From the NCBI GenBank assembly GCA_015501585.1, contig JADNRY010000060.1, positions 124,001 through 188,000 on the forward strand: 64,000 nt of DNA, written 5' to 3'. Made by a program: the position numbers and the translations under genes. Positions 1-64,000 of this stretch are shown one piece after another. How positions within the stretch are numbered: the first letter of the stretch is position 1; each line of letters starts with the position of its first letter. The notes under the pieces are model-generated. The model was not told where the DNA came from. It saw nothing but the letters and a program-made list of their open reading frames with translations, and did not search any database. The stretch comes from Rhodocollybia butyracea (Eukaryota; Basidiomycota; Agaricomycetes; Agaricales; Omphalotaceae).

Positions 1-474
1 AAGGGCTGAGTATCTCCATACATGCAGGGAATATCGAGTTGCTTGATATGATCTGCTATATCCGGTTTAACAGCAGCTACAATATCTTCTGAGCTCCACG
101 GAGCTAAACCCCCGACTGCAGTGCCGTCAACGACTTTCTCCATGTGTAGATGCATAGTTTTGAGGCGGTCAAAAATACCCTGAAATTCTTTCCGATAGTA
201 AATCATTTGGCCCGGCTGGTGAGGTAAATCTAAGAACATGGTGAACATTTTAAAAGTTTGGCACACATGTAGGAGACACACCAGCATCGTTAAGAATCTT
301 TGGATCTTTGTCTGCGTATGCCTGTTCCACCAATCCCCGTAGATTAGGATTACGTTCCAGTAAAACCGCGCAGCATTGTACCGAAACCAGCGCTGGATCA
401 GGTTCCAGATCGGCCCAAATGGTTGTCAAGTATTCAGACAGATACTTGCTCGTAGTATCTTCATCAAAAGACAT
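1..474 (-). CDS. Family A copy A1, 5' part only (cut by the window edge)
   Basis: The minus-strand start at 474 opens exon 1, beginning MSFDEDTTSKYLSEYL. A GT..AG intron follows at about position 240-280 (donor GTGTGT, acceptor TTCTTAG), and the next exon continues DLPHQPGQMIYYRKEF. The gene runs off the left edge before the P-loop. Exon 1 and the start of exon 2 align residue by residue with copies A2, A3, A5 and A6, which fixes both start and intron. The N-terminal domain of about 170 residues has no recognised function; in the other copies it precedes a P-loop NTPase. The 10-mer GTGGGTCCAA lies 33 bp upstream, as in every copy with a 5' end. No break is visible in the part shown, but whether the whole gene is intact cannot be judged. 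Confidence 0.7.
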
Positions 475-506
475 AACAAGGTATTATTGAAGAACAACAA
501 CGAACG

Positions 507-516
507 TTGGACCCAC
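507..516 (-). promoter_or_regulatory. Conserved leader motif GTGGGTCCAA of family A (A1)
   Basis: This 10-mer lies 33 bp upstream of the A1 start codon on the coding strand. The same 10-mer occurs 33-82 bp upstream of the other four family A 5' ends. It could be a core-promoter element, transcript start region or 5' UTR element. The function is inferred from position only. Confidence 0.45.
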
Positions 517-521
517 AAAGG

Positions 522-671
522 CTGACTCGTACCCAGCCGGCAATCGGCCCGGACCACACTTGGATGACAGTCGAGTCGAAGAGCCGGGCTGATAAGCCGC
601 GTGAGCGGCATTTGATCGACTGTCATCAAATCGCAGTCTCCCTACGGCAACTGGGTTCGAGTCTACTTACA
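522..671. repeat. About 150-bp insertion unique to the A1 upstream region
   Basis: The flanks (CACAAAGGC before, ATGTACTTTTAC after) are contiguous upstream of A2 near 4861-4880, so this stretch is an insertion in A1 or a deletion in A2. Its ends form imperfect inverted repeats: GACTCGTACCCAG near 524 and the complement of GACTCGAACCCAG near 665. That suggests a small non-autonomous element. I see no clear target-site duplication. A GGTTCGAGTC near the right end resembles a tRNA B box, but no tRNA fold is evident. Confidence 0.45.
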
Positions 672-1385
672 TATGTACTTTTACTTTTCCCCATCATTTT
701 TGTTCTTCTTTAGTGGTTTGTACTTGAGCGCGTGAGCAAGAGCAACAGTCTCTAGAATAGAACGAAATCAAATAACAGTGTACTTCCACGAAACAGAAAC
801 GCGCGCAGGCAAAAGAAAATGGGAGATGAAAGATAGCATTGACTTCTGGGTGAGATACTACACAAAGCTACACGTTTTTGAATGAAAAGCAATGGTGTCG
901 CAGCTTTACCATTGGCTAGATTTTTTTCACGTTAGCTGGCCAGTACTAGTGCTTCAACACTGTTATGTGAAAACTCAAAATCTCGAATTTTTGCGGTATA
1001 CTACATACTTCGTTCTCTTCTCCTTCAGCTAGGGGTAGTTGTCAGCATGTAGTTATACTGGAATAAACATTCATGAACCACCGGAGTTTGGGTCAACGGA
1101 ATCCTCAACAATGTCAATAGCGCTGTCTGTTCTCGTACCTTCACTGAATGAGCTCTCTGTGAGATTTTCCACCTGCTCCTCGTTTGATTCCAGATCCACG
1201 ACCTCGTTTTCCTCGAGAGATTGAGCTGTCTGAAGACCCTGTTTCTGAGTTTTTACGGCCCATATTCAAGATTGTAGAAGAATGTTTCTTGGGAACTCTT
1301 CACAGACTGAGATGGGCGTCTAAAACGTTGGCTCTCTTGGAAGGTCTGGCATGGAATAAGTACATAGATTGATACAACAATTTAA
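672..1385. other. Duplicated intergenic spacer between A1 and A2
   Basis: No gene is seen here. The stretch matches the spacer upstream of A2 (about 4870-5228 plus 6034-6316), including GAAATCAAATA, GACTTCTGGGTGAGATA and TTTTTTCACGTTAGCTGGCCAGT. The tandem duplication unit therefore included the non-coding flank, not just the gene. Confidence 0.7.
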
Positions 1386-4300
1386 CTACTTCGTCGTTGA
1401 CCTCAGATTGTATGGTGTAGTGATACTACGGTCTGGAACAGCGGTAGAAGGTTTCTTTGTAGAGGGTTTACTCCCTGTCGCTCTCCCTCCAGTCGGAGTG
1501 ATATTCGTCGCTGAAGAGTTTTTGACACTTTTTTGAGAAGAATTGGGGCCACTGCGAACTTGGATTGGCTTTCGAGTGCTTTTGCGTGAGAGAGCAATAT
1601 CATTATCATCATCATCGACTCTTGACCTCTTGACACCGGCTACACTGGAAGATGAACGGGTCGTCCTTGTCGTCGCACTTCGTAGGGTACGACCAATATC
1701 CGGTTCTTCCACTGCGTCCGTCACAGATTTTGATACGTTTGATCGTCGAGTAAAACTACTGCCACGACTTTGTGAGCGAGATGATATAGCTGAAGCCGAT
1801 GGTTCAGCTGAAGGGCCAGGAAGACGCCGTCTACTACTCGTAGTGGGCCTTTCAGAGGCGACATCAGGAATAGCTTTCCGGTTGGTAGATCTGGTGGCAG
1901 TTGCACGAGATGGGCCAACCAAAGGCGAAGTTTGCGTGGGAGGTTTGGGTCGTCGTTTCAAAGATGTCGAAGCCTTAGTACGACGAGATGGTGCTGGGGG
2001 GTTTGGAGCTTCGGCGGAAGGTTCTTCAGCGGGTGGTCGGTATGAAACAGAAAGTTCTGATTCCGTTTCTAGCGGAGGATTTTGTTTGATATCGCTGATA
2101 ATGGAGACGACCAAACCGGAAAGAGCATCTTTTTGCGAAACATCTTTCATCGCGTCACGAATCATAGAGATATTGAAAGAGGCAACAGGATAGGTATCGG
2201 AATGATCGAATTCTAGTTCTTCAAGATTGATTTTGTCGTGGAGTGAGACTAGAACTCGGAGTAATCCTATTTCAGGGTGCCGATTGGGCAGTGCTTGAAG
2301 AGCTTCTTCAAGAAGTCCTTCATTCGATGTACCATCCTGATGTGTTTCTGTTAGAATATTTGTGGTCTAAACCGGAATACAACCTACCTCTGCAAGAAGA
2401 TTGGTGGAGTCATTCCATTCCCAATATCCTGGATTGTGTCAATATGAGCGATATTATCATCATCAGGAACTGCTCGTAGGGCAACCCAACATCGAGTATA
2501 GTCCTCCAGCCTCAGTATGAAGTATAGTGTCATTACATTCTGCCCTATGTGTTTGCAGAAAGGAATGCCACGAGCATCCTTCATCCAGTCAAGCACCTCA
2601 GCGGCACATGAAGCGGTGAAAACTAACTGAGAAGCTGTCTTGGGCGAGTATTCGACCACCGTCTCTCGGGCACTTTTCCCCCCTCCACGCAGTGCAACAA
2701 GCTTTGCATGCTGAGATGCCCACACAGGCAGTGAAGAAACAGAGAAGGAGAAAATATCACAGACTAAATGAGGGGTTTTGAAGTAGAGTGCAGTTGCAAG
2801 GGTGAGATATTCTGATTTGTATACCAGAGGTTCATCCGAAAAGTGGAAAGACGAAAGGAAGCTGTCCAAGTTAGGAACTAATAGAGATTTCTGCGAAAGC
2901 CACTGTGCAGTTGCAACCAGCACTAGCGGTTCTTCTGCAGATATGGTTGTCATCTTGTTATCAATGAAATGTCCAAAACCAAATGATACGCAAAGTATGT
3001 CCAGAATAGGTAAGGAAGTGAGCCGATAATCCCCAATTAGGTGCGTCACGAGGATGTGTTGCATGTTAGTGCGTAAGTTAGGTACTTGACAGGAGTTAGA
3101 CTAGTTGGTTTTCAAAAAACAAATCAGACTCACAGTCATCTAGTTCTTCTAACGGAATACCATCAAATTGTGGACAACGTCGTGGCACCTCAGTGCGCAG
3201 GAACTCATCCGCATCTGTAGGCCAAAAACCAGTGAACTGCCTCAGATAAGTGTTCATCAAATAATGAGGACTCTGAAATCCATTCTCGACAAGTGTGGAG
3301 ATGAATGCAGCAGTGAAACGATGTCTGTGAAAGTCACGGTATGGTCAATCAAAGATCTTTGCGAAAGGGCGAACACACATTACCTTCCCGAAGCCATACC
3401 CACATACGATGCAAAAGATGCTGACCAGAAGGAGAATTAACCAGGCCCCGAGGTAGAAATTTGAGAACATATTGCTGTTGATCCTCAATAGTGCTGAAAG
3501 CACCAGTGGAAGATATCCACTGCCATTGATTCCATTTTTCTTCTTTGAAATACATCCCCGAAATGTGTGTCCCAGCAGCTACAATTGTGACAGGCTTATT
3601 GCGCAAATGGGAATCCCAAGTTTCTAAAATTTCCTTGAGTACTGGATGAGGGCCATGAGCATCTCGAAAAGCATCCACAAGCGATTCAGCCATAACGTTT
3701 GACTCATCAAGAACAACGAAGAAATGAGGATCCTTTGATTTACGGGAGAAGACAGCTGCTATGTCTTCTAAGCACTGTGAGATGCAGTCAGCGAGCAGAG
3801 AATCGCTAACAAGAAGTTCAGGCGCTAAACTCTCATAGTCTACGCCAAAAACAAGAGGCTGAATCTGAGCGAGAAACCACCGAGATTTATGTACTTCCTC
3901 AATTTCCCCTTCAGCCATCAGGTCAACAAATAACTTGAAAACAAGGAGTCGGGCCAGTAACGTTTGGCCAAAATTATGACGTGCAATTTCACCATTTGTT
4001 GATATTTTGTAATCATAATCCGCCTCGTCCTCTCGAGGAAAGGTGAACATCCGGCTGAACGGAAGCTTCTGGAGAAGCACATCGATATCGGTAGAACCCA
4101 GCATGTAGGAGTCGACCGCTGCTGTGAAGAAGAGACCCCAATATTTACAAAGGCCTTCATATAAAAGCCTCGTTTTGCCAGTCCCCGACGAGTTCACCAA
4201 AAATCTAGAATGCAAAGACTTGAATATATTGTTCAAAACTGTAGGCAAGAACGAACGTGTTTCGTGTAGGAGAAAAGATTTGTTCTAGTCGCTCGTTGAG

Positions 4301-4814
4301 CTTAGAGTCCGATTGGAAGCTTCCACTCTCATGGAGCAAGAGCAAGGGCTTAGTATCTCCATACATGGAAGGGATATTGAGTTGTTCGATATGCTCTGCT
4401 ATATCCTGTGTACCAGCAGCTAAAGGATCCTTTGAGCTCCACGGAATTAACCCCCCGAACGCAGTGCCGTCAACGACTTTCTCCATGTGTACGTGCATAG
4501 TTTCGAGAAGGTCAAAAACACTCTGAAATTCTTTCCGATAGTAAATCATTTGACGCGGATGATGAGGCAAATCTGAGAAGATGAACATTTCAAGAATTTG
4601 ACAAAAACGTAGGAAACACACCAGTATTGTTTAGAATATTCGGATCTTTTTCTCTGTATGCCTGTTCCACCAATTCCCGTAGACTGGGATTACGTTCCAG
4701 TAAAACTGCGCAACATTGTACCGAAACCAGCGTTGGATCAGGTTCTAGGTCGGCCCAGATAGTCGTCAAGTATTTTGAGAGATACTTGCTTGTACCATCT
4801 TCATCAGAAGGCAT
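1386..4814 (-). CDS. Family A copy A2: P-loop NTPase, degenerate nuclease-like region, basic tail
   Basis: This is the fullest family A copy. Exon 1 is 4622-4814, exon 2 is 4257-4572 and exon 3 is 3384-4204. Splicing exon 2 to exon 3 gives a continuous SPTRNTFLVNSSGTGKTRLL. Walker A is NSSGTGKT, with N in place of the usual first G. Walker B is FFVVLDES, and a sensor-like strand IVAAGTH follows. Exon 4 (3324 downward) encodes HRFTAAFIS...GIPLEELDD. Exon 5 (about 3088-2390) holds a region collinear with the nuclease part of family B, but GQN and ALRAV stand where B has GPD and QSK. The last exon gives a 250-residue Ser/Arg/Thr-rich tail ending NLRSTTK, with likely nuclear-localisation basic patches. 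The run before the exon 3 donor is one base shorter than in A3 and A5, so a frameshift or altered splicing is likely near 3384-3390. I relate the family to Crinkler/RHS NTPase-nuclease proteins from memory only. Confidence 0.6.
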
Positions 4815-4853
4815 ACCAAGGTATTATTGAAGAACAACAACGAAGGTTGACCG

Positions 4854-4863
4854 TTGGACCCAC
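4854..4863 (-). promoter_or_regulatory. Conserved leader motif GTGGGTCCAA of family A (A2)
   Basis: The 10-mer lies 40 bp upstream of the A2 start and is followed by a short stretch shared with A1 (GTTGTTGTTCTTCAATAATA). It is conserved in all five visible family A leaders. Confidence 0.45.
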
Positions 4864-5228
4864 AAAGGCGTATGTACTTTTACTTTTCCCCATCATTTCT
4901 GTTCTTTAGTGGTTTGTCCTTGAGCGCGTGAGCAAGAACGAAATCAAATACATAACAGTTTACTTCCACGAAACAGAAACGCGCGCGCGCGGGAAAGGGG
5001 AGATGAAAGATAGCATTGACTTCTGGGTGAGATACCACCCGTTTTCGAACGAAAAGCAGTGGTGTCGCAACTTTACCATCGGCTAGATTTTTTTCACGTT
5101 AGCTGGCCAGTGTGAAAACATTATGTAACTCTCGAATTTTTCGCGGTATACTACATAGTTCGTTCTCTTCCCCTTCAGCTAGGGGTAGTTGTCAGCAAGT
5201 AGTTATACTAGAAACAATCATTCACGTT

Positions 5229-6033
5229 GAACAACCAGGGCCCCGGAAACTCCCCCAATCGTTGTCCGGAATAGCGTATTTTAGGTCGAAAATTTTGCCA
5301 AATCCTTGTCCCATTATAGCGTATTTTAGGCCAAACTGTCTGCTTCCCTGTCCTAATATAGCGTACTTTAGGCCGGCGCGCCAACGCCGAACCAAAAAAA
5401 TTGAACTATACGAAGTCCAAGGAAGCACATTCAAATGCATATTACTACGAGAACCAGCCATCGCGTCACACCCAAGACGATACAAGACTTTGGTGACGAT
5501 GCTATAAGTATTACGTTCACTATGCTAGAGTGTAGCCCTCTCTCTCCTTGGGTAATTTGAAGGACATTGAGGTCGATCTTGCTGATACTGCCTTGTACCG
5601 GCTTTCGTTGTAAGCTGGATCTAGCTCATCTTGTGAGAAGAGCATAATGATCTAATGATGATGATATAATGGAGAAAAGGTCGAATTTTGTGTGTTTTAA
5701 TCGCTGCGCTCAGCGTTCAGCGCCGCTCAGCATTAACATTTGTTCGGGGAAATCGTGGCAAGCATTACAAAAGCAGGGGGGCAAAAAAAGGCTCTCGAAG
5801 CCTTGCCCCTTTGAGAATTTCCGAAAGGTCCTCAGGGCGGTTCTTAGGTGTTTTCTAACGTACATAGAGCCCTGTAGGAGCGTCGGAATTTTTTTGAAAT
5901 TTTTTCGCGATTTTTTTTGGTTTCACGTGACCGTCCCTGTCCGAAATAGCGTACTTGAGCTCAAAAACATAGCGTACTTTAGGGTAGTTGGCCGGACAAC
6001 GATTGGGGGGAGTTTCCGGGGCCCTGAACAACC
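5229..6033. mobile_element. hAT-like MITE, 789 bp, with 8-bp target-site duplication
   Basis: The element proper is 5237-6025. Its ends are terminal inverted repeats of about 34 bp, opening AGGGCCCCGGAAACTCCC and including CAATCGTTGTCCGG. GAACAACC flanks it directly at 5229-5236 and 6026-6033; an 8-bp duplication and AGGG-type ends are typical of hAT elements. The paralogous spacer near 1069-1090 reads ATTCATGAACCACCGGAG without the insertion, a natural empty site. Five same-orientation copies of an ATAGCGTA(C/T)TT motif lie inside (near 5270, 5316, 5360, 5947 and 5971), possibly subterminal transposase-binding sites. There is no transposase ORF, so it is non-autonomous. Confidence 0.9.
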
Positions 6034-6316
6034 GGAGTTTTGGTCAACGGAATTCTTAACAATGTCAATAGCGCTGTCTGGTCTGGTAATTTCGGTGAAC
6101 GAGGCTCTCTGAGATTTTCCACCTGCTCGTTTGAGCTATTTGAAGATCTTGGTTCTGAGTTTGATCTTGGTTCTGAGTTTTTGCAGCCCATACCGAAGAT
6201 TGTAGAAGAGAGAATTCTTAACAGATGGACATCTAAAAGGTTGGTATGATGCTCTAGATCTCAGGTTTGGGAAGGTCTGGCATGAAATAAGTACATAGTT
6301 TGATACAACAATTTAA

Positions 6317-9300
6317 CTACTTCGTCGTTGACCTCAGATTGTATGGTGTAGTGGTACTACGGTCTGGAACAGTGGTAGAAGGTTTGTTTGTAGACAGTTT
6401 ACTTCTTGTCGCTCTCCCTCTAGTGCTTTTGGAAGTGATATTCGTCGCTGAAGAGTTTTTGACACTTTTTCGGGAAGAACTGATTGGACTGGGGCCACTG
6501 CGAGCTTGGATTGATTTTCGAGTGCTTTTGCGCGAGGGAGCAATATCGTTATCATCATCACCCACTCTTGACCTCTTGGCACCGGCTACGCTGGAAGATG
6601 AACGGGTCGTCCTTGTCGTCGCACTTCGTAGGGTACGACCAATATCCGGTTCTTCCGTCACGGGTTTTAAAACGCTTGATCGTCGAGTAGTACTACTGTG
6701 ACGTTGTGGGCGCGATGATATAGCAGGAGCCGATGGTTCAGCTGAAGGGCCAGGAAGACGCCGTCTACTACTCGTAGTGGGCCGTTCAGAGACGACATCA
6801 GAAATAGCTTTCCGGTTGGTAGATCTGGTGGCAGTTGCACGAGATGGGCCAACCAAAGGCGAAGTTTGCGTGGGAGGTTTGGGTCGTCGTTTCGAAGATG
6901 TCGAAGCCTTAGTACGACGAGATGGTGCTGGGCAGTTGAAGCTTCAGCGGGTGGTCTGTATGAGACAGAAAGTTCTGTTTCTGTTTCTGGCGGAGGATTT
7001 TGTTTGATATCACTGATAATGGACACGACCAACCCGGAAAGAGCATCCTCTTGCGAAACGTCTTCCATCGTGTCACGAATCATAGAGATATTGAAAGAGG
7101 CAACAGGATAGGTATCGGAATTATCGAATTCTAGTTCTTCAAGATGGATTTTGTCATGGAGTGAAACTAGAACTCGGAGCAATCGTATCTCAGGGTGCCG
7201 ATTGGGCAGTGCTTGAAGAGCTTCCTCAAGAAGTCCTTCATTCGATGTGTCATCCTGATGTGTTTCTGTTAGAATGGTAACGCTGTAAGCTGGAATACAA
7301 CCTACCTCTGCAAGAAGATCGGTGGGAGCCATTCCATTCCCGATATCCTGAACAGAGTCAATATGAGCTGTACCATCATCATCAGGGACTGCTCGTAGGG
7401 CAACCCAACATCGAGTATAATCCTCCAGCCTTAATATGAAGTATAGCGTCGTTGCGTTCCGCCGATGTGTTTGCAGAAAGGAATGCCACGAGCATCCTTC
7501 ATCCAGTCAAGCACCTCAGCGGCACATGAAGCGGTGAAAACTAACTGAGAAGCTGTCTTGGGCGAGTATTCAACTACCGTCTCTCGGGCACCTTCTCCCT
7601 CTCCACGCAATGCAACAAGCCTTGCATACTGAGATGCCCACACATGCAACGAAGACGCGGAGAAGGAGAAAATATCACAGACTAAATGAGGGGTCTTGAA
7701 GCAGAGTGCAGTTGCGAGGGCGAGATAATACGATTCGTATACCAGAGGTTCATCCGAAAAGTGGAAAGATGAAAGGAAGTTGTCCAAGTTAGGAACTAAT
7801 AGAGATTTCTGTGAGAACCACTGTGCAGTTGCAACCAGCGCTAGCGGTTCTTCTGCAGAGATCGTTGTCATCTTGTTGTCAATAAAATATCCAAACCCCG
7901 CTGACACGCAGAGTATATCCAGAATTACTGAGGAAGTGAATCGATAATCCCCAATTAAGTGCTTCAGGAGGATATGTTGCATGTTAGTGCATAAGTTAGG
8001 TACTTGACAGTAGTTAGACTAGTTGATTTTTATGAAACAAATCAGACTCACAGTCATCCAGTTGTTCTAATACAAGACCATCGAAATCTGGACAACGTCG
8101 TGATACCTCAGAGCGCAGGAATTCATCAGCATCTGTAGGCCAATGACCGGTGAACTGCCTTAGGAAAGTGTTCAAGAGATAATGTGGGCTCTGAAATCCA
8201 TTCTCGATGAGCGTAGAGATGAATGCCGCAGTGAAGCGATGTCTGTGAAAATATGTTCAATTAGTAGAGATCTTTGTGTAGAGGTGATACACACTACCTC
8301 CCACGAAGCCACACCCATATACGATGCAAAAGATGCTGACCAGAAGGAGAATCAACTAGGGCCCGAGGTATAAACTTCAGGACATATCGCCGCTGATCTT
8401 CAATATTACTGAAACCACCAGTGGAAGATATCCACTGCCATTGATTCCATTTCTCCTCTCTGAAATACATCCTGGGAATATTTGTTCCAGCAGCTACAAT
8501 TGTGAAAGGCTTATTGCGCAAATGGGAATCCCAAGTTTCTAGAATTTCCTTGAGTACTGGATGAGGGCCATGAGTATCCCGGAAAGCATCCACAAGTTTT
8601 TGGGTCATGGTATTCGCCTCATCAAGGACAACAAAGAAATGAGGATTCATCGATTTACCGGAGAAGACAGCTGTAATGTCTTCCAAGCACTGTGAAATGC
8701 AATCAGCCAGGAGAGAATCGCTGACGGGAGACCAAGAAAGTTCAGACACTAAACTCCCATACTTCCCGTCAAAAAGAAGAGGTTGAAGCTGAGCGAGAAA
8801 CCACCGGGTCTTATGTATTTCCTCAATTTCTCCTCTAGCCATTATGTCAACGAATAACTTGAAAACGAGGAGCCGGGCCAACAACGTCTCGCCAAATGCC
8901 CGGCGTGCGATTCCCTGGTTTTTTGATGATGCCTCTGAGTTATGACCTGACGCGTCGCCCATCAGAACAGGTGTAAACATTGGGTCAAACCGAAGCTCCT
9001 CGACAACCCCATAGACGTCGTTACAGCCCAGACCATAAGAGTCGATGACCGCCGTAAAGAACAGACCCCAATGTTTACAAAGGCCTTCATATAAAAGCCT
9101 CGTTTTACCAGTACCCGACGAATTCACTAGAAATCTAAAATGCAGGATCTCAGCAAAATCACTCAATAACGCAAAGAAAGGACAAACGTGTTTCGCCTTG
9201 GAGTAAAGATCTGTTCCAGTCGTTCACTGAGCCTGGGTCCGATTGAAAGCTTCCATTCTCATGAAGTAAGAGTAAGGGCTGGCTATGCAGATACTTGCAA

Positions 9301-9749
9301 GGAATATTGAGTTTCTTGATATGCTCTGCTATATCCGGATTATCCACAGTCAAAGAGGCTTGTAAATTCCACTGAGGTGTATCCTCGAACGCAGTACCGT
9401 CCACAACTTTCTCCATGGGCACGCGCATAGTTTCTAGAAGCTCAAAAACATTCCGAAATTGTTCCAGGTTGTAAATCATTTGGCGCGGATGCCGAGGTAA
9501 ATCTGGAAGAGCGCATTTTAAGAGTTTCCTACAAGCTAAGTAAACATCTAACACACCAGCATCCTTCAAGACACTCAAATCGTTTTCTGCGCGTGCCTTT
9601 TCCACCAATCCACGTACGTCAGGATTACGTTTCAGTAAAACCGCGCAGCATTGTACCGAAACTAGTGTTGAATCAGGTTCCAGGTCAGCCCAAACAGCTG
9701 TCAAGTATTCTGAAAGATACTGGCTCGTGCCATCTTCAGCAAAAGCCAT
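6317..9749 (-). pseudogene. Family A copy A3, frameshifted
   Basis: The start is placed at 9749 (MAFAEDGTSQYLSEYL) by alignment with A1, A2 and A6; a further in-frame Met upstream has no counterpart in them. The N-terminal domain, P-loop (VNSSGTGKTRLL), Walker B (FFVVLDEA), nuclease-like region and basic tail ending NLRSTTK are all present in order. Relative to its paralogues it has at least three frame breaks. One is a base lost in the QSDP..LNERLEQ segment near 9230. A second is a base lost at CATCGG(G)CGGAA near 7470, just where the nuclease-like motif should be. A third lies in the tail near 6930. It is head-to-head with family B gene 9998-13538, with 248 bp between start codons. Its short introns resemble those of the other copies. 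Confidence 0.75.
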
Positions 9750-9825
9750 AACAAGGCAGACGCAATGAGAATGACAACGGAAAGAACAACATTTAACAAC
9801 CAAACATGTCACGTTGTCTAGATAC

Positions 9826-9835
9826 TTGGACCCAC
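9826..9835 (-). promoter_or_regulatory. Conserved leader motif GTGGGTCCAA of family A (A3)
   Basis: The 10-mer lies 77 bp upstream of the A3 start, within the 248-bp head-to-head spacer shared with the family B gene. The following bases (GTAT..CAACGTGAC) are also shared with the A6 leader. Confidence 0.45.
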
Positions 9836-9942
9836 AGCGTCTATCGATTCACTTCATCACACCGTTTTTAACAATTAGACTCCCAGGTTGACGACTGTTG
9901 TTCTTCCTTGTACTGACTCGGAATCCCAGTTATACGATCGTT

Positions 9943-9952
9943 TGTATAAAAT
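9943..9952 (+). promoter_or_regulatory. Probable TATA box of the family B gene
   Basis: GTATAAAAT lies about 50 bp upstream of the ATG at 9998, a plausible TATA position for a short fungal leader. It is assigned by sequence and position only. Confidence 0.4.
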
Positions 9953-9997
9953 GCCCCCCACCTATGGAGGAAAACTCATACTGAAAATCCCCCAAAC

Positions 9998-12900
9998 ATG
10001 AGCACCAACGTTGCTGATACCTTTCCTGTTCTTGCTACTGTTGCTGCATCGCTTGCCTCTCATTTTAATTTTATGAACTCCCCTTCGATGAACCATGATG
10101 AACGTATGGTTAAGTTCATGACTCTCATCTCGGACAATGAGGAATGGAAAGCTCTCGCACTCGATGCCGATCGTAGATCCGAACTTTTAGCAATTGGTGA
10201 GTTCGATCGGCGTCTTTAAATTCTATGTCGGTCTGATTATGGGAATACAGTGTCCAAACAGCCTGATCTTGATAAGATACCGGAGGCAACTCCCCAACTT
10301 GCGAGGCCCCTAGTACATTACCACGTAGGCTTCTCCCTTGGCATCTTAGCTGTTCGCTCAATGCACTTAGATGAGCCTATGGAGGCAGTAATTGAAAGAC
10401 TTGTAGAGACTCTGAAAGAGCCCATGACAGCTTTTGTACTATCGGACCCGCTTCCAATCTGGAACCCACCTGTAGAATCTTGGACTGAAATGATGACAGA
10501 TGAGAACGTAGAGCTTTCAAAGCATATACGTAGTCTGGCTATCCCTGCCCGCTCAGACGAGCCTAACTGTCCAGATATGCTTTTACATGATCTTGGGACA
10601 ATGACCGATCCAGGTGTCACGCGGTTAATAGAGACTACTTTTGCTCCCACCAAACAGCCATGGTTAGAGTCGTTTGGACTGTCACTTGCTGAAGGGCTGA
10701 TTATTTTCTTGCTCAATCTAGTTTGCTGATCAACACATCTGGTTCAGGCAAAACTAGGGCCATGTTGGAAGGACTCACACAACATTGGGGGCTTTATTTT
10801 ATATGCTCTCATGATGGGCAACACGGGTCTAAAGACCTGTCCTATGTGATTGATGAACTGCCCGATGACAAGAATTTCACATCCGTCCTACCTCCTCCCG
10901 GTAGTGCAAACTTCCGAGGTCTTCTGGAGCAAAATCAAACATTGGCAGCGAAGCGATTCTTCGAGGTGTTGCTTTCACGCCTGATAATACTCGACCTTTT
11001 CCTCGAGATCGTGTCTAGATTTGGGGTGAAAGAGGAATACAAGCGCCGAAAACTGTGGCTTCTGTTACAACTCAAACCTAAACTTGGGCATATACCTGAT
11101 GTCTTCTTAAAGGCCACGCTTTTACTTAACGATCTAAACGCACCGAAAAGGAATCTTGTTCGAGTGGGAAAGATCTATACAACGCGAATTGTTTCTCAAT
11201 TCAATCTCCGTCAACTTCGTCTTCCAATTGTGTTGGACGAGTCTCAACGCGCGGCAGTGGCATACACATCATCCTTCCGGTCTGCCCCCGGGTCTATTAC
11301 TAACCACTCTGCTGAAATAGACCCTCGGCCAGTACTACGAGAACTAGTAGCGGCGTGTTTGAGCTTTTTCACATCAGCGTCAACGGACGACCAAATCATT
11401 CCAAAACTCATCATCACGGGGACTGGGCTTCGTAGGGATACGGTAAGAGAAGCCATCGCTTCATCAGTTCTCAAACACGGTAATTTTCTGTCTGTGTATA
11501 TCATCGACAGTCTGGATGACAAGGTAAAACATCGCCGGTATCTTCAAAAATATCTTCCTCCAAAGTTGTTGGAATCCAAAGCGTTCGAGCACCTTTTTGA
11601 TAGAGTTCATCATTGGCTTCGTGGGAGGTAGACATTTCCTTTTCAAGGAAACCGGGTCATATCTGATATTATCGACGATAGATATCGTTTCACTGCCGAG
11701 TATATATCATTGCTTCTCCAGGATGGATTCCGAAGACCACACAGAATTCTAGGAGATTACATCAAGCATGCGATAGGGTGTATGCCCACGGATATCTGTG
11801 CCACAGGAGCCATAAACCGTGAGGATAGATTCTTCGACCTCTTTCCAAAAATATCTGTCTTCCCTTTTGATTTCAAACAACTAGAGCGTTTATCAGGTAA
11901 TATCAACCCAATCTCTGGTACACTCGGTGCTTACTTTGAGTTCACTGTGATTAGACGAGAATGGGCCTGAGGTTGAAGCCCTCGTTCGTTATGCTTACGA
12001 CTATCTCCTGGGGAGCTCACCTCCCCACAGTTTTACATTACGTGAAATAGCATTTGTTCAGTATGGTTTCGCTCGATACACTCACGAAACCGAGGTCGTA
12101 CAAGTTGAAGATACGCTCCAGCCAGTGGAAGGGAAATCTAACCTTTCATCGGACCCTAAAATTCACGTTTCGGAACCTCTGATACTTCTTGCTCTGGCAT
12201 TATGGTCGAATCGCAAATACAATTACGAGAGACCCGGTCGGTGGAAGACACGTTCATTCCTTTACGTCCTATGCCAGAGCTTCTTTGGTAATAGCAGTAA
12301 ACCGGAAATTGGAAATGGCCTCGAGAACTACATTGCTTACTATCTCATTGCCGTTTTGGGGAAAAAGGAGGGATGTCGACTTGGAGACATTATGAACTTT
12401 CACCGCAAATCGGAACTCGCGGATCGAAAGGCCCAGCTTGCCGCCGTTCACATTCTTCGCGATGACCAAGCTCCCAATGGGTCTTCTATTTTAGATCAGG
12501 TTAAAGCACCCACAGCTGCAGATCACATCTCCCAAGGTGTAATTACGTCCACTATCCTTCATGAAGAGGGCGTCGATCTATCCCACTTCACGGGAGCACT
12601 AGGCCGAAGAGTCGAGCGAGCGGAACAACTAATGGAGTGGTTGTTATTCCGTCACCGCAACGCAATTTGCTTTCCCGATAGAAACTTTGGACCTGATCTT
12701 ATGTTTGTGCTTAAACTTCTTGGTGACGAGCCAGGGACCAAGCCAACATACATCTGGGTTGTAGTTCAAAGTAAACAGCGCTTGAAGGAGCCGGAATTGG
12801 ACAAGAGGGATCTTGTGTCTTGTTTGCACACAGTCACTCCGTCGTCTTTTTATTTTGATACTAACGGTAAAGTAAGCATTTTGATACTTAAAAATGTGAA

Positions 12901-13538
12901 GAGTATTGACTTATCGTTTCCCTTAGCCGTATGCTCCCAAACGCCTTCCTAAATTGCCAGCGAAAGTTCTTGAAGCAATGTCATTCCTTCCTGATCGGGA
13001 GACTGAATTGGCTGGTAAACACAGTCTCCTGCGAGTTATAGGTGCTTTTCCAGCCCCCGCAAACCTCGGACGAATTTTCTCTGTTAATGACGATGACGAT
13101 GACGATGACGATGATACCAGCGATGAAGACTGGCAGCGTGTAGAGGCCGTCAGCCCTGATATCCAGGACCCGGACATGGATAATCACCCACTTGCTACCC
13201 TTTCCATAACAAAAATGCTGAATGTAATGGACGAATTCGAACCACTCGGCAAGGGGTCAGCCTTCCTTCGAAATCACACCGAGGCAATGCGCTTGTCGAA
13301 TGCACGAGTACGAGTGAAAAAGAGAGCAAAACAAGACGGGAGAAAGAGGGGAGGTAAGAAGGAAGCAGATAGTGGCCTGCGCAGGTCTCGAAGGGTAATA
13401 AAGGCCAAACAGGCCAAGCAGGAAGCAACGAAGAGGAAGGAGGACGCGAAAAAGCCGACGCAGGTGGGTCATAAGAGAAAGAGAACCGGGGAAGAAGATG
13501 ACCACCCTCGCAAGAGGGCAACTAGAAGAAAATCGTAA
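9998..13538 (+). CDS. Family B: P-loop NTPase fused to PD-(D/E)xK-like nuclease region with acidic/basic tail
   Basis: Six exons can be read: 9998-10196, 10251-10662, 10722-11627, 11682-11896, 11955-12871 and 12927-13538. All five introns are 54-59 nt with GT..AG, and the exons sum to 1087 codons without a break (1086 residues). Walker A is NTSGSGKT (about residue 207) and Walker B LPIVLDES. The C-terminal half contains NFGPDLMFVLKL followed by YIWVVVQSK, which fits a PD...QxK variant of the restriction-endonuclease-like fold. After it come a run of nine Asp and a strongly basic end with several KR-rich clusters, likely nuclear signals. The order matches family A, so the two are distant paralogues. 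From memory this resembles Crinkler/RHS-type proteins of transposon ancestry. It may act on nucleic acid in the nucleus, but that is inference. Confidence 0.8.
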
Positions 13539-13973
13539 CTTGGTACACGGTCCAGGTTGTCCGTTTATTTATTTATGTAGTGCTCTTTCTTTATTGAATC
13601 CGATGTTCATGATAATTTGGTCAACACGACAGCTCAGCGCTCAACGTCAACTGTTGTCTCCAGTAAGAGCAGTCCGCCATGGAAAGATAGAATCAAAAAA
13701 CTCAATGTTAGTACAGTCTCACAGACATAAATCCATTGCGCATAACGTTTAAAACGAGTATATGGAGACTCCAATTTCGTAGTGACAGTCACAGATACTG
13801 GAAAGGGGGCACGTGCTGTAATGATATCATTCGTGACATGGAAAATTTCAAGCCATCGATTTGCTCTGAGTCTCTGGCACAGGGCTGTACGTCTCTTTCT
13901 TTCTTCACGACCACTAACATCATCGTCTCGACCATCTGGTCGCCTATAGATCTCTAATTATCAACTAATCGCA
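13539..13973. other. Intergenic region between family B and ARB1
   Basis: No coding sequence is supported. It holds the 3' flank of the family B gene and the upstream region of the ARB1-like gene. Both genes are on the plus strand. Confidence 0.6.
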
Positions 13974-16509
13974 ATGCCATCTGCATCGAAGCAAAAAAGA
14001 CTCGCCGAGAAGGCTGCAAAAAAAGCATCTGGTGGGGATGCTTCAACAGCCACAACCACTCCAACAGGCAGCGTAAACGGATCTACTGGTTTTAATACCC
14101 CGATGACCAGCGTCAGCGCCGCCACATCTTCTGAAGATTTGACCAACATGGCAAAGTTGAAAATCGCTACGGACAGAAGTGCATCTGGTGTACTCGTTTC
14201 CGATGTCAAGGGCCGGGATATCAAGATCGATCAATATACTCTCAGTTTTCACGGGCGATTGTTAATTGAAGGCGCTGAAATTGCACTCAACTACGGTCAG
14301 CGGTATGGTCTGCTGGGGGAGAATGGATCAGGCAAGGTATTTACTAGAATTATATATTGTGTGTGCCTGCTCATGCTTGGAAAAGTCGACCTTCCTTCAA
14401 TCCATCGCCGAGCGCGATATCGAAATTCCTGACCATATCGATATCTACCTCGTTCGAGGTGAAGTCGAGCCTTCTTCGGTGAACGCTGTCGACTTCATCG
14501 TCGCTTCCGCCAAGGCAAAGGTCGAGAAGTTGGAGAAATACATTGAAGAACTATCAGTATCAGATGACCCAGATTCCGAAGTTGCCTTGGACGCTGCTTA
14601 TGAAGAATTGGAGGAGCTTGACCCTGCGACTTTCGAAACGAAAGCAGGGAGTATCCTTCATGGTCTCGGTTTTAATCAGGAGATGATGAAGAAACCTACA
14701 AAAGACATGAGTGGTGGTTGGAGAATGCGTGTGGCTCTTGCCAGGGCGTTGTTTGTAAAGCCCCATGTTTTGCTGCTCGATGAACCTACCAATCACTTGG
14801 ATCTCGGAGCCGTAGTTTGGTTGGAGGCTTACCTATCAACTTATAATCATATTTTAGTTATCACATCTCACTCTCAGGTAATCCCTCGTTACTATTTGAA
14901 TAATTTCCCTGCTAATGACCTTATAGGATTTCATGGACAGTGTTTGCACCAATGTCATGGATCTTACATTCAAGAAAAAGCTCGTTAGTCCTGTGTAGCA
15001 CGCTGTCATCGTCATCTTACTCGTCTATCTAGGTCTACTATACTGGAAACTATACTACATACGTCCGTACGAAAAAGGAAAACGAGGTCAACCAGATGAA
15101 GGCGTACAATAAACAACAGGATGAAATACAACATATCAAAAAGTACGTTGTCCACATTCGACTGAACTATCCCGTCTAAACCTTTCGCCGCAGATTCATC
15201 GCGTCCGCTGGTACTTATGCTAATCTTGTGCGCCAAGCAAAGTCCAAGCAGAAGATTCTTGACAAGATGGAAGCTGCGGGTCTTATTGAAAAGATCGAAG
15301 CACGTAAGGCAACCTACAAGATCACTTAAAGTGAAATTTGCTCACTTTTCTTTCTAGCGAAACTCCTGCGTTTCAACTTTGAGGATGTTCGCAAGCTTCC
15401 ACCACCGATCATCGCGTTCGATGAAGTCGCATTCTCATACTCGGGCAAGAAGGAGGATTATCTGTATAAAAAACTCAGTTTTGGTATTGAGTGCGTTTCA
15501 TTATTTTTACCTTATCATGGATTAGATTTATAAAATGTCCATAGCATGGATTCCCGTATCGCAATTTTGGGTGCGAACGGAGCTGGAAAGTCTACCCTTT
15601 TGCATCTGATCACTGGCGCTTTACAAGTATGTCGCTTTATTTCTTTTTTTTCTAGCCCTCATTTTAACTTTAATTTTACAGCCTGTCGAAGGCACTATAT
15701 CAAAACATGCAGGTTTAAAGCTCGCCAAGTACTCACAACACTCGGCGGACCAACTACCATACGACAAGTGTCCCATTGGTACTTTGACTGATCTTCATGC
15801 AACCTGCCCTCTATTTATACATCGTTTCTGTAGAATACTTCCAATCTCTCTTCCACGAAAAATTCCCGGAGAAGGACACGCAGGCGTGGCGAGCGCAGCT
15901 CGGTCGATTTGGACTGAGCGGCGCCCACCAAACAGCTCCTATCAAGCAACTGAGTGACGGTCTTCGTAACCGGTGAGCTTTTTCTTCTGTTTGAGATGCA
16001 AGAATACTAATGAACATGTCCAGCGTTGTGTTTGCGCAACTAGCTATGGAGTTTCCTCATATTTTACTACTGGGTAATGCATTAATGTCCAAATGAAGCT
16101 TGATACTAATTTATTGTTTCTAGATGAGCCCACCAACCATTTGGATATGGAGTCGATCGATGCTCTTGCCAAAGCCATCAACGAGTTCGAGGGTGGAGTG
16201 GTCATCGTGTCGCACGACTTCCGTATGTTACCGTTTGTTCCATTGTGCATCAATTTCCTCTAATGCGTTTACAGGTCTTATCTCGCAAGTCGCTCAAGAG
16301 TTATGGGAAGTGGCTGACAAGAAGATTCGTAACTTGTCCAAGGAAGATATATCAATCGTGGACTATAAGAAGAACTTGGTGAAAGCCAGTAAGTTATCCT
16401 GCCCTCTTTGCATCATGTTGTGTCTTTTGTTGATCTGCCCTCGACAGGTAACGCTGCTATTGAGAAAGCAAAGCTGTTCAGCAAGTCGGCGCCCAAGAGC
16501 AAGGCTTGA
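13974..16509 (+). CDS. ARB1: ABC-F ATPase ARB1 (ABCF2-like), ribosome biogenesis
   Basis: This is a soluble ABC-F protein with two nucleotide-binding domains and no membrane segments. NBD1 has Walker A GENGSGKST (split by an intron at 14337-14385), signature MSGGWRMR and Walker [15 protein letters not shown]2 has GANGAGKST, signature LSDGLRNR and again [11 protein letters not shown]. The linker [19 protein letters not shown] is characteristic of the ABCF2/ARB1 branch rather than GCN20 or EF3. The N-terminus is Lys/Ala-rich ([13 protein letters not shown]), as usual for the family. Short introns interrupt it, for example 14878-14926. The stop TGA is at 16507-16509 after KSAPKSKA. Known role of the family: ATP-dependent steps in 40S and 60S ribosome biogenesis, shuttling between nucleus and cytoplasm. 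No defect is seen. Confidence 0.93.
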
Positions 16510-16873
16510 GCGGGCTTGTTTGTAGTACGTACACGTTCATTATTATAGCGATGCTAGTTTGGTATTCTTCATCTACATATCTGTACAATGTACAATGTAC
16601 GAAGATCTCTTGTTCACGTATATTTAGAAGCGCTTTGCATTTCCGTACCTTTAGACTTTTATGCACTAATGACAAGCTTGAAACGGATGCTGGTGGCCTG
16701 ATCCTTTCAGGGGACTATGCCTCAACCCCACTCGAACAGCTTTTCAACAAGTACAGTGATGGTGTTATCTCCATACTTCTTGCGATGGCATACATACATC
16801 TTGTTCATAGCGTTTATACAGACCAAAAAAGGGTTGAACGCTGAGCCTTTCTAGTGGACTATAGGCTACTATA
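16510..16873. other. ARB1 3' flank
   Basis: An open frame crosses part of this stretch but has no recognisable domain or intron pattern and lies directly after the ARB1 stop. I treat the region as 3' UTR and intergenic. Confidence 0.5.
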
Positions 16874-17265
16874 GGGCTGTTCAATTCTAATCGCATCAAA
16901 AATCGCGAGTGCTCACAATTCACTCAAATGAGAGCCGACGAGTGCCACCCTCACCAACCCTGACCAATAACCAGATGCGCCCGGACCTCCGCGCCCTCAC
17001 AGTTTGGCTTGTTCTTACTTTTTGGTAGTACCCATGCCCTAAGTAATGTGTAGGGCATTCAACAGAGATGAAAATGGTACGAATTAACTAAAAAGATTAT
17101 GTCCTCCTAGTACCTACAGCCTCCTAAGGCTCGACGAGTCCAGTCATTGCTTTGACATTGCACCTGATATAAGCATCAGGTGGCATCGTCGGCCTCCCAT
17201 TTGATTGAATGAATTTGAATCGTGAGCACTCGCGATTTTTTGCCGCGGTTAGAATTGAACTGCCC
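16874..17265. mobile_element. Intact MITE of about 392 bp (GGGCTGTTCAATTC family)
   Basis: Terminal inverted repeats of about 50 bp begin GGGC(T/A)GTTCAATTCTAA and continue to an ATCGCGAGTGCTCAC block on both ends. No ORF is present. TA-rich flanks (ACTATA before, TTATG after) suggest a TA-type target, but the exact duplication is unclear. A second copy of the same family is at 52425-55237, split by an insertion, which confirms the boundaries. Confidence 0.88.
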
Positions 17266-17785
17266 TTATGAGTCACAGTGCTGGGATTATGCTCATTTTC
17301 AGGAAATCAAGTATGTTCCCAAATAAGGATTTCTGGTCGAATGGTAGAAATGAATCCTTGTAACAAATGTTCTATCAGCGAACCTCCTAGACTGTATAGC
17401 TAGCTAGTTAACGAACCTAGTACTACTAGTGGTATAGTCATAATCGCAGTGTCCAGTTAGTACCCAGATAAGCTAGTCAGCATAAAGCACTGCTGGCACC
17501 GCTAAAGGGAAGGTTGTATTATATTAAAGCATCCAAACGACGAACGATGAAAGCCAGATAGATCCTGAAACTATACATAATCAACTAATGAGGGTATATA
17601 TATACAACCAGATGAAAAACGATAAAGATGGCTTGATGAACCATCTTGCCAAACTGCAGATAACAAACAGATATAGCTTGTAGTGGTGAATATGCAAAAA
17701 TTCAATGAGGGCCAGATAGAAGTATGAGAATGCATATATGGATGACTGTGAGATGATGAGGAAAACAAACAAGCAACGATTGGCA
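17266..17785. other. Intergenic region 3' of the coiled-coil gene
   Basis: It lies between the MITE and the end of the minus-strand coiled-coil gene. It is AT-rich and contains CTAGCTAGTTA-type short repeats. No gene is seen. Confidence 0.6.
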
Positions 17786-20700
17786 CTAGCTTTTATGCCA
17801 CCATCCATCACTGTCAACAGTAGGTGCCAAGGACACCGTACTGGGTGTAGGCGAAGCCATGGACGATCGCGGATATTGCATGCGTGGTTGGGGTCCGCGG
17901 CTGAGGGATGATGGATACTTTCCTGATGGCGCGTGTACAGTGCTGGTTGGCGTTTTAGGTTCGTAGCGGCCGTTCTGTGGGGTTGCGGTTTTAGGGGCGT
18001 GAACCGAATCCCAGACTGATGTAGAATTGTTGGGAGGCGTGATACTGCGAGGCGTGATACTTCGGGTGGTAGGCGTTCGATCGTTGGGAGTAACAGATCG
18101 GTCAACAAGCACGGTACTTGCACGAGAATCCGGACGAACAGGGTAGCCGTTGGGTACGTTAGCTGATTTCAAGTAAGTAGGGTTTCTGAAAGCTGTTTTG
18201 GCCTTCTCGAGCTCGACTTGCAACTGCCTGGTCTTGGTTTCCAACGCAGATATTTCTTCACGAAGTCTGGCCTCACGATCCTAGTATAAGACCTTATGAG
18301 CGTGGAACTTTTGGCTCATACTAAAGAATCACAAACCTTTGATAAACGTTCATCAGCTTCCCGGTCCTCCAGCTGCATCTTCACGACGAGGTAATCGGCA
18401 TCAAGCTGTGAGTGAGTCTGTTCTGCCTGCTCCAACTGAGTTGTCGTTCGTTCCAGCTTGGCTTCGCTTTCCTTTGCCCGCTTCTCCCATTCCGATGCTC
18501 GAGCTTGAGACTGAGAAAGGCTCTGCTTGATAGTGCTGACAGCCTTCTCGTTGGCTGCCGAACGGTTTTCTTGCTCCTTAAATCGCTTCTGCAACGCAGC
18601 GTGTTCTCCCTCCAACACTTTACTGCGATCTCGGGCACGCCGAAGCTCGTTTAGTTCTTCGTTGTCTGCTTGACCAATCAAATTTGTCAGCTGCTCTATC
18701 TGTTCCGAAGTGCGGCGCAAATCATCCCAATGCGTCTGCTGAGAAACCAAATAATCGTACTGCTTCTGTAGCGAGGAATAGGAATACTCGGCATTCTCCT
18801 TATCTCGGACGGCAAAGGTCACTTTAAGTTCTAGTGAGTCAGCCTGGAGAAAGAATATCATGGGTAAGAATATGACCAAAGATAAACTTTCCATACCTTT
18901 GCTTTCAAGCTTTGTTTCTCAGACATTAAATCCGCGTTGGCTTTCTCCAAGGTAGCGATTCTGTCCTTGTTAACCTGAGTAGCCACGTCTGATGCCTGTA
19001 GTCTTCCCAGAGCCTTTGTCAAAGCTTCTTCCAAATTGCTACTTTTTTCTTCGATATTAGAGACTTCGGAAGAATTAGCGTCTACAGCGGCCTGCAATTC
19101 CTTCGCATGTGCCTTGAGCCTCTCGCGATCAGCCTCGAGGATGTTCAGCTTCTCACTCAACATATCCTTCTCAACGCGTACCTGCCCATGCGCACCACGG
19201 GCCTTATGCACTTGAACCTGAAGTTCCGTATTTGATTTACGAAGATCTTCCAGTTCGCGTTTAGTCTGATCGCGGGAGAGAATAAAGTCAGAGTGAGAGT
19301 TTTGGAGGACCGTTGTCGCGGCAAAGATTGAATCCGGAAGGGATGATATTCTGGAGAGCAAGTCCTTTGAGAGTTGGAGTACTTCGGTACTGTGGCCTGC
19401 GAGACTCTGTTGGACAGTGGCGATATCTCCTAGTATGTTCTTGACATCAAGGATGTTTTGGTCGGGCTTTTGCGTTTCGGTTTCGCTTGAGGTGATAGCT
19501 TTCTCGGCTTCGAGGGTAGCGTGAACTCTTTCAGGCAAAGCCCTTACAAGTTCGACGATATGTTGATGAGAACTAGATAGATCAGACTGGTGGCCAGCCA
19601 GCGATTTCTGACCTTCCGCAATGTTGGCCAGATCGACTCCCCAAGCCTCAAATGGATCAAGGAGTCGCGAAACGTTCTCCGTAACTTTGCCGGTAATGCT
19701 TTCGACATTGAAAACCTTGTCGCGGACAGCAAGACGAGAGTCAAGCCTTTCCACTACAAGATCGGCCACTTGCTCTTTGATTTCGAAAGCATCAATGGGT
19801 GCAATAGCTTTTCGAACTTCAGCAGTAAGTTGTAAAGCTATAGCAGTGGTATCAATAGAAGGAGAATATTGCTGTAAAACGGGAAGGAGAACGGGGAGTA
19901 GACGATCCACTATCAAATCTGCAGTCTCTCTCTTATCCGATGCAAGGTCGATAATCTGGGAGATATGGGGTTTGACAGCTTGAGTGAGTTTGTCGGTGAG
20001 GAATTCATAGTCCACGGCCTCTGGACGAATGGCGTTGAAGGCAGGATTCAAGGCAGACACAACAGCATCGACGAGCTGGTCATGCTCTCTGGAGGGTGCG
20101 CCGCGAGCGATTGTCTCCAAACGTGTCGATAGCTCTGACACAATCTCCACCACTGCATTGATAGTACGTGATGAATAGTGCTCAAAAGCCTGAGAGAGAT
20201 CTGGCTGAGAGCTGCTATCGACGCTCGCAACACCGCGCAACTGCGCTTGCGTCTGGAAGGAATTTAACTCTCCCGCCACCAACTCGAGTATTTTTGTATG
20301 GCCTTGCTCAACCACGTCTTTGATCAACTCAAAGTCCATTTCGCCTCGAGCATCGATATGGGATTCATCCAGTCCTCGAACAGCGCTGTCAGCCAGCTGA
20401 GTGCGGAACAACGACACAACATCAGAAATCATTTCCTCAGCCTTGGGAGTAAGACCTTGCTGGATGCTGGTGTTGGATATCGAGGTCTGAAGGCTTCGCA
20501 CCAAACCAGACAATTTTTCGTCCAGTAGTGTTGAGAGTAAATCCTCCAAACGTCTTATTTCAAGACGAGTAGTGAGATCCTTCGCCACCGGACCTGCGAG
20601 CGACGACGTCTCTGACATGGATTCTAATGAAGAACCGGGAGATCGAGTATCATACCGCATGTTCTCGATGTTATCTGGTAACGAAGATCTTCTTCTAGCA

Positions 20701-23700
20701 TGAGCTTGGAGCTTTCTTGCTGACGCCGTCGCGAACACATCCTCCTAAGAAGCAAATATCAGCGATTGAGCCGATAAAATCGAAACATACTAACGGTGGG
20801 AGATACAGCAGAGGGGAGGAACCGCCCGGGATCTGTGACAAGCCTGGTTCTGGAGACCTTGTGAGATATGGCAGGCATATCAACGCCCAGGTCATCCAAG
20901 GAAGGTCGGAGACTACGTCCCAATTCATAGAAATCATGATCTCTTTCTCGTTCAACTTCACGCCCAAATTCTCTAGCTCTATACTCACGGGAACCAAGTC
21001 GTGACCGAACAGTAGGACGTGTACGTTCGTCGCTGGAGTTGGTACTGGAGTTGTTCGCAAGAGCCTTGAATAGACCTGCAGGAACAGTGTTGCTAGATAC
21101 CGGGTGCTTGAATTCCAACGGAATCGGCGCACGCTTGGTCTTGGTCGCAGAGGCAGAAAACACATCCTCGATATTCGCATTATTCTCCTTGTCCTCGTCT
21201 TCGTCATCAGTGTTCACAACTTCATCATCCTCTTCAGACAGCTTCTCTTCTTGCCTACCTATAGGTGGCAATGTCCCAACGGCATTTGAGAAACCAGCAA
21301 AAGTAAACGGTTCAGCAGTTGGATTAAGAGTGCCGGAAAGTTTACTACCACTGGTGAGTGAGCTTGCCCCACGTCCATGTCCGTGCCGTGATGGTGAAGA
21401 AGGAACTTTGATTCGGAGACTTGCAGGAGAGCCAAAGGTGGACGGAAAACGGAACGAGGTCATACTATCCCCTTCAACAACCTCCATGTCGGAACCAGAC
21501 AGAGAGGCTTCGCGGCGCTGGCGTTTTTCACGTCCTTGAACCTTGAAAGGTGAACCTTCCTCCTCCACATTCAAAACGAAACCCGCGCCGCCTCTCGCTG
21601 TCGCAGCATTCGCGGGAGGTAAAGGCAACGGTCGGCTTTCAGTCTGGTGTTGAGGTATAGGGAAGGAGGGAGTCGGTACTGGGAAGGAAGGCGTCGGTAT
21701 CGGGAATGCCGGAGATTCGGCGACAGTGACATTGGGGGTTGGGAACGGCGCTCGGAAAGAAAATCCGCCAGGTTTGAATTCTGCGGCAGAAGCATTCAAC
21801 CTGGTTCCAAATCCACCACTATTTGAAGAAGGGAGACGGGAGTGGGTCATAACGGAGGCACTAGGAACTCCGCTAAAGGAAAAGCCTGAGTCACTATCAT
21901 TACGAGCTCCAAATACGAATGGCTTCGCATTGGGATTGAGATTCGGTTTCGGCGGTTGATATTCATTATTAGAAGGTACCCGAGAATGAGCTCGGGCGGG
22001 ATCATGGACCGAATGAATTCCACTTTGAGAGCTCGGCCCACGTGAATGGTGAGTCGGTACGAGAGGAAGGGGTCTCGAACCAGTACCTCCAGAAGGAGGA
22101 TATCTCATGTCCAAACTAATGTACCCGCCATGTTCCTCTTCAGACGGGTTTGAGATGATATCGTCATCTTTGGGTTGCATAAGACGAGGAACGATGATGG
22201 TGTTGTCGGGAGGTCGAGGGAACTGTGGCAACTTGCGAGGTTGTTCGGAAGGAAGAGTAGCAATACTACGCCTTCGCAAGCGTGCCTCCACACGAGCTTG
22301 ACGAGCCCTTTCTTCATCTGAAGGATTAGACCATTCGCCGATACTCTGCACCAAGAGTCAGCAGCTATAGGAATGGAAGAGTAGAAGAAACCCACCTCGT
22401 CATCGCTACCTTCATCATCAACCTGGCCATATCCATCAACGTCTTCACTCCCAGTCCATTCCTCTACTCCTTCCTCTAGTTCTCTATCGCTGTTCATCCG
22501 TATATGGAGGGGAATCGGGCCTCGTGCGGGCCCCAAGTTTCCAACCACCAAGCTGGGAGAGGGACCAAACGAGTCATTGTCCGAAGCTCCTAGCCGCTCA
22601 TTCAATCCATCAGAAATCAAGCCACCAAAGGAGCGTAAAGATAAGGCAGCTGAAAGACGCGAGACATGTCTAGAGTGATGTTGGGACTGAGATGGAGTGA
22701 GAAGGTCTCCGTTACTCTGCATTTCTTCCCCTTCCCTTCTTCCCCTTCTCTTTCCTCTTCGCTCTCATCGTCTTGATCTTCATTTGCTCCGCCTTCAACT
22801 TCATCTCTACGCTGTGCCCAGCTCGGCATTTTAATTTCTTCTTCCTCGAGACCTTCTTCGTCCACCTCTTCTGGAATATCCAAACCGAATCCCCGCGCAA
22901 AATCCGGGCGGGAGTCTGTTCTCACTGCGCTCAAAGGTGGCGCGAGTCCAGAATTGTTTGTATTTGTAACAAGGGTTGCCATCATAACAGGTTTTCGTCC
23001 TTGGGGAGCGTATATGCTAGCATCAACACCAGTATCAATTTCGGGTAACGCGGGGCTGACGCTATCTCGGGCGCCGTTCTGGTCGTTCCCGAGGATGGCA
23101 TTGGGACCGAACGGATTCGATGTGGTACCAGCGCTAGGTGGTCGGAAAAATCCAGGACTCAAACTCAAGCCAAGTCCAGCCGAAGGAGGTTGAGCAAGCG
23201 ATAACGAGTGGCCGTGTCGATTTGTGATGAAACGAGGTATTTGTGCGCTGTTGGTGGGACTTGGAGAAAAGCCCGTTGCACTGAGTGGCGGATTTAGCAG
23301 TGGCGGTTGAGGTGAGGTAGAGATAGAGTTTCCAGTAGAGGTTTGTTGAGCTTGTTGTAATTTGTTAAGTTTGTAGAACAGTAGGGCGGGATCTGCGGGC
23401 GAAGATACCTAATGGCCGAATAAACGATTAGATCGTGAAACAGAGATACAGCGCAGCAAAGATGATAATGTAGCGTATTGTGTGGCGTAAAGGCGAAGGT
23501 TTGAAAGAAACAAAAGGCACGTGTAATACACGGTCGTATGAACAAGTATGACAATATCTCCAAAAAGGAAAGAGTACGAGCACAAAGAAACACGTACCGA
23601 AGCAGCGCGTCCGTGTATAAACGAATTGGCACTGGAGTTTCCGCCGCGTTCCACTCCAAGTCTTTCCAATTTCTGCTCGATATCAGCGTGTTTAACACTT

Positions 23701-24580
23701 TCCCAAGCAAGCTAAAACAGACCGTTAGCTAGGAATCACGCGACTGAAATGGAACACGTACTTTGCCTGGCAGGAATACATCTACTGTCGAAGGAAACAG
23801 ATGTCTAAATTGTTCCGACGGATACTCTTCGCAGGTTGTTGCTTCGGGATATATGACCCTCATATCCTGAGAAATTTCCTCTGGTTTCAAAGGTTCTCTG
23901 GCAAACACTGTTCTAGTAGCCGGAACGCCTTCCTCTTCTGAGGAGATTGTCTCTTTAGGCAAATTGACGAGGACTTTTTTCGCCTTGGCCGTAACAGGGA
24001 CAGGTGTCGAGTTTATTGGCGGACCCGCTGGTGTACTGGAGCCACTTACAGCAGCAGAAGTGACATTGGTGGACGTAGGGGGATTTGGACTGAGTTTGCG
24101 CTGTGGGCCACCGAGAACTGCTTTGGGGGGACCCCCAATACTCAGTTGACGCCTGTTTCTGTTAGGAAACGGATGAAGAGGGGGAGCTGATATAGGGCCG
24201 GGAAAACCAGAAAGAGATTGGCGCGGAAAATGACCACCCATGGGGGTTATTGGGAAACCGTTTGGAGGATGAATACCGGCTGCAGCAAGTTGAGCAACAC
24301 TAGCCATATTCATATTCATATTCATGTTTACACTCTGCTGGCCACGATGTCCTGGTCGTACAGGTGCTCCTGGAGGTATCATCTGAGCTGGATTAAAAAA
24401 GGGCTGCATGGGAGTCTGCATAGGCATTGACGGATGGAAGCTTTGTTGCAGCGAAGTTGGCAGCGCAGGTGAGTATAAAGGCTGCATTCCTGGCTGTTGT
24501 AAAGTGAGAGAAGCAGGGACAGGCGGAGGAATATTTAGACGAGAGAGTTCCGCTCGCTGGCGTTGAGTCGACGCCGCCAT
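17786..24580 (-). CDS. Very large coiled-coil protein with low-complexity N-terminal half
   Basis: I read one gene of at least eight exon blocks from ATG at 24578-24580 (MAASTQRQRAELSRL) to TAG at 17786. The blocks are roughly 24580-23761, 23712-23596, 23408-22800, 22725-22400, 22348-20790, 20738-18897, 18847-18340 and 18285-17786. The N-terminal part is Pro/Gln/Met-rich (a run of NM repeats near 24310), then Ser/Pro-rich and acidic, with scattered FxFG-like motifs (PFVFG, FSFSG, FTFAG). The last third (20738-18300) is long coiled coil rich in Glu, Lys, Gln and Leu heptads. The end is Ser/Thr/Pro-rich and finishes DSDGWWHKS. No catalytic motif is seen. A structural or scaffold role is inference. 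The junction near 22.73-22.80 kb is uncertain, and the gene could be two. Confidence 0.7.
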
Positions 24581-26111
24581 TATGTTGAAGCCTGGTCAAA
24601 ACAGGCAGAGATATTCAAGCAAGAGATAGAGAGGAACACTAGCAGGTACGGGCCTACTAGAGCTAGTTCTCTAAGACTTGTTGAGTAAAGCCAGAGAAAG
24701 AGCGTCGTAACAAAATTAATTCACGTCCACGTGCGCCGACGGAATCAATTATCCGGCTCTAATATGTTACTCATAAGTAATTCAACACTGGCCGTCTTCA
24801 AAACTTAAAATTTTACCTCAATATTCAAATATTCATAGGGTGTATAGCTAGGTACACACAGGAAGAATGCGATATTATAGAAAGAATCCGGATTCCACTC
24901 GTCATGAGGCTACTTGACACCATGATTGTCAGCTAAGTTATATCATGCATCATGTATATCATGCTCTGGTCAACCCTGGCAGTCACAATCATGATGCGTA
25001 AAAACGAGATGGACTAGGATGGACTTCAAGGAGAATCTGATCGGAACAAAGCGATGAGTGTTGCATCGCCCCAGTGAATCGAGAGCACATAACTTTTCGC
25101 GCACTGGTAGGCTCAGGCTGGAGGGTGTCCTGTATTCCGATAACGAATGGACACATATCCGCACGCGAAACTTGATACCATGTTGACAGATCGAATTGCG
25201 AAGTGCGCAGAAAGAAGGCTGAAAGAGCCATATAAACGCTCTGAAGTACTAAAGTACTGATGACAATGTGTCAAGATCCTGAAAATTCATCCAACCAACT
25301 CTTGTACTAAGAACAACATGCAAGAAACCGAACAAGAGACTGTTTTTGTTTGGCTCGTTTGGTGTCCTGGACACAGCCACCTGTTCTGTTTTGTTTACAA
25401 CTACAAGGCGCCCGGGCGCTTAAAGCATTGCTACTACTACTTAATACTGTTACGGTCTCGAGACTCGATCCTTTGTGTCTTGCCTATGATCCTTTATAGA
25501 ATTATGTTCTGGCCCGACCTTTGGCTCAGAGGTCTTCTTCTGCAGGTATGCCGTTACCTGTTGAAGTACTTGTGTTGCTCGGTCGTTCTGCTGGTATGTA
25601 TGTATGTTACATAGCCTTAATCGTTGTTTCACCCGTACCGATTCCCCTCTCATTGAGGGTCGACGTTACCTTTCCTTGCTGTTTCATAACATTACAGGCT
25701 TACAGCAGCCCATGTCCCATGCGCGACTCAAAGTAATTTTCTTCTCAGGGTTCGATACACCCACCGCATACAAGACCATACTTATTTGTCGCCTAAACTA
25801 TGGGTTGAACGCGTATATGGCGTGTAATGATTTCTCATCTGAGTCCATCACATACCCTCACCATGAAGATCTCAAGTTATGGTGGTAATGTCAGCGGTGG
25901 TAGACATTGCCGAAGAATCACAGGATGTACGCGTCTTCAAGGTAGGCCGGTTGCCAGTAGAGCCAGTAGCATTTCATTCAGGTCATGGTAGATCCTTCTT
26001 GCTTCCATAAATTATTGGGTAGCTGAGAAATAATTTATTTTAAATGCCCACTTCCAGTAAGAGTCATCGATTAATCCACCCTCCGGTGATAATTTTATAC
26101 ACATACACGGC
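24581..26111. other. Long intergenic region between the coiled-coil gene and the aspartic protease gene
   Basis: About 1.5 kb without a supportable gene. The first 200 bp is the upstream region of the coiled-coil gene; the 3' flank of the protease lies at the far end. The short open frames have no domains, no plausible splice structure and no repeat relationship to the rest of the window. Confidence 0.55.
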
Positions 26112-28123
26112 TCAAGCTCGATCCGAGTAGTATGGGTCATGATATCCGTTACCTGCGCCAGTCTCATGGTCGTTATAGCGAGGAATAGAAGATCTGTCCT
26201 CATCCTTCATGATGAGAGGTTTGTACGATCCCATAGGAGGCACGAACGCGCTCTCGGAGCGAACGTTACTTCGTCGGGTGCGTCGGACGCGAACGTAGAC
26301 ACTCCACGCTATGCAGGCCAGTACGAAGGCACCGATGACACTGATCACGATGATGAACCAAGTCGTTTGATAAAACCGTTGAGAACTAGTGCTGGAATCA
26401 GACTGGGAAAGATCGCCGGATAGGTCACTAGCGCTGCTAGCACTGCTGGAAGTTTGGCCCTGGCCAACCGGGAGAAGTGGCGCCTGTGAGCCGGTGGTGT
26501 CTTTGCCCCCTAGTCGAACGTTGACAAAGTCTTGGTGGGCTAGAGTTGTATTTATTGTTGGCAGTAATTGCATGTAGGGGTTTGCAACAGATGAGTTGGA
26601 CCCATCAACGAAATCGCCGAAATTGATCAAGAGATAAGCATTTCGGACTGGAGGGTGCCGGTTCATAAGCGGAGTTTTGACCTATAGTGGAAGGGAGGAA
26701 CTTACGAAATGCCATACCCAGAATGGCATCGAATGATCCAAAAGTGGGATCATTCGCTATGTTAGCAGCGATCGGTTGGAACTGACTCCAGGTTAGCTGA
26801 CTTGTCTCCAGAAAAAGAAGAGGAAGAGCTTACTGATCCAGCACAAATATTCTCTTCTCCCTCGGTGGCCTCAAACAGAGTGAGATCCAGTGGGTGGATG
26901 GGAAATTCAACGTTTTCAAAAAAGAATGAAATGTTGAGCTCGTAGTCGCAGGGAACGAGCCATACGCCATATTCTGAAGAGAAATTGGCTCCTGGTATAC
27001 GGCCATATATAGCGTCGGTAATAGCTGCCGGCATCTAAATGAACGAGTTTGAAAAATTCGTGCTTTCGAATGCTTTCAACTTACCTGAGGAAGAGTAAAG
27101 CCACTGTCGAAAACCACTCGGAGTTGATCACTCTGGCCAATGGCCGTTTCTACATGCGTCGAAGTGGTGTTGATTTTGGTCCCATCCTGCCATACGATAC
27201 CATTCGGGTCCAACAAGGTCATCCAATGCTGATTGACATTATCCACTAATGCAGGGAGTTTTGGTTGCTTGGTTACGCTCTCATATTCCGGGATGACTTC
27301 TCCAACGGTAAGCTGCCCAGGTTGTTCCTCAAGGAGAGATATGTATGTGTTGTTATTCTCTAAAGATTGTTCGCTTGCACGTGAAAGAAGGATCGTGAGG
27401 ATGTTCGGAGTGCTCATATTTTGCCTGAAGATCCTATCCAGCGGGGGGTCTCCGGCAGGCGTTCCTATTAACTTGGCAATTCCTCCTTCGACTGACTCAC
27501 TGGAGGGACCAAAACCAATTAGCCCAGTCCCCGGTGTGTTGGGCATTTGGTCTACTTTGTCGACCAAAACTTGGGTAAATCATTTCAGCTTCGTAGTAAG
27601 TAACACCATAAAAAGGTAGGGCCCACCATAAGCTTGATTTTCGATCACAAAATTGTCGAACACCAGCTCCGCCGTGTTGATAAACCCTAGGAAAAGCATT
27701 AATTTGAGCAAAGGAATATAGATAAACAATGTCCAAACCTGTGGCTGAGCCTTTCCCATATGATTCAGAGAAGGGGACTGTAGTATTGTGTGTTCCAGGT
27801 ACATTGCCAATAACCCATAAATCCACACTGATCGATGATCAATAACTGGGATGCTTGGAAAAGGAAGTCAGCGCTCACCTTCCAGTATCAATCTGCACCT
27901 CAAACTGTTCCCCGCCTAGGGTTATGTTACAAGTATACGACGTGTCCGACATGTCATACAACGACGCGCTCCCATTCCCGAACGAGTCTGAGGTAGGAGC
28001 TCTTTTAGAAAGAGCGGGGGTACGAGCGCGAGTCCTGCCGGTGATATCAAACGAGATCGCGCTGACTGAGGCCGCGCAAGACACTAGAAAGCAAGCAGCC
28101 CGAGCAGACTGTGTCAATTTCAT
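26112..28123 (-). CDS. Membrane-anchored aspartic protease (pepsin-like, A1 family)
   Basis: The start at 28121-28123 opens a signal-peptide-like N-terminus (MKLTQSARAACFLVSCAASV). The first catalytic motif is created by splicing: DTG from exon 1 joins to give DTGSVDLWVIG. The second is VFDSGFTLPQV, i.e. DSG. Several introns of about 50 nt interrupt the gene. After the catalytic domain comes a Ser-rich stretch, then a single hydrophobic segment (TTWFIIVISVIGAFVLACIAW, with basic RVRRTRR after it) and a cytoplasmic tail ending HDPYYSDRA. Many N-x-S/T sites suggest glycosylation. The layout fits a type I membrane or secretory-pathway protease, like the anchored fungal aspartic proteases, rather than a soluble secreted pepsin. 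The substrate is unknown. The Ser-to-Val change in DTGS(S/V) is tolerated in the family. Confidence 0.85.
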
Positions 28124-29009
28124 GGCGAGGGAAAAAGACTGAGGTTGATAGGAAAAGGGAAACACAAGATGTGGCCATTATATAATTTCTTCCATGAATT
28201 GTTATACGAAAGTACAGCGCCTAGTGGCAGTGCTTAGTAGAGTCAAAATGTAGCATCAGCGCATCAGCCCGGGGAGGAGCGAGAGTGCCTTTGACCTCGA
28301 CACACCACAAGGGAGCACAAGAGAGGTCCTCCGGCATTTCTTAGATCCCTCGCGATAAAATTTGGAGTCTTGGATGGGTTTTCCAGGAGGTCCAAGTCGG
28401 CCTCCAGGCCTTCAAGCTTGCTTCAAGCTTCAGGCGTCAGGCGTTCAGGGCTGTCCTAGTTGTATAGTACATGCCTGTCATTGCATTGCCTCTTTGGTTT
28501 GGGCGCTGCGTTTCATATCATCTGAGCCGCCTGATGCCAAAGTTAGTTGTAAAATAAGTATGCGCTGGGCTAATTGAAGTACATAGCGCCCAGAAACAAG
28601 TACCATAGGTTTTGTTTCACTGCATTAGGTGAGACGGCGCCCATGTTGAAGTTGAACGACCCAGGCTAAAGTACTTACGATTCTCCATGCACACCCGTCG
28701 GATCCGTCAGTGGGTAACGAGTCTGCCTAGGGGAGACTAATCATCACTTGTCTGGCTAAGATCGCCCACTTGTGAAGAAATTCAAGGTCAAGAACAAGCG
28801 CTAGCATTCTCTTCGCAAAAAATGGCTAGCTACTTTACATTAAAAAAATCCCGGGAACCTGGGGGCGGCATTGCTTCTCGTTCGAAAGTGTATATCTCAC
28901 CCAGTTGGAGGTAGCGCTATCTCCCGTTGCCTTTTCCTGCATGCCTTCGTACTTTGGAATCGGGTTGAAATTTGGCCGTATCCGCATGCCGCTGTGGCAG
29001 TATTTCATC
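28124..29009. other. Intergenic region between the protease and A4
   Basis: The upstream region of the aspartic protease is at the left. A short degenerate direct repeat (TTCAAGCTTGCTTCAAGCTTCAGGCGTCAGGCG region) lies near 28410-28450. No gene is seen. The right end is the break-point of family A copy A4. Confidence 0.55.
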
Positions 29010-30595
29010 TCGTTATGCACCAACATCCAACATATACTCATGAAGCACCTAATCGGGGGTTATCGGTCCACTTCCTCACCAGTTATGGACATACTTTGCG
29101 TATCAGCAGGTTTTGGACATTTCATTGACCATTGACCATTGACGACAAGATGGCAGCGATCTCTGCAGGAGAACCGCTGGTGCTGATTGCGACTGCACAA
29201 TGGCTTTTACAGAAATCTTTATTAGTTCCTAACGTGGACAGCTTCCTTTCATCTTTCCACTTTTCGAATGAACCTCTGGTATACAAATCGGATTATCTCA
29301 ACTGCACTGCGCTTCAAAACCCCTCATTTAGTCTGTGATATTATCTCCTTCTCCACTTCTTCACTGCCTGTGTGGGCATCTCAGCATGCATGGCTTGTTA
29401 CACTGCGTGGAGGGGGAAAAAGTGCCCAAGAAACGGTAGTTGAATACTCGGTCAAGACAGCTTCTCAGTTAGTTTTCACTGCTTCACGTGCCGCTGAGGT
29501 GCTTGACTGGATGAAGGATGCTCGTAGCATTCCTTTCTGCAAACACATCGGGCGGAACTCAACGACACTATACTTCATATTGAGGCTGGAGGACTATACT
29601 CGATGTTGGGTTGTCCTACAAGCAGTCCCTGATGATGAAGATGCAGCTCATATTGACGCTATACAGGATATCGGGAGTGGAATGACTCCCACCAGTCTTC
29701 TTGCAGAGGTAAGTTGTATTCCGGCCTAGACTACAAATATTTTAACCGAAACACATCAGGATGACACATCGAATGAAGGACTCCTTGAAGAAGCTCTTCA
29801 AGCATTGCCCAATCGGCACCAGGCTGAGATAGGATTGCTCCGTGTTCTAGTTTCACTCTACGACAAAATCAATCTTGAAGAACTAGAATTCGATACTTAC
29901 GATAATTATCCTGCCGCCTCTTTCAATATCTCTATGATTCGTGATGCGATGAAAGACGTTTCGCAAAAGGATGTTCTTTCCGGGTTGGTCGTCTCCATCA
30001 TCAGCGATATCAAACAAAATCTCCACCAGAAATGGAGTCTGAGTTTTCTGTATCGTATAGACCACCCCCTGAAGAACCTTCCGCTGGAGCTTCAACGTCA
30101 CCCCCAGCAGCGCCATCTCGTCGTACTAATGCTTCTCACAAACGACGACGGGCCGAGCCTCCCACAGGAACTTTACTTTCGGCTGCACCCTCTGAGTCTC
30201 ATACAACTGGCATTCGATCTACCAAACGGAAACCTGTCCCTGTTTCCAACTTTGAACGACGCACTAGGCGACGTTCGTCTGTCCTTCCAACTGAACCATC
30301 GGCTCCAATCACATCTCGCGCAACGGCACGTCCTGCGAATCGAGTATCAAAGTCCACAAATCCGAGCTATGGGGTGGAACAGCCAGACGATTCTGGTTGT
30401 ATTTATGGTCAGGTGCATATCTGAATATACCCACCCCGGGTTCTTCCAGAAGAACTGACAGAGAATCTTCAGCGACCAATACCACTCTGGAAAGTACGAG
30501 ACGGACAACGACAACGACAGGCGGTAAATCCTCAGCAGTTACTACACGTACTGTCACTACTGCAAATTATAGGACCAGCACAGGTCCACGAAGTA
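29010..30595 (+). pseudogene. Family A copy A4, 5'-truncated
   Basis: Homology to family A begins abruptly near 29010, inside the exon that follows the P-loop part (QHIL.KHLIGGYRSTSS). The N-terminal domain and NTPase are absent. The retained part includes EPLVLIATAQWL, AAEVLDWMKDAR, the intron after LLAE and the block DDTSNEGLLEEALQALPNRH. A basic Ser/Thr/Arg-rich tail ends near 30595 with TTANYRTST. Reading frames break near 29330 (the LATALRFK segment) and 30020 (after SDIKQN). The nuclease-like position reads IGRNSTTLYF...VVLQAV, again without PD..QxK. It is on the strand opposite to A1-A3 and A5. Confidence 0.75.
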
Positions 30596-31156
30596 GTTTG
30601 TTATGTCACGTATGTACATATAACACTAATTTATTGTCGGCCCTAGATTGTAGAAGGTACTAGTATACTACGATCTGTAGCCGCATGTTTTTTTGGCATC
30701 CCAATTACAGTGATGAAGGAAATGGAATTCGGTGATGCCTTCAGTTTGGTTCATACTCCAGAAGGTAACGTTTACCGGTAGGCTCGGAGATACGTCGTTC
30801 GAAAGGATTCCTTTCGGAATGACGAGAAGCACAGCGAGGATAAAAGCTTCAGAGGAAGGTTCTTCAACACGAGGCTTGGACGAAACAAAAAGTTCAGGGT
30901 CTTTTCAGAGTCAGATTCCGGTTGAGCTTTACACTTGTAAGAAGACGGTGTTGGATACGCCTACGAAAGGCTTGAGGCGCAATTAGCGCCTAAGCCGGCC
31001 GGAATTCCGGATCGGTCATGTAATGGCCTCTCGTCCTATGCTTGGAGCTTCTTGTGAACCATCACCAGCTCTCGCCAGTTCTCAAAGACGCGGCCTGCTC
31101 TTTGTCATTTCCAATGCTTTAACTCTCGAGCTTATCATAATATACTCACTGGCACA
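30596..31156. other. Spacer between A4 and ATG2
   Basis: A plus-strand open stretch near 30715-30986 (EFGDAFSLVHTPEGNVYR, then a Ser/Thr-rich segment) looks somewhat protein-like. It has no recognisable domain and may be a gene fragment. The rest is the ATG2 upstream region. Confidence 0.4.
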
Positions 31157-34100
31157 ATGTCCTGGTTTTCCTCTTGGCTTCCCAGTCTGCCATCTATCAA
31201 TTACTTCACCGTTCCATCTAGCATCCAGAGACGATTTATTTCCTTTGTTCTCAAACGCTCTTTGGGACATTTACTAAAGCCAGGGCAACTAGATATTCAG
31301 CAGATAGACTCTCAAATTGGATCTGGATACGTGCAGGTTAATGATCTTGAGCTGGATAATGATGTGCGTAAACTGTCTCTGATTTTGTTCGTTTCTCTAT
31401 TGAATCTCGCGTAGGCAATTAATGCATTTCTTCTGCAATCTGGACTACCTCTGGAGCTCGTAGAAGGATCACTAGCCTCCGTTACAGCTCGCATTCCTTG
31501 GCCAAATCCGCTCACTTCCACACTTGGCTTTTCTCTATCATCTCTTCACCTTACATTACGCGTTACACCTGTAGAAAAGTCGGCAGACAATACCAATATC
31601 AATCTCTCCGATTCTGTGGCTTCTTTCGCTGAATCATTCATACAGGACGAATTAACTCCTCGAGAAGGAGCGCATCTCCGGGAATCGTTCCGCGAAGATC
31701 TAGCCGCTTCTTTGCACGATGAAGCTGAGGATGATATGGTCCCTGGAGGTCTTAATCCCTTCAAGGATCCCTCGGAGGAGGAAGAAATGACAGACATTGA
31801 TCCTGATGGTGTATCCTTGTTTGCCACTCTGATTGAACGCCTTTTGGCCAAATTTGAATTTGACGCGATAGGAACAAGATTAACTATCGTTGACCCTCAG
31901 AATAGCAAGGTGTCGCTTTCCATCGCAAATATCAGCTATCGCACAGAGTTACCTTCAAGCGTGGACGACACTGACAACCGTGACGGTGAATCGCGCACTC
32001 TGTTAGTTTCCGGTGTCACCTTGAGTGCCAAGGATTTCCAATCTGTCTATTCCAAATCTCCAGTAAATATATCCGGTTCTTCCACAACACCCCGTTCATC
32101 TTCTCCCGCATCTTCTGCATCATCTATGGACGAAGAAGTTCAGTGGGCAATGTCTCAGTCCCTTGCTTTTCTACCACCCCGTGCTGCATCTCCTACTGGT
32201 TCTGCTGCTAGTAGCATGTATCAGAGCGCAGTATCTGGTCATGAATCATATACTGAGCAGCCGAGTCCTGTAGCAGAGAAACCTTCGCTATCCGTGCTCA
32301 CTCCTCCTTCTCCTCCCACCAGAGACTTCAAAGCTGACCCTCATGATACCGAGGATGAAACGGTCGCCTCTTTTGGGACGGATCCCATTATCATAAAGCT
32401 CACCACACCCTCCGTACGTGGACGGGTTCCTTCACAGACATATCTGGAGAAACTGCAGATATCTGTGGAGGTGGGCGTCATCAGCTGCGCCATTCGACCC
32501 TGGCATATACGAAGTATCGTACAACTAGTAAATTCTCTGATGTCCAGTCAGTGCAAACCGGCTTCAGTGCCTACTTCAACTGCTCAACTAAATCCTGGAG
32601 TGGCTAAATTGCTTTCTCTGAACGTCAAAGCGATTGAAGCTCTGTTTCTTAACCCCTCCGCCACTGCTAATATATCCCAACCCGCACTCGATCGCTATTT
32701 TTCTCGCCCACGAGTGCCTCCTGCCTTACCCGAAGGTTACGTGCGACTACTGTTGGATAACATCCTTGCCACAGCATCAATGACCACTGTGAGCTCGAAA
32801 ACTCGACAGGATTCAAACCCCAATGCTCAGACATCCGTAGTCTCTTTCTCCTTGTCACTCAACGAAATGTCCATTTTTGCTTCTCGTGCGACGACAGGCG
32901 GAAACGATGCAGAGTTACTAGCTTTCCCCATTATGATCACCGATCCTTTACTTCCATCTCAGTATTCCTCTGAGCCCACACATCCCAGTCCATCCTCGAC
33001 TACTGGAGAGTTCCCAACACTTCCTACCTTTGATGTCATAGATTGGATGGACGAAATGACTCATAAGCAAGGGATGAAGCTCTCTCCGTGGCGGACAAAA
33101 GTAAAGCAAAAGTCTGACACTGGTCGCGGAGAGACTTCGACGCCAGCTTTGCTGGTGCAGGGTGAGCGGCAGTCTCTCGATAGCCCATCACACAAGTCCA
33201 AGGTGTTGAAAGATGATTTGAGCCTGGATTTTGCTCCTCTCCAATTCTTTTTCGATCTACAGCATCTATTGGGTGAGGAGGGTATACCGATCTTTTTAAA
33301 TGAAGCTATGGGCGCCCTGAAAAGCTCGGATGGCATACCGGCCAAGGCTGATGTGACTGACTCTGACACGGAAGACAGAGATGGGGATACACCGCCAGCT
33401 ACTCCACGAGTCAGTAAATATCAGAATGGTGCAGTGGAGCGTGAACAAGAGCGAAAGAGACTGGAAAATCTAGTTCTACGAGATTTGGATTTGGACCTTG
33501 ATTATCGACGGCAAGTACCAGCAGCCGATTTCAAACAAAGTTCCGTCAAAGAAACTGCAGTATGTTGTATAGATAATGCGTATGACATTCTGATACTAAC
33601 GGTTAATTCAGCGTCGCTCGACGCCAAAGACGGCTTCAAACGTATGTGTAAAACTACCCTTCATTCGAACCAATATCAGATGCGGTTCGAACCACGACCG
33701 ACTGTCGCGTTCTGGGGCAGTTATCCTCGATATTCACAGCCTTACTCTAACAAAGGGACAGACGGTAATTTCAAGGAAAACAGCTTCTTTCGGGCCTCCG
33801 CCTCCAGCACAGCATACTCCTTTAAACGACGATGCGGTATTGACAGCTAGGTTCCAAAGGCTAGTTATTGCGTCGTCCCCGGCTGGGAGCTCGAAAGCTT
33901 TTGCACTCGTATCTTTGGGACATCTTCAGGATGAAACAGAGGCTCGATCTGAATCCGCGCCATTGTTACCTCGAGTCATTATTTCGCAGTCTCGAAAAGA
34001 CTTCAACTCCATAATGACAGTGAACTTGTTTCTGCCGTCGGCAATCATCAACATGACCAAGGAGTCTTTGGACGCTTTGCAGTACTGGGCAGATGACGCA

Positions 34101-37100
34101 TCTCGATTGGCTGAAAAGACCTCTGAATATTCCGAGGGCGACGGTGATACAGAGAAGGCAGCCAGCCGTGATAGCAGTTTGATAGGCAGCCGCTATTTCG
34201 CAAAGTCGAGAACGGGAAGCGGAAATACCAGCATAACAGACTCTCGTGAAGTCAAGACGGATACTGTCGTCAAGGTTACAGTCACTGAAGGTGATGAGGG
34301 TGGTAGCTTCTTTGCACCTTTACTGATTGCACCTATAGTTTTCATTAGAATTCACCTTCCAAGGAATAGTGGACAGTCCAATGTTACTCGCCCTTTTGAT
34401 ATCCTAGCTTCCGACGTTGAAGCTGTGGTCCAGGTGAAACCCGAGGGCAAAGTAATCTTTATTTAGAAACAAAACCCTCGTGGATAGCTGATTCTTTTCT
34501 GCAGGATGAAACTGTAGCGTCAATGGGACTGATGAATTTAGTGATAAATAACCACACTAGCACGGAAAGCTTTCATACTTTGGTATCACTTACGAAAGGT
34601 CGTGAACTGGTACATTTTTTTCTCGTCGAATTTTCGGAGATTATTGACAGTTTTCCATAGTTACTCACGCCCCAACCACTTATGAAGTTACGATTCTCCT
34701 CGATGACTGTTCCCGAAACAACAGCGAAAGAGTCAAGGATCCGACTCCATCTTTGGGGATTTACATACCACTCCCTCCCAGATATCAGTTGGATATCAGA
34801 CCTTGCTGTTTTTGCAAGTGCACCCCCAGGAGTACGTGGCATACCATCTATGCCATGAGTTCACTTTTATTTACTCTCGGTTTGCAGGCTTTTGAGACCG
34901 TCGTACCCAGTGAACGGACGAAAATCTCGTTGAAAATCGTAGATGGATCTGTGAAAGTACTCGCGCCTACCCATCCCGGCGCATTGCTCCTCCATATGGG
35001 GGATTTGGATTTCTCGACTGACCTTATTGGAGAATCGCCCGAACTGGCATTCATACTTAAAGTTCACTCAGCCGCACTACTGGCAATTGACGACATGGCG
35101 GAATATCGTACGAGTAGTGCATCTGCAGACGGCTTCTTGTACTGGAAGGTATGTTGTCCTAGCCATTCTTGCGCGTGTAATTGCTACAAAAAGATATTTT
35201 CAGAAATGTGGCTTCGCCTTGCTGGCTGAAATCGTAGACGTGGTGTTGGATTTCAAAGCCTTTAAAGATGCGACGACTCTAAACACCCGCGTTCGTATTT
35301 CTTTGGATATTTTCTTGTGCCGTAACATCAGAAACATCTGCAGGTCATCGCACAACGCCTGAACTTGCGCTTGCATCTGTGTGCCGACACAATGAGTGCA
35401 GCAGGTGACTTCATCAACGATCTTGTTGCGACGTTCAAGCCTCCTTCCGAACATCGGTATGTCATTCCTTTGACAATCAGACTATCGCTTATGCATTGTC
35501 CAGAACTTCTAAACCCAAACGAAGACCCATGGTAATTTCTGAAGATCACCACAACGCAGGAGGCATGATGTGTCAGTCAATAAATGCCTGTGCTGTCGAT
35601 TACAGAGTACTAACGAACCTCCAGCTTCCGTCGATGATACAGCGTTCAGGAAAGTTCCCGAGGTAGGTACTGCCGCCGACATGATATTCGATGACCTTCC
35701 GAGGAATCCCGATTACCTTGATGAATCGTTTGGTGCAGCGGGGGGGTTGAGGGAACTTCGTGAAGAAGACCTGGATGATTTTGACGACGAGGAAGTATTT
35801 CCTATATCTTCCACTGAGGACGTTGCTGGTGTTGTATCGATAGTCGGGGGCGAGACAATCCGCATGCTTCGTCCTGAAGGGATTCAAGTGGTAGACAACC
35901 ATTTTGGCAATCTGCCTTCAATTACAGAAAATAGTCCCACAGAGTGAGTGGGAGTGTATTCGTTCGGTGGGTTATTCGTTGATCGTCATTTAGTATAGGA
36001 GAAACCACGTTACACCTTCAAGTGCACAACGCAGACATCAACGTTTTCCTCTATGACGGCTACGACTGGGCAACTACTCGAAAAACGATCGAAAGCGAGG
36101 TTAAGGAAATGCGAAAGCGGTTGGCCAAAATTAGACAGCTCGTTGCCAAAGGCCAGACTCAGCAATCTGCCAATGTAGAGACCAGTGCCCTACTATTTAA
36201 TTCAGTATATATCGGCCTCAAGCAGGATGTGGAAGAACTCGACTCAAATGCCCTGATTGCGGCAATAGACGACGAACTGAAGGAAGATGTGGACGCGCCA
36301 ACGGAAAGTTCGTGGCAATCCTTACCGATCCCTTCCTCCTTGTCTGCTAAGCCTTTGGTGCCTTCCACTCGCTTGAACGGTAAACGTTTGGTGCGCGCAA
36401 AGAGTCCAAGTATCGAGTTCCGAATTGCAGGATTGGATGCCGATTTCGCTCAGTACTCCCCCGAAGATACCCTTGTTTCCCGAGTATTCGCGACCGTGAC
36501 CCACCTAGAAATCCTCGACCATATCAAGACTTCTACTTGGAAGAAGTTTTTGACTGCTCTACGCTCTGATTCTCGAGGAAATATTCGTGAAACAGGCTCA
36601 AACATGGTCAAGATGGAACTTCACACCATACGTCCAGTCCCGAACGATCCTTCGGAAGAGGCGAGATTAAAGGTGTGCTCACCTCATATTCATCGTCGGA
36701 TTGAATAGCTTATTTCGGATAGGCCAAAATCTTACCTTTACGTCTCCATGTTGACCAAGATGCTTTGGACTTTATGAAGAAATTTTTCAGCTTTACGGAC
36801 CCAAACAAACCATCAACATCTGTTGACCCCGACGACGGGATCTATTTCCGTAAGATAAAGTTTGGATGTAATCACACCTCGCTGACTGAAGAGACACAGA
36901 ACTAGCCGAGATTTTCCCTGTCGACCTGAAGCTCGACTACAAGCCTCGTCGTGTAGACTATCGAGCCTTGAAGGAAGGCAAAACCATTGAGTTGATGAAT
37001 TTCTTCCATTTTGACGGCGCCGAAATGACTCTACGGCATATCACTCTGTCTGGTGTATGATTTTTGTCACCCACCCGTTGAACTGATGATTTAACGTTAC

Positions 37101-37875
37101 GTTCCATGGTAGATTACTGGCTGGCCTCGATTAGGAGAACTGCTTAATGATCTTTGGACACCAGACGTAAAGGCAACTCAGTTGGTTGATGTAATTTCAG
37201 GTGTTGCCCCCATCCGCTCCGTGGTCAATGTTGGGTCTGGTATCGCGGACCTTGTCCTGCTGCCAATCGCCCAATACAAGAAAGATGGGAGAATTGTTCG
37301 TGGCGTGCAGAAGGGAACGACCGCTTTTGTAAAGTCTACTGCCATCGAAGCGATCAAACTCGGCGCCAAATTAGCGATAGGCACACAAGTTATTCTAGAA
37401 CAGGCGGAAGGTGTTCTGGGACCACAGTTCAAATATCCAGTTACCACCGAAACATTGCAATCTCCCAACTTTGGAGATGATCTTCTAGATGTTGGTCTTG
37501 TTAGTAGCGACGAAGAAGACCTCATCAGTAATTATGCTGATCAACCAGCGAATGTCAAAGAGGGAGTACAGTCTGCGTACAGGAGTTTGCAGAGAAATTT
37601 CAACTCTGCGGCTCAGACCATCTTGGCAGTTCCTATGGAAGTCTATGAGAGGTCCGGTAATGAGGTAGATAGCAAATTATTCAAAGTTCCTACGTGTACT
37701 GACGAGACCTCTTTCACAGGGTCCCGTTCGTTCTGTCATTCGAGCTGTTCCCATCGCTGTGCTGAAACCCATGATTGGGGCCAGCGAAGCCGTCAGTAAA
37801 ACTCTGCTTGGTCTTCACAACACGTTGGATCCGAATCTCCGACACGAGAACGATGCCAAATACAAGCACCGTTAA
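31157..37875 (+). CDS. ATG2: Autophagy-related protein 2 (lipid-transfer protein ATG2)
   Basis: ATG at 31157 opens [15 protein letters not shown] followed by the chorein-type N-terminus ([16 protein letters not shown], then [16 protein letters not shown]), the conserved entry of the lipid-transfer channel. A long middle part with Ser/Pro-rich loops is interrupted by short introns, for example near 31360-31415, 33565-33610 and 33640-33680. The C-terminal ATG2 block reads [22 protein letters not shown] and ends with [37 protein letters not shown] split over two exons, with TAA at 37873-37875. About 2,000 residues is normal for fungal ATG2. Known role: bridges ER and phagophore with ATG9 and ATG18 and moves phospholipid for autophagosome growth. 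I see no clear frame break, though not every intron was placed. Confidence 0.93.
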
Positions 37876-39647
37876 CATCGTTGACAAGTCCTTCCTCATC
37901 TTTAAATAGCAACACTAGCGTGTAATCATGTAAATAATAGGACATTGGATACTTATGTAGTATAAGGCCCTTAACTTAATTCCACGGTCTCGGTGTAAAA
38001 ACTTGAAGACCTTTACTTCTTTCCAACATGGAAGTCAGTATGACGAAAATAGAGATTTGAGGTTTTACAGATTGAGAAATTGAGAAACCAAGTACAGTAG
38101 AAATATATTCTCCAGCCCCTCAAGAGCAATGCGTATCGGAAGATGCAGGCGCGTTTTCAAGAGCAATCAATAGAAACTGGAGTTCGTCGTCGGATGACAT
38201 GAAAGTGATGGAGCACTCCAACCTTAATCACAGTCAGCCTGTATAAGGTCGGTTTTCATCATTTAATGTACTTTGTGATCAAAATACATTGATTCTACTG
38301 ACCTGACGTACTTTGAGCGAGTATTTCTACTGCATGTATGTACATGTCTCTCTGTGTTCTTCTTCTTCTGTACTTGGGGCTTGACTTGGGGCAAACTTGG
38401 GGTCACATCTTGTTCCTTTATCCTACATTATTTGCTGTTGCTCTAGTCCTTACTAGCTCTTATTTCTTTTACTGGTTATGCGTAACTGATCATTAACTTT
38501 CATTAACTTTCACTAGCACTGGATTGACTTCATTTGAGTGCAGATAAATGATAAGATCCGACGGATGGCAAAGTCACGTGCGAAAACCAGTCATGAGCGC
38601 CAAAGTCGCGTCGCGTACCAGGAAGTGAGCAAATATCACTATCACATTTCTAAATAGATGCATTGATCCCTAGTATGGATCGCTAATCAGCTGTGAATAC
38701 TATATCTGGATAGATGTAGTTGGATTGTAGTATCTTACAGGGAAACTATACATATTATCAGTGTTGAAGCCTCTGTCCTTGATTCTTGCAAAGAGATGAT
38801 GGCTGCTGAATACTTCATCCATTGTCTCATCTAGCCGTCACTGAGATTGATTTGGCTGAAACCTTGAAGACCCTCAAAGAGAAAGCCACCGCTTTTAATG
38901 CTCTCCCTTTATGTTTGGGCAGAGCTCAGATGGCCGATCGGGTCAAGGTCTCCCAAGCGCTAGCTGTAAAAATACAAGCCTGTGAGCTCACTGACGAGGT
39001 TGAAGAGACCTTTCCAGCTGTGGGGAGAGTTATTGGGGAGGCTTGTAATGCCACCGAGACATAAATTGTAACAATATTGGAAAATAAGCACATACAAACT
39101 GCCCATGGCTTGCGAGTCAGGGAACATTGTAAACACTTGTAGCATAAGCGGTGGTGGTACTGCAAGAAGTCCGATTCTGTGCAATGGGATGCAACTGATA
39201 CATGAGAGTGAAGAATGCGAGCAATGAGCATAAAACATTTCGAGAGCAAACGAGCCCAATACTACCAAGTTGGGGCAACATGAGCAGCATCGGCAGCGGC
39301 TGCTACATGCTGTATCTGCCGGGCTTTGGCCCCGGAGCGAGACGAGCAATCAACATAAGAGGAGTGTTTGAGCCATTCCGAGTGACGGGTGTTTCTTCAA
39401 CGACGGCGCTATCTTGCTGCCCGGAGAACAAATCGCGCGAGCATGTGACAATCATGTGCTCCGGCGCTTAATCGTTCCGTTGGATCATTAGAGCGTATTT
39501 GCACAGGGTGTTTTTTCGTGGATGATCGCCGAGATAGTAACGAGATGAAAGGCGTGACTCCAGAGGACTAACATCCGACGGGGAGCTACGATTTTCCTTT
39601 TCTGGACCTACCCGGCCATTTGCTTCACAGTCCGATGGAGCGTGGTG
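37876..39647. other. Intergenic region between ATG2 and the giant inverted repeat
   Basis: The first 900 bp look non-coding. At 38822-39064 an open plus-strand frame of 80 residues (TEIDLAETLKTLKEKATAF...) is helix-like but has no recognisable homologue; it is a candidate small gene or fragment. From 39489 to 39647 the sequence shares two short motifs with the other flank of the inverted repeat: a 15-mer in inverted orientation and a 30-bp direct match. Confidence 0.45.
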
Positions 39648-39972
39648 GGCTACATCGCCAATCCAAGGGTTATGTAACTTGGACCGTTTGGACCGTTCTC
39701 TTCCGACCTGGACCGTTTTGACCGTTTTTCTCCGTTTAGTCTTGTGACACTTGACTGTCAGCCGCCGTGTGCTTTTTTCGTCGCGCGCAGGATCCATCGT
39801 ACTTTATAGCTCACCCTAATATTCAACTTATAACTGCTCCAATATTCTTCACTTAATCCCTACAAACTTCTCCAAATCAGCCCCTCCTCTTGCCTAAACC
39901 ATGGATCAAGCCTTAAATGGAGAAAATTTAGAAGGTGGGAGTTGAACAGGTGCAGAAAATGGAGACTCGGAT

Positions 39973-40626
39973 ATGGAAGACTCGGATACTATGAAAGATA
40001 CATATGGAACACGGTATGTTATCCATCCCTGTCTCTAGCCTCCCTTTGAAGCTGATAATTACAGGATTCAACTCTCAGCTCATGTTCGCTCTCAATCTGT
40101 TCCTGCAGTTTCCATCTCATGCAGCCGCTGTGTGTGTGTTTTGCATACTCAGAAAACCTATCCATTCTATCAGCATTCCTCTGGTACCATTATCCATCTG
40201 GCCGACATTTGGAGGCTATCCTGTGGACACTATCTGCACCTTCACTGTCTTGTGGAGTACCTTCGAGCTCGGGATATGATCTGCATGAAACCTTGGGCAC
40301 CCAGACCACCTAGACCTGCAAATGGCACTATCAGAACCTGGCGATGTCCTGCCCATGGTTGCCAATTCACTTTTCAAACAATTCGACGACATCCGATATA
40401 TACTTTTGATTCAAGAGATGGACTACCAATGGCAATTCCAAATGCTGTTGGCTGGAGACAGAGCGTTGGAGGCCGATGCAACTGGAGTATATATTTTCAT
40501 AGTGTTGACGATGCTAATTTACTTGCGGTTATTGTACCCGACATTCTTCCAGCATTACTAGGTAGTGAGGACTGTTTCATGTTGCCTCCCTGCCCGCTTT
40601 TTACAACTACAGCTACACTAATTTAG
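39973..40626 (+). CDS. RING-H2 zinc-finger protein of the mobile unit (left arm)
   Basis: Exon 1 runs from an in-frame Met at 39973 to 40013, a 51-nt GT..AG intron covers 40014-40064, and exon 2 ends at 40626. The ring reads CSRC, about 32 residues, CGHYLHLHC, then CPAHGC, i.e. Cx2C...CxHx2Hx2C...C, a RING-H2 arrangement. That suggests an E3 ubiquitin-ligase-like protein, or simply a zinc-binding domain carried by the transposon. An earlier in-frame Met at 39901 meets TGA at 39943-39945, so either the later Met is used or the original N-terminus is broken. The same state in the other arm shows it predates the duplication. The gene converges on the transposase-like gene of the same arm. Confidence 0.65.
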
Positions 40627-40742
40627 TTCTTATATTATCGTTGTTTATATCAATTCTAGCTCTGTTTTTCTTCCCAATCTGAACACTTCTGTGAGATAAA
40701 TCACTTGCATAGGATAGCTAAAGTATATACATATGAGTATGG

Positions 40743-43700
40743 CTATTTTGGTTCATTTAAACAATCAAGACGAAGCGCAATACATTTATCAGAGGTTGGG
40801 TCCATCGTAAAGAGTGCTTCTGGTGCCATTCCAAAGATAAGTTCATCCCCTAAGCATGCGAGCTTGAAAAAACAGCTGCCATACTCGTCAAACTCGATAT
40901 TTGAATGAAGGAATTGGCCGAATGCCTTGTACTCCAAGGAAAGCTCTCCATCAGCCTGTTCCTTGCCGATTACAACCATTTCATACATATTGCGCAGCGT
41001 TTGAAGGAACGTTATGGGGTTGAATTAAACTCCTTTGACGAATATACCCACTGGCTGTGGGAAGGGAATTGCCCTGTGTACCTGTTTGACGCCATCTGAG
41101 CAGTATCCGCGCTTGTGATTCTGCGCATGGCCAGTCACAAACGGATACATGATAGTTTGGCAACGGCCACATGTCTGAGGTTTTCGCTAGACATGCGGTT
41201 AGTGGAATCATAAATGTAGATATTCAAGCGACGTACTGTAGAATCTATACCCTTCACCTGCACAAGAGAAACTGCCTCACAATGTCTTGTCCAGAAGGTT
41301 GTTGAACCGCGTTTGGCTATAACAAGTAGTGTAAGTTGATGCTAGTATCTGCAGAGACAACGTACACTTGAAATTTTTTACAGCAATGCACTCGGAAATC
41401 GTCTTCTCTATATCCCCAAGTTTACCTAATAAAGCTCGAGGAAGTTTTCGAATGGCAGAAGGGTCTTTTTGCTGTAGTCGTTCGTTGTAAGCTATGGTGG
41501 CCACTGCCCACTTGCGCGGAGTCATGGAATAAGAGACCCATTGCCCTTCAGCACACATGTCCATGAAGAGGTGGAATTCTGCAGTTGTTTTGATATGCAA
41601 AGCCTCTGGATTGACTCCGGTGCTTCTGGAAAAAAGGTATTCTGAGCGAGATTGACGTGATGTGGTGTTACCAGATGGGAGTGGAAGAGGTTGTGCAAGA
41701 GTTGATGAAGCGCTGGTTGGAGAAGTGGATGATGTAGTAGATGGACTTGGTTTGGAAGACTCCGCGGCAACAGGGGCGGCCTTCGCACTAGTGCTCGAGC
41801 TTGAGAATGAAGCAAAAAATGAATGGTCTGGTTTCTAGAAACAATCTGTTAGGACAGAAAAACCAGTATTATTAACAGTTACCTTTTTTACAGTGGCAAG
41901 GGCTGAAGCAACCGTTGCAGCAGTACATGCGCGCTTGGTTGGCGATGTTTCAGGAAATTCAACTGGTGAGGCCGAAATCTCACTTGCTTTTCGTTTACCA
42001 TTGGAAGCCAAAGTTCTCGAGTGACTAGTAGACTATGAAATGAAATGATGGTCAAGTTATATAAACAGACAGAAAATATCTTCATGCACAACAACTTCAA
42101 GGCTCTCATTGTTGTCGGCCTTCACAGAAACCTATCAAAACTCAATCAACCATCGCTCGAAATTGAAAGCGAATAAATCTGACGTACATTGCTGGAATTG
42201 AGTTCAGTGCCAGATGCAAACAGCATGGCATCGTCTTCATCCTCCTCCATCTTGAAGAGACCCTCAAAAGTAAGTGCATTTTCAGACCTGACAAGCCCAA
42301 ATGACTCTGAAGATGATATAACCGGGAGTTCTGGTAAGTGATGAGCGTCTCGATTCAGTATAGGATGGGATGGGATGAGTTTATTTGTGAGACTAGCAAT
42401 CGACGCGACAAGTCGGATGCGATGTGAACCGAATGTTGATTTTAGAAAAAGGTCTTCTGGAGTGTTTTTGAGCCCCATTCGAATATTACGGCGCAGAACA
42501 AATTCTGTACAGAGAGCATTCATGACAGGAAGACCACTCGCGAATGATCTTTGAAGGCTATTCCATCCTTTATGGGATCCTTCAATGCAGCTACCATCAG
42601 AGCAAATGTCCTGGCGAGTACGGGTAAGGCACCCTCGTGCAACATGCTTCATTTGCTCCTGATGAATCTGTAATAAACATTAGAGTAGCTTGAACTGGTA
42701 TATAAATTTCTTACGCCTGCTGCTGACGCATTCCAACAGCCTTTTTCAGCCCACTTTTGATACATCTCTTCCAACAGCTTCCCTTGCTCATCCTTGGTGC
42801 GGTACTCAGTAACTCCATTGGCAGAATCAGCGGCATGGGTTTTGAGCAGAGCATGACTGACTTCACTCGCAATTGCACCAGCATGTGGATTTTTTGTTCC
42901 GTTGAGAACACCTCCAGTATATCTGAAGATATAATGAGTAATATTAGCAATTAATGAGCAGTGGAAGGCCTACCGCTGGATAACGTGATGGACATCCTGC
43001 CCCACATGAGTATTTGGAAATACCTTTGAGATTTTAGGTCGAACGGTGCAGCAATTGTCAACGATTATCTCATCTGGATCTTCTTCTCCAAGTTTGCGAT
43101 ATTGTATTTTGAGTTGCGTGAGTGCTTCTGAGATTTCTTCAACGCTCTGAGTTAAGCAAAAGCGCTACCAAAAATTGTCAGTAGCTGAAGAGTCATTAGC
43201 AATAATAGACTAAACAGCTTACCCAACTAAGAATCTGATTTTTCTCATTGATGATGCTTAACGTCCCACCACTGATTGGCCGGCTACGTTCATGACTTGA
43301 ACTTGCAATACTTGCTTTGCTTGCTGCACGGAAAGTGTGATCCAGTGAAAGTACACGTCCTAGCATGATTGCATTATGAAAAAGACAATGAATATCTTGA
43401 ATAATCACATACCCATAATAGTTTGCAGATACTGAGCTGATTCGTCTTTCCCAGTTTGATCATAGTGCTGTAATAAAACCTGAGTTATAATATCGCTGGA
43501 GATACAGTCATTTTTGGGATCCGGGAAGTTCAGAAGAGGTAGCGGCTTCATTGGCGTTGCAGGTCGTAGTTGGTAATATCGCAAATAATCTTGATGTTTA
43601 CAAAAATATTCGGCAATATGAAGTTCTTCAATAAAATTAGCTAGTCACATCTGGAAATGGTCTAGGACATACGCTCAATGTTTTCGGCAAGTCCGCCAGA

Positions 43701-44505
43701 GGTTCCCGAGAGGCAAAGCTCAAGAATCATGTCATAGAGCGGCCTTGTGAGAGCACAACGCTGAAAGAAGTGCGGAATCCCCCCTAAAAAAACATTAATG
43801 ATGGATTGGCAGTGGTTTTCTGCGTGAACATACTAGGTATCTCATAGCCCTGCATTTTCTCCCAAAATATAGGACTAGTTGTGGCAAAACAGGATTCCAT
43901 GTTTTGCTTGCCTTCAGCGCAGGATTGACATCGTAACTGATAACCAAGTGCTGACTCTTCAGAGTCAATACCATGAACAGCACAAGAACCATATGTGGTC
44001 CAACCATCCCAAGTGATTGTTTTTGAGTTACAACGTGGACAGCAGTCTGCAATTTCAGGGTAGTAGAAGGGATGTATGACATTAAGCGGCTTCAAGAGCA
44101 TAGCCTCTGGTTGGATATCAGCAATAAAACTTCTCTTTGTAAGATGAAGGTAGGTTGGAGGGGTGAAGTGAGGACCTAGAAGTGGGACATCAAGTGGCAA
44201 GCTGGGTTGCGCAAGGCTTGTCTTCTTAATCAACATGATTTTTGCCACATATTTCACATATGCAACAATATGTGACTCCCAGCATAATTGAGCTTCCACA
44301 ACAGATTGCTTGGACTGATTGCGGCGAGTGATCCACTTCTGCATGCGTTTCTCGACCTAGAAAGAAGAAAGTTAAGATATTGTAACAAAAATTTGAACCC
44401 TCATACCTCGTTATTCCAAGATGTTACAAATTCATCTTGTTTATTCTTTGGCTCGCGACTTTTCAGCAGTTTGAGCACAACAGCGGGCTCAAAAACAGAA
44501 GACAT
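40743..44505 (-). CDS. DDE-type transposase-like gene, left arm
   Basis: This is the mirror image of 46155-49917; the coding start is at 44503-44505 (MSSVFEPAVVLKLLKS). A zinc-ribbon-like segment (CPRCNSK...RCQSC) comes before a probable RNase H-like core with acidic positions in VLSLDHTF, IIVDNCC and CIEGSHKGWNSLQRS. A Ser-rich linker follows, then a second Cys/His cluster (CGRCQ...GHAQNHKRGYC). An in-frame TAA at 41025-41027 interrupts the reading before the conserved-looking last 95 residues, which end at 40743. The only amino-acid difference from the right arm is His in LLGPHFTPP, where the right arm has Arg. About ten short introns are present. The family name is uncertain; see the right-arm entry. 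Confidence 0.6.
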
Positions 44506-45247
44506 GGATCAAGAGTGACACGCGCTAATTGAGGGCAGCTCAGTTTCGGTCAAGATTTGGTCTGAGTTCCTACGTAACATAATTGAGCAGCTTGGATACA
44601 ACAACTCAGAAGAAGCAAGTAAGAGCTTTATAGGCAAATGTATGATTAGTCTTTTTGGCAGTAAGAGGCAAGTAAGAGGGAGGAGATCTGAAAGATAGGA
44701 CATGTTAAATACTTGTTTTTCCTGCAGTTTTTCACTAAAATTGCTGTTGAAGCAGGCTTAAGGCTAGGAACACAAGATAGCTGCACTGAATATATTACCG
44801 TAAAGTGGGTCCACTGCAAGGAGAGTATATTTGCGCAAGGTTAGTCAGGGGGACAGATGCAAGGCAAAGCCTACCTTGACAGGAGGTTTATAGACTATTC
44901 ATGGAAGTGTCCAAGGTCCAAAATACTAAAGCTGACTGGAACGTGAGGCAAGAACCATCACAAATGTTCCGGCAATCAGAAGTAGGGCGAAGTGAGCTGG
45001 CTTGATGATCTTACTGACAATTTAGTTCAATTCAATCAGAGTATGTAGATTTACGGCGAAGGAAACTGTAGCACAATAAAGGTACAAATAAAGGTACAAG
45101 GTTAGGACTCAGAGCGTAAGAAGAGATATGCAGCAAGTGGTACATGGGGGAGACCCTGGGTCCATTTGGTTCCGTGCACTGATACAGCCCTGGGAAGACT
45201 TATGCGCCGCCTGCGGCGTCGCCCACCCTGGGAATGACCAATTTTTC

Positions 45248-45412
45248 TCGTGGTGTTGCTGGATATTCCTTTTTTGGAAATATCTAGCTGTCTAAAAGAG
45301 TGCGGTGGTCCTGGACCTTCCTTTTTTGGAAATATCTGACAAACTCAGTTGTCTTCAGATCTTCCTTTTTTGGGAATACCTAGCCATCGTGATCATTTTC
45401 ATTATTTGTGAG
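45248..45412. repeat. 165-bp asymmetric centre of the palindrome with three short repeats
   Basis: It is not part of either arm. It contains three related copies of TTCCTTTTTTGG(A/G)AATA, starting near 45266, 45318 and 45362, spaced 52 and 44 bp. The unequal sequence on the two sides argues against a simple fold-back read artefact centred here. It could be the original DNA between two insertions, or a remnant of element ends. Confidence 0.7.
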
Positions 45413-46154
45413 GAAAAATTGGTCATTCCCAGGGTGGGCGACGCCGCAGGCGGCGCATAAGTCTTCCCAGGGCTGTATCAGTGCACGGAACCAAATGGAC
45501 CCAGGGTCTCCCCCATGTACCACTTGCTGCATATCTCTTCTTACGCTCTGAGTCCTAACCTTGTACCTTTATTTGTACCTTTATTGTGCTACAGTTTCCT
45601 TCGCCGTAAATCTACATACTCTGATTGAATTGAACTAAATTGTCAGTAAGATCATCAAGCCAGCTCACTTCGCCCTACTTCTGATTGCCGGAACATTTGT
45701 GATGGTTCTTGCCTCACGTTCCAGTCAGCTTTAGTATTTTGGACCTTGGACACTTCCATGAATAGTCTATAAACCTCCTGTCAAGGTAGGCTTTGCCTTG
45801 CATCTGTCCCCCTGACTAACCTTGCGCAAATATACTCTCCTTGCAGTGGACCCACTTTACGGTAATATATTCAGTGCAGCTATCTTGTGTTCCTAGCCTT
45901 AAGCCTGCTTCAACAGCAATTTTAGTGAAAAACTGCAGGAAAAACAAGTATTTAACATGTCCTATCTTTCAGATCTCCTCCCTCTTACTTGCCTCTTACT
46001 GCCAAAAAGACTAATCATACATTTGCCTATAAAGCTCTTACTTGCTTCTTCTGAGTTGTTGTATCCAAGCTGCTCAATTATGTTACGTAGGAACTCAGAC
46101 CAAATCTTGACCGAAACTGAGCTGCCCTCAATTAGCGCGTGTCACTCTTGATCC

Positions 46155-49100
46155 ATGTCTTCTGTTTTTGAGCCCGCTGTTGTGCTCAAACTGCTGAAAA
46201 GTCGCGAGCCAAAGAATAAACAAGATGAATTTGTAACATCTTGGAATAACGAGGTATGAGGGTTCAAATTTTTGTTACAATATCTTAACTTTCTTCTTTC
46301 TAGGTCGAGAAACGCATGCAGAAGTGGATCACTCGCCGCAATCAGTCCAAGCAATCTGTTGTGGAAGCTCAATTATGCTGGGAGTCACATATTGTTGCAT
46401 ATGTGAAATATGTGGCAAAAATCATGTTGATTAAGAAGACAAGCCTTGCGCAACCCAGCTTGCCACTTGATGTCCCACTTCTAGGTCCTCGCTTCACCCC
46501 TCCAACCTACCTTCATCTTACAAAGAGAAGTTTTATTGCTGATATCCAACCAGAGGCTATGCTCTTGAAGCCGCTTAATGTCATACATCCCTTCTACTAC
46601 CCTGAAATTGCAGACTGCTGTCCACGTTGTAACTCAAAAACAATCACTTGGGATGGTTGGACCACATATGGTTCTTGTGCTGTTCATGGTATTGACTCTG
46701 AAGAGTCAGCACTTGGTTATCAGTTACGATGTCAATCCTGCGCTGAAGGCAAGCAAAACATGGAATCCTGTTTTGCCACAACTAGTCCTATATTTTGGGA
46801 GAAAATGCAGGGCTATGAGATACCTAGTATGTTCACGCAGAAAACCACTGCCAATCCATCATTAATGTTTTTTTAGGGGGGATTCCGCACTTCTTTCAGC
46901 GTTGTGCTCTCACAAGGCCGCTCTATGACATGATTCTTGAGCTTTGCCTCTCGGGAACCTCTGGCGGACTTGCCGAAAACATTGAGCGTATGTCCTAGAC
47001 CATTTCCAGATGTGACTAGCTAATTTTATTGAAGAACTTCATATTGCCGAATATTTTTGTAAACATCAAGATTATTTGCGATATTACCAACTACGACCTG
47101 CAACGCCAATGAAGCCGCTACCTCTTCTGAACTTCCCGGATCCCAAAAATGACTGTATCTCCAGCGATATTATAACTCAGGTTTTATTACAGCACTATGA
47201 TCAAACTGGGAAAGACGAATCAGCTCAGTATCTGCAAACTATTATGGGTATGTGATTATTCAAGATATTCATTGTCTTTTTCATAATGCAATCATGCTAG
47301 GACGTGTACTTTCACTGGATCACACTTTCCGTGCAGCAAGCAAAGCAAGTATTGCAAGTTCAAGTCATGAACGTAGCCGGCCAATCAGTGGTGGGACGTT
47401 AAGCATCATCAATGAGAAAAATCAGATTCTTAGTTGGGTAAGCTGTTTAGTCTATTATTGCTAATGACTCTTCAGCTACTGACAATTTTTGGTAGCGCTT
47501 TTGCTTAACTCAGAGCGTTGAAGAAATCTCAGAAGCACTCACGCAACTCAAAATACAATATCGCAAACTTGGAGAAGAAGATCCAGATGAGATAATCGTT
47601 GACAATTGCTGCACCGTTCGACCTAAAATCTCAAAGGTATTTCCAAATACTCATGTGGGGCAGGATGTCCATCACGTTATCCAGCGGTAGGCCTTCCACT
47701 GCTCATTAATTGCTAATATTACTCATTATATCTTCAGATATACTGGAGGTGTTCTCAACGGAACAAAAAATCCACATGCTGGTGCAATTGCGAGTGAAGT
47801 CAGTCATGCTCTGCTCAAAACCCATGCCGCTGATTCTGCCAATGGAGTTACTGAGTACCGCACCAAGGATGAGCAAGGGAAGCTGTTGGAAGAGATGTAT
47901 CAAAAGTGGGCTGAAAAAGGCTGTTGGAATGCGTCAGCAGCAGGCGTAAGAAATTTATATACCAGTTCAAGCTACTCTAATGTTTATTACAGATTCATCA
48001 GGAGCAAATGAAGCATGTTGCACGAGGGTGCCTTACCCGTACTCGCCAGGACATTTGCTCTGATGGTAGCTGCATTGAAGGATCCCATAAAGGATGGAAT
48101 AGCCTTCAAAGATCATTCGCGAGTGGTCTTCCTGTCATGAATGCTCTCTGTACAGAATTTGTTCTGCGCCGTAATATTCGAATGGGGCTCAAAAACACTC
48201 CAGAAGACCTTTTTCTAAAATCAACATTCGGTTCACATCGCATCCGACTTGTCGCGTCGATTGCTAGTCTCACAAATAAACTCATCCCATCCCATCCTAT
48301 ACTGAATCGAGACGCTCATCACTTACCAGAACTCCCGGTTATATCATCTTCAGAGTCATTTGGGCTTGTCAGGTCTGAAAATGCACTTACTTTTGAGGGT
48401 CTCTTCAAGATGGAGGAGGATGAAGACGATGCCATGCTGTTTGCATCTGGCACTGAACTCAATTCCAGCAATGTACGTCAGATTTATTCGCTTTCAATTT
48501 CGAGCGATGGTTGATTGAGTTTTGATAGGTTTCTGTGAAGGCCGACAACAATGAGAGCCTTGAAGTTGTTGTGCATGAAGATATTTTCTGTCTGTTTATA
48601 TAACTTGACCATCATTTCATTTCATAGTCTACTAGTCACTCGAGAACTTTGGCTTCCAATGGTAAACGAAAAGCAAGTGAGATTTCGGCCTCACCAGTTG
48701 AATTTCCTGAAACATCGCCAACCAAGCGCGCATGTACTGCTGCAACGGTTGCTTCAGCCCTTGCCACTGTAAAAAAGGTAACTGTTAATAATACTGGTTT
48801 TTCTGTCCTAACAGATTGTTTCTAGAAACCAGACCATTCATTTTTTGCTTCATTCTCAAGCTCGAGCACTAGTGCGAAGGCCGCCCCTGTTGCCGCGGAG
48901 TCTTCCAAACCAAGTCCATCTACTACATCATCCACTTCTCCAACCAGCGCTTCATCAACTCTTGCACAACCTCTTCCACTCCCATCTGGTAACACCACAT
49001 CACGTCAATCTCGCTCAGAATACCTTTTTTCCAGAAGCACCGGAGTCAATCCAGAGGCTTTGCATATCAAAACAACTGCAGAATTCCACCTCTTCATGGA

Positions 49101-49917
49101 CATGTGTGCTGAAGGGCAATGGGTCTCTTATTCCATGACTCCGCGCAAGTGGGCAGTGGCCACCATAGCTTACAACGAACGACTACAGCAAAAAGACCCT
49201 TCTGCCATTCGAAAACTTCCTCGAGCTTTATTAGGTAAACTTGGGGATATAGAGAAGACGATTTCCGAGTGCATTGCTGTAAAAAATTTCAAGTGTACGT
49301 TGTCTCTGCAGATACTAGCATCAACTTACACTACTTGTTATAGCCAAACGCGGTTCAACAACCTTCTGGACAAGACATTGTGAGGCAGTTTCTCTTGTGC
49401 AGGTGAAGGGTATAGATTCTACAGTACGTCGCTTGAATATCTACATTTATGATTCCACTAACCGCATGTCTAGCGAAAACCTCAGACATGTGGCCGTTGC
49501 CAAACTATCATGTATCCGTTTGTGACTGGCCATGCGCAGAATCACAAGCGCGGATACTGCTCAGATGGCGTCAAACAGGTACACAGGGCAATTCCCTTCC
49601 CACAGCCAGTGGGTATATTCGTCAAAGGAGTTTAATTCAACCCCATAACGTTCCTTCAAACGCTGCGCAATATGTATGAAATGGTTGTAATCGGCAAGGA
49701 ACAGGCTGATGGAGAGCTTTCCTTGGAGTACAAGGCATTCGGCCAATTCCTTCATTCAAATATCGAGTTTGACGAGTATGGCAGCTGTTTTTTCAAGCTC
49801 GCATGCTTAGGGGATGAACTTATCTTTGGAATGGCACCAGAAGCACTCTTTACGATGGACCCAACCTCTGATAAATGTATTGCGCTTCGTCTTGATTGTT
49901 TAAATGAACCAAAATAG
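46155..49917 (+). CDS. DDE-type transposase-like gene, right arm
   Basis: Exon 1 starts MSSVFEPAVVLKLLKS and splices at NNE/VEK (intron about 46254-46303). Next comes a zinc-ribbon-like module: CPRCNSKTITWDGW, about 30 residues, then YQLRCQSC. Several introns later LSLDHTF, IIVDNCCTVR and SCIEGSHKGWNSLQRS supply well-spaced acidic residues of a likely DDE/RNase H core. A Ser-rich linker and a C-terminal CGRCQ...GHAQNHKRGYCSDG cluster follow. The reading VGIFVKGV stops at TAA 49633-49635. The same frame resumes as FNPITFLQTLRNMYEMVV to 49917, which looks like one interrupted C-terminus, so a nonsense change is likely. Alternatives are an unseen intron or a two-gene reading. I do not recognise the superfamily; it may belong to an uncharacterised fungal DUF-type transposase group. 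Confidence 0.6.
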
Positions 49918-50033
49918 CCATACTCATATGTATATACTTTAGCTATCCTATGCAAGTGATTTATCTCACAGAAGTGTTCAGATTGGGAAGAAAAACAGAG
50001 CTAGAATTGATATAAACAACGATAATATAAGAA

Positions 50034-50687
50034 CTAAATTAGTGTAGCTGTAGTTGTAAAAAGCGGGCAGGGAGGCAACATGAAACAGTCCTCACTACCT
50101 AGTAATGCTGGAAGAATGTCGGGTACAATAACCGCAAGTAAATTAGCATCGTCAACACTATGAAAATATATACTCCAGTTGCATCGGCCTCCAACGCTCT
50201 GTCTCCAGCCAACAGCATTTGGAATTGCCATTGGTAGTCCATCTCTTGAATCAAAAGTATATATCGGATGTCGTCGAATTGTTTGAAAAGTGAATTGGCA
50301 ACCATGGGCAGGACATCGCCAGGTTCTGATAGTGCCATTTGCAGGTCTAGGTGGTCTGGGTGCCCAAGGTTTCATGCAGATCATATCCCGAGCTCGAAGG
50401 TACTCCACAAGACAGTGAAGGTGCAGATAGTGTCCACAGGATAGCCTCCAAATGTCGGCCAGATGGATAATGGTACCAGAGGAATGCTGATAGAATGGAT
50501 AGGTTTTCTGAGTATGCAAAACACACACACAGCGGCTGCATGAGATGGAAACTGCAGGAACAGATTGAGAGCGAACATGAGCTGAGAGTTGAATCCTGTA
50601 ATTATCAGCTTCAAAGGGAGGCTAGAGACAGGGATGGATAACATACCGTGTTCCATATGTATCTTTCATAGTATCCGAGTCTTCCAT
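50034..50687 (-). CDS. RING-H2 zinc-finger protein of the mobile unit (right arm)
   Basis: This is the exact mirror copy of 39973-40626, with the intron at 50596-50646. The translations of the two copies are identical, including CGHYLHLHC and CPAHGC of the ring, and the upstream in-frame TGA is shared. The gene converges on the right-arm transposase-like gene, with about 115 bp between stops. Identity of the two copies implies a very recent duplication. Confidence 0.65.
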
Positions 50688-51012
50688 ATCCGAGTCTCCA
50701 TTTTCTGCACCTGTTCAACTCCCACCTTCTAAATTTTCTCCATTTAAGGCTTGATCCATGGTTTAGGCAAGAGGAGGGGCTGATTTGGAGAAGTTTGTAG
50801 GGATTAAGTGAAGAATATTGGAGCAGTTATAAGTTGAATATTAGGGTGAGCTATAAAGTACGATGGATCCTGCGCGCGACGAAAAAAGCACACGGCGGCT
50901 GACAGTCAAGTGTCACAAGACTAAACGGAGAAAAACGGTCAAAACGGTCCAGGTCGGAAGAGAACGGTCCAAACGGTCCAAGTTACATAACCCTTGGATT
51001 GGCGATGTAGCC

Positions 51013-52365
51013 TTTGTGAGCTAGTGCTTCAAGCACATGATCAATGAGATACTGACGAGATGAAACCCGCTGCAAATACGCTCTATCATCTATCTCTGCC
51101 TGTCAGTATCTAATTATGGCATCTAATAGCATCTAATGCACACCTAGTCAGAGTTAAAAGACTAGTACATGCTTTTGAATGTCTACAATGCCAACAAAGT
51201 ACACAAACAAAGTACATTTTTTGATGTAAAGTAGGATGTACCCGAACACCAAAGTACGATCAATAGGCCTCTTTAAATGATGAAAACCGACGTCATAAGC
51301 CTGCCATGGGGATCAGTAATGATAGTACGGTAGCCTGCTTTCACCTTATAGTAGACTTTACTTGTAAAACACTCAGACACAGTACAATGGCCCTGTTCAC
51401 GAATTTTCTCGTACAATATTCTTTGCGCCTATTTGAGTTAGCAATACCAAACTGCATCCCAAGTTCAGTTCAGCGTAGTAGGAGGACTTTTTTTCAAATC
51501 GTTGAAGAGCGGCAATAAATATTAATACAGAACAAAGATACACAAATGATACATGTCAACTATTTATTTCTTCACTACTCAAGTTTGAAAGTGTCCTGAC
51601 ACGAAATACATATTGTAATATTTACTAGCCATCCCCTCTTACTATTTTTATTGGATCAGTCTCAATAGCAGAAGTGAAAACTATGTCCACAGATCTATTT
51701 CAATTCCGTTGACTGGATGTGTTCGGTTGGTGTTCGGATGAAGATTAACAATAACTTAGTCCAAAGTATGAAATATCTAGAGACACTTATGTCCAGTAAT
51801 ACTTCCTTTCGTATGGTGCAATATGAGAGGCCCGTAATACTTACCATGGACTAGTCCCTCTCGTATCTGTCAATGCTTTTGTGCGTTCCTAGTCCTGGCG
51901 CTAGTGTACACAGCAACGGCAGCGACAGATGCCCTCGGCACATATCTAAGGCGCGATATGTAGCGGGGAACCCGGCTGTTTCTAAATGGGACCGCGCCGG
52001 TTTTACCTACCTACCTACCTTATGGCGACAGATTATGGTGACACGGGTAGTCTGAATGATATTGTTTGTAAATGATCCATGTTGAATCTCAAGAGTCAAC
52101 ACAGTTACTAACTTAGTACTGTTGACATTGAGGATGTGGATGTGAGTAAGATATCGAATGAAATTCGGTGTCTTGCCTTTGTATTGATGTAGAAGAAAAA
52201 TCACCCCAACGTTAGTTTTAGACGCTGAATACTTTTATAGTAAACTTTACTGAGGAAAATACTGAGGATTTTAAAAACGCACGCGCGCTTAACATATCAA
52301 CGTAGAGCTCATAGTATCGTGGGAATGATGGGGTGATAGAAAGCGGACCGGCAATAACACATAAA
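51013..52365. other. Spacer between the inverted repeat and the nested MITEs
   Basis: No supportable gene. Near the left edge (51036-51085) lie a 30-bp segment and a 15-mer also found in the flank of the left arm. A (CTAC)n-like stretch is near 52010. The short open frames have no domains. Confidence 0.5.
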
Positions 52366-52763
52366 GGGCTGCTCAATTCCACTCGCCTGTCACTCACGAG
52401 TGAAATCAAATGCGAGCTGATATAGGGCTGTTCAATTCTAATTGCATCAAAAATCGCGAGCGCTCACGATTTACTCAAATGAGAGCCGACCTGAGCCGAC
52501 GAGTGCCACCCTGACCAACCCTGACCAATAACCAGAGGCGCACGAACCTCCGCACCCTCACAGTTTGGCTTGTTCTTGCTTTTTGGTAGTACCCATGCCC
52601 TAAGTAATGTGTGGGTCATTCAACAGAGGTAAAAATGGTACAAATTAACCAAAAAAATAATGTCCTCCTAGTCCCTACAGCCTCCTAAGGCTCGGTGAGT
52701 CCAGTCATTGCTTTGGCATTGCACCTGATGTAAGCATCAGGTGGCATTGTCGGCCTCCCATTT

Positions 52764-53429
52764 ACGAGGGCAATTTATTGGGCGACCTTCCGTGGGGATT
52801 TAGGATCCTAGATTATTTCTAAATGTTGTGACAGGTATGATTTGATTAATCTAGAAAAGTTTAGAAAAATCATTTCAGACCGTGGACCAAAAAATTCTAA
52901 GGCTAAATTTGCAGTCATTCGTTGCATCTACATTCTCTACGAAGCGGAGCAACCCACAAAGAAGAGAAAACATGTACAAAGTGAACACGCATCGATTTGA
53001 CGCATTCTCTGGTATGCTAATTGCGTTAATTGGTAATTGAGCTCTAGCATTATATGGTATCTAACTGTACCATTTAGCTTCCCAGTCACTCCAGGCTTGG
53101 TCCTTGTGCACATAACAAACTTAGTATGAGCACTAATAAGCACTCGGTTGTACTGGAGCGCACATATAAGTCGGTCCAACTCTTGCATAAATTGATTAAA
53201 TGTCGAGCGAATCTAGCGATCATCAAAACTTTTCCAAAAAGAGGTTTAGAAACGTGATGGAGCTTTAGAAGAGGGGGGGTAGGGCCTCTTCTAAAATAAG
53301 GTTTAGAAACGCAACTTTTGCCATCAATCCACCTTTGACCCTTATGCGGGCTGTCGGACTGTCACGCTTTTAGGTATTTAGAAAATAATCTAGGTTTTTT
53401 CGGCCCACGGAAGGTCACCCATTGCCGAG
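52764..53429. mobile_element. TIR element C, about 665 bp
   Basis: The left end (CGAGGGCAATTTATTGGGCG, then ACCTTCCGTGGG and CCTAGATTATTTCTAAAT) matches 53370-53429 in inverted orientation (ATTTAGAAAATAATCTAGG, CCCACGGAAGGTCACC, ATTGCCGAG). Identity is imperfect. Its left terminus coincides exactly with the break in MITE B. No transposase is readable inside. Confidence 0.7.
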
Positions 53430-53799
53430 TTTCCGTTCCCAAGAATGTGTACCTTAATGCTTTTATGGTAATTACTCCCGTTGATTGTGGAGCTTTGATT
53501 AACCGATTTAGGGATGCAGGCGCTTACATCGCAGCCACTACTAAGTATGTCTTCCTTCATGCATGCCTTCGCAAGATATCGGTAACATTCCACATACGAC
53601 AGGTAGCATCGACAATGCCTAGCGTCGACAACAACTAACGTCGACAACAGGTACCAATATTTACTTCCGTTTCTTGTGGAGCATTAAATGTAGGTGACGT
53701 AGGTATTTACACAGCTTACCAGATGTATGCCATCGTAGCAGCGTCCATAGTGGGTTCATCAAGTTATGAGTGCACTAACTCTGCAAATCTTTCGCAGGT

Positions 53800-55020
53800 C
53801 TGCTCGGTGCAGATTCGGTTAACTTCCTGCGTCCGAACCTTCAAGCTTTTCTCACTGCAAAGTTTGTACTGATCAGTGCTGGCACACTTGCTGCCTACAC
53901 ATGATTTACTATCCATCCCACATCCTGGCAAACCCAATTCCGGCATGATGCGAACAGACCTTCGCAGAGCGAGTTCCTCTGTAGAGTATCAGAGAAGTTT
54001 ATTGTGGCTTTTTTGGATGCCTGTTATATTTTTGAATGCATTATGTAACAATGAGAGTGTGGATAGCTGCTCAAAGAGTCTATAACGGTATGTCGTACGA
54101 CGCTCTTGAGGGTTACGCAGTCTCATTCTATCGAAAGCTAAGGTACAATGATATCAACTAATCTTCCAACTCTCCCTCCCTCTCAACTTCCGGGACCATC
54201 TACCACGAACTCCGACAAAACCTCCTCGAGATAGGAGTCCTCCAACCGCGAAAACAACCCGCCTATCAAAGACGCACCAGATGCCCAGCCAATCTCTCCG
54301 TTCGAGACATCCGCTTCATGAACGTCAATTTCATGTACAGCCCGAGCCGCCCAGTGTTCTCTATTCACCATGCCAGCCGCCAAACACACTGCCATTGCCG
54401 GGCCCTCGGGATGCGGAATTACACAATCCTCAGGCTTCTCTTCCGTTTCTACAATCCCTCCTCCAGGAAGATCTTCATCGGAGACCAGGATATCACGCAG
54501 ATGCAGATTGCGAGCCTGTGGCACACCATTGGCGTTGTTCCACAGGATACGCCGCTGTTCCACACGCATGTTATGCATAATGTGCGATACGGGAATTTGG
54601 ATAGGCGGCAGGAAAGGCAAATGTGTATGTGGCGATATGAGTTTACTGGAGGGGTATCAGACAAATGTTGGGGAGAAGGGGTTGATGATTAGTGGCGGGG
54701 AGAAGCAGAGGTTGGCGATGGCGAGAGTGTTATTGAAGGATCCCCTGATATTGTTTTTGATGAGGCGACGAGTATTTGATTCAGGGGTGTACGTCCTGGT
54801 TTAGGTTGACTGATTGGTTGATTGGGGATCACAGACTTCCGCGATGGTTGAGCTCATGAAGAATGTCCATAATACGCTTTTGAGGGAATTGTGCACGACT
54901 GTGGTTATTGCTCATTGTCTGAGGACTGTTGTTGAGGTCGACTTGAGTGTTGTACTACAGGAGGGGAGGATTGCGGAGCAGGGAACGCACGAGGAACTGA
55001 TGAGAAGGGTGGGTTGTATT
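53800..55020 (+). pseudogene. Atm1/ABCB7-like ABC transporter pseudogene fragment
   Basis: Frames must be switched repeatedly to follow the homology. There is a trace of the membrane domain (LAAYT.FTI..TSWQTQFRHDANR). Then come DAPDAQP, a Walker A region reading GPSGCGIT where GPSGCGKST is expected, [13 protein letters not shown], the Q-loop region [11 protein letters not shown], a signature [19 protein letters not shown], and a final VVLQEGRIAEQGTHEEL. The order and motifs fit the mitochondrial Fe-S exporter Atm1/ABCB7 group. The Walker A lysine is lost and indels are scattered, so it is non-functional. It sits inside the 2.4-kb insertion in MITE B and may be captured host sequence; a host gene interrupted by repeats is the alternative. 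Confidence 0.75.
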
Positions 55021-55284
55021 TTCAGTCGTGGTAGCAGTAGCAGGCGCAGGCGGAGTCGATTTTCCTGTACCGTATTTTCGTTTACCTATTCAAATAAAAT
55101 ATTGTATCATGTACCTTGCTTATTATCTATCTTCCCATTGAGCCCGAGTAACCGCCACGCGAGAGCGCTGGCCCACTGCTAGTTTGATTGAATCGTGAGC
55201 ATTCACGATTTTTGCCGCGGTTAGAATTGAACAGCCCTTATGATGAGAAAAAAGGGCTCCCGGACCCAACCTGATCCTGACATA

Positions 55285-55715
55285 ATTACAGCGCTGTCAG
55301 AAAATAATGTCAGTCGCAAAAAAGAAAAGAAAAAAAAAGAAAAAAAAAAGAAATAGGTACGCGAGGATTGATGCGCTGATGCTTGATGGCCGATCCGTTT
55401 TGCGCTCTGAGATTTGTGCTTCCAGAGTACATTCCCTTCTTTTTTGTGCTTGCTGGCCCTTTACCGGTACTTATAACCAAGTCTTAGATTAATCTCGAGT
55501 ATTTCTGTCCTCAATATGGGCTTCAGATCCTGGCTAATATGTGGGAAGCCCATGACTAAGTTGGGAAGACAAGGGAGGATTTTGTTAGGATGGAGCAGGA
55601 TGGAGCACTTTCAATTGCTTGACCCTTCACATCAAACATTGATGCTCGCGTACCTATTTCTTTTTTTCGCGTTTCTTTTTCTGCGACTGACATTATTTTC
55701 TGACAGCGCTGTAAT
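55285..55715. mobile_element. TIR element D, 431 bp
   Basis: The terminal inverted repeat ATTACAGCGCTGTCAGAAAA followed by TAATGTCAGTCGCA at 55285 is matched by its complement ending at 55715. The repeats exceed 34 bp and are almost identical. A purine-rich AAAAAGAAA run lies inside the left end. No coding capacity. It lies inside outer element O but outside MITE B. Confidence 0.82.
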
Positions 55716-55889
55716 GAGCTGTTTTAGGGAGGTGACGGAAGGGGGTGGGCTGTTCTGAGGCGAGCAACCGGAGCTCTACCCCCTGTTGAGATCAGACGGC
55801 GCTACCGGCTTGCATTTGATTTCACTCGTGAGTGACTTGTGAGTAAGAGGGCGAGTGGAATTGAGCAGCCCTATAGCAAGCTATGTCAT

Positions 55890-58720
55890 ATAATCTAACT
55901 ATGACTTCGTTGATCTCAGATTATATCCGGGTAGGAGACTCGAAAACATCATCGTTATCATCACCGATTCTCGATCTTTTAGCAGTGGAAGATGAACGGG
56001 TCGTCCTTTGTGGTATACCGTGACTTCGTTGGGGGCGACCGATATCCGGTTCTTCCATTGCATCGATCACGGATTTTGATATGGCTGATCGTGGTGGTGG
56101 TGGTGTAACCGACGTGGTCCCATTGAGGAACAGTCGGGGCCCCAGCTACATGTGGAGTAGTAGAATGTAGAACACGGAGCAATCCTATCTCAGGGTGCCG
56201 ATCCGGCAGTGCTTGAAGAGCTTCCTCAAGAAGTTCTTCATTAGATGGACTATCCTGGTGCGCTACTGTTAGAATACTTGTGGACTGGGCCAGCTTGAAC
56301 ACGACTTACCTCTGCAAGAAGATCGGTAGGAGTCATTCCATTCCCAATATCCTGTAATGTGGCTATCATCATCATCAGGGACTGCTCGTAGGGCAACCCA
56401 ACATCGAGTATAGTCCTCCAGCCTCAATATGAAGTATAGTGTCGTTGCATTCTGCCCTATGTGTCTACAGAAAGGAATACCACGAGCATCCTTCATCCAG
56501 CCAAGTACCTCAGCGGCACAAGAAGCAGTGAAAACTAACTGAGAAGCTATCTTGGGCGAGTATTCAACTACTGTTTCTCGGGCACTTTCTCCTCCACGCA
56601 GTGCAACAAGCCGCGCGCGCGGAGATGCCCACGCAGGCAACGAAGAAGTGGAGAAGGAGAAAGCATCACAGACTAAATGAGGGGCTTTGAAGCACAGTGC
56701 AGTTGCGATAATCCGATTTGTATACCAGAGGTTCATCCGAAAAGTGGAAAGATGAAAGGAAGCTGTCCAAGTTAGGAATTAATAGAGATTTCTGTGAAAG
56801 CCACTGTGCAATCGCAATTATTACTAGAGGTTCTTCTGCAGATATGGTTGCCATTTTGTTGTCAATGAAATGTCCAAAACCAAATGACACCCAAAGTATG
56901 TCCAGAACTGGTGAGGAGGTGGTCCGATAATCCCCAATTAGGTGCTTCATGAGGATATGTTGCATGTTGATGCGTAAGTTATGTACTTGACTGGAGTTCA
57001 ACTAGTTGGTTTTCATGAAACAAATCAGACTCACAATCATCTAGTTCTTCTAACGGAAGACCATCGAATTGTGGATAACGTCGTGGCACTTCGGTGCGCA
57101 GGAATTCATTAGCATCCGTAGGCCAAAAACCAGTGAACTGCCTCAGATAAGTGTTCAAAAGATAATCTGGAATCTGGAATCCATTCTCGACTGTGGAGAT
57201 GAATGCCGCAGTGAAACGATGTCTGTGAAAATATCTTCAATCAGTAAAGGTGTTTGTGAAAGAGTGACAAACATTACCTCCCGCGAAGCCATACCCACAT
57301 ACGATGCAAAAGATGCTGACCAGAAGGAGAATTAACCAGGCCCGAAGTAAAAATTTGAGATCATATTGCTGTTGATCCTCAATAGTACTGAAAGCACCAA
57401 TGGAAGATATCCACTGCCATTGATTCCATTTTTCTTCTCTGGAATACATCCTGGAAATATGTGTTCCAGCAGCTACGATTGTGACAGGCTTATTGCGCAA
57501 ATGGAAATCCCAAGTTTCTAAAATTTCCTTGAGTACTGGATGAGGGCCATGAGCATCTCGAAAAGCATCCGCAAGCGATTCGGCCATAACGGTTGACTCA
57601 TCAAGAACAACGAAGAAATGAGGATCCTTTGGTTTACGGGAGAAGACAGCTGCTATGTCTTCTAAGCACTGTGAGATGCAGTCAGCAAGCAGAGCATCGC
57701 TAACAAGAGAGCGACAAAGTTCAGGTGCTAAACTCTCATAGTTCACGCCAAAAACAAGAGGCCGAATCTGAGCGAGAAACCACCGAGATTTATGTACTTC
57801 CTCAATTTCCCCTTTAGCCATCAGGTCAACAAATAACTTGAAAACAAGGAGTCGGGCCAGTAACGTCTGGCCAAATTCACGGCGTGCAATTTCACCATTT
57901 GTTGATATTTTGTATTCATAATCCGCCTCGTCCTCCAGAGGAAAGGTGAACATTCGGCTGAACGGAAGCTTCTGGACAAGCACATCGATATCGGTAGAAC
58001 CCAGCATGTAAGAGTCGACCGCTGCTGTGAAGAAGAGACCCCAGGATTTACAAAGGCCTTCATATAAAAGCCTCGTTTTGCCAGTCCCCGATGAGTTCAC
58101 CAAAAATCTAGAATGCAAAGACTTGAATATATTGTTCAAAACTGTAGGCAAGAACGAACGTGTTTCGTGTAGGAGAAAAGATTTGTTCTAGTCGCTCGTT
58201 AAGCTTAGGGTCCGATTGGAAGCTTCCACTCTCATGGAGCAAGAGTAAGGGCTTAGTATCTCCATACAGGCAAGGAATATTGAGTTGCTTGATATGCTCT
58301 GCTATATCCGGTTTACCAGCAGCTAAAGGATCTTCTGAGCGCCACGGAGCGAAACTTCCGAACGCAGTCCCGTCAACGACTTTCTTCATGTGTATGTGCA
58401 TAGTTTCGAGGAGGTCAAAGACACTCCGAAATTCTTTCCGGTAGTAAATCATTTGGCGCGGATGGTGAGGTAAATCTGGGAACATGGTGAGCATCCCAAA
58501 AATTGACACATGTAGGAGACACACCAGCATCCTTTAAAATACTCGGATCTTTTTCTGCGTATGCCTGTTCCACCAATCCCCATAGCTTAGGATTACGTTC
58601 CAGTAAAATCGCGCAGCACTGTACCTAAACCAGCGCTGGGTCAAGTTCTAGATCGGCCCACTGAATGGTCGTCAAGTATTCTGAAAGATACTCGCTCGTG
58701 CCATCTTTAGCCACAGACAT
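55890..58720 (-). pseudogene. Family A copy A5, multiply disrupted
   Basis: The start codon is at 58720 (MSVAKDGTSEYLSEYL). In the N-terminal domain the serine of LVSVQCC has become TAG (58625-58627), and three extra bases sit at TTIQWADL. The P-loop exon (57237-58151 region) keeps VNSSGTGKTRLL and FFVVLDES. A lost base at LKFLLRAWL shifts the frame before WVWLRG. The nuclease-like part (56269-57001 region) keeps IGQNATTLYF...VALRAV, again without PD..QxK. The tail has suffered internal deletion: only a degraded EEPDIGR..RTTRSSS segment remains before homology ends at the edge of outer element O. Clearly a pseudogene unless heavily edited transcripts exist, which I do not suggest. Confidence 0.82.
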
Positions 58721-58766
58721 AACAAGGGAATGGCAATGAGTTGGATGACAAGAGAGGGATAGATAC

Positions 58767-58776
58767 TTGGACCCAC
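58767..58776 (-). promoter_or_regulatory. Conserved leader motif GTGGGTCCAA of family A (A5)
   Basis: The 10-mer lies 47 bp upstream of the A5 ATG and is followed by GTAT, as in A3 and A6. Its retention upstream of a dead copy is expected if decay is recent. Confidence 0.45.
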
Positions 58777-59764
58777 AAGGGCTTATTTACCGATTTCCGA
58801 ATCATTTTTCCCATCGACTTTGTTCTTTTCTTTAGAGGCTCGTCCTGGAGTTTGAAAGCTCGAGCGACGATCTCTCCGATATAGCATCAAATACTACTAC
58901 AATAGCATGTGTAGCCACTCCACTAGTCGGATTTAAAGCTCGTTTATAAAAGTGTGATCCAACTTCATCTTGAGCTCTACTCTCTTCTTCATTGTACTCA
59001 CCAATGGTCGGCGTACGCTCCGCGCACCTGCAGGTCCTCTGTTTTCGCTTCATGGAGGCTTATGGCTATCAATGCCGATGATAATTCCCCTTTGGGAACT
59101 TATCGTGGAACTACTACTCATTATCTGATCTTTCTTCCCCTTCTGCTCACTGCTGAGATACCCTCTATTGAGGTATCCCCACTGCTGTCCGGTGCTGTTC
59201 GTCACCGAAAGTATCATCGTCACCGACTCTCTAGGTGCCGGCCACACTGGAAGGTTGCCCGTTTTACTTGGGGTACGACTGCTATCTGGCTCTTTCATAA
59301 GGATTTTAATATGGTTAGTTGTCGAGTAGTACGTCGAGGATGTGCACGAAGTGATAGAAAGACATCGCCTGGCGCTGGTAGTGGGCCAACATCGGGGACA
59401 GCTTTTCACTTGGTACATTCGAGTAAGCAGTCCAGCCAATATCGAAGTTACGTTGAGCAGCTCGGTGGGACATTGTTCAAGTTTGGAAGGAAACGCAAAA
59501 GCCTTCATAGTAAATGTGCTATACCGTGTTTTGTGAGAATCCGCTGGAGAGCTTCTACAGCTGAAGGATCGAAGAGGTTCACAGCCAAGTAGAGGGGCAG
59601 TCAAAGAGAAAAGCTCACTAGGCGAAAGAGTCGTACATTTGAGGTATTGGTGTTAAGATACTCTTGCCATCCTAAGTAGTTTGTCTGCGATGCGAGACAT
59701 AATTCTCCAGTGTAATACCTCATATTGGGCGGCGTTGATTATATCACTGTGATTAAAAGATAAA
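58777..59764. other. Spacer with a degraded relic of a family A tail
   Basis: Between about 59190 and 59410 the sequence resembles the A3 tail around 6541-6790 at a low level. Shared pieces include ACTCT..GTGCCGGC-ACACTGGAAG, GTACGAC..ATCTGG, TTGTCGAGTAGTACG and GGTAGTGGGCC. Orientation is minus, as in A1-A3 and A5. Frames are broken; it is an old relic, not a gene. The remainder shows nothing recognisable. Confidence 0.5.
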
Positions 59765-60417
59765 CTAGAATGGTAATTTTGTAGACTGATTGGGTTTGAG
59801 TGGGTTCCGACTACGATAGTGATGTTCCTGGAGAAACAAGTCAGTCAAGGCAAGGGTGACAAAAGTTTACTTACGCCCTTGAACTTCGTGACACGCCAGT
59901 CCATATCCCTCATCAACATACTCTTGTGAGCCTCCCGACGGGGTTTGGTACGTTCCCACTTGTGTCCCTTGAACATCCTCTTCTTCCCTGCATACAACCG
60001 GACACCCAGATCTGATCCAGTTGTAATCCTTGGCTCAAATTTGCCTACCCAGTCCACCGGAAACGCCAGCGCCTCGTCTAATACAGATAATTTTTCCGCC
60101 GAGCCAACAATCGCGTCTAGCTTTTTACTTAGTGAGGTTGCTGCTGCAGATGAAAGCTTGGGCCCAGGAGGAAGCAGGTCAAGGTCATTTGAGGTTTTAG
60201 CCTCTTTTATGAGTTCTGCCTGTCTCCGTAAAGAATATTTTGGGGGGGCCCATCTGCCAGTATATGGATTTCGGTGAGGAATAAAGGGGTTCGGAAGTTG
60301 AACACTGAATGATGAGGCTTTTTCGGAAGCAGGAAGAGGACCAAAATGTGTGATATGGCCTTGGAGCCCTTTCAGTTCATGGATGCGAAATTTTCTGAGT
60401 GTTTGAACGGCCGACAT
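59765..60417 (-). CDS. Mitochondrial large-subunit ribosomal protein mL59 (MRPL25-like)
   Basis: The start is taken at 60415-60417 (MSAVQTLRKFRIHELKG). Another Met nine codons upstream is possible but gives a less typical N-terminus. Exon 1 includes LPNPFIPHRNPYTGRWAPPKYSLRRQAELIKEA and LPPGPK, the core of the fungal mL59 family, then FKGHKWERTKPRREAHKSMLMRDMDWRV. A 47-nt intron (59828-59874) leads to a short last exon ending HHYRSRNPLKPNQSTKLPF. Total about 195 residues, normal for the family. Known role: fungal-specific component of the mitoribosome large subunit. It is head-to-head with SUS1, with 146 bp between start codons, so a bidirectional promoter is likely. Confidence 0.85.
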
Positions 60418-60563
60418 GCGAAGAAGCCTCAGTGAAGGAATCAATCGAGAAGGGACAGAATAGTAAAATCAAAGCATGACACTCGGTCCGCCGGGCCACA
60501 TCCGACCAACAAGCGCTTGTGAACCGGCGGCATCGAATTGAAGTTGCGATTTTTTCCAGTCCC

Positions 60564-61010
60564 ATGGCGGATGTCGACGCTTTCTATAAGAAGATCAGGC
60601 TTCGCCTTGTGGAAAGTGGCGAATGGGACAGGTTTGCTCAAAGCTATTGATTCACACTCTCAACTCACTCGAGTCCCATTAGAATGAAAGCCGTAATTGG
60701 CCCAAAGTTGAATGAAAGCGGATGGGTGGATGACATTAAGCACAAAGGCATTGGTCAGTTAGCTGCTTTGTTGTCTAGTACCATTGGGAAGCTAAGACCG
60801 AGCCTGTATGAAGAACGAGCCAATAGCATGGACCACCTTTCTTTTCAAACTTTGTTTGAAACTCTGTCCACTGCGGGGCACGTAGGTACGACACACAGTG
60901 CCTCTGGCTCATACATGCTAACGAGTGCCATTTCTTAAGGTTTACCTTTACCAGTTCGCCGAGAACTCCAAGCTATGATTCGTGAATACTTGGAAAAGCA
61001 GTTTGAATGA
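60564..61010 (+). CDS. SUS1: SUS1/ENY2, SAGA deubiquitinase module and TREX-2 subunit
   Basis: Four exons (60564-60631, 60683-60753, 60814-60885, 60940-61010) add to exactly 94 codons, giving a 93-residue protein. Exon 1 gives MADVDAFYKKIRLRLVESGEWD; exon 2 completes the ERL-type helix with LNESGWVDDIKHKGI. Exon 3 gives SFQTLFETL, and exon 4 gives LPLPVRRELQAMIREYLEKQFE. Length, helical pattern and the SGEWD...GW spacing match SUS1/ENY2. Known role: links histone H2B deubiquitination to mRNA export at nuclear pores. Three introns in under 450 bp is high for so small a gene; the yeast homologue is also unusually intron-rich. It ends tail-to-tail with uL4, 109 bp apart. Confidence 0.9.
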
Positions 61011-61119
61011 ACATTGTACTTTCATCACATGTGCATAGCTTTTATAACCAGACATAGGACATGGGTAACAACATAGACGTAGTAGATAACCCGCACAACC
61101 TCTTTCCGCAAGTTCAACA

Positions 61120-62494
<1,375 letters not shown>

Positions 62495-63325
62495 GACTTG
62501 CGGCGTTGGGTGTTTTACACGATGAGCTCAAATATTTGGTCACATTGATGACAGAAACTGTATAGCTGATTTCCACGCCTCAGGATCAGGTGATAGCCTG
62601 GCGCTTACCGACCTGTATCAATTGCTCAGTAAGTCAAAGCTAGCTACACATTTACACTTCGTTGCTTTTCTGTACGCAACACTACTACCAAAAGCAAATT
62701 GACCAATATCATCTTCACTTTTTTTAAAAAAGAAGTTGAAACTTCGACAGTAAAGAGGGGGACTGTCCAGTTACTGGATTCCGGCGACTTGAAATCTGTA
62801 TCAAGTTACAATTTCTGTTCCGGTCGCCCTCTTGCGAGCGCGGGCTTCTTCACCCTCGTCTCTCTTTCTCTTATTACTCATCTGGGTTGCCTCTTCCTTT
62901 TTCCTGGAGAACCTCATCTCGTCTTTAGCTGCTTTACGGGACCTTAACCTTTTAGACGTGCGCGCGATGCTCTCTTTTCTGCCTTGATATTATCCTCTTC
63001 TCTACTGTGCAAATGATCCGGTGCAATGCACATTGCCTCGAGTCTAATGCCTGACATCACTGTCTAACTTGGTCTCCAAGGATGGCTGGCAGCTATTAAT
63101 TCATCCGTTGTCGTCTTCAGCATTTTTGTTAAGGAAAGGGTAGCAAGTGGGTGATTATAGGTGATTATCCATGTCTGGGTCCTAGATATCAACGTGGTGG
63201 TCTTTACATATTTCGGAGGCCCGTAGCCTGATCGTCGCTGTCATCGTCTTCGAGCTCGCTGTCTGGGCTGGAATAACTCGCTCTAACGGCCAAGATACAC
63301 CGACCACAGAAAAATTGCTTCCGGT
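62495..63325. other. Intergenic region between RPL4 and A6
   Basis: The RPL4 promoter region is at the left; the right 100 bp is similar to the A3 leader. A pyrimidine-rich stretch (62830-62890) is notable. No gene is supported. Confidence 0.55.
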
Positions 63326-63335
63326 GTGGGTCCAA
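63326..63335 (+). promoter_or_regulatory. Conserved leader motif GTGGGTCCAA of family A (A6)
   Basis: The 10-mer lies 82 bp upstream of the A6 ATG and is followed by GTATTCGCAACGTGACGTGT, closely matching the A3 leader. A6 and A3 therefore form a subgroup with longer leaders. Confidence 0.45.
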
Positions 63336-63417
63336 GTATTCGCAACGTGACGTGTTTGGTTGTTGTGTGTTCTTTCTCTTGTTATTAACATTTTATTCTT
63401 ATTACCACTCCCTTGCT

Positions 63418-64000
63418 ATGTCTTTCACTGAAGATGATACGAGCAAGTATCTTTCAGAATACTTGACGGCTATTTGGGCCGACCTAGAACCTGATCCAGC
63501 GCTGGTTTCGGTACAGTGCTGCGCGGTTTTACTGGAACGGAATTCTGATCTACGAGGGTTAGTGGAAAAGGCTTGCATAGAGAAAGATTCGAATATCCTG
63601 AAGGATACTGGTGTGCTGAATGTTTACTTAGCGTGCAGTAGACTCTTAAAATGCTCCATCTTTTCAGATTTACCCCGTCATCCGCGTCAAATGATTTACA
63701 ACCTAGAACAATTTCGGGTTGTTTTTAAGTTTCTGGAAACTATGCGCGTACCCATGGAGAAGATTGTCGATGGCACTGCGTTCGAGAATTTACCTCGGTG
63801 GAATTTAAAAGCCCCTTTGGCTGTGGATAATCCGGATGTGGCAGAGCATATCAAGAAACTCAATATCCATTCCAAGTATCCGGAAAGCGAGCCCTTACTC
63901 TTAATTCATGAGAACGGAAGCTTTCAGTCGGACCCGGAACTCAATGAGCGACTGGAACAGATCTTTTCTCCAACACGAAACGCGTTTGTTCTTTCTTTGT
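63418..64000 (+). CDS. Family A copy A6, 5' part (cut by the window edge)
   Basis: ATG at 63418 starts MSFTEDDTSKYLSEYLTAIW. The first intron (GTGTGCTG...TTTTCAG, 63611-63667) happens to be a multiple of three with no stop, so it also reads through. The N-terminal domain continues DLPRHPRQMIYNLEQFRVVF...LNERLEQIFSPTRN without a break, better preserved than A3 and A5. The window ends about 17 bp into the second intron, whose donor is GTTTGT, just before the P-loop exon. It is on the plus strand, opposite to most copies. It is a good candidate for a functional member, but the decisive domains lie outside the window. Confidence 0.7.
   Translation, partial: MSFTEDDTSKYLSEYLTAIWADLEPDPALVSVQCCAVLLERNSDLRGLVEKACIEKDSNILKDTGVLNVYLACSRLLKCSIFSDLPRHPRQMIYNLEQFRVVFKFLETMRVPMEKIVDGTAFENLPRWNLKAPLAVDNPDVAEHIKKLNIHSKYPESEPLLLIHENGSFQSDPELNERLEQIFSPTRNAFVLSL

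Follow-up and report, generated by a model that had tools for sequence, protein, structure and literature searches.

Our analysis suggests that the 11.4-kb palindrome in Rhodocollybia butyracea very probably consists of two complete copies of one transposon, T, which entered one 379-bp MITE, M, in two separate insertions and lie in opposite orientations. The palindrome lies in a window of 64,000 nucleotides, the whole stretch of DNA that was analysed, on contig C939 of the assembly that we searched (95.6 Mb, 1,381 contigs). As the sequence shows, the locus was built up in layers, an older host repeat (H) receiving M, and M then receiving both copies of T. It represents a known kind of event, one transposon inserted twice at one spot, and not a new kind of element.

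The two arms (Table 1) are inverted copies of 5,600 bp whose mirror coordinates sum to 90660, every base a being paired with base 90660-a. Self-BLAST returned a single inverted match (39648-45247 / 51012-45413, 99.98% over 5,600 bases), and mismatches are dense directly outside the arms (39647 and below) and inside them (45248 onward). An inverted match of 5,600 bp is far beyond chance, and the window contains no N. The centre (45248-45412) is 165 bp long and asymmetric. The first-pass annotation of this DNA had given the same coordinates, arm length, single substitution, indel-free arms and non-symmetric centre, all of which mirror pairing and self-BLAST reproduced exactly. It had also correctly read the arms as transposons with divergent transposase genes, but had not noticed that the centre and the outer flanks are pieces of one MITE or that each arm has a target-site duplication. 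The pair is young or homogenised. Gene conversion between the arms could be an alternative way of keeping them alike.

The evidence for separate insertions comes from the flanks. Each copy of T is bordered by an 8-bp target-site duplication, identical at 8/8 positions for the right copy and 7/8 for the left, a size within the 8-11 bp range of Mutator/IS256-like transposons. The two insertions made separate 8-bp duplications, so that the 165-bp centre is the part of M that separates the two insertion points. When the three pieces of M in the window are joined, they form one 379-bp repeat that is found whole elsewhere in the assembly: searches with the flanks and the centre showed repeats that run from left flank through centre to right flank unbroken. 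In an alignment of 15 copies of M, the left T target is crossed by 15/15 and the right one by 14/15, the fifteenth (L021) departing from the alignment near the right T target; three pairs of aligned loci have common outer flanks, and independent copies are therefore fewer than rows. Each T target region is present once in the uninterrupted copies. Next to the left insertion, at 45248-45275, the window differs from other copies of M three times within about 25 bases: the duplication has a mismatch at its first base, one T is additional, and one A replaces a T. These differences make the fit to the double insertion less than perfect and are possibly repair errors during insertion.

Table 1. Features of the palindrome and its surroundings (positions in the window)
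Feature	Position	Strand	Remark
ATG2, gene end	37182-37799		ordinary host gene, close to H on its left side
Host repeat H, left part	38242-39489		matches elsewhere in assembly
3-bp duplication of M insertion	left 39487-39489 (ATT); right partner 51085-51087 (ATC)		mismatched pair in window
MITE M, left piece	39490-39647		terminal inverted repeat AGAGCGTATTTGC; matches elsewhere
Target-site duplication, left T copy, outer	39640-39647		GCGTGGTG
Transposon T, left copy	39648-45247	-	palindrome arm, self-match, target-site duplication
RING-like ORF, left T	40039-40626	+	mirror of right ORF
Transposase gene, left T	41025-44505	-	mirror of right; 1 residue differs, His for Arg
Sole arm-arm substitution	44169, partner 46491		mirror pairing; no indels
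Target-site duplication, left T copy, inner	45248-45255		TCGTGGTG, 1 mismatch vs GCGTGGTG
MITE M, middle piece	45256-45412		forms palindrome centre together with 45248-45255
Target-site duplication, right T copy, inner	45405-45412		TTTGTGAG
Transposon T, right copy	45413-51012	+	palindrome arm, self-match, target-site duplication
Transposase gene, right T	46155-49635	+	13-exon model; stop codon 49633-49635; deposited 954-aa protein
RING-like ORF, right T	50034-50621	-	antisense to transposase; near T outer end
Target-site duplication, right T copy, outer	51013-51020		TTTGTGAG
MITE M, right piece	51021-51084		ends in inverted repeat GCAAATACGCTCT
Host repeat H, right part	51085-51297		matches elsewhere in assembly
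Mitochondrial ribosomal protein mL59	59845-60444		ordinary host gene
Ribosomal L4 family protein	61460-62062		ordinary host gene

The outer layers show the same nested arrangement. Six of the seven H loci fetched (L004-L010) run uninterrupted from the left part into 51085-51297, without M. The repeat M has the features of a MITE: it is short, non-coding and present in many copies, with 13-bp terminal inverted repeats and a target duplication. Among the 22 M loci examined, 17 have the exact 5' motif and 14 of those have both ends; these two-ended copies span 368-378 bp, and 12/14 carry identical 3-bp duplications. Elsewhere in the window, we observed a repeated gene family at 1339-4821, 6270-9756, 56168-58740 and, inverted, 29013-30135, whose copies are 81-89% identical. 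Its frames contain a motif, SGTGKTRLLYEGL, that looks like a P-loop, and Pfam gave no match for the one frame searched (3349-4248).

The transposase gene starts near the inner end of T, and the pair is therefore head-to-head. All 12 introns of the modelled gene are GT..AG, and the protein of the arm is 100% identical to R. butyracea BDP27DRAFT_1421866; our own splice choice for exon 9 makes a two-residue difference from the deposited protein. The database cluster of BDP27DRAFT_1421866 has two member sequences from one contig, which would fit one member per arm. The stop codon (mirror at 41025-41027) is present in both arms and in the deposited 954-aa protein, and the C-terminal stretch beyond it is kept in 23/24 aligned relatives. 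Past this stop, the reading frame stays open for 93 codons. At the single arm difference the right arm carries Arg and the left arm His. The 24 aligned relatives have Arg (15), Lys (4), His (1), other residues (2) or gaps (2) at this position, and the left arm is probably the bearer of the changed residue, given Arg in 15/24 relatives and His in 1/24. The high-ranking named proteins among the 40 returned come from Agaricomycetes such as Gymnopus, Bondarzewia, Sparassis, Mycena and Suillus, and the other relatives in the protein search are distant (34-54% identity).

T is a DNA transposon of Mutator/IS256-like type, judged by its 8-bp target duplications and its transposase. The latter has a predicted DDE catalytic core with an RNase-H fold, in which a helical insertion precedes the final acidic residue, and the closest structure to this core is the ISCth4 transposase, of the IS256 family, although ISCth4 is bacterial, much shorter and only about 10% identical to T in sequence. 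We use the term 'Mutator/IS256-like', and do not file T under MULE, because its match to the Pfam MULE profile is under the cut-off (15.6 bits for the P0001-like query vs 27.6). Searching 25 relatives against Pfam at E <= 0.01 gave MULE for one of 25 and DDE_Tnp_ISL3 for one of 25. In NCBIfam P0001 matched nothing and P0002 matched IS1249 weakly (E 0.02), and the PDB had none for P0001 by sequence search and one by profile, at E 0.99. An identity as KDZ transposase was rejected, being without support from any Pfam family. Terminal inverted repeats are long in most MULEs and absent in some; the ends of T match weakly when inverted (14/23 terminal bases, and 11 out of 20,000 randomly paired stretches of T score as high).

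A divergent relative in the same genome, T2 (locus L079/L080, C1:748411-754462), is flanked by a perfect 8-bp duplication, ACCGAGAG (8/8), and its ends, of which 13/23 terminal bases match inverted, are similar to those of T. The duplication and the similar ends support the boundaries of T and the size of its target duplications. T2-like copies also occur at C1 near 993 kb and at C763, both read at the 5' end. The DNA of T2 includes a homologue, 40% identical, of the RING-like ORF of T. In Pfam, the latter matches zf-RING_Vps41 at E 0.0085, under the cut-off of the family, and none of its 58 candidates in the protein database reached E <= 0.001. Judged from these sequences, the family of T may have a second gene here that is conserved but for the most part missing from annotations. 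In either arm the RING-like gene and the transposase gene point towards each other, an arrangement that a lone T would share.

How did one M come to hold two copies of T? Given two insertions, it is somewhat more likely than not that one T is the offspring of the other through a hop over a short distance. We regard this as the likeliest route because the family has two copies within 165 bp, which share the stop codon and differ once in 5,600 bp. By our own arithmetic, a random second insertion would fall within 165 bp in about 330/95.6 million cases, i.e. 3.5 in a million. A whole-arm search of the assembly, in which common words were skipped, found only the two arms among the matches listed, and no T in other copies of M. 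A local hop would leave the donor in place, through transposition around replication, sister-chromatid repair, or copy-out, and would account for a stop codon common to both arms, for their differing at one base, and for the absence of other copies. The main rival, possible if clearly less favoured, is that the two copies came in independently of each other, their donors having since been lost or left out of the assembly, with T favouring M or similar DNA. M is a multicopy repeat and one M did take both insertions. Yet, T is absent from other copies of M, and from elsewhere, among the matches listed, and T2 lies outside M, judged by its flanks. Besides, the common stop codon and the single difference require a recent common donor, and the donors would have to be gone.

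The separate insertions themselves also have competitors. The first-pass annotation had raised the possibility of an assembly artefact. In its simple form, a fold-back read or a missed adapter, this is contradicted by the two different target duplications, which a fold-back cannot yield. There is still the possibility of a haplotype switch, in which T at the left site in one nucleus and T at the right site in the other were joined within the 165-bp centre. The assembly does contain duplicated stretches, including the three pairs of M loci with common outer flanks and contig C1321, which matches 17300-22560 at 100% and is, among the matches listed, a second, unmerged copy. Furthermore, the available text of PMC8480192 names short- and long-read assemblers for 14 species collectively. 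Short reads, however, would hardly resolve 5.6-kb arms with one difference, and a long-read assembler would not be expected to join on a 165-bp overlap. We searched for an allelic contig of the locus (30200-38241 and 51298-52420) and found none, two of the searches scoring 40/137 and 40/342 candidates. We consider a haplotype-switch assembly error decidedly unlikely.

Two further origins proposed in the first-pass annotation are excluded for practical purposes by the two different 8-bp target duplications and by a centre that is the middle of M. An inverted duplication of one inserted T, by hairpin-primed repair or template switch, would explain arms that are 99.98% identical and inverted about a short spacer, but the identity ends exactly at the ends of T, the target duplications of the arms differ (the TTTGTGAG pair would have to be chance), and the spacer, a piece of M present once, is in line with the outer flanks on either side. 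A dimeric transposon moving as one 11.4-kb unit would have the observed symmetric ends and two transposase genes, but the outer flanks lack a common 8-bp duplication (GCGTGGTG left, TTTGTGAG right), the centre is the very piece of M that they lack between them, and no second locus with the head-to-head layout was among the assembly matches listed.

The double insertion shows that a long near-perfect palindrome can come from a pair of ordinary insertions. It also shows that one assembly can be enough to prove this, by way of the target-site duplications and of uninterrupted copies of the nested repeats. It provides a base-exact case, in a basidiomycete, of a transposon inserted twice within 165 bp, from a family that is missed at the Pfam cut-off. 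The palindrome may also have consequences for the locus. As to the double-stranded RNA raised in the first-pass annotation, the transposase transcripts would run outward from the centre and, both being sense, would form no duplex. A hairpin RNA would arise only from a transcript that reads through the centre, e.g. one from a RING-like gene. The facing ends of T could undergo alternative transposition if transposase were present. Taken jointly, these effects would make the locus a live rearrangement hotspot following a 165-bp hop, with T silenced by 5.6-kb hairpin RNA, a combination that we find doubtful. Transposase from T or T2 would use the facing ends together, and some nuclei would lose the spacer as circles, or have the region downstream of the ATG2-like gene inverted or deleted, while a read-through transcript from the RING-like gene would form the 5.6-kb hairpin that silences T. 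Such silencing, if true, would explain why T remains at two copies.

Our search of the literature on R. butyracea transposable elements and related topics returned no title concerning the T pair, but several of its traits have counterparts in other systems. The available text of PMC6446971 describes Mutator-like elements with 8-11 bp target duplications, some of them without long terminal inverted repeats, and elements with second ORFs, such as Mutyl with the antisense MutB and Ghost with a RING ORF. By these descriptions, T resembles Mutyl in having an antisense ORF and Ghost in that this ORF is RING-like, although it remains under the Pfam MULE cut-off. Local hopping, with a preference for linked target sites, is described for P elements and Ac/Ds in the accessible parts of PMC7776569 and PMC3470690; both belong to other superfamilies than T, and the scale quoted for P is 50-150 kb. 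Head-to-tail double insertions are cited as common for class II transposons in the portion of PMC12368964 at hand, whereas the T pair is head-to-head; neither that paper nor PMC4334395 altered our interpretation.

A close parallel is the VANDAL21 pair V21_4/V21_5 of Arabidopsis thaliana Tsu-0, which, according to the available sections of PMC12312487, is arranged head-to-head about a spacer some 200 bp long. In met1 mutants the pair is presented there as an alternative-transposition hotspot, where deletions of the spacer, inversions and circles of spacer DNA were seen; alternative transposition itself was described for Ac/Ds and is proposed for the VANDAL21 pair. As far as these sections go, the two cases are alike in having same-family Mutator-like elements head-to-head within one disrupted sequence, the spacer being 165 bp for T. 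They differ in that the T spacer is intact in the single assembly known, and in that T belongs to another transposon family in another kingdom. The palindrome offers a fungal locus suited to testing alternative transposition.
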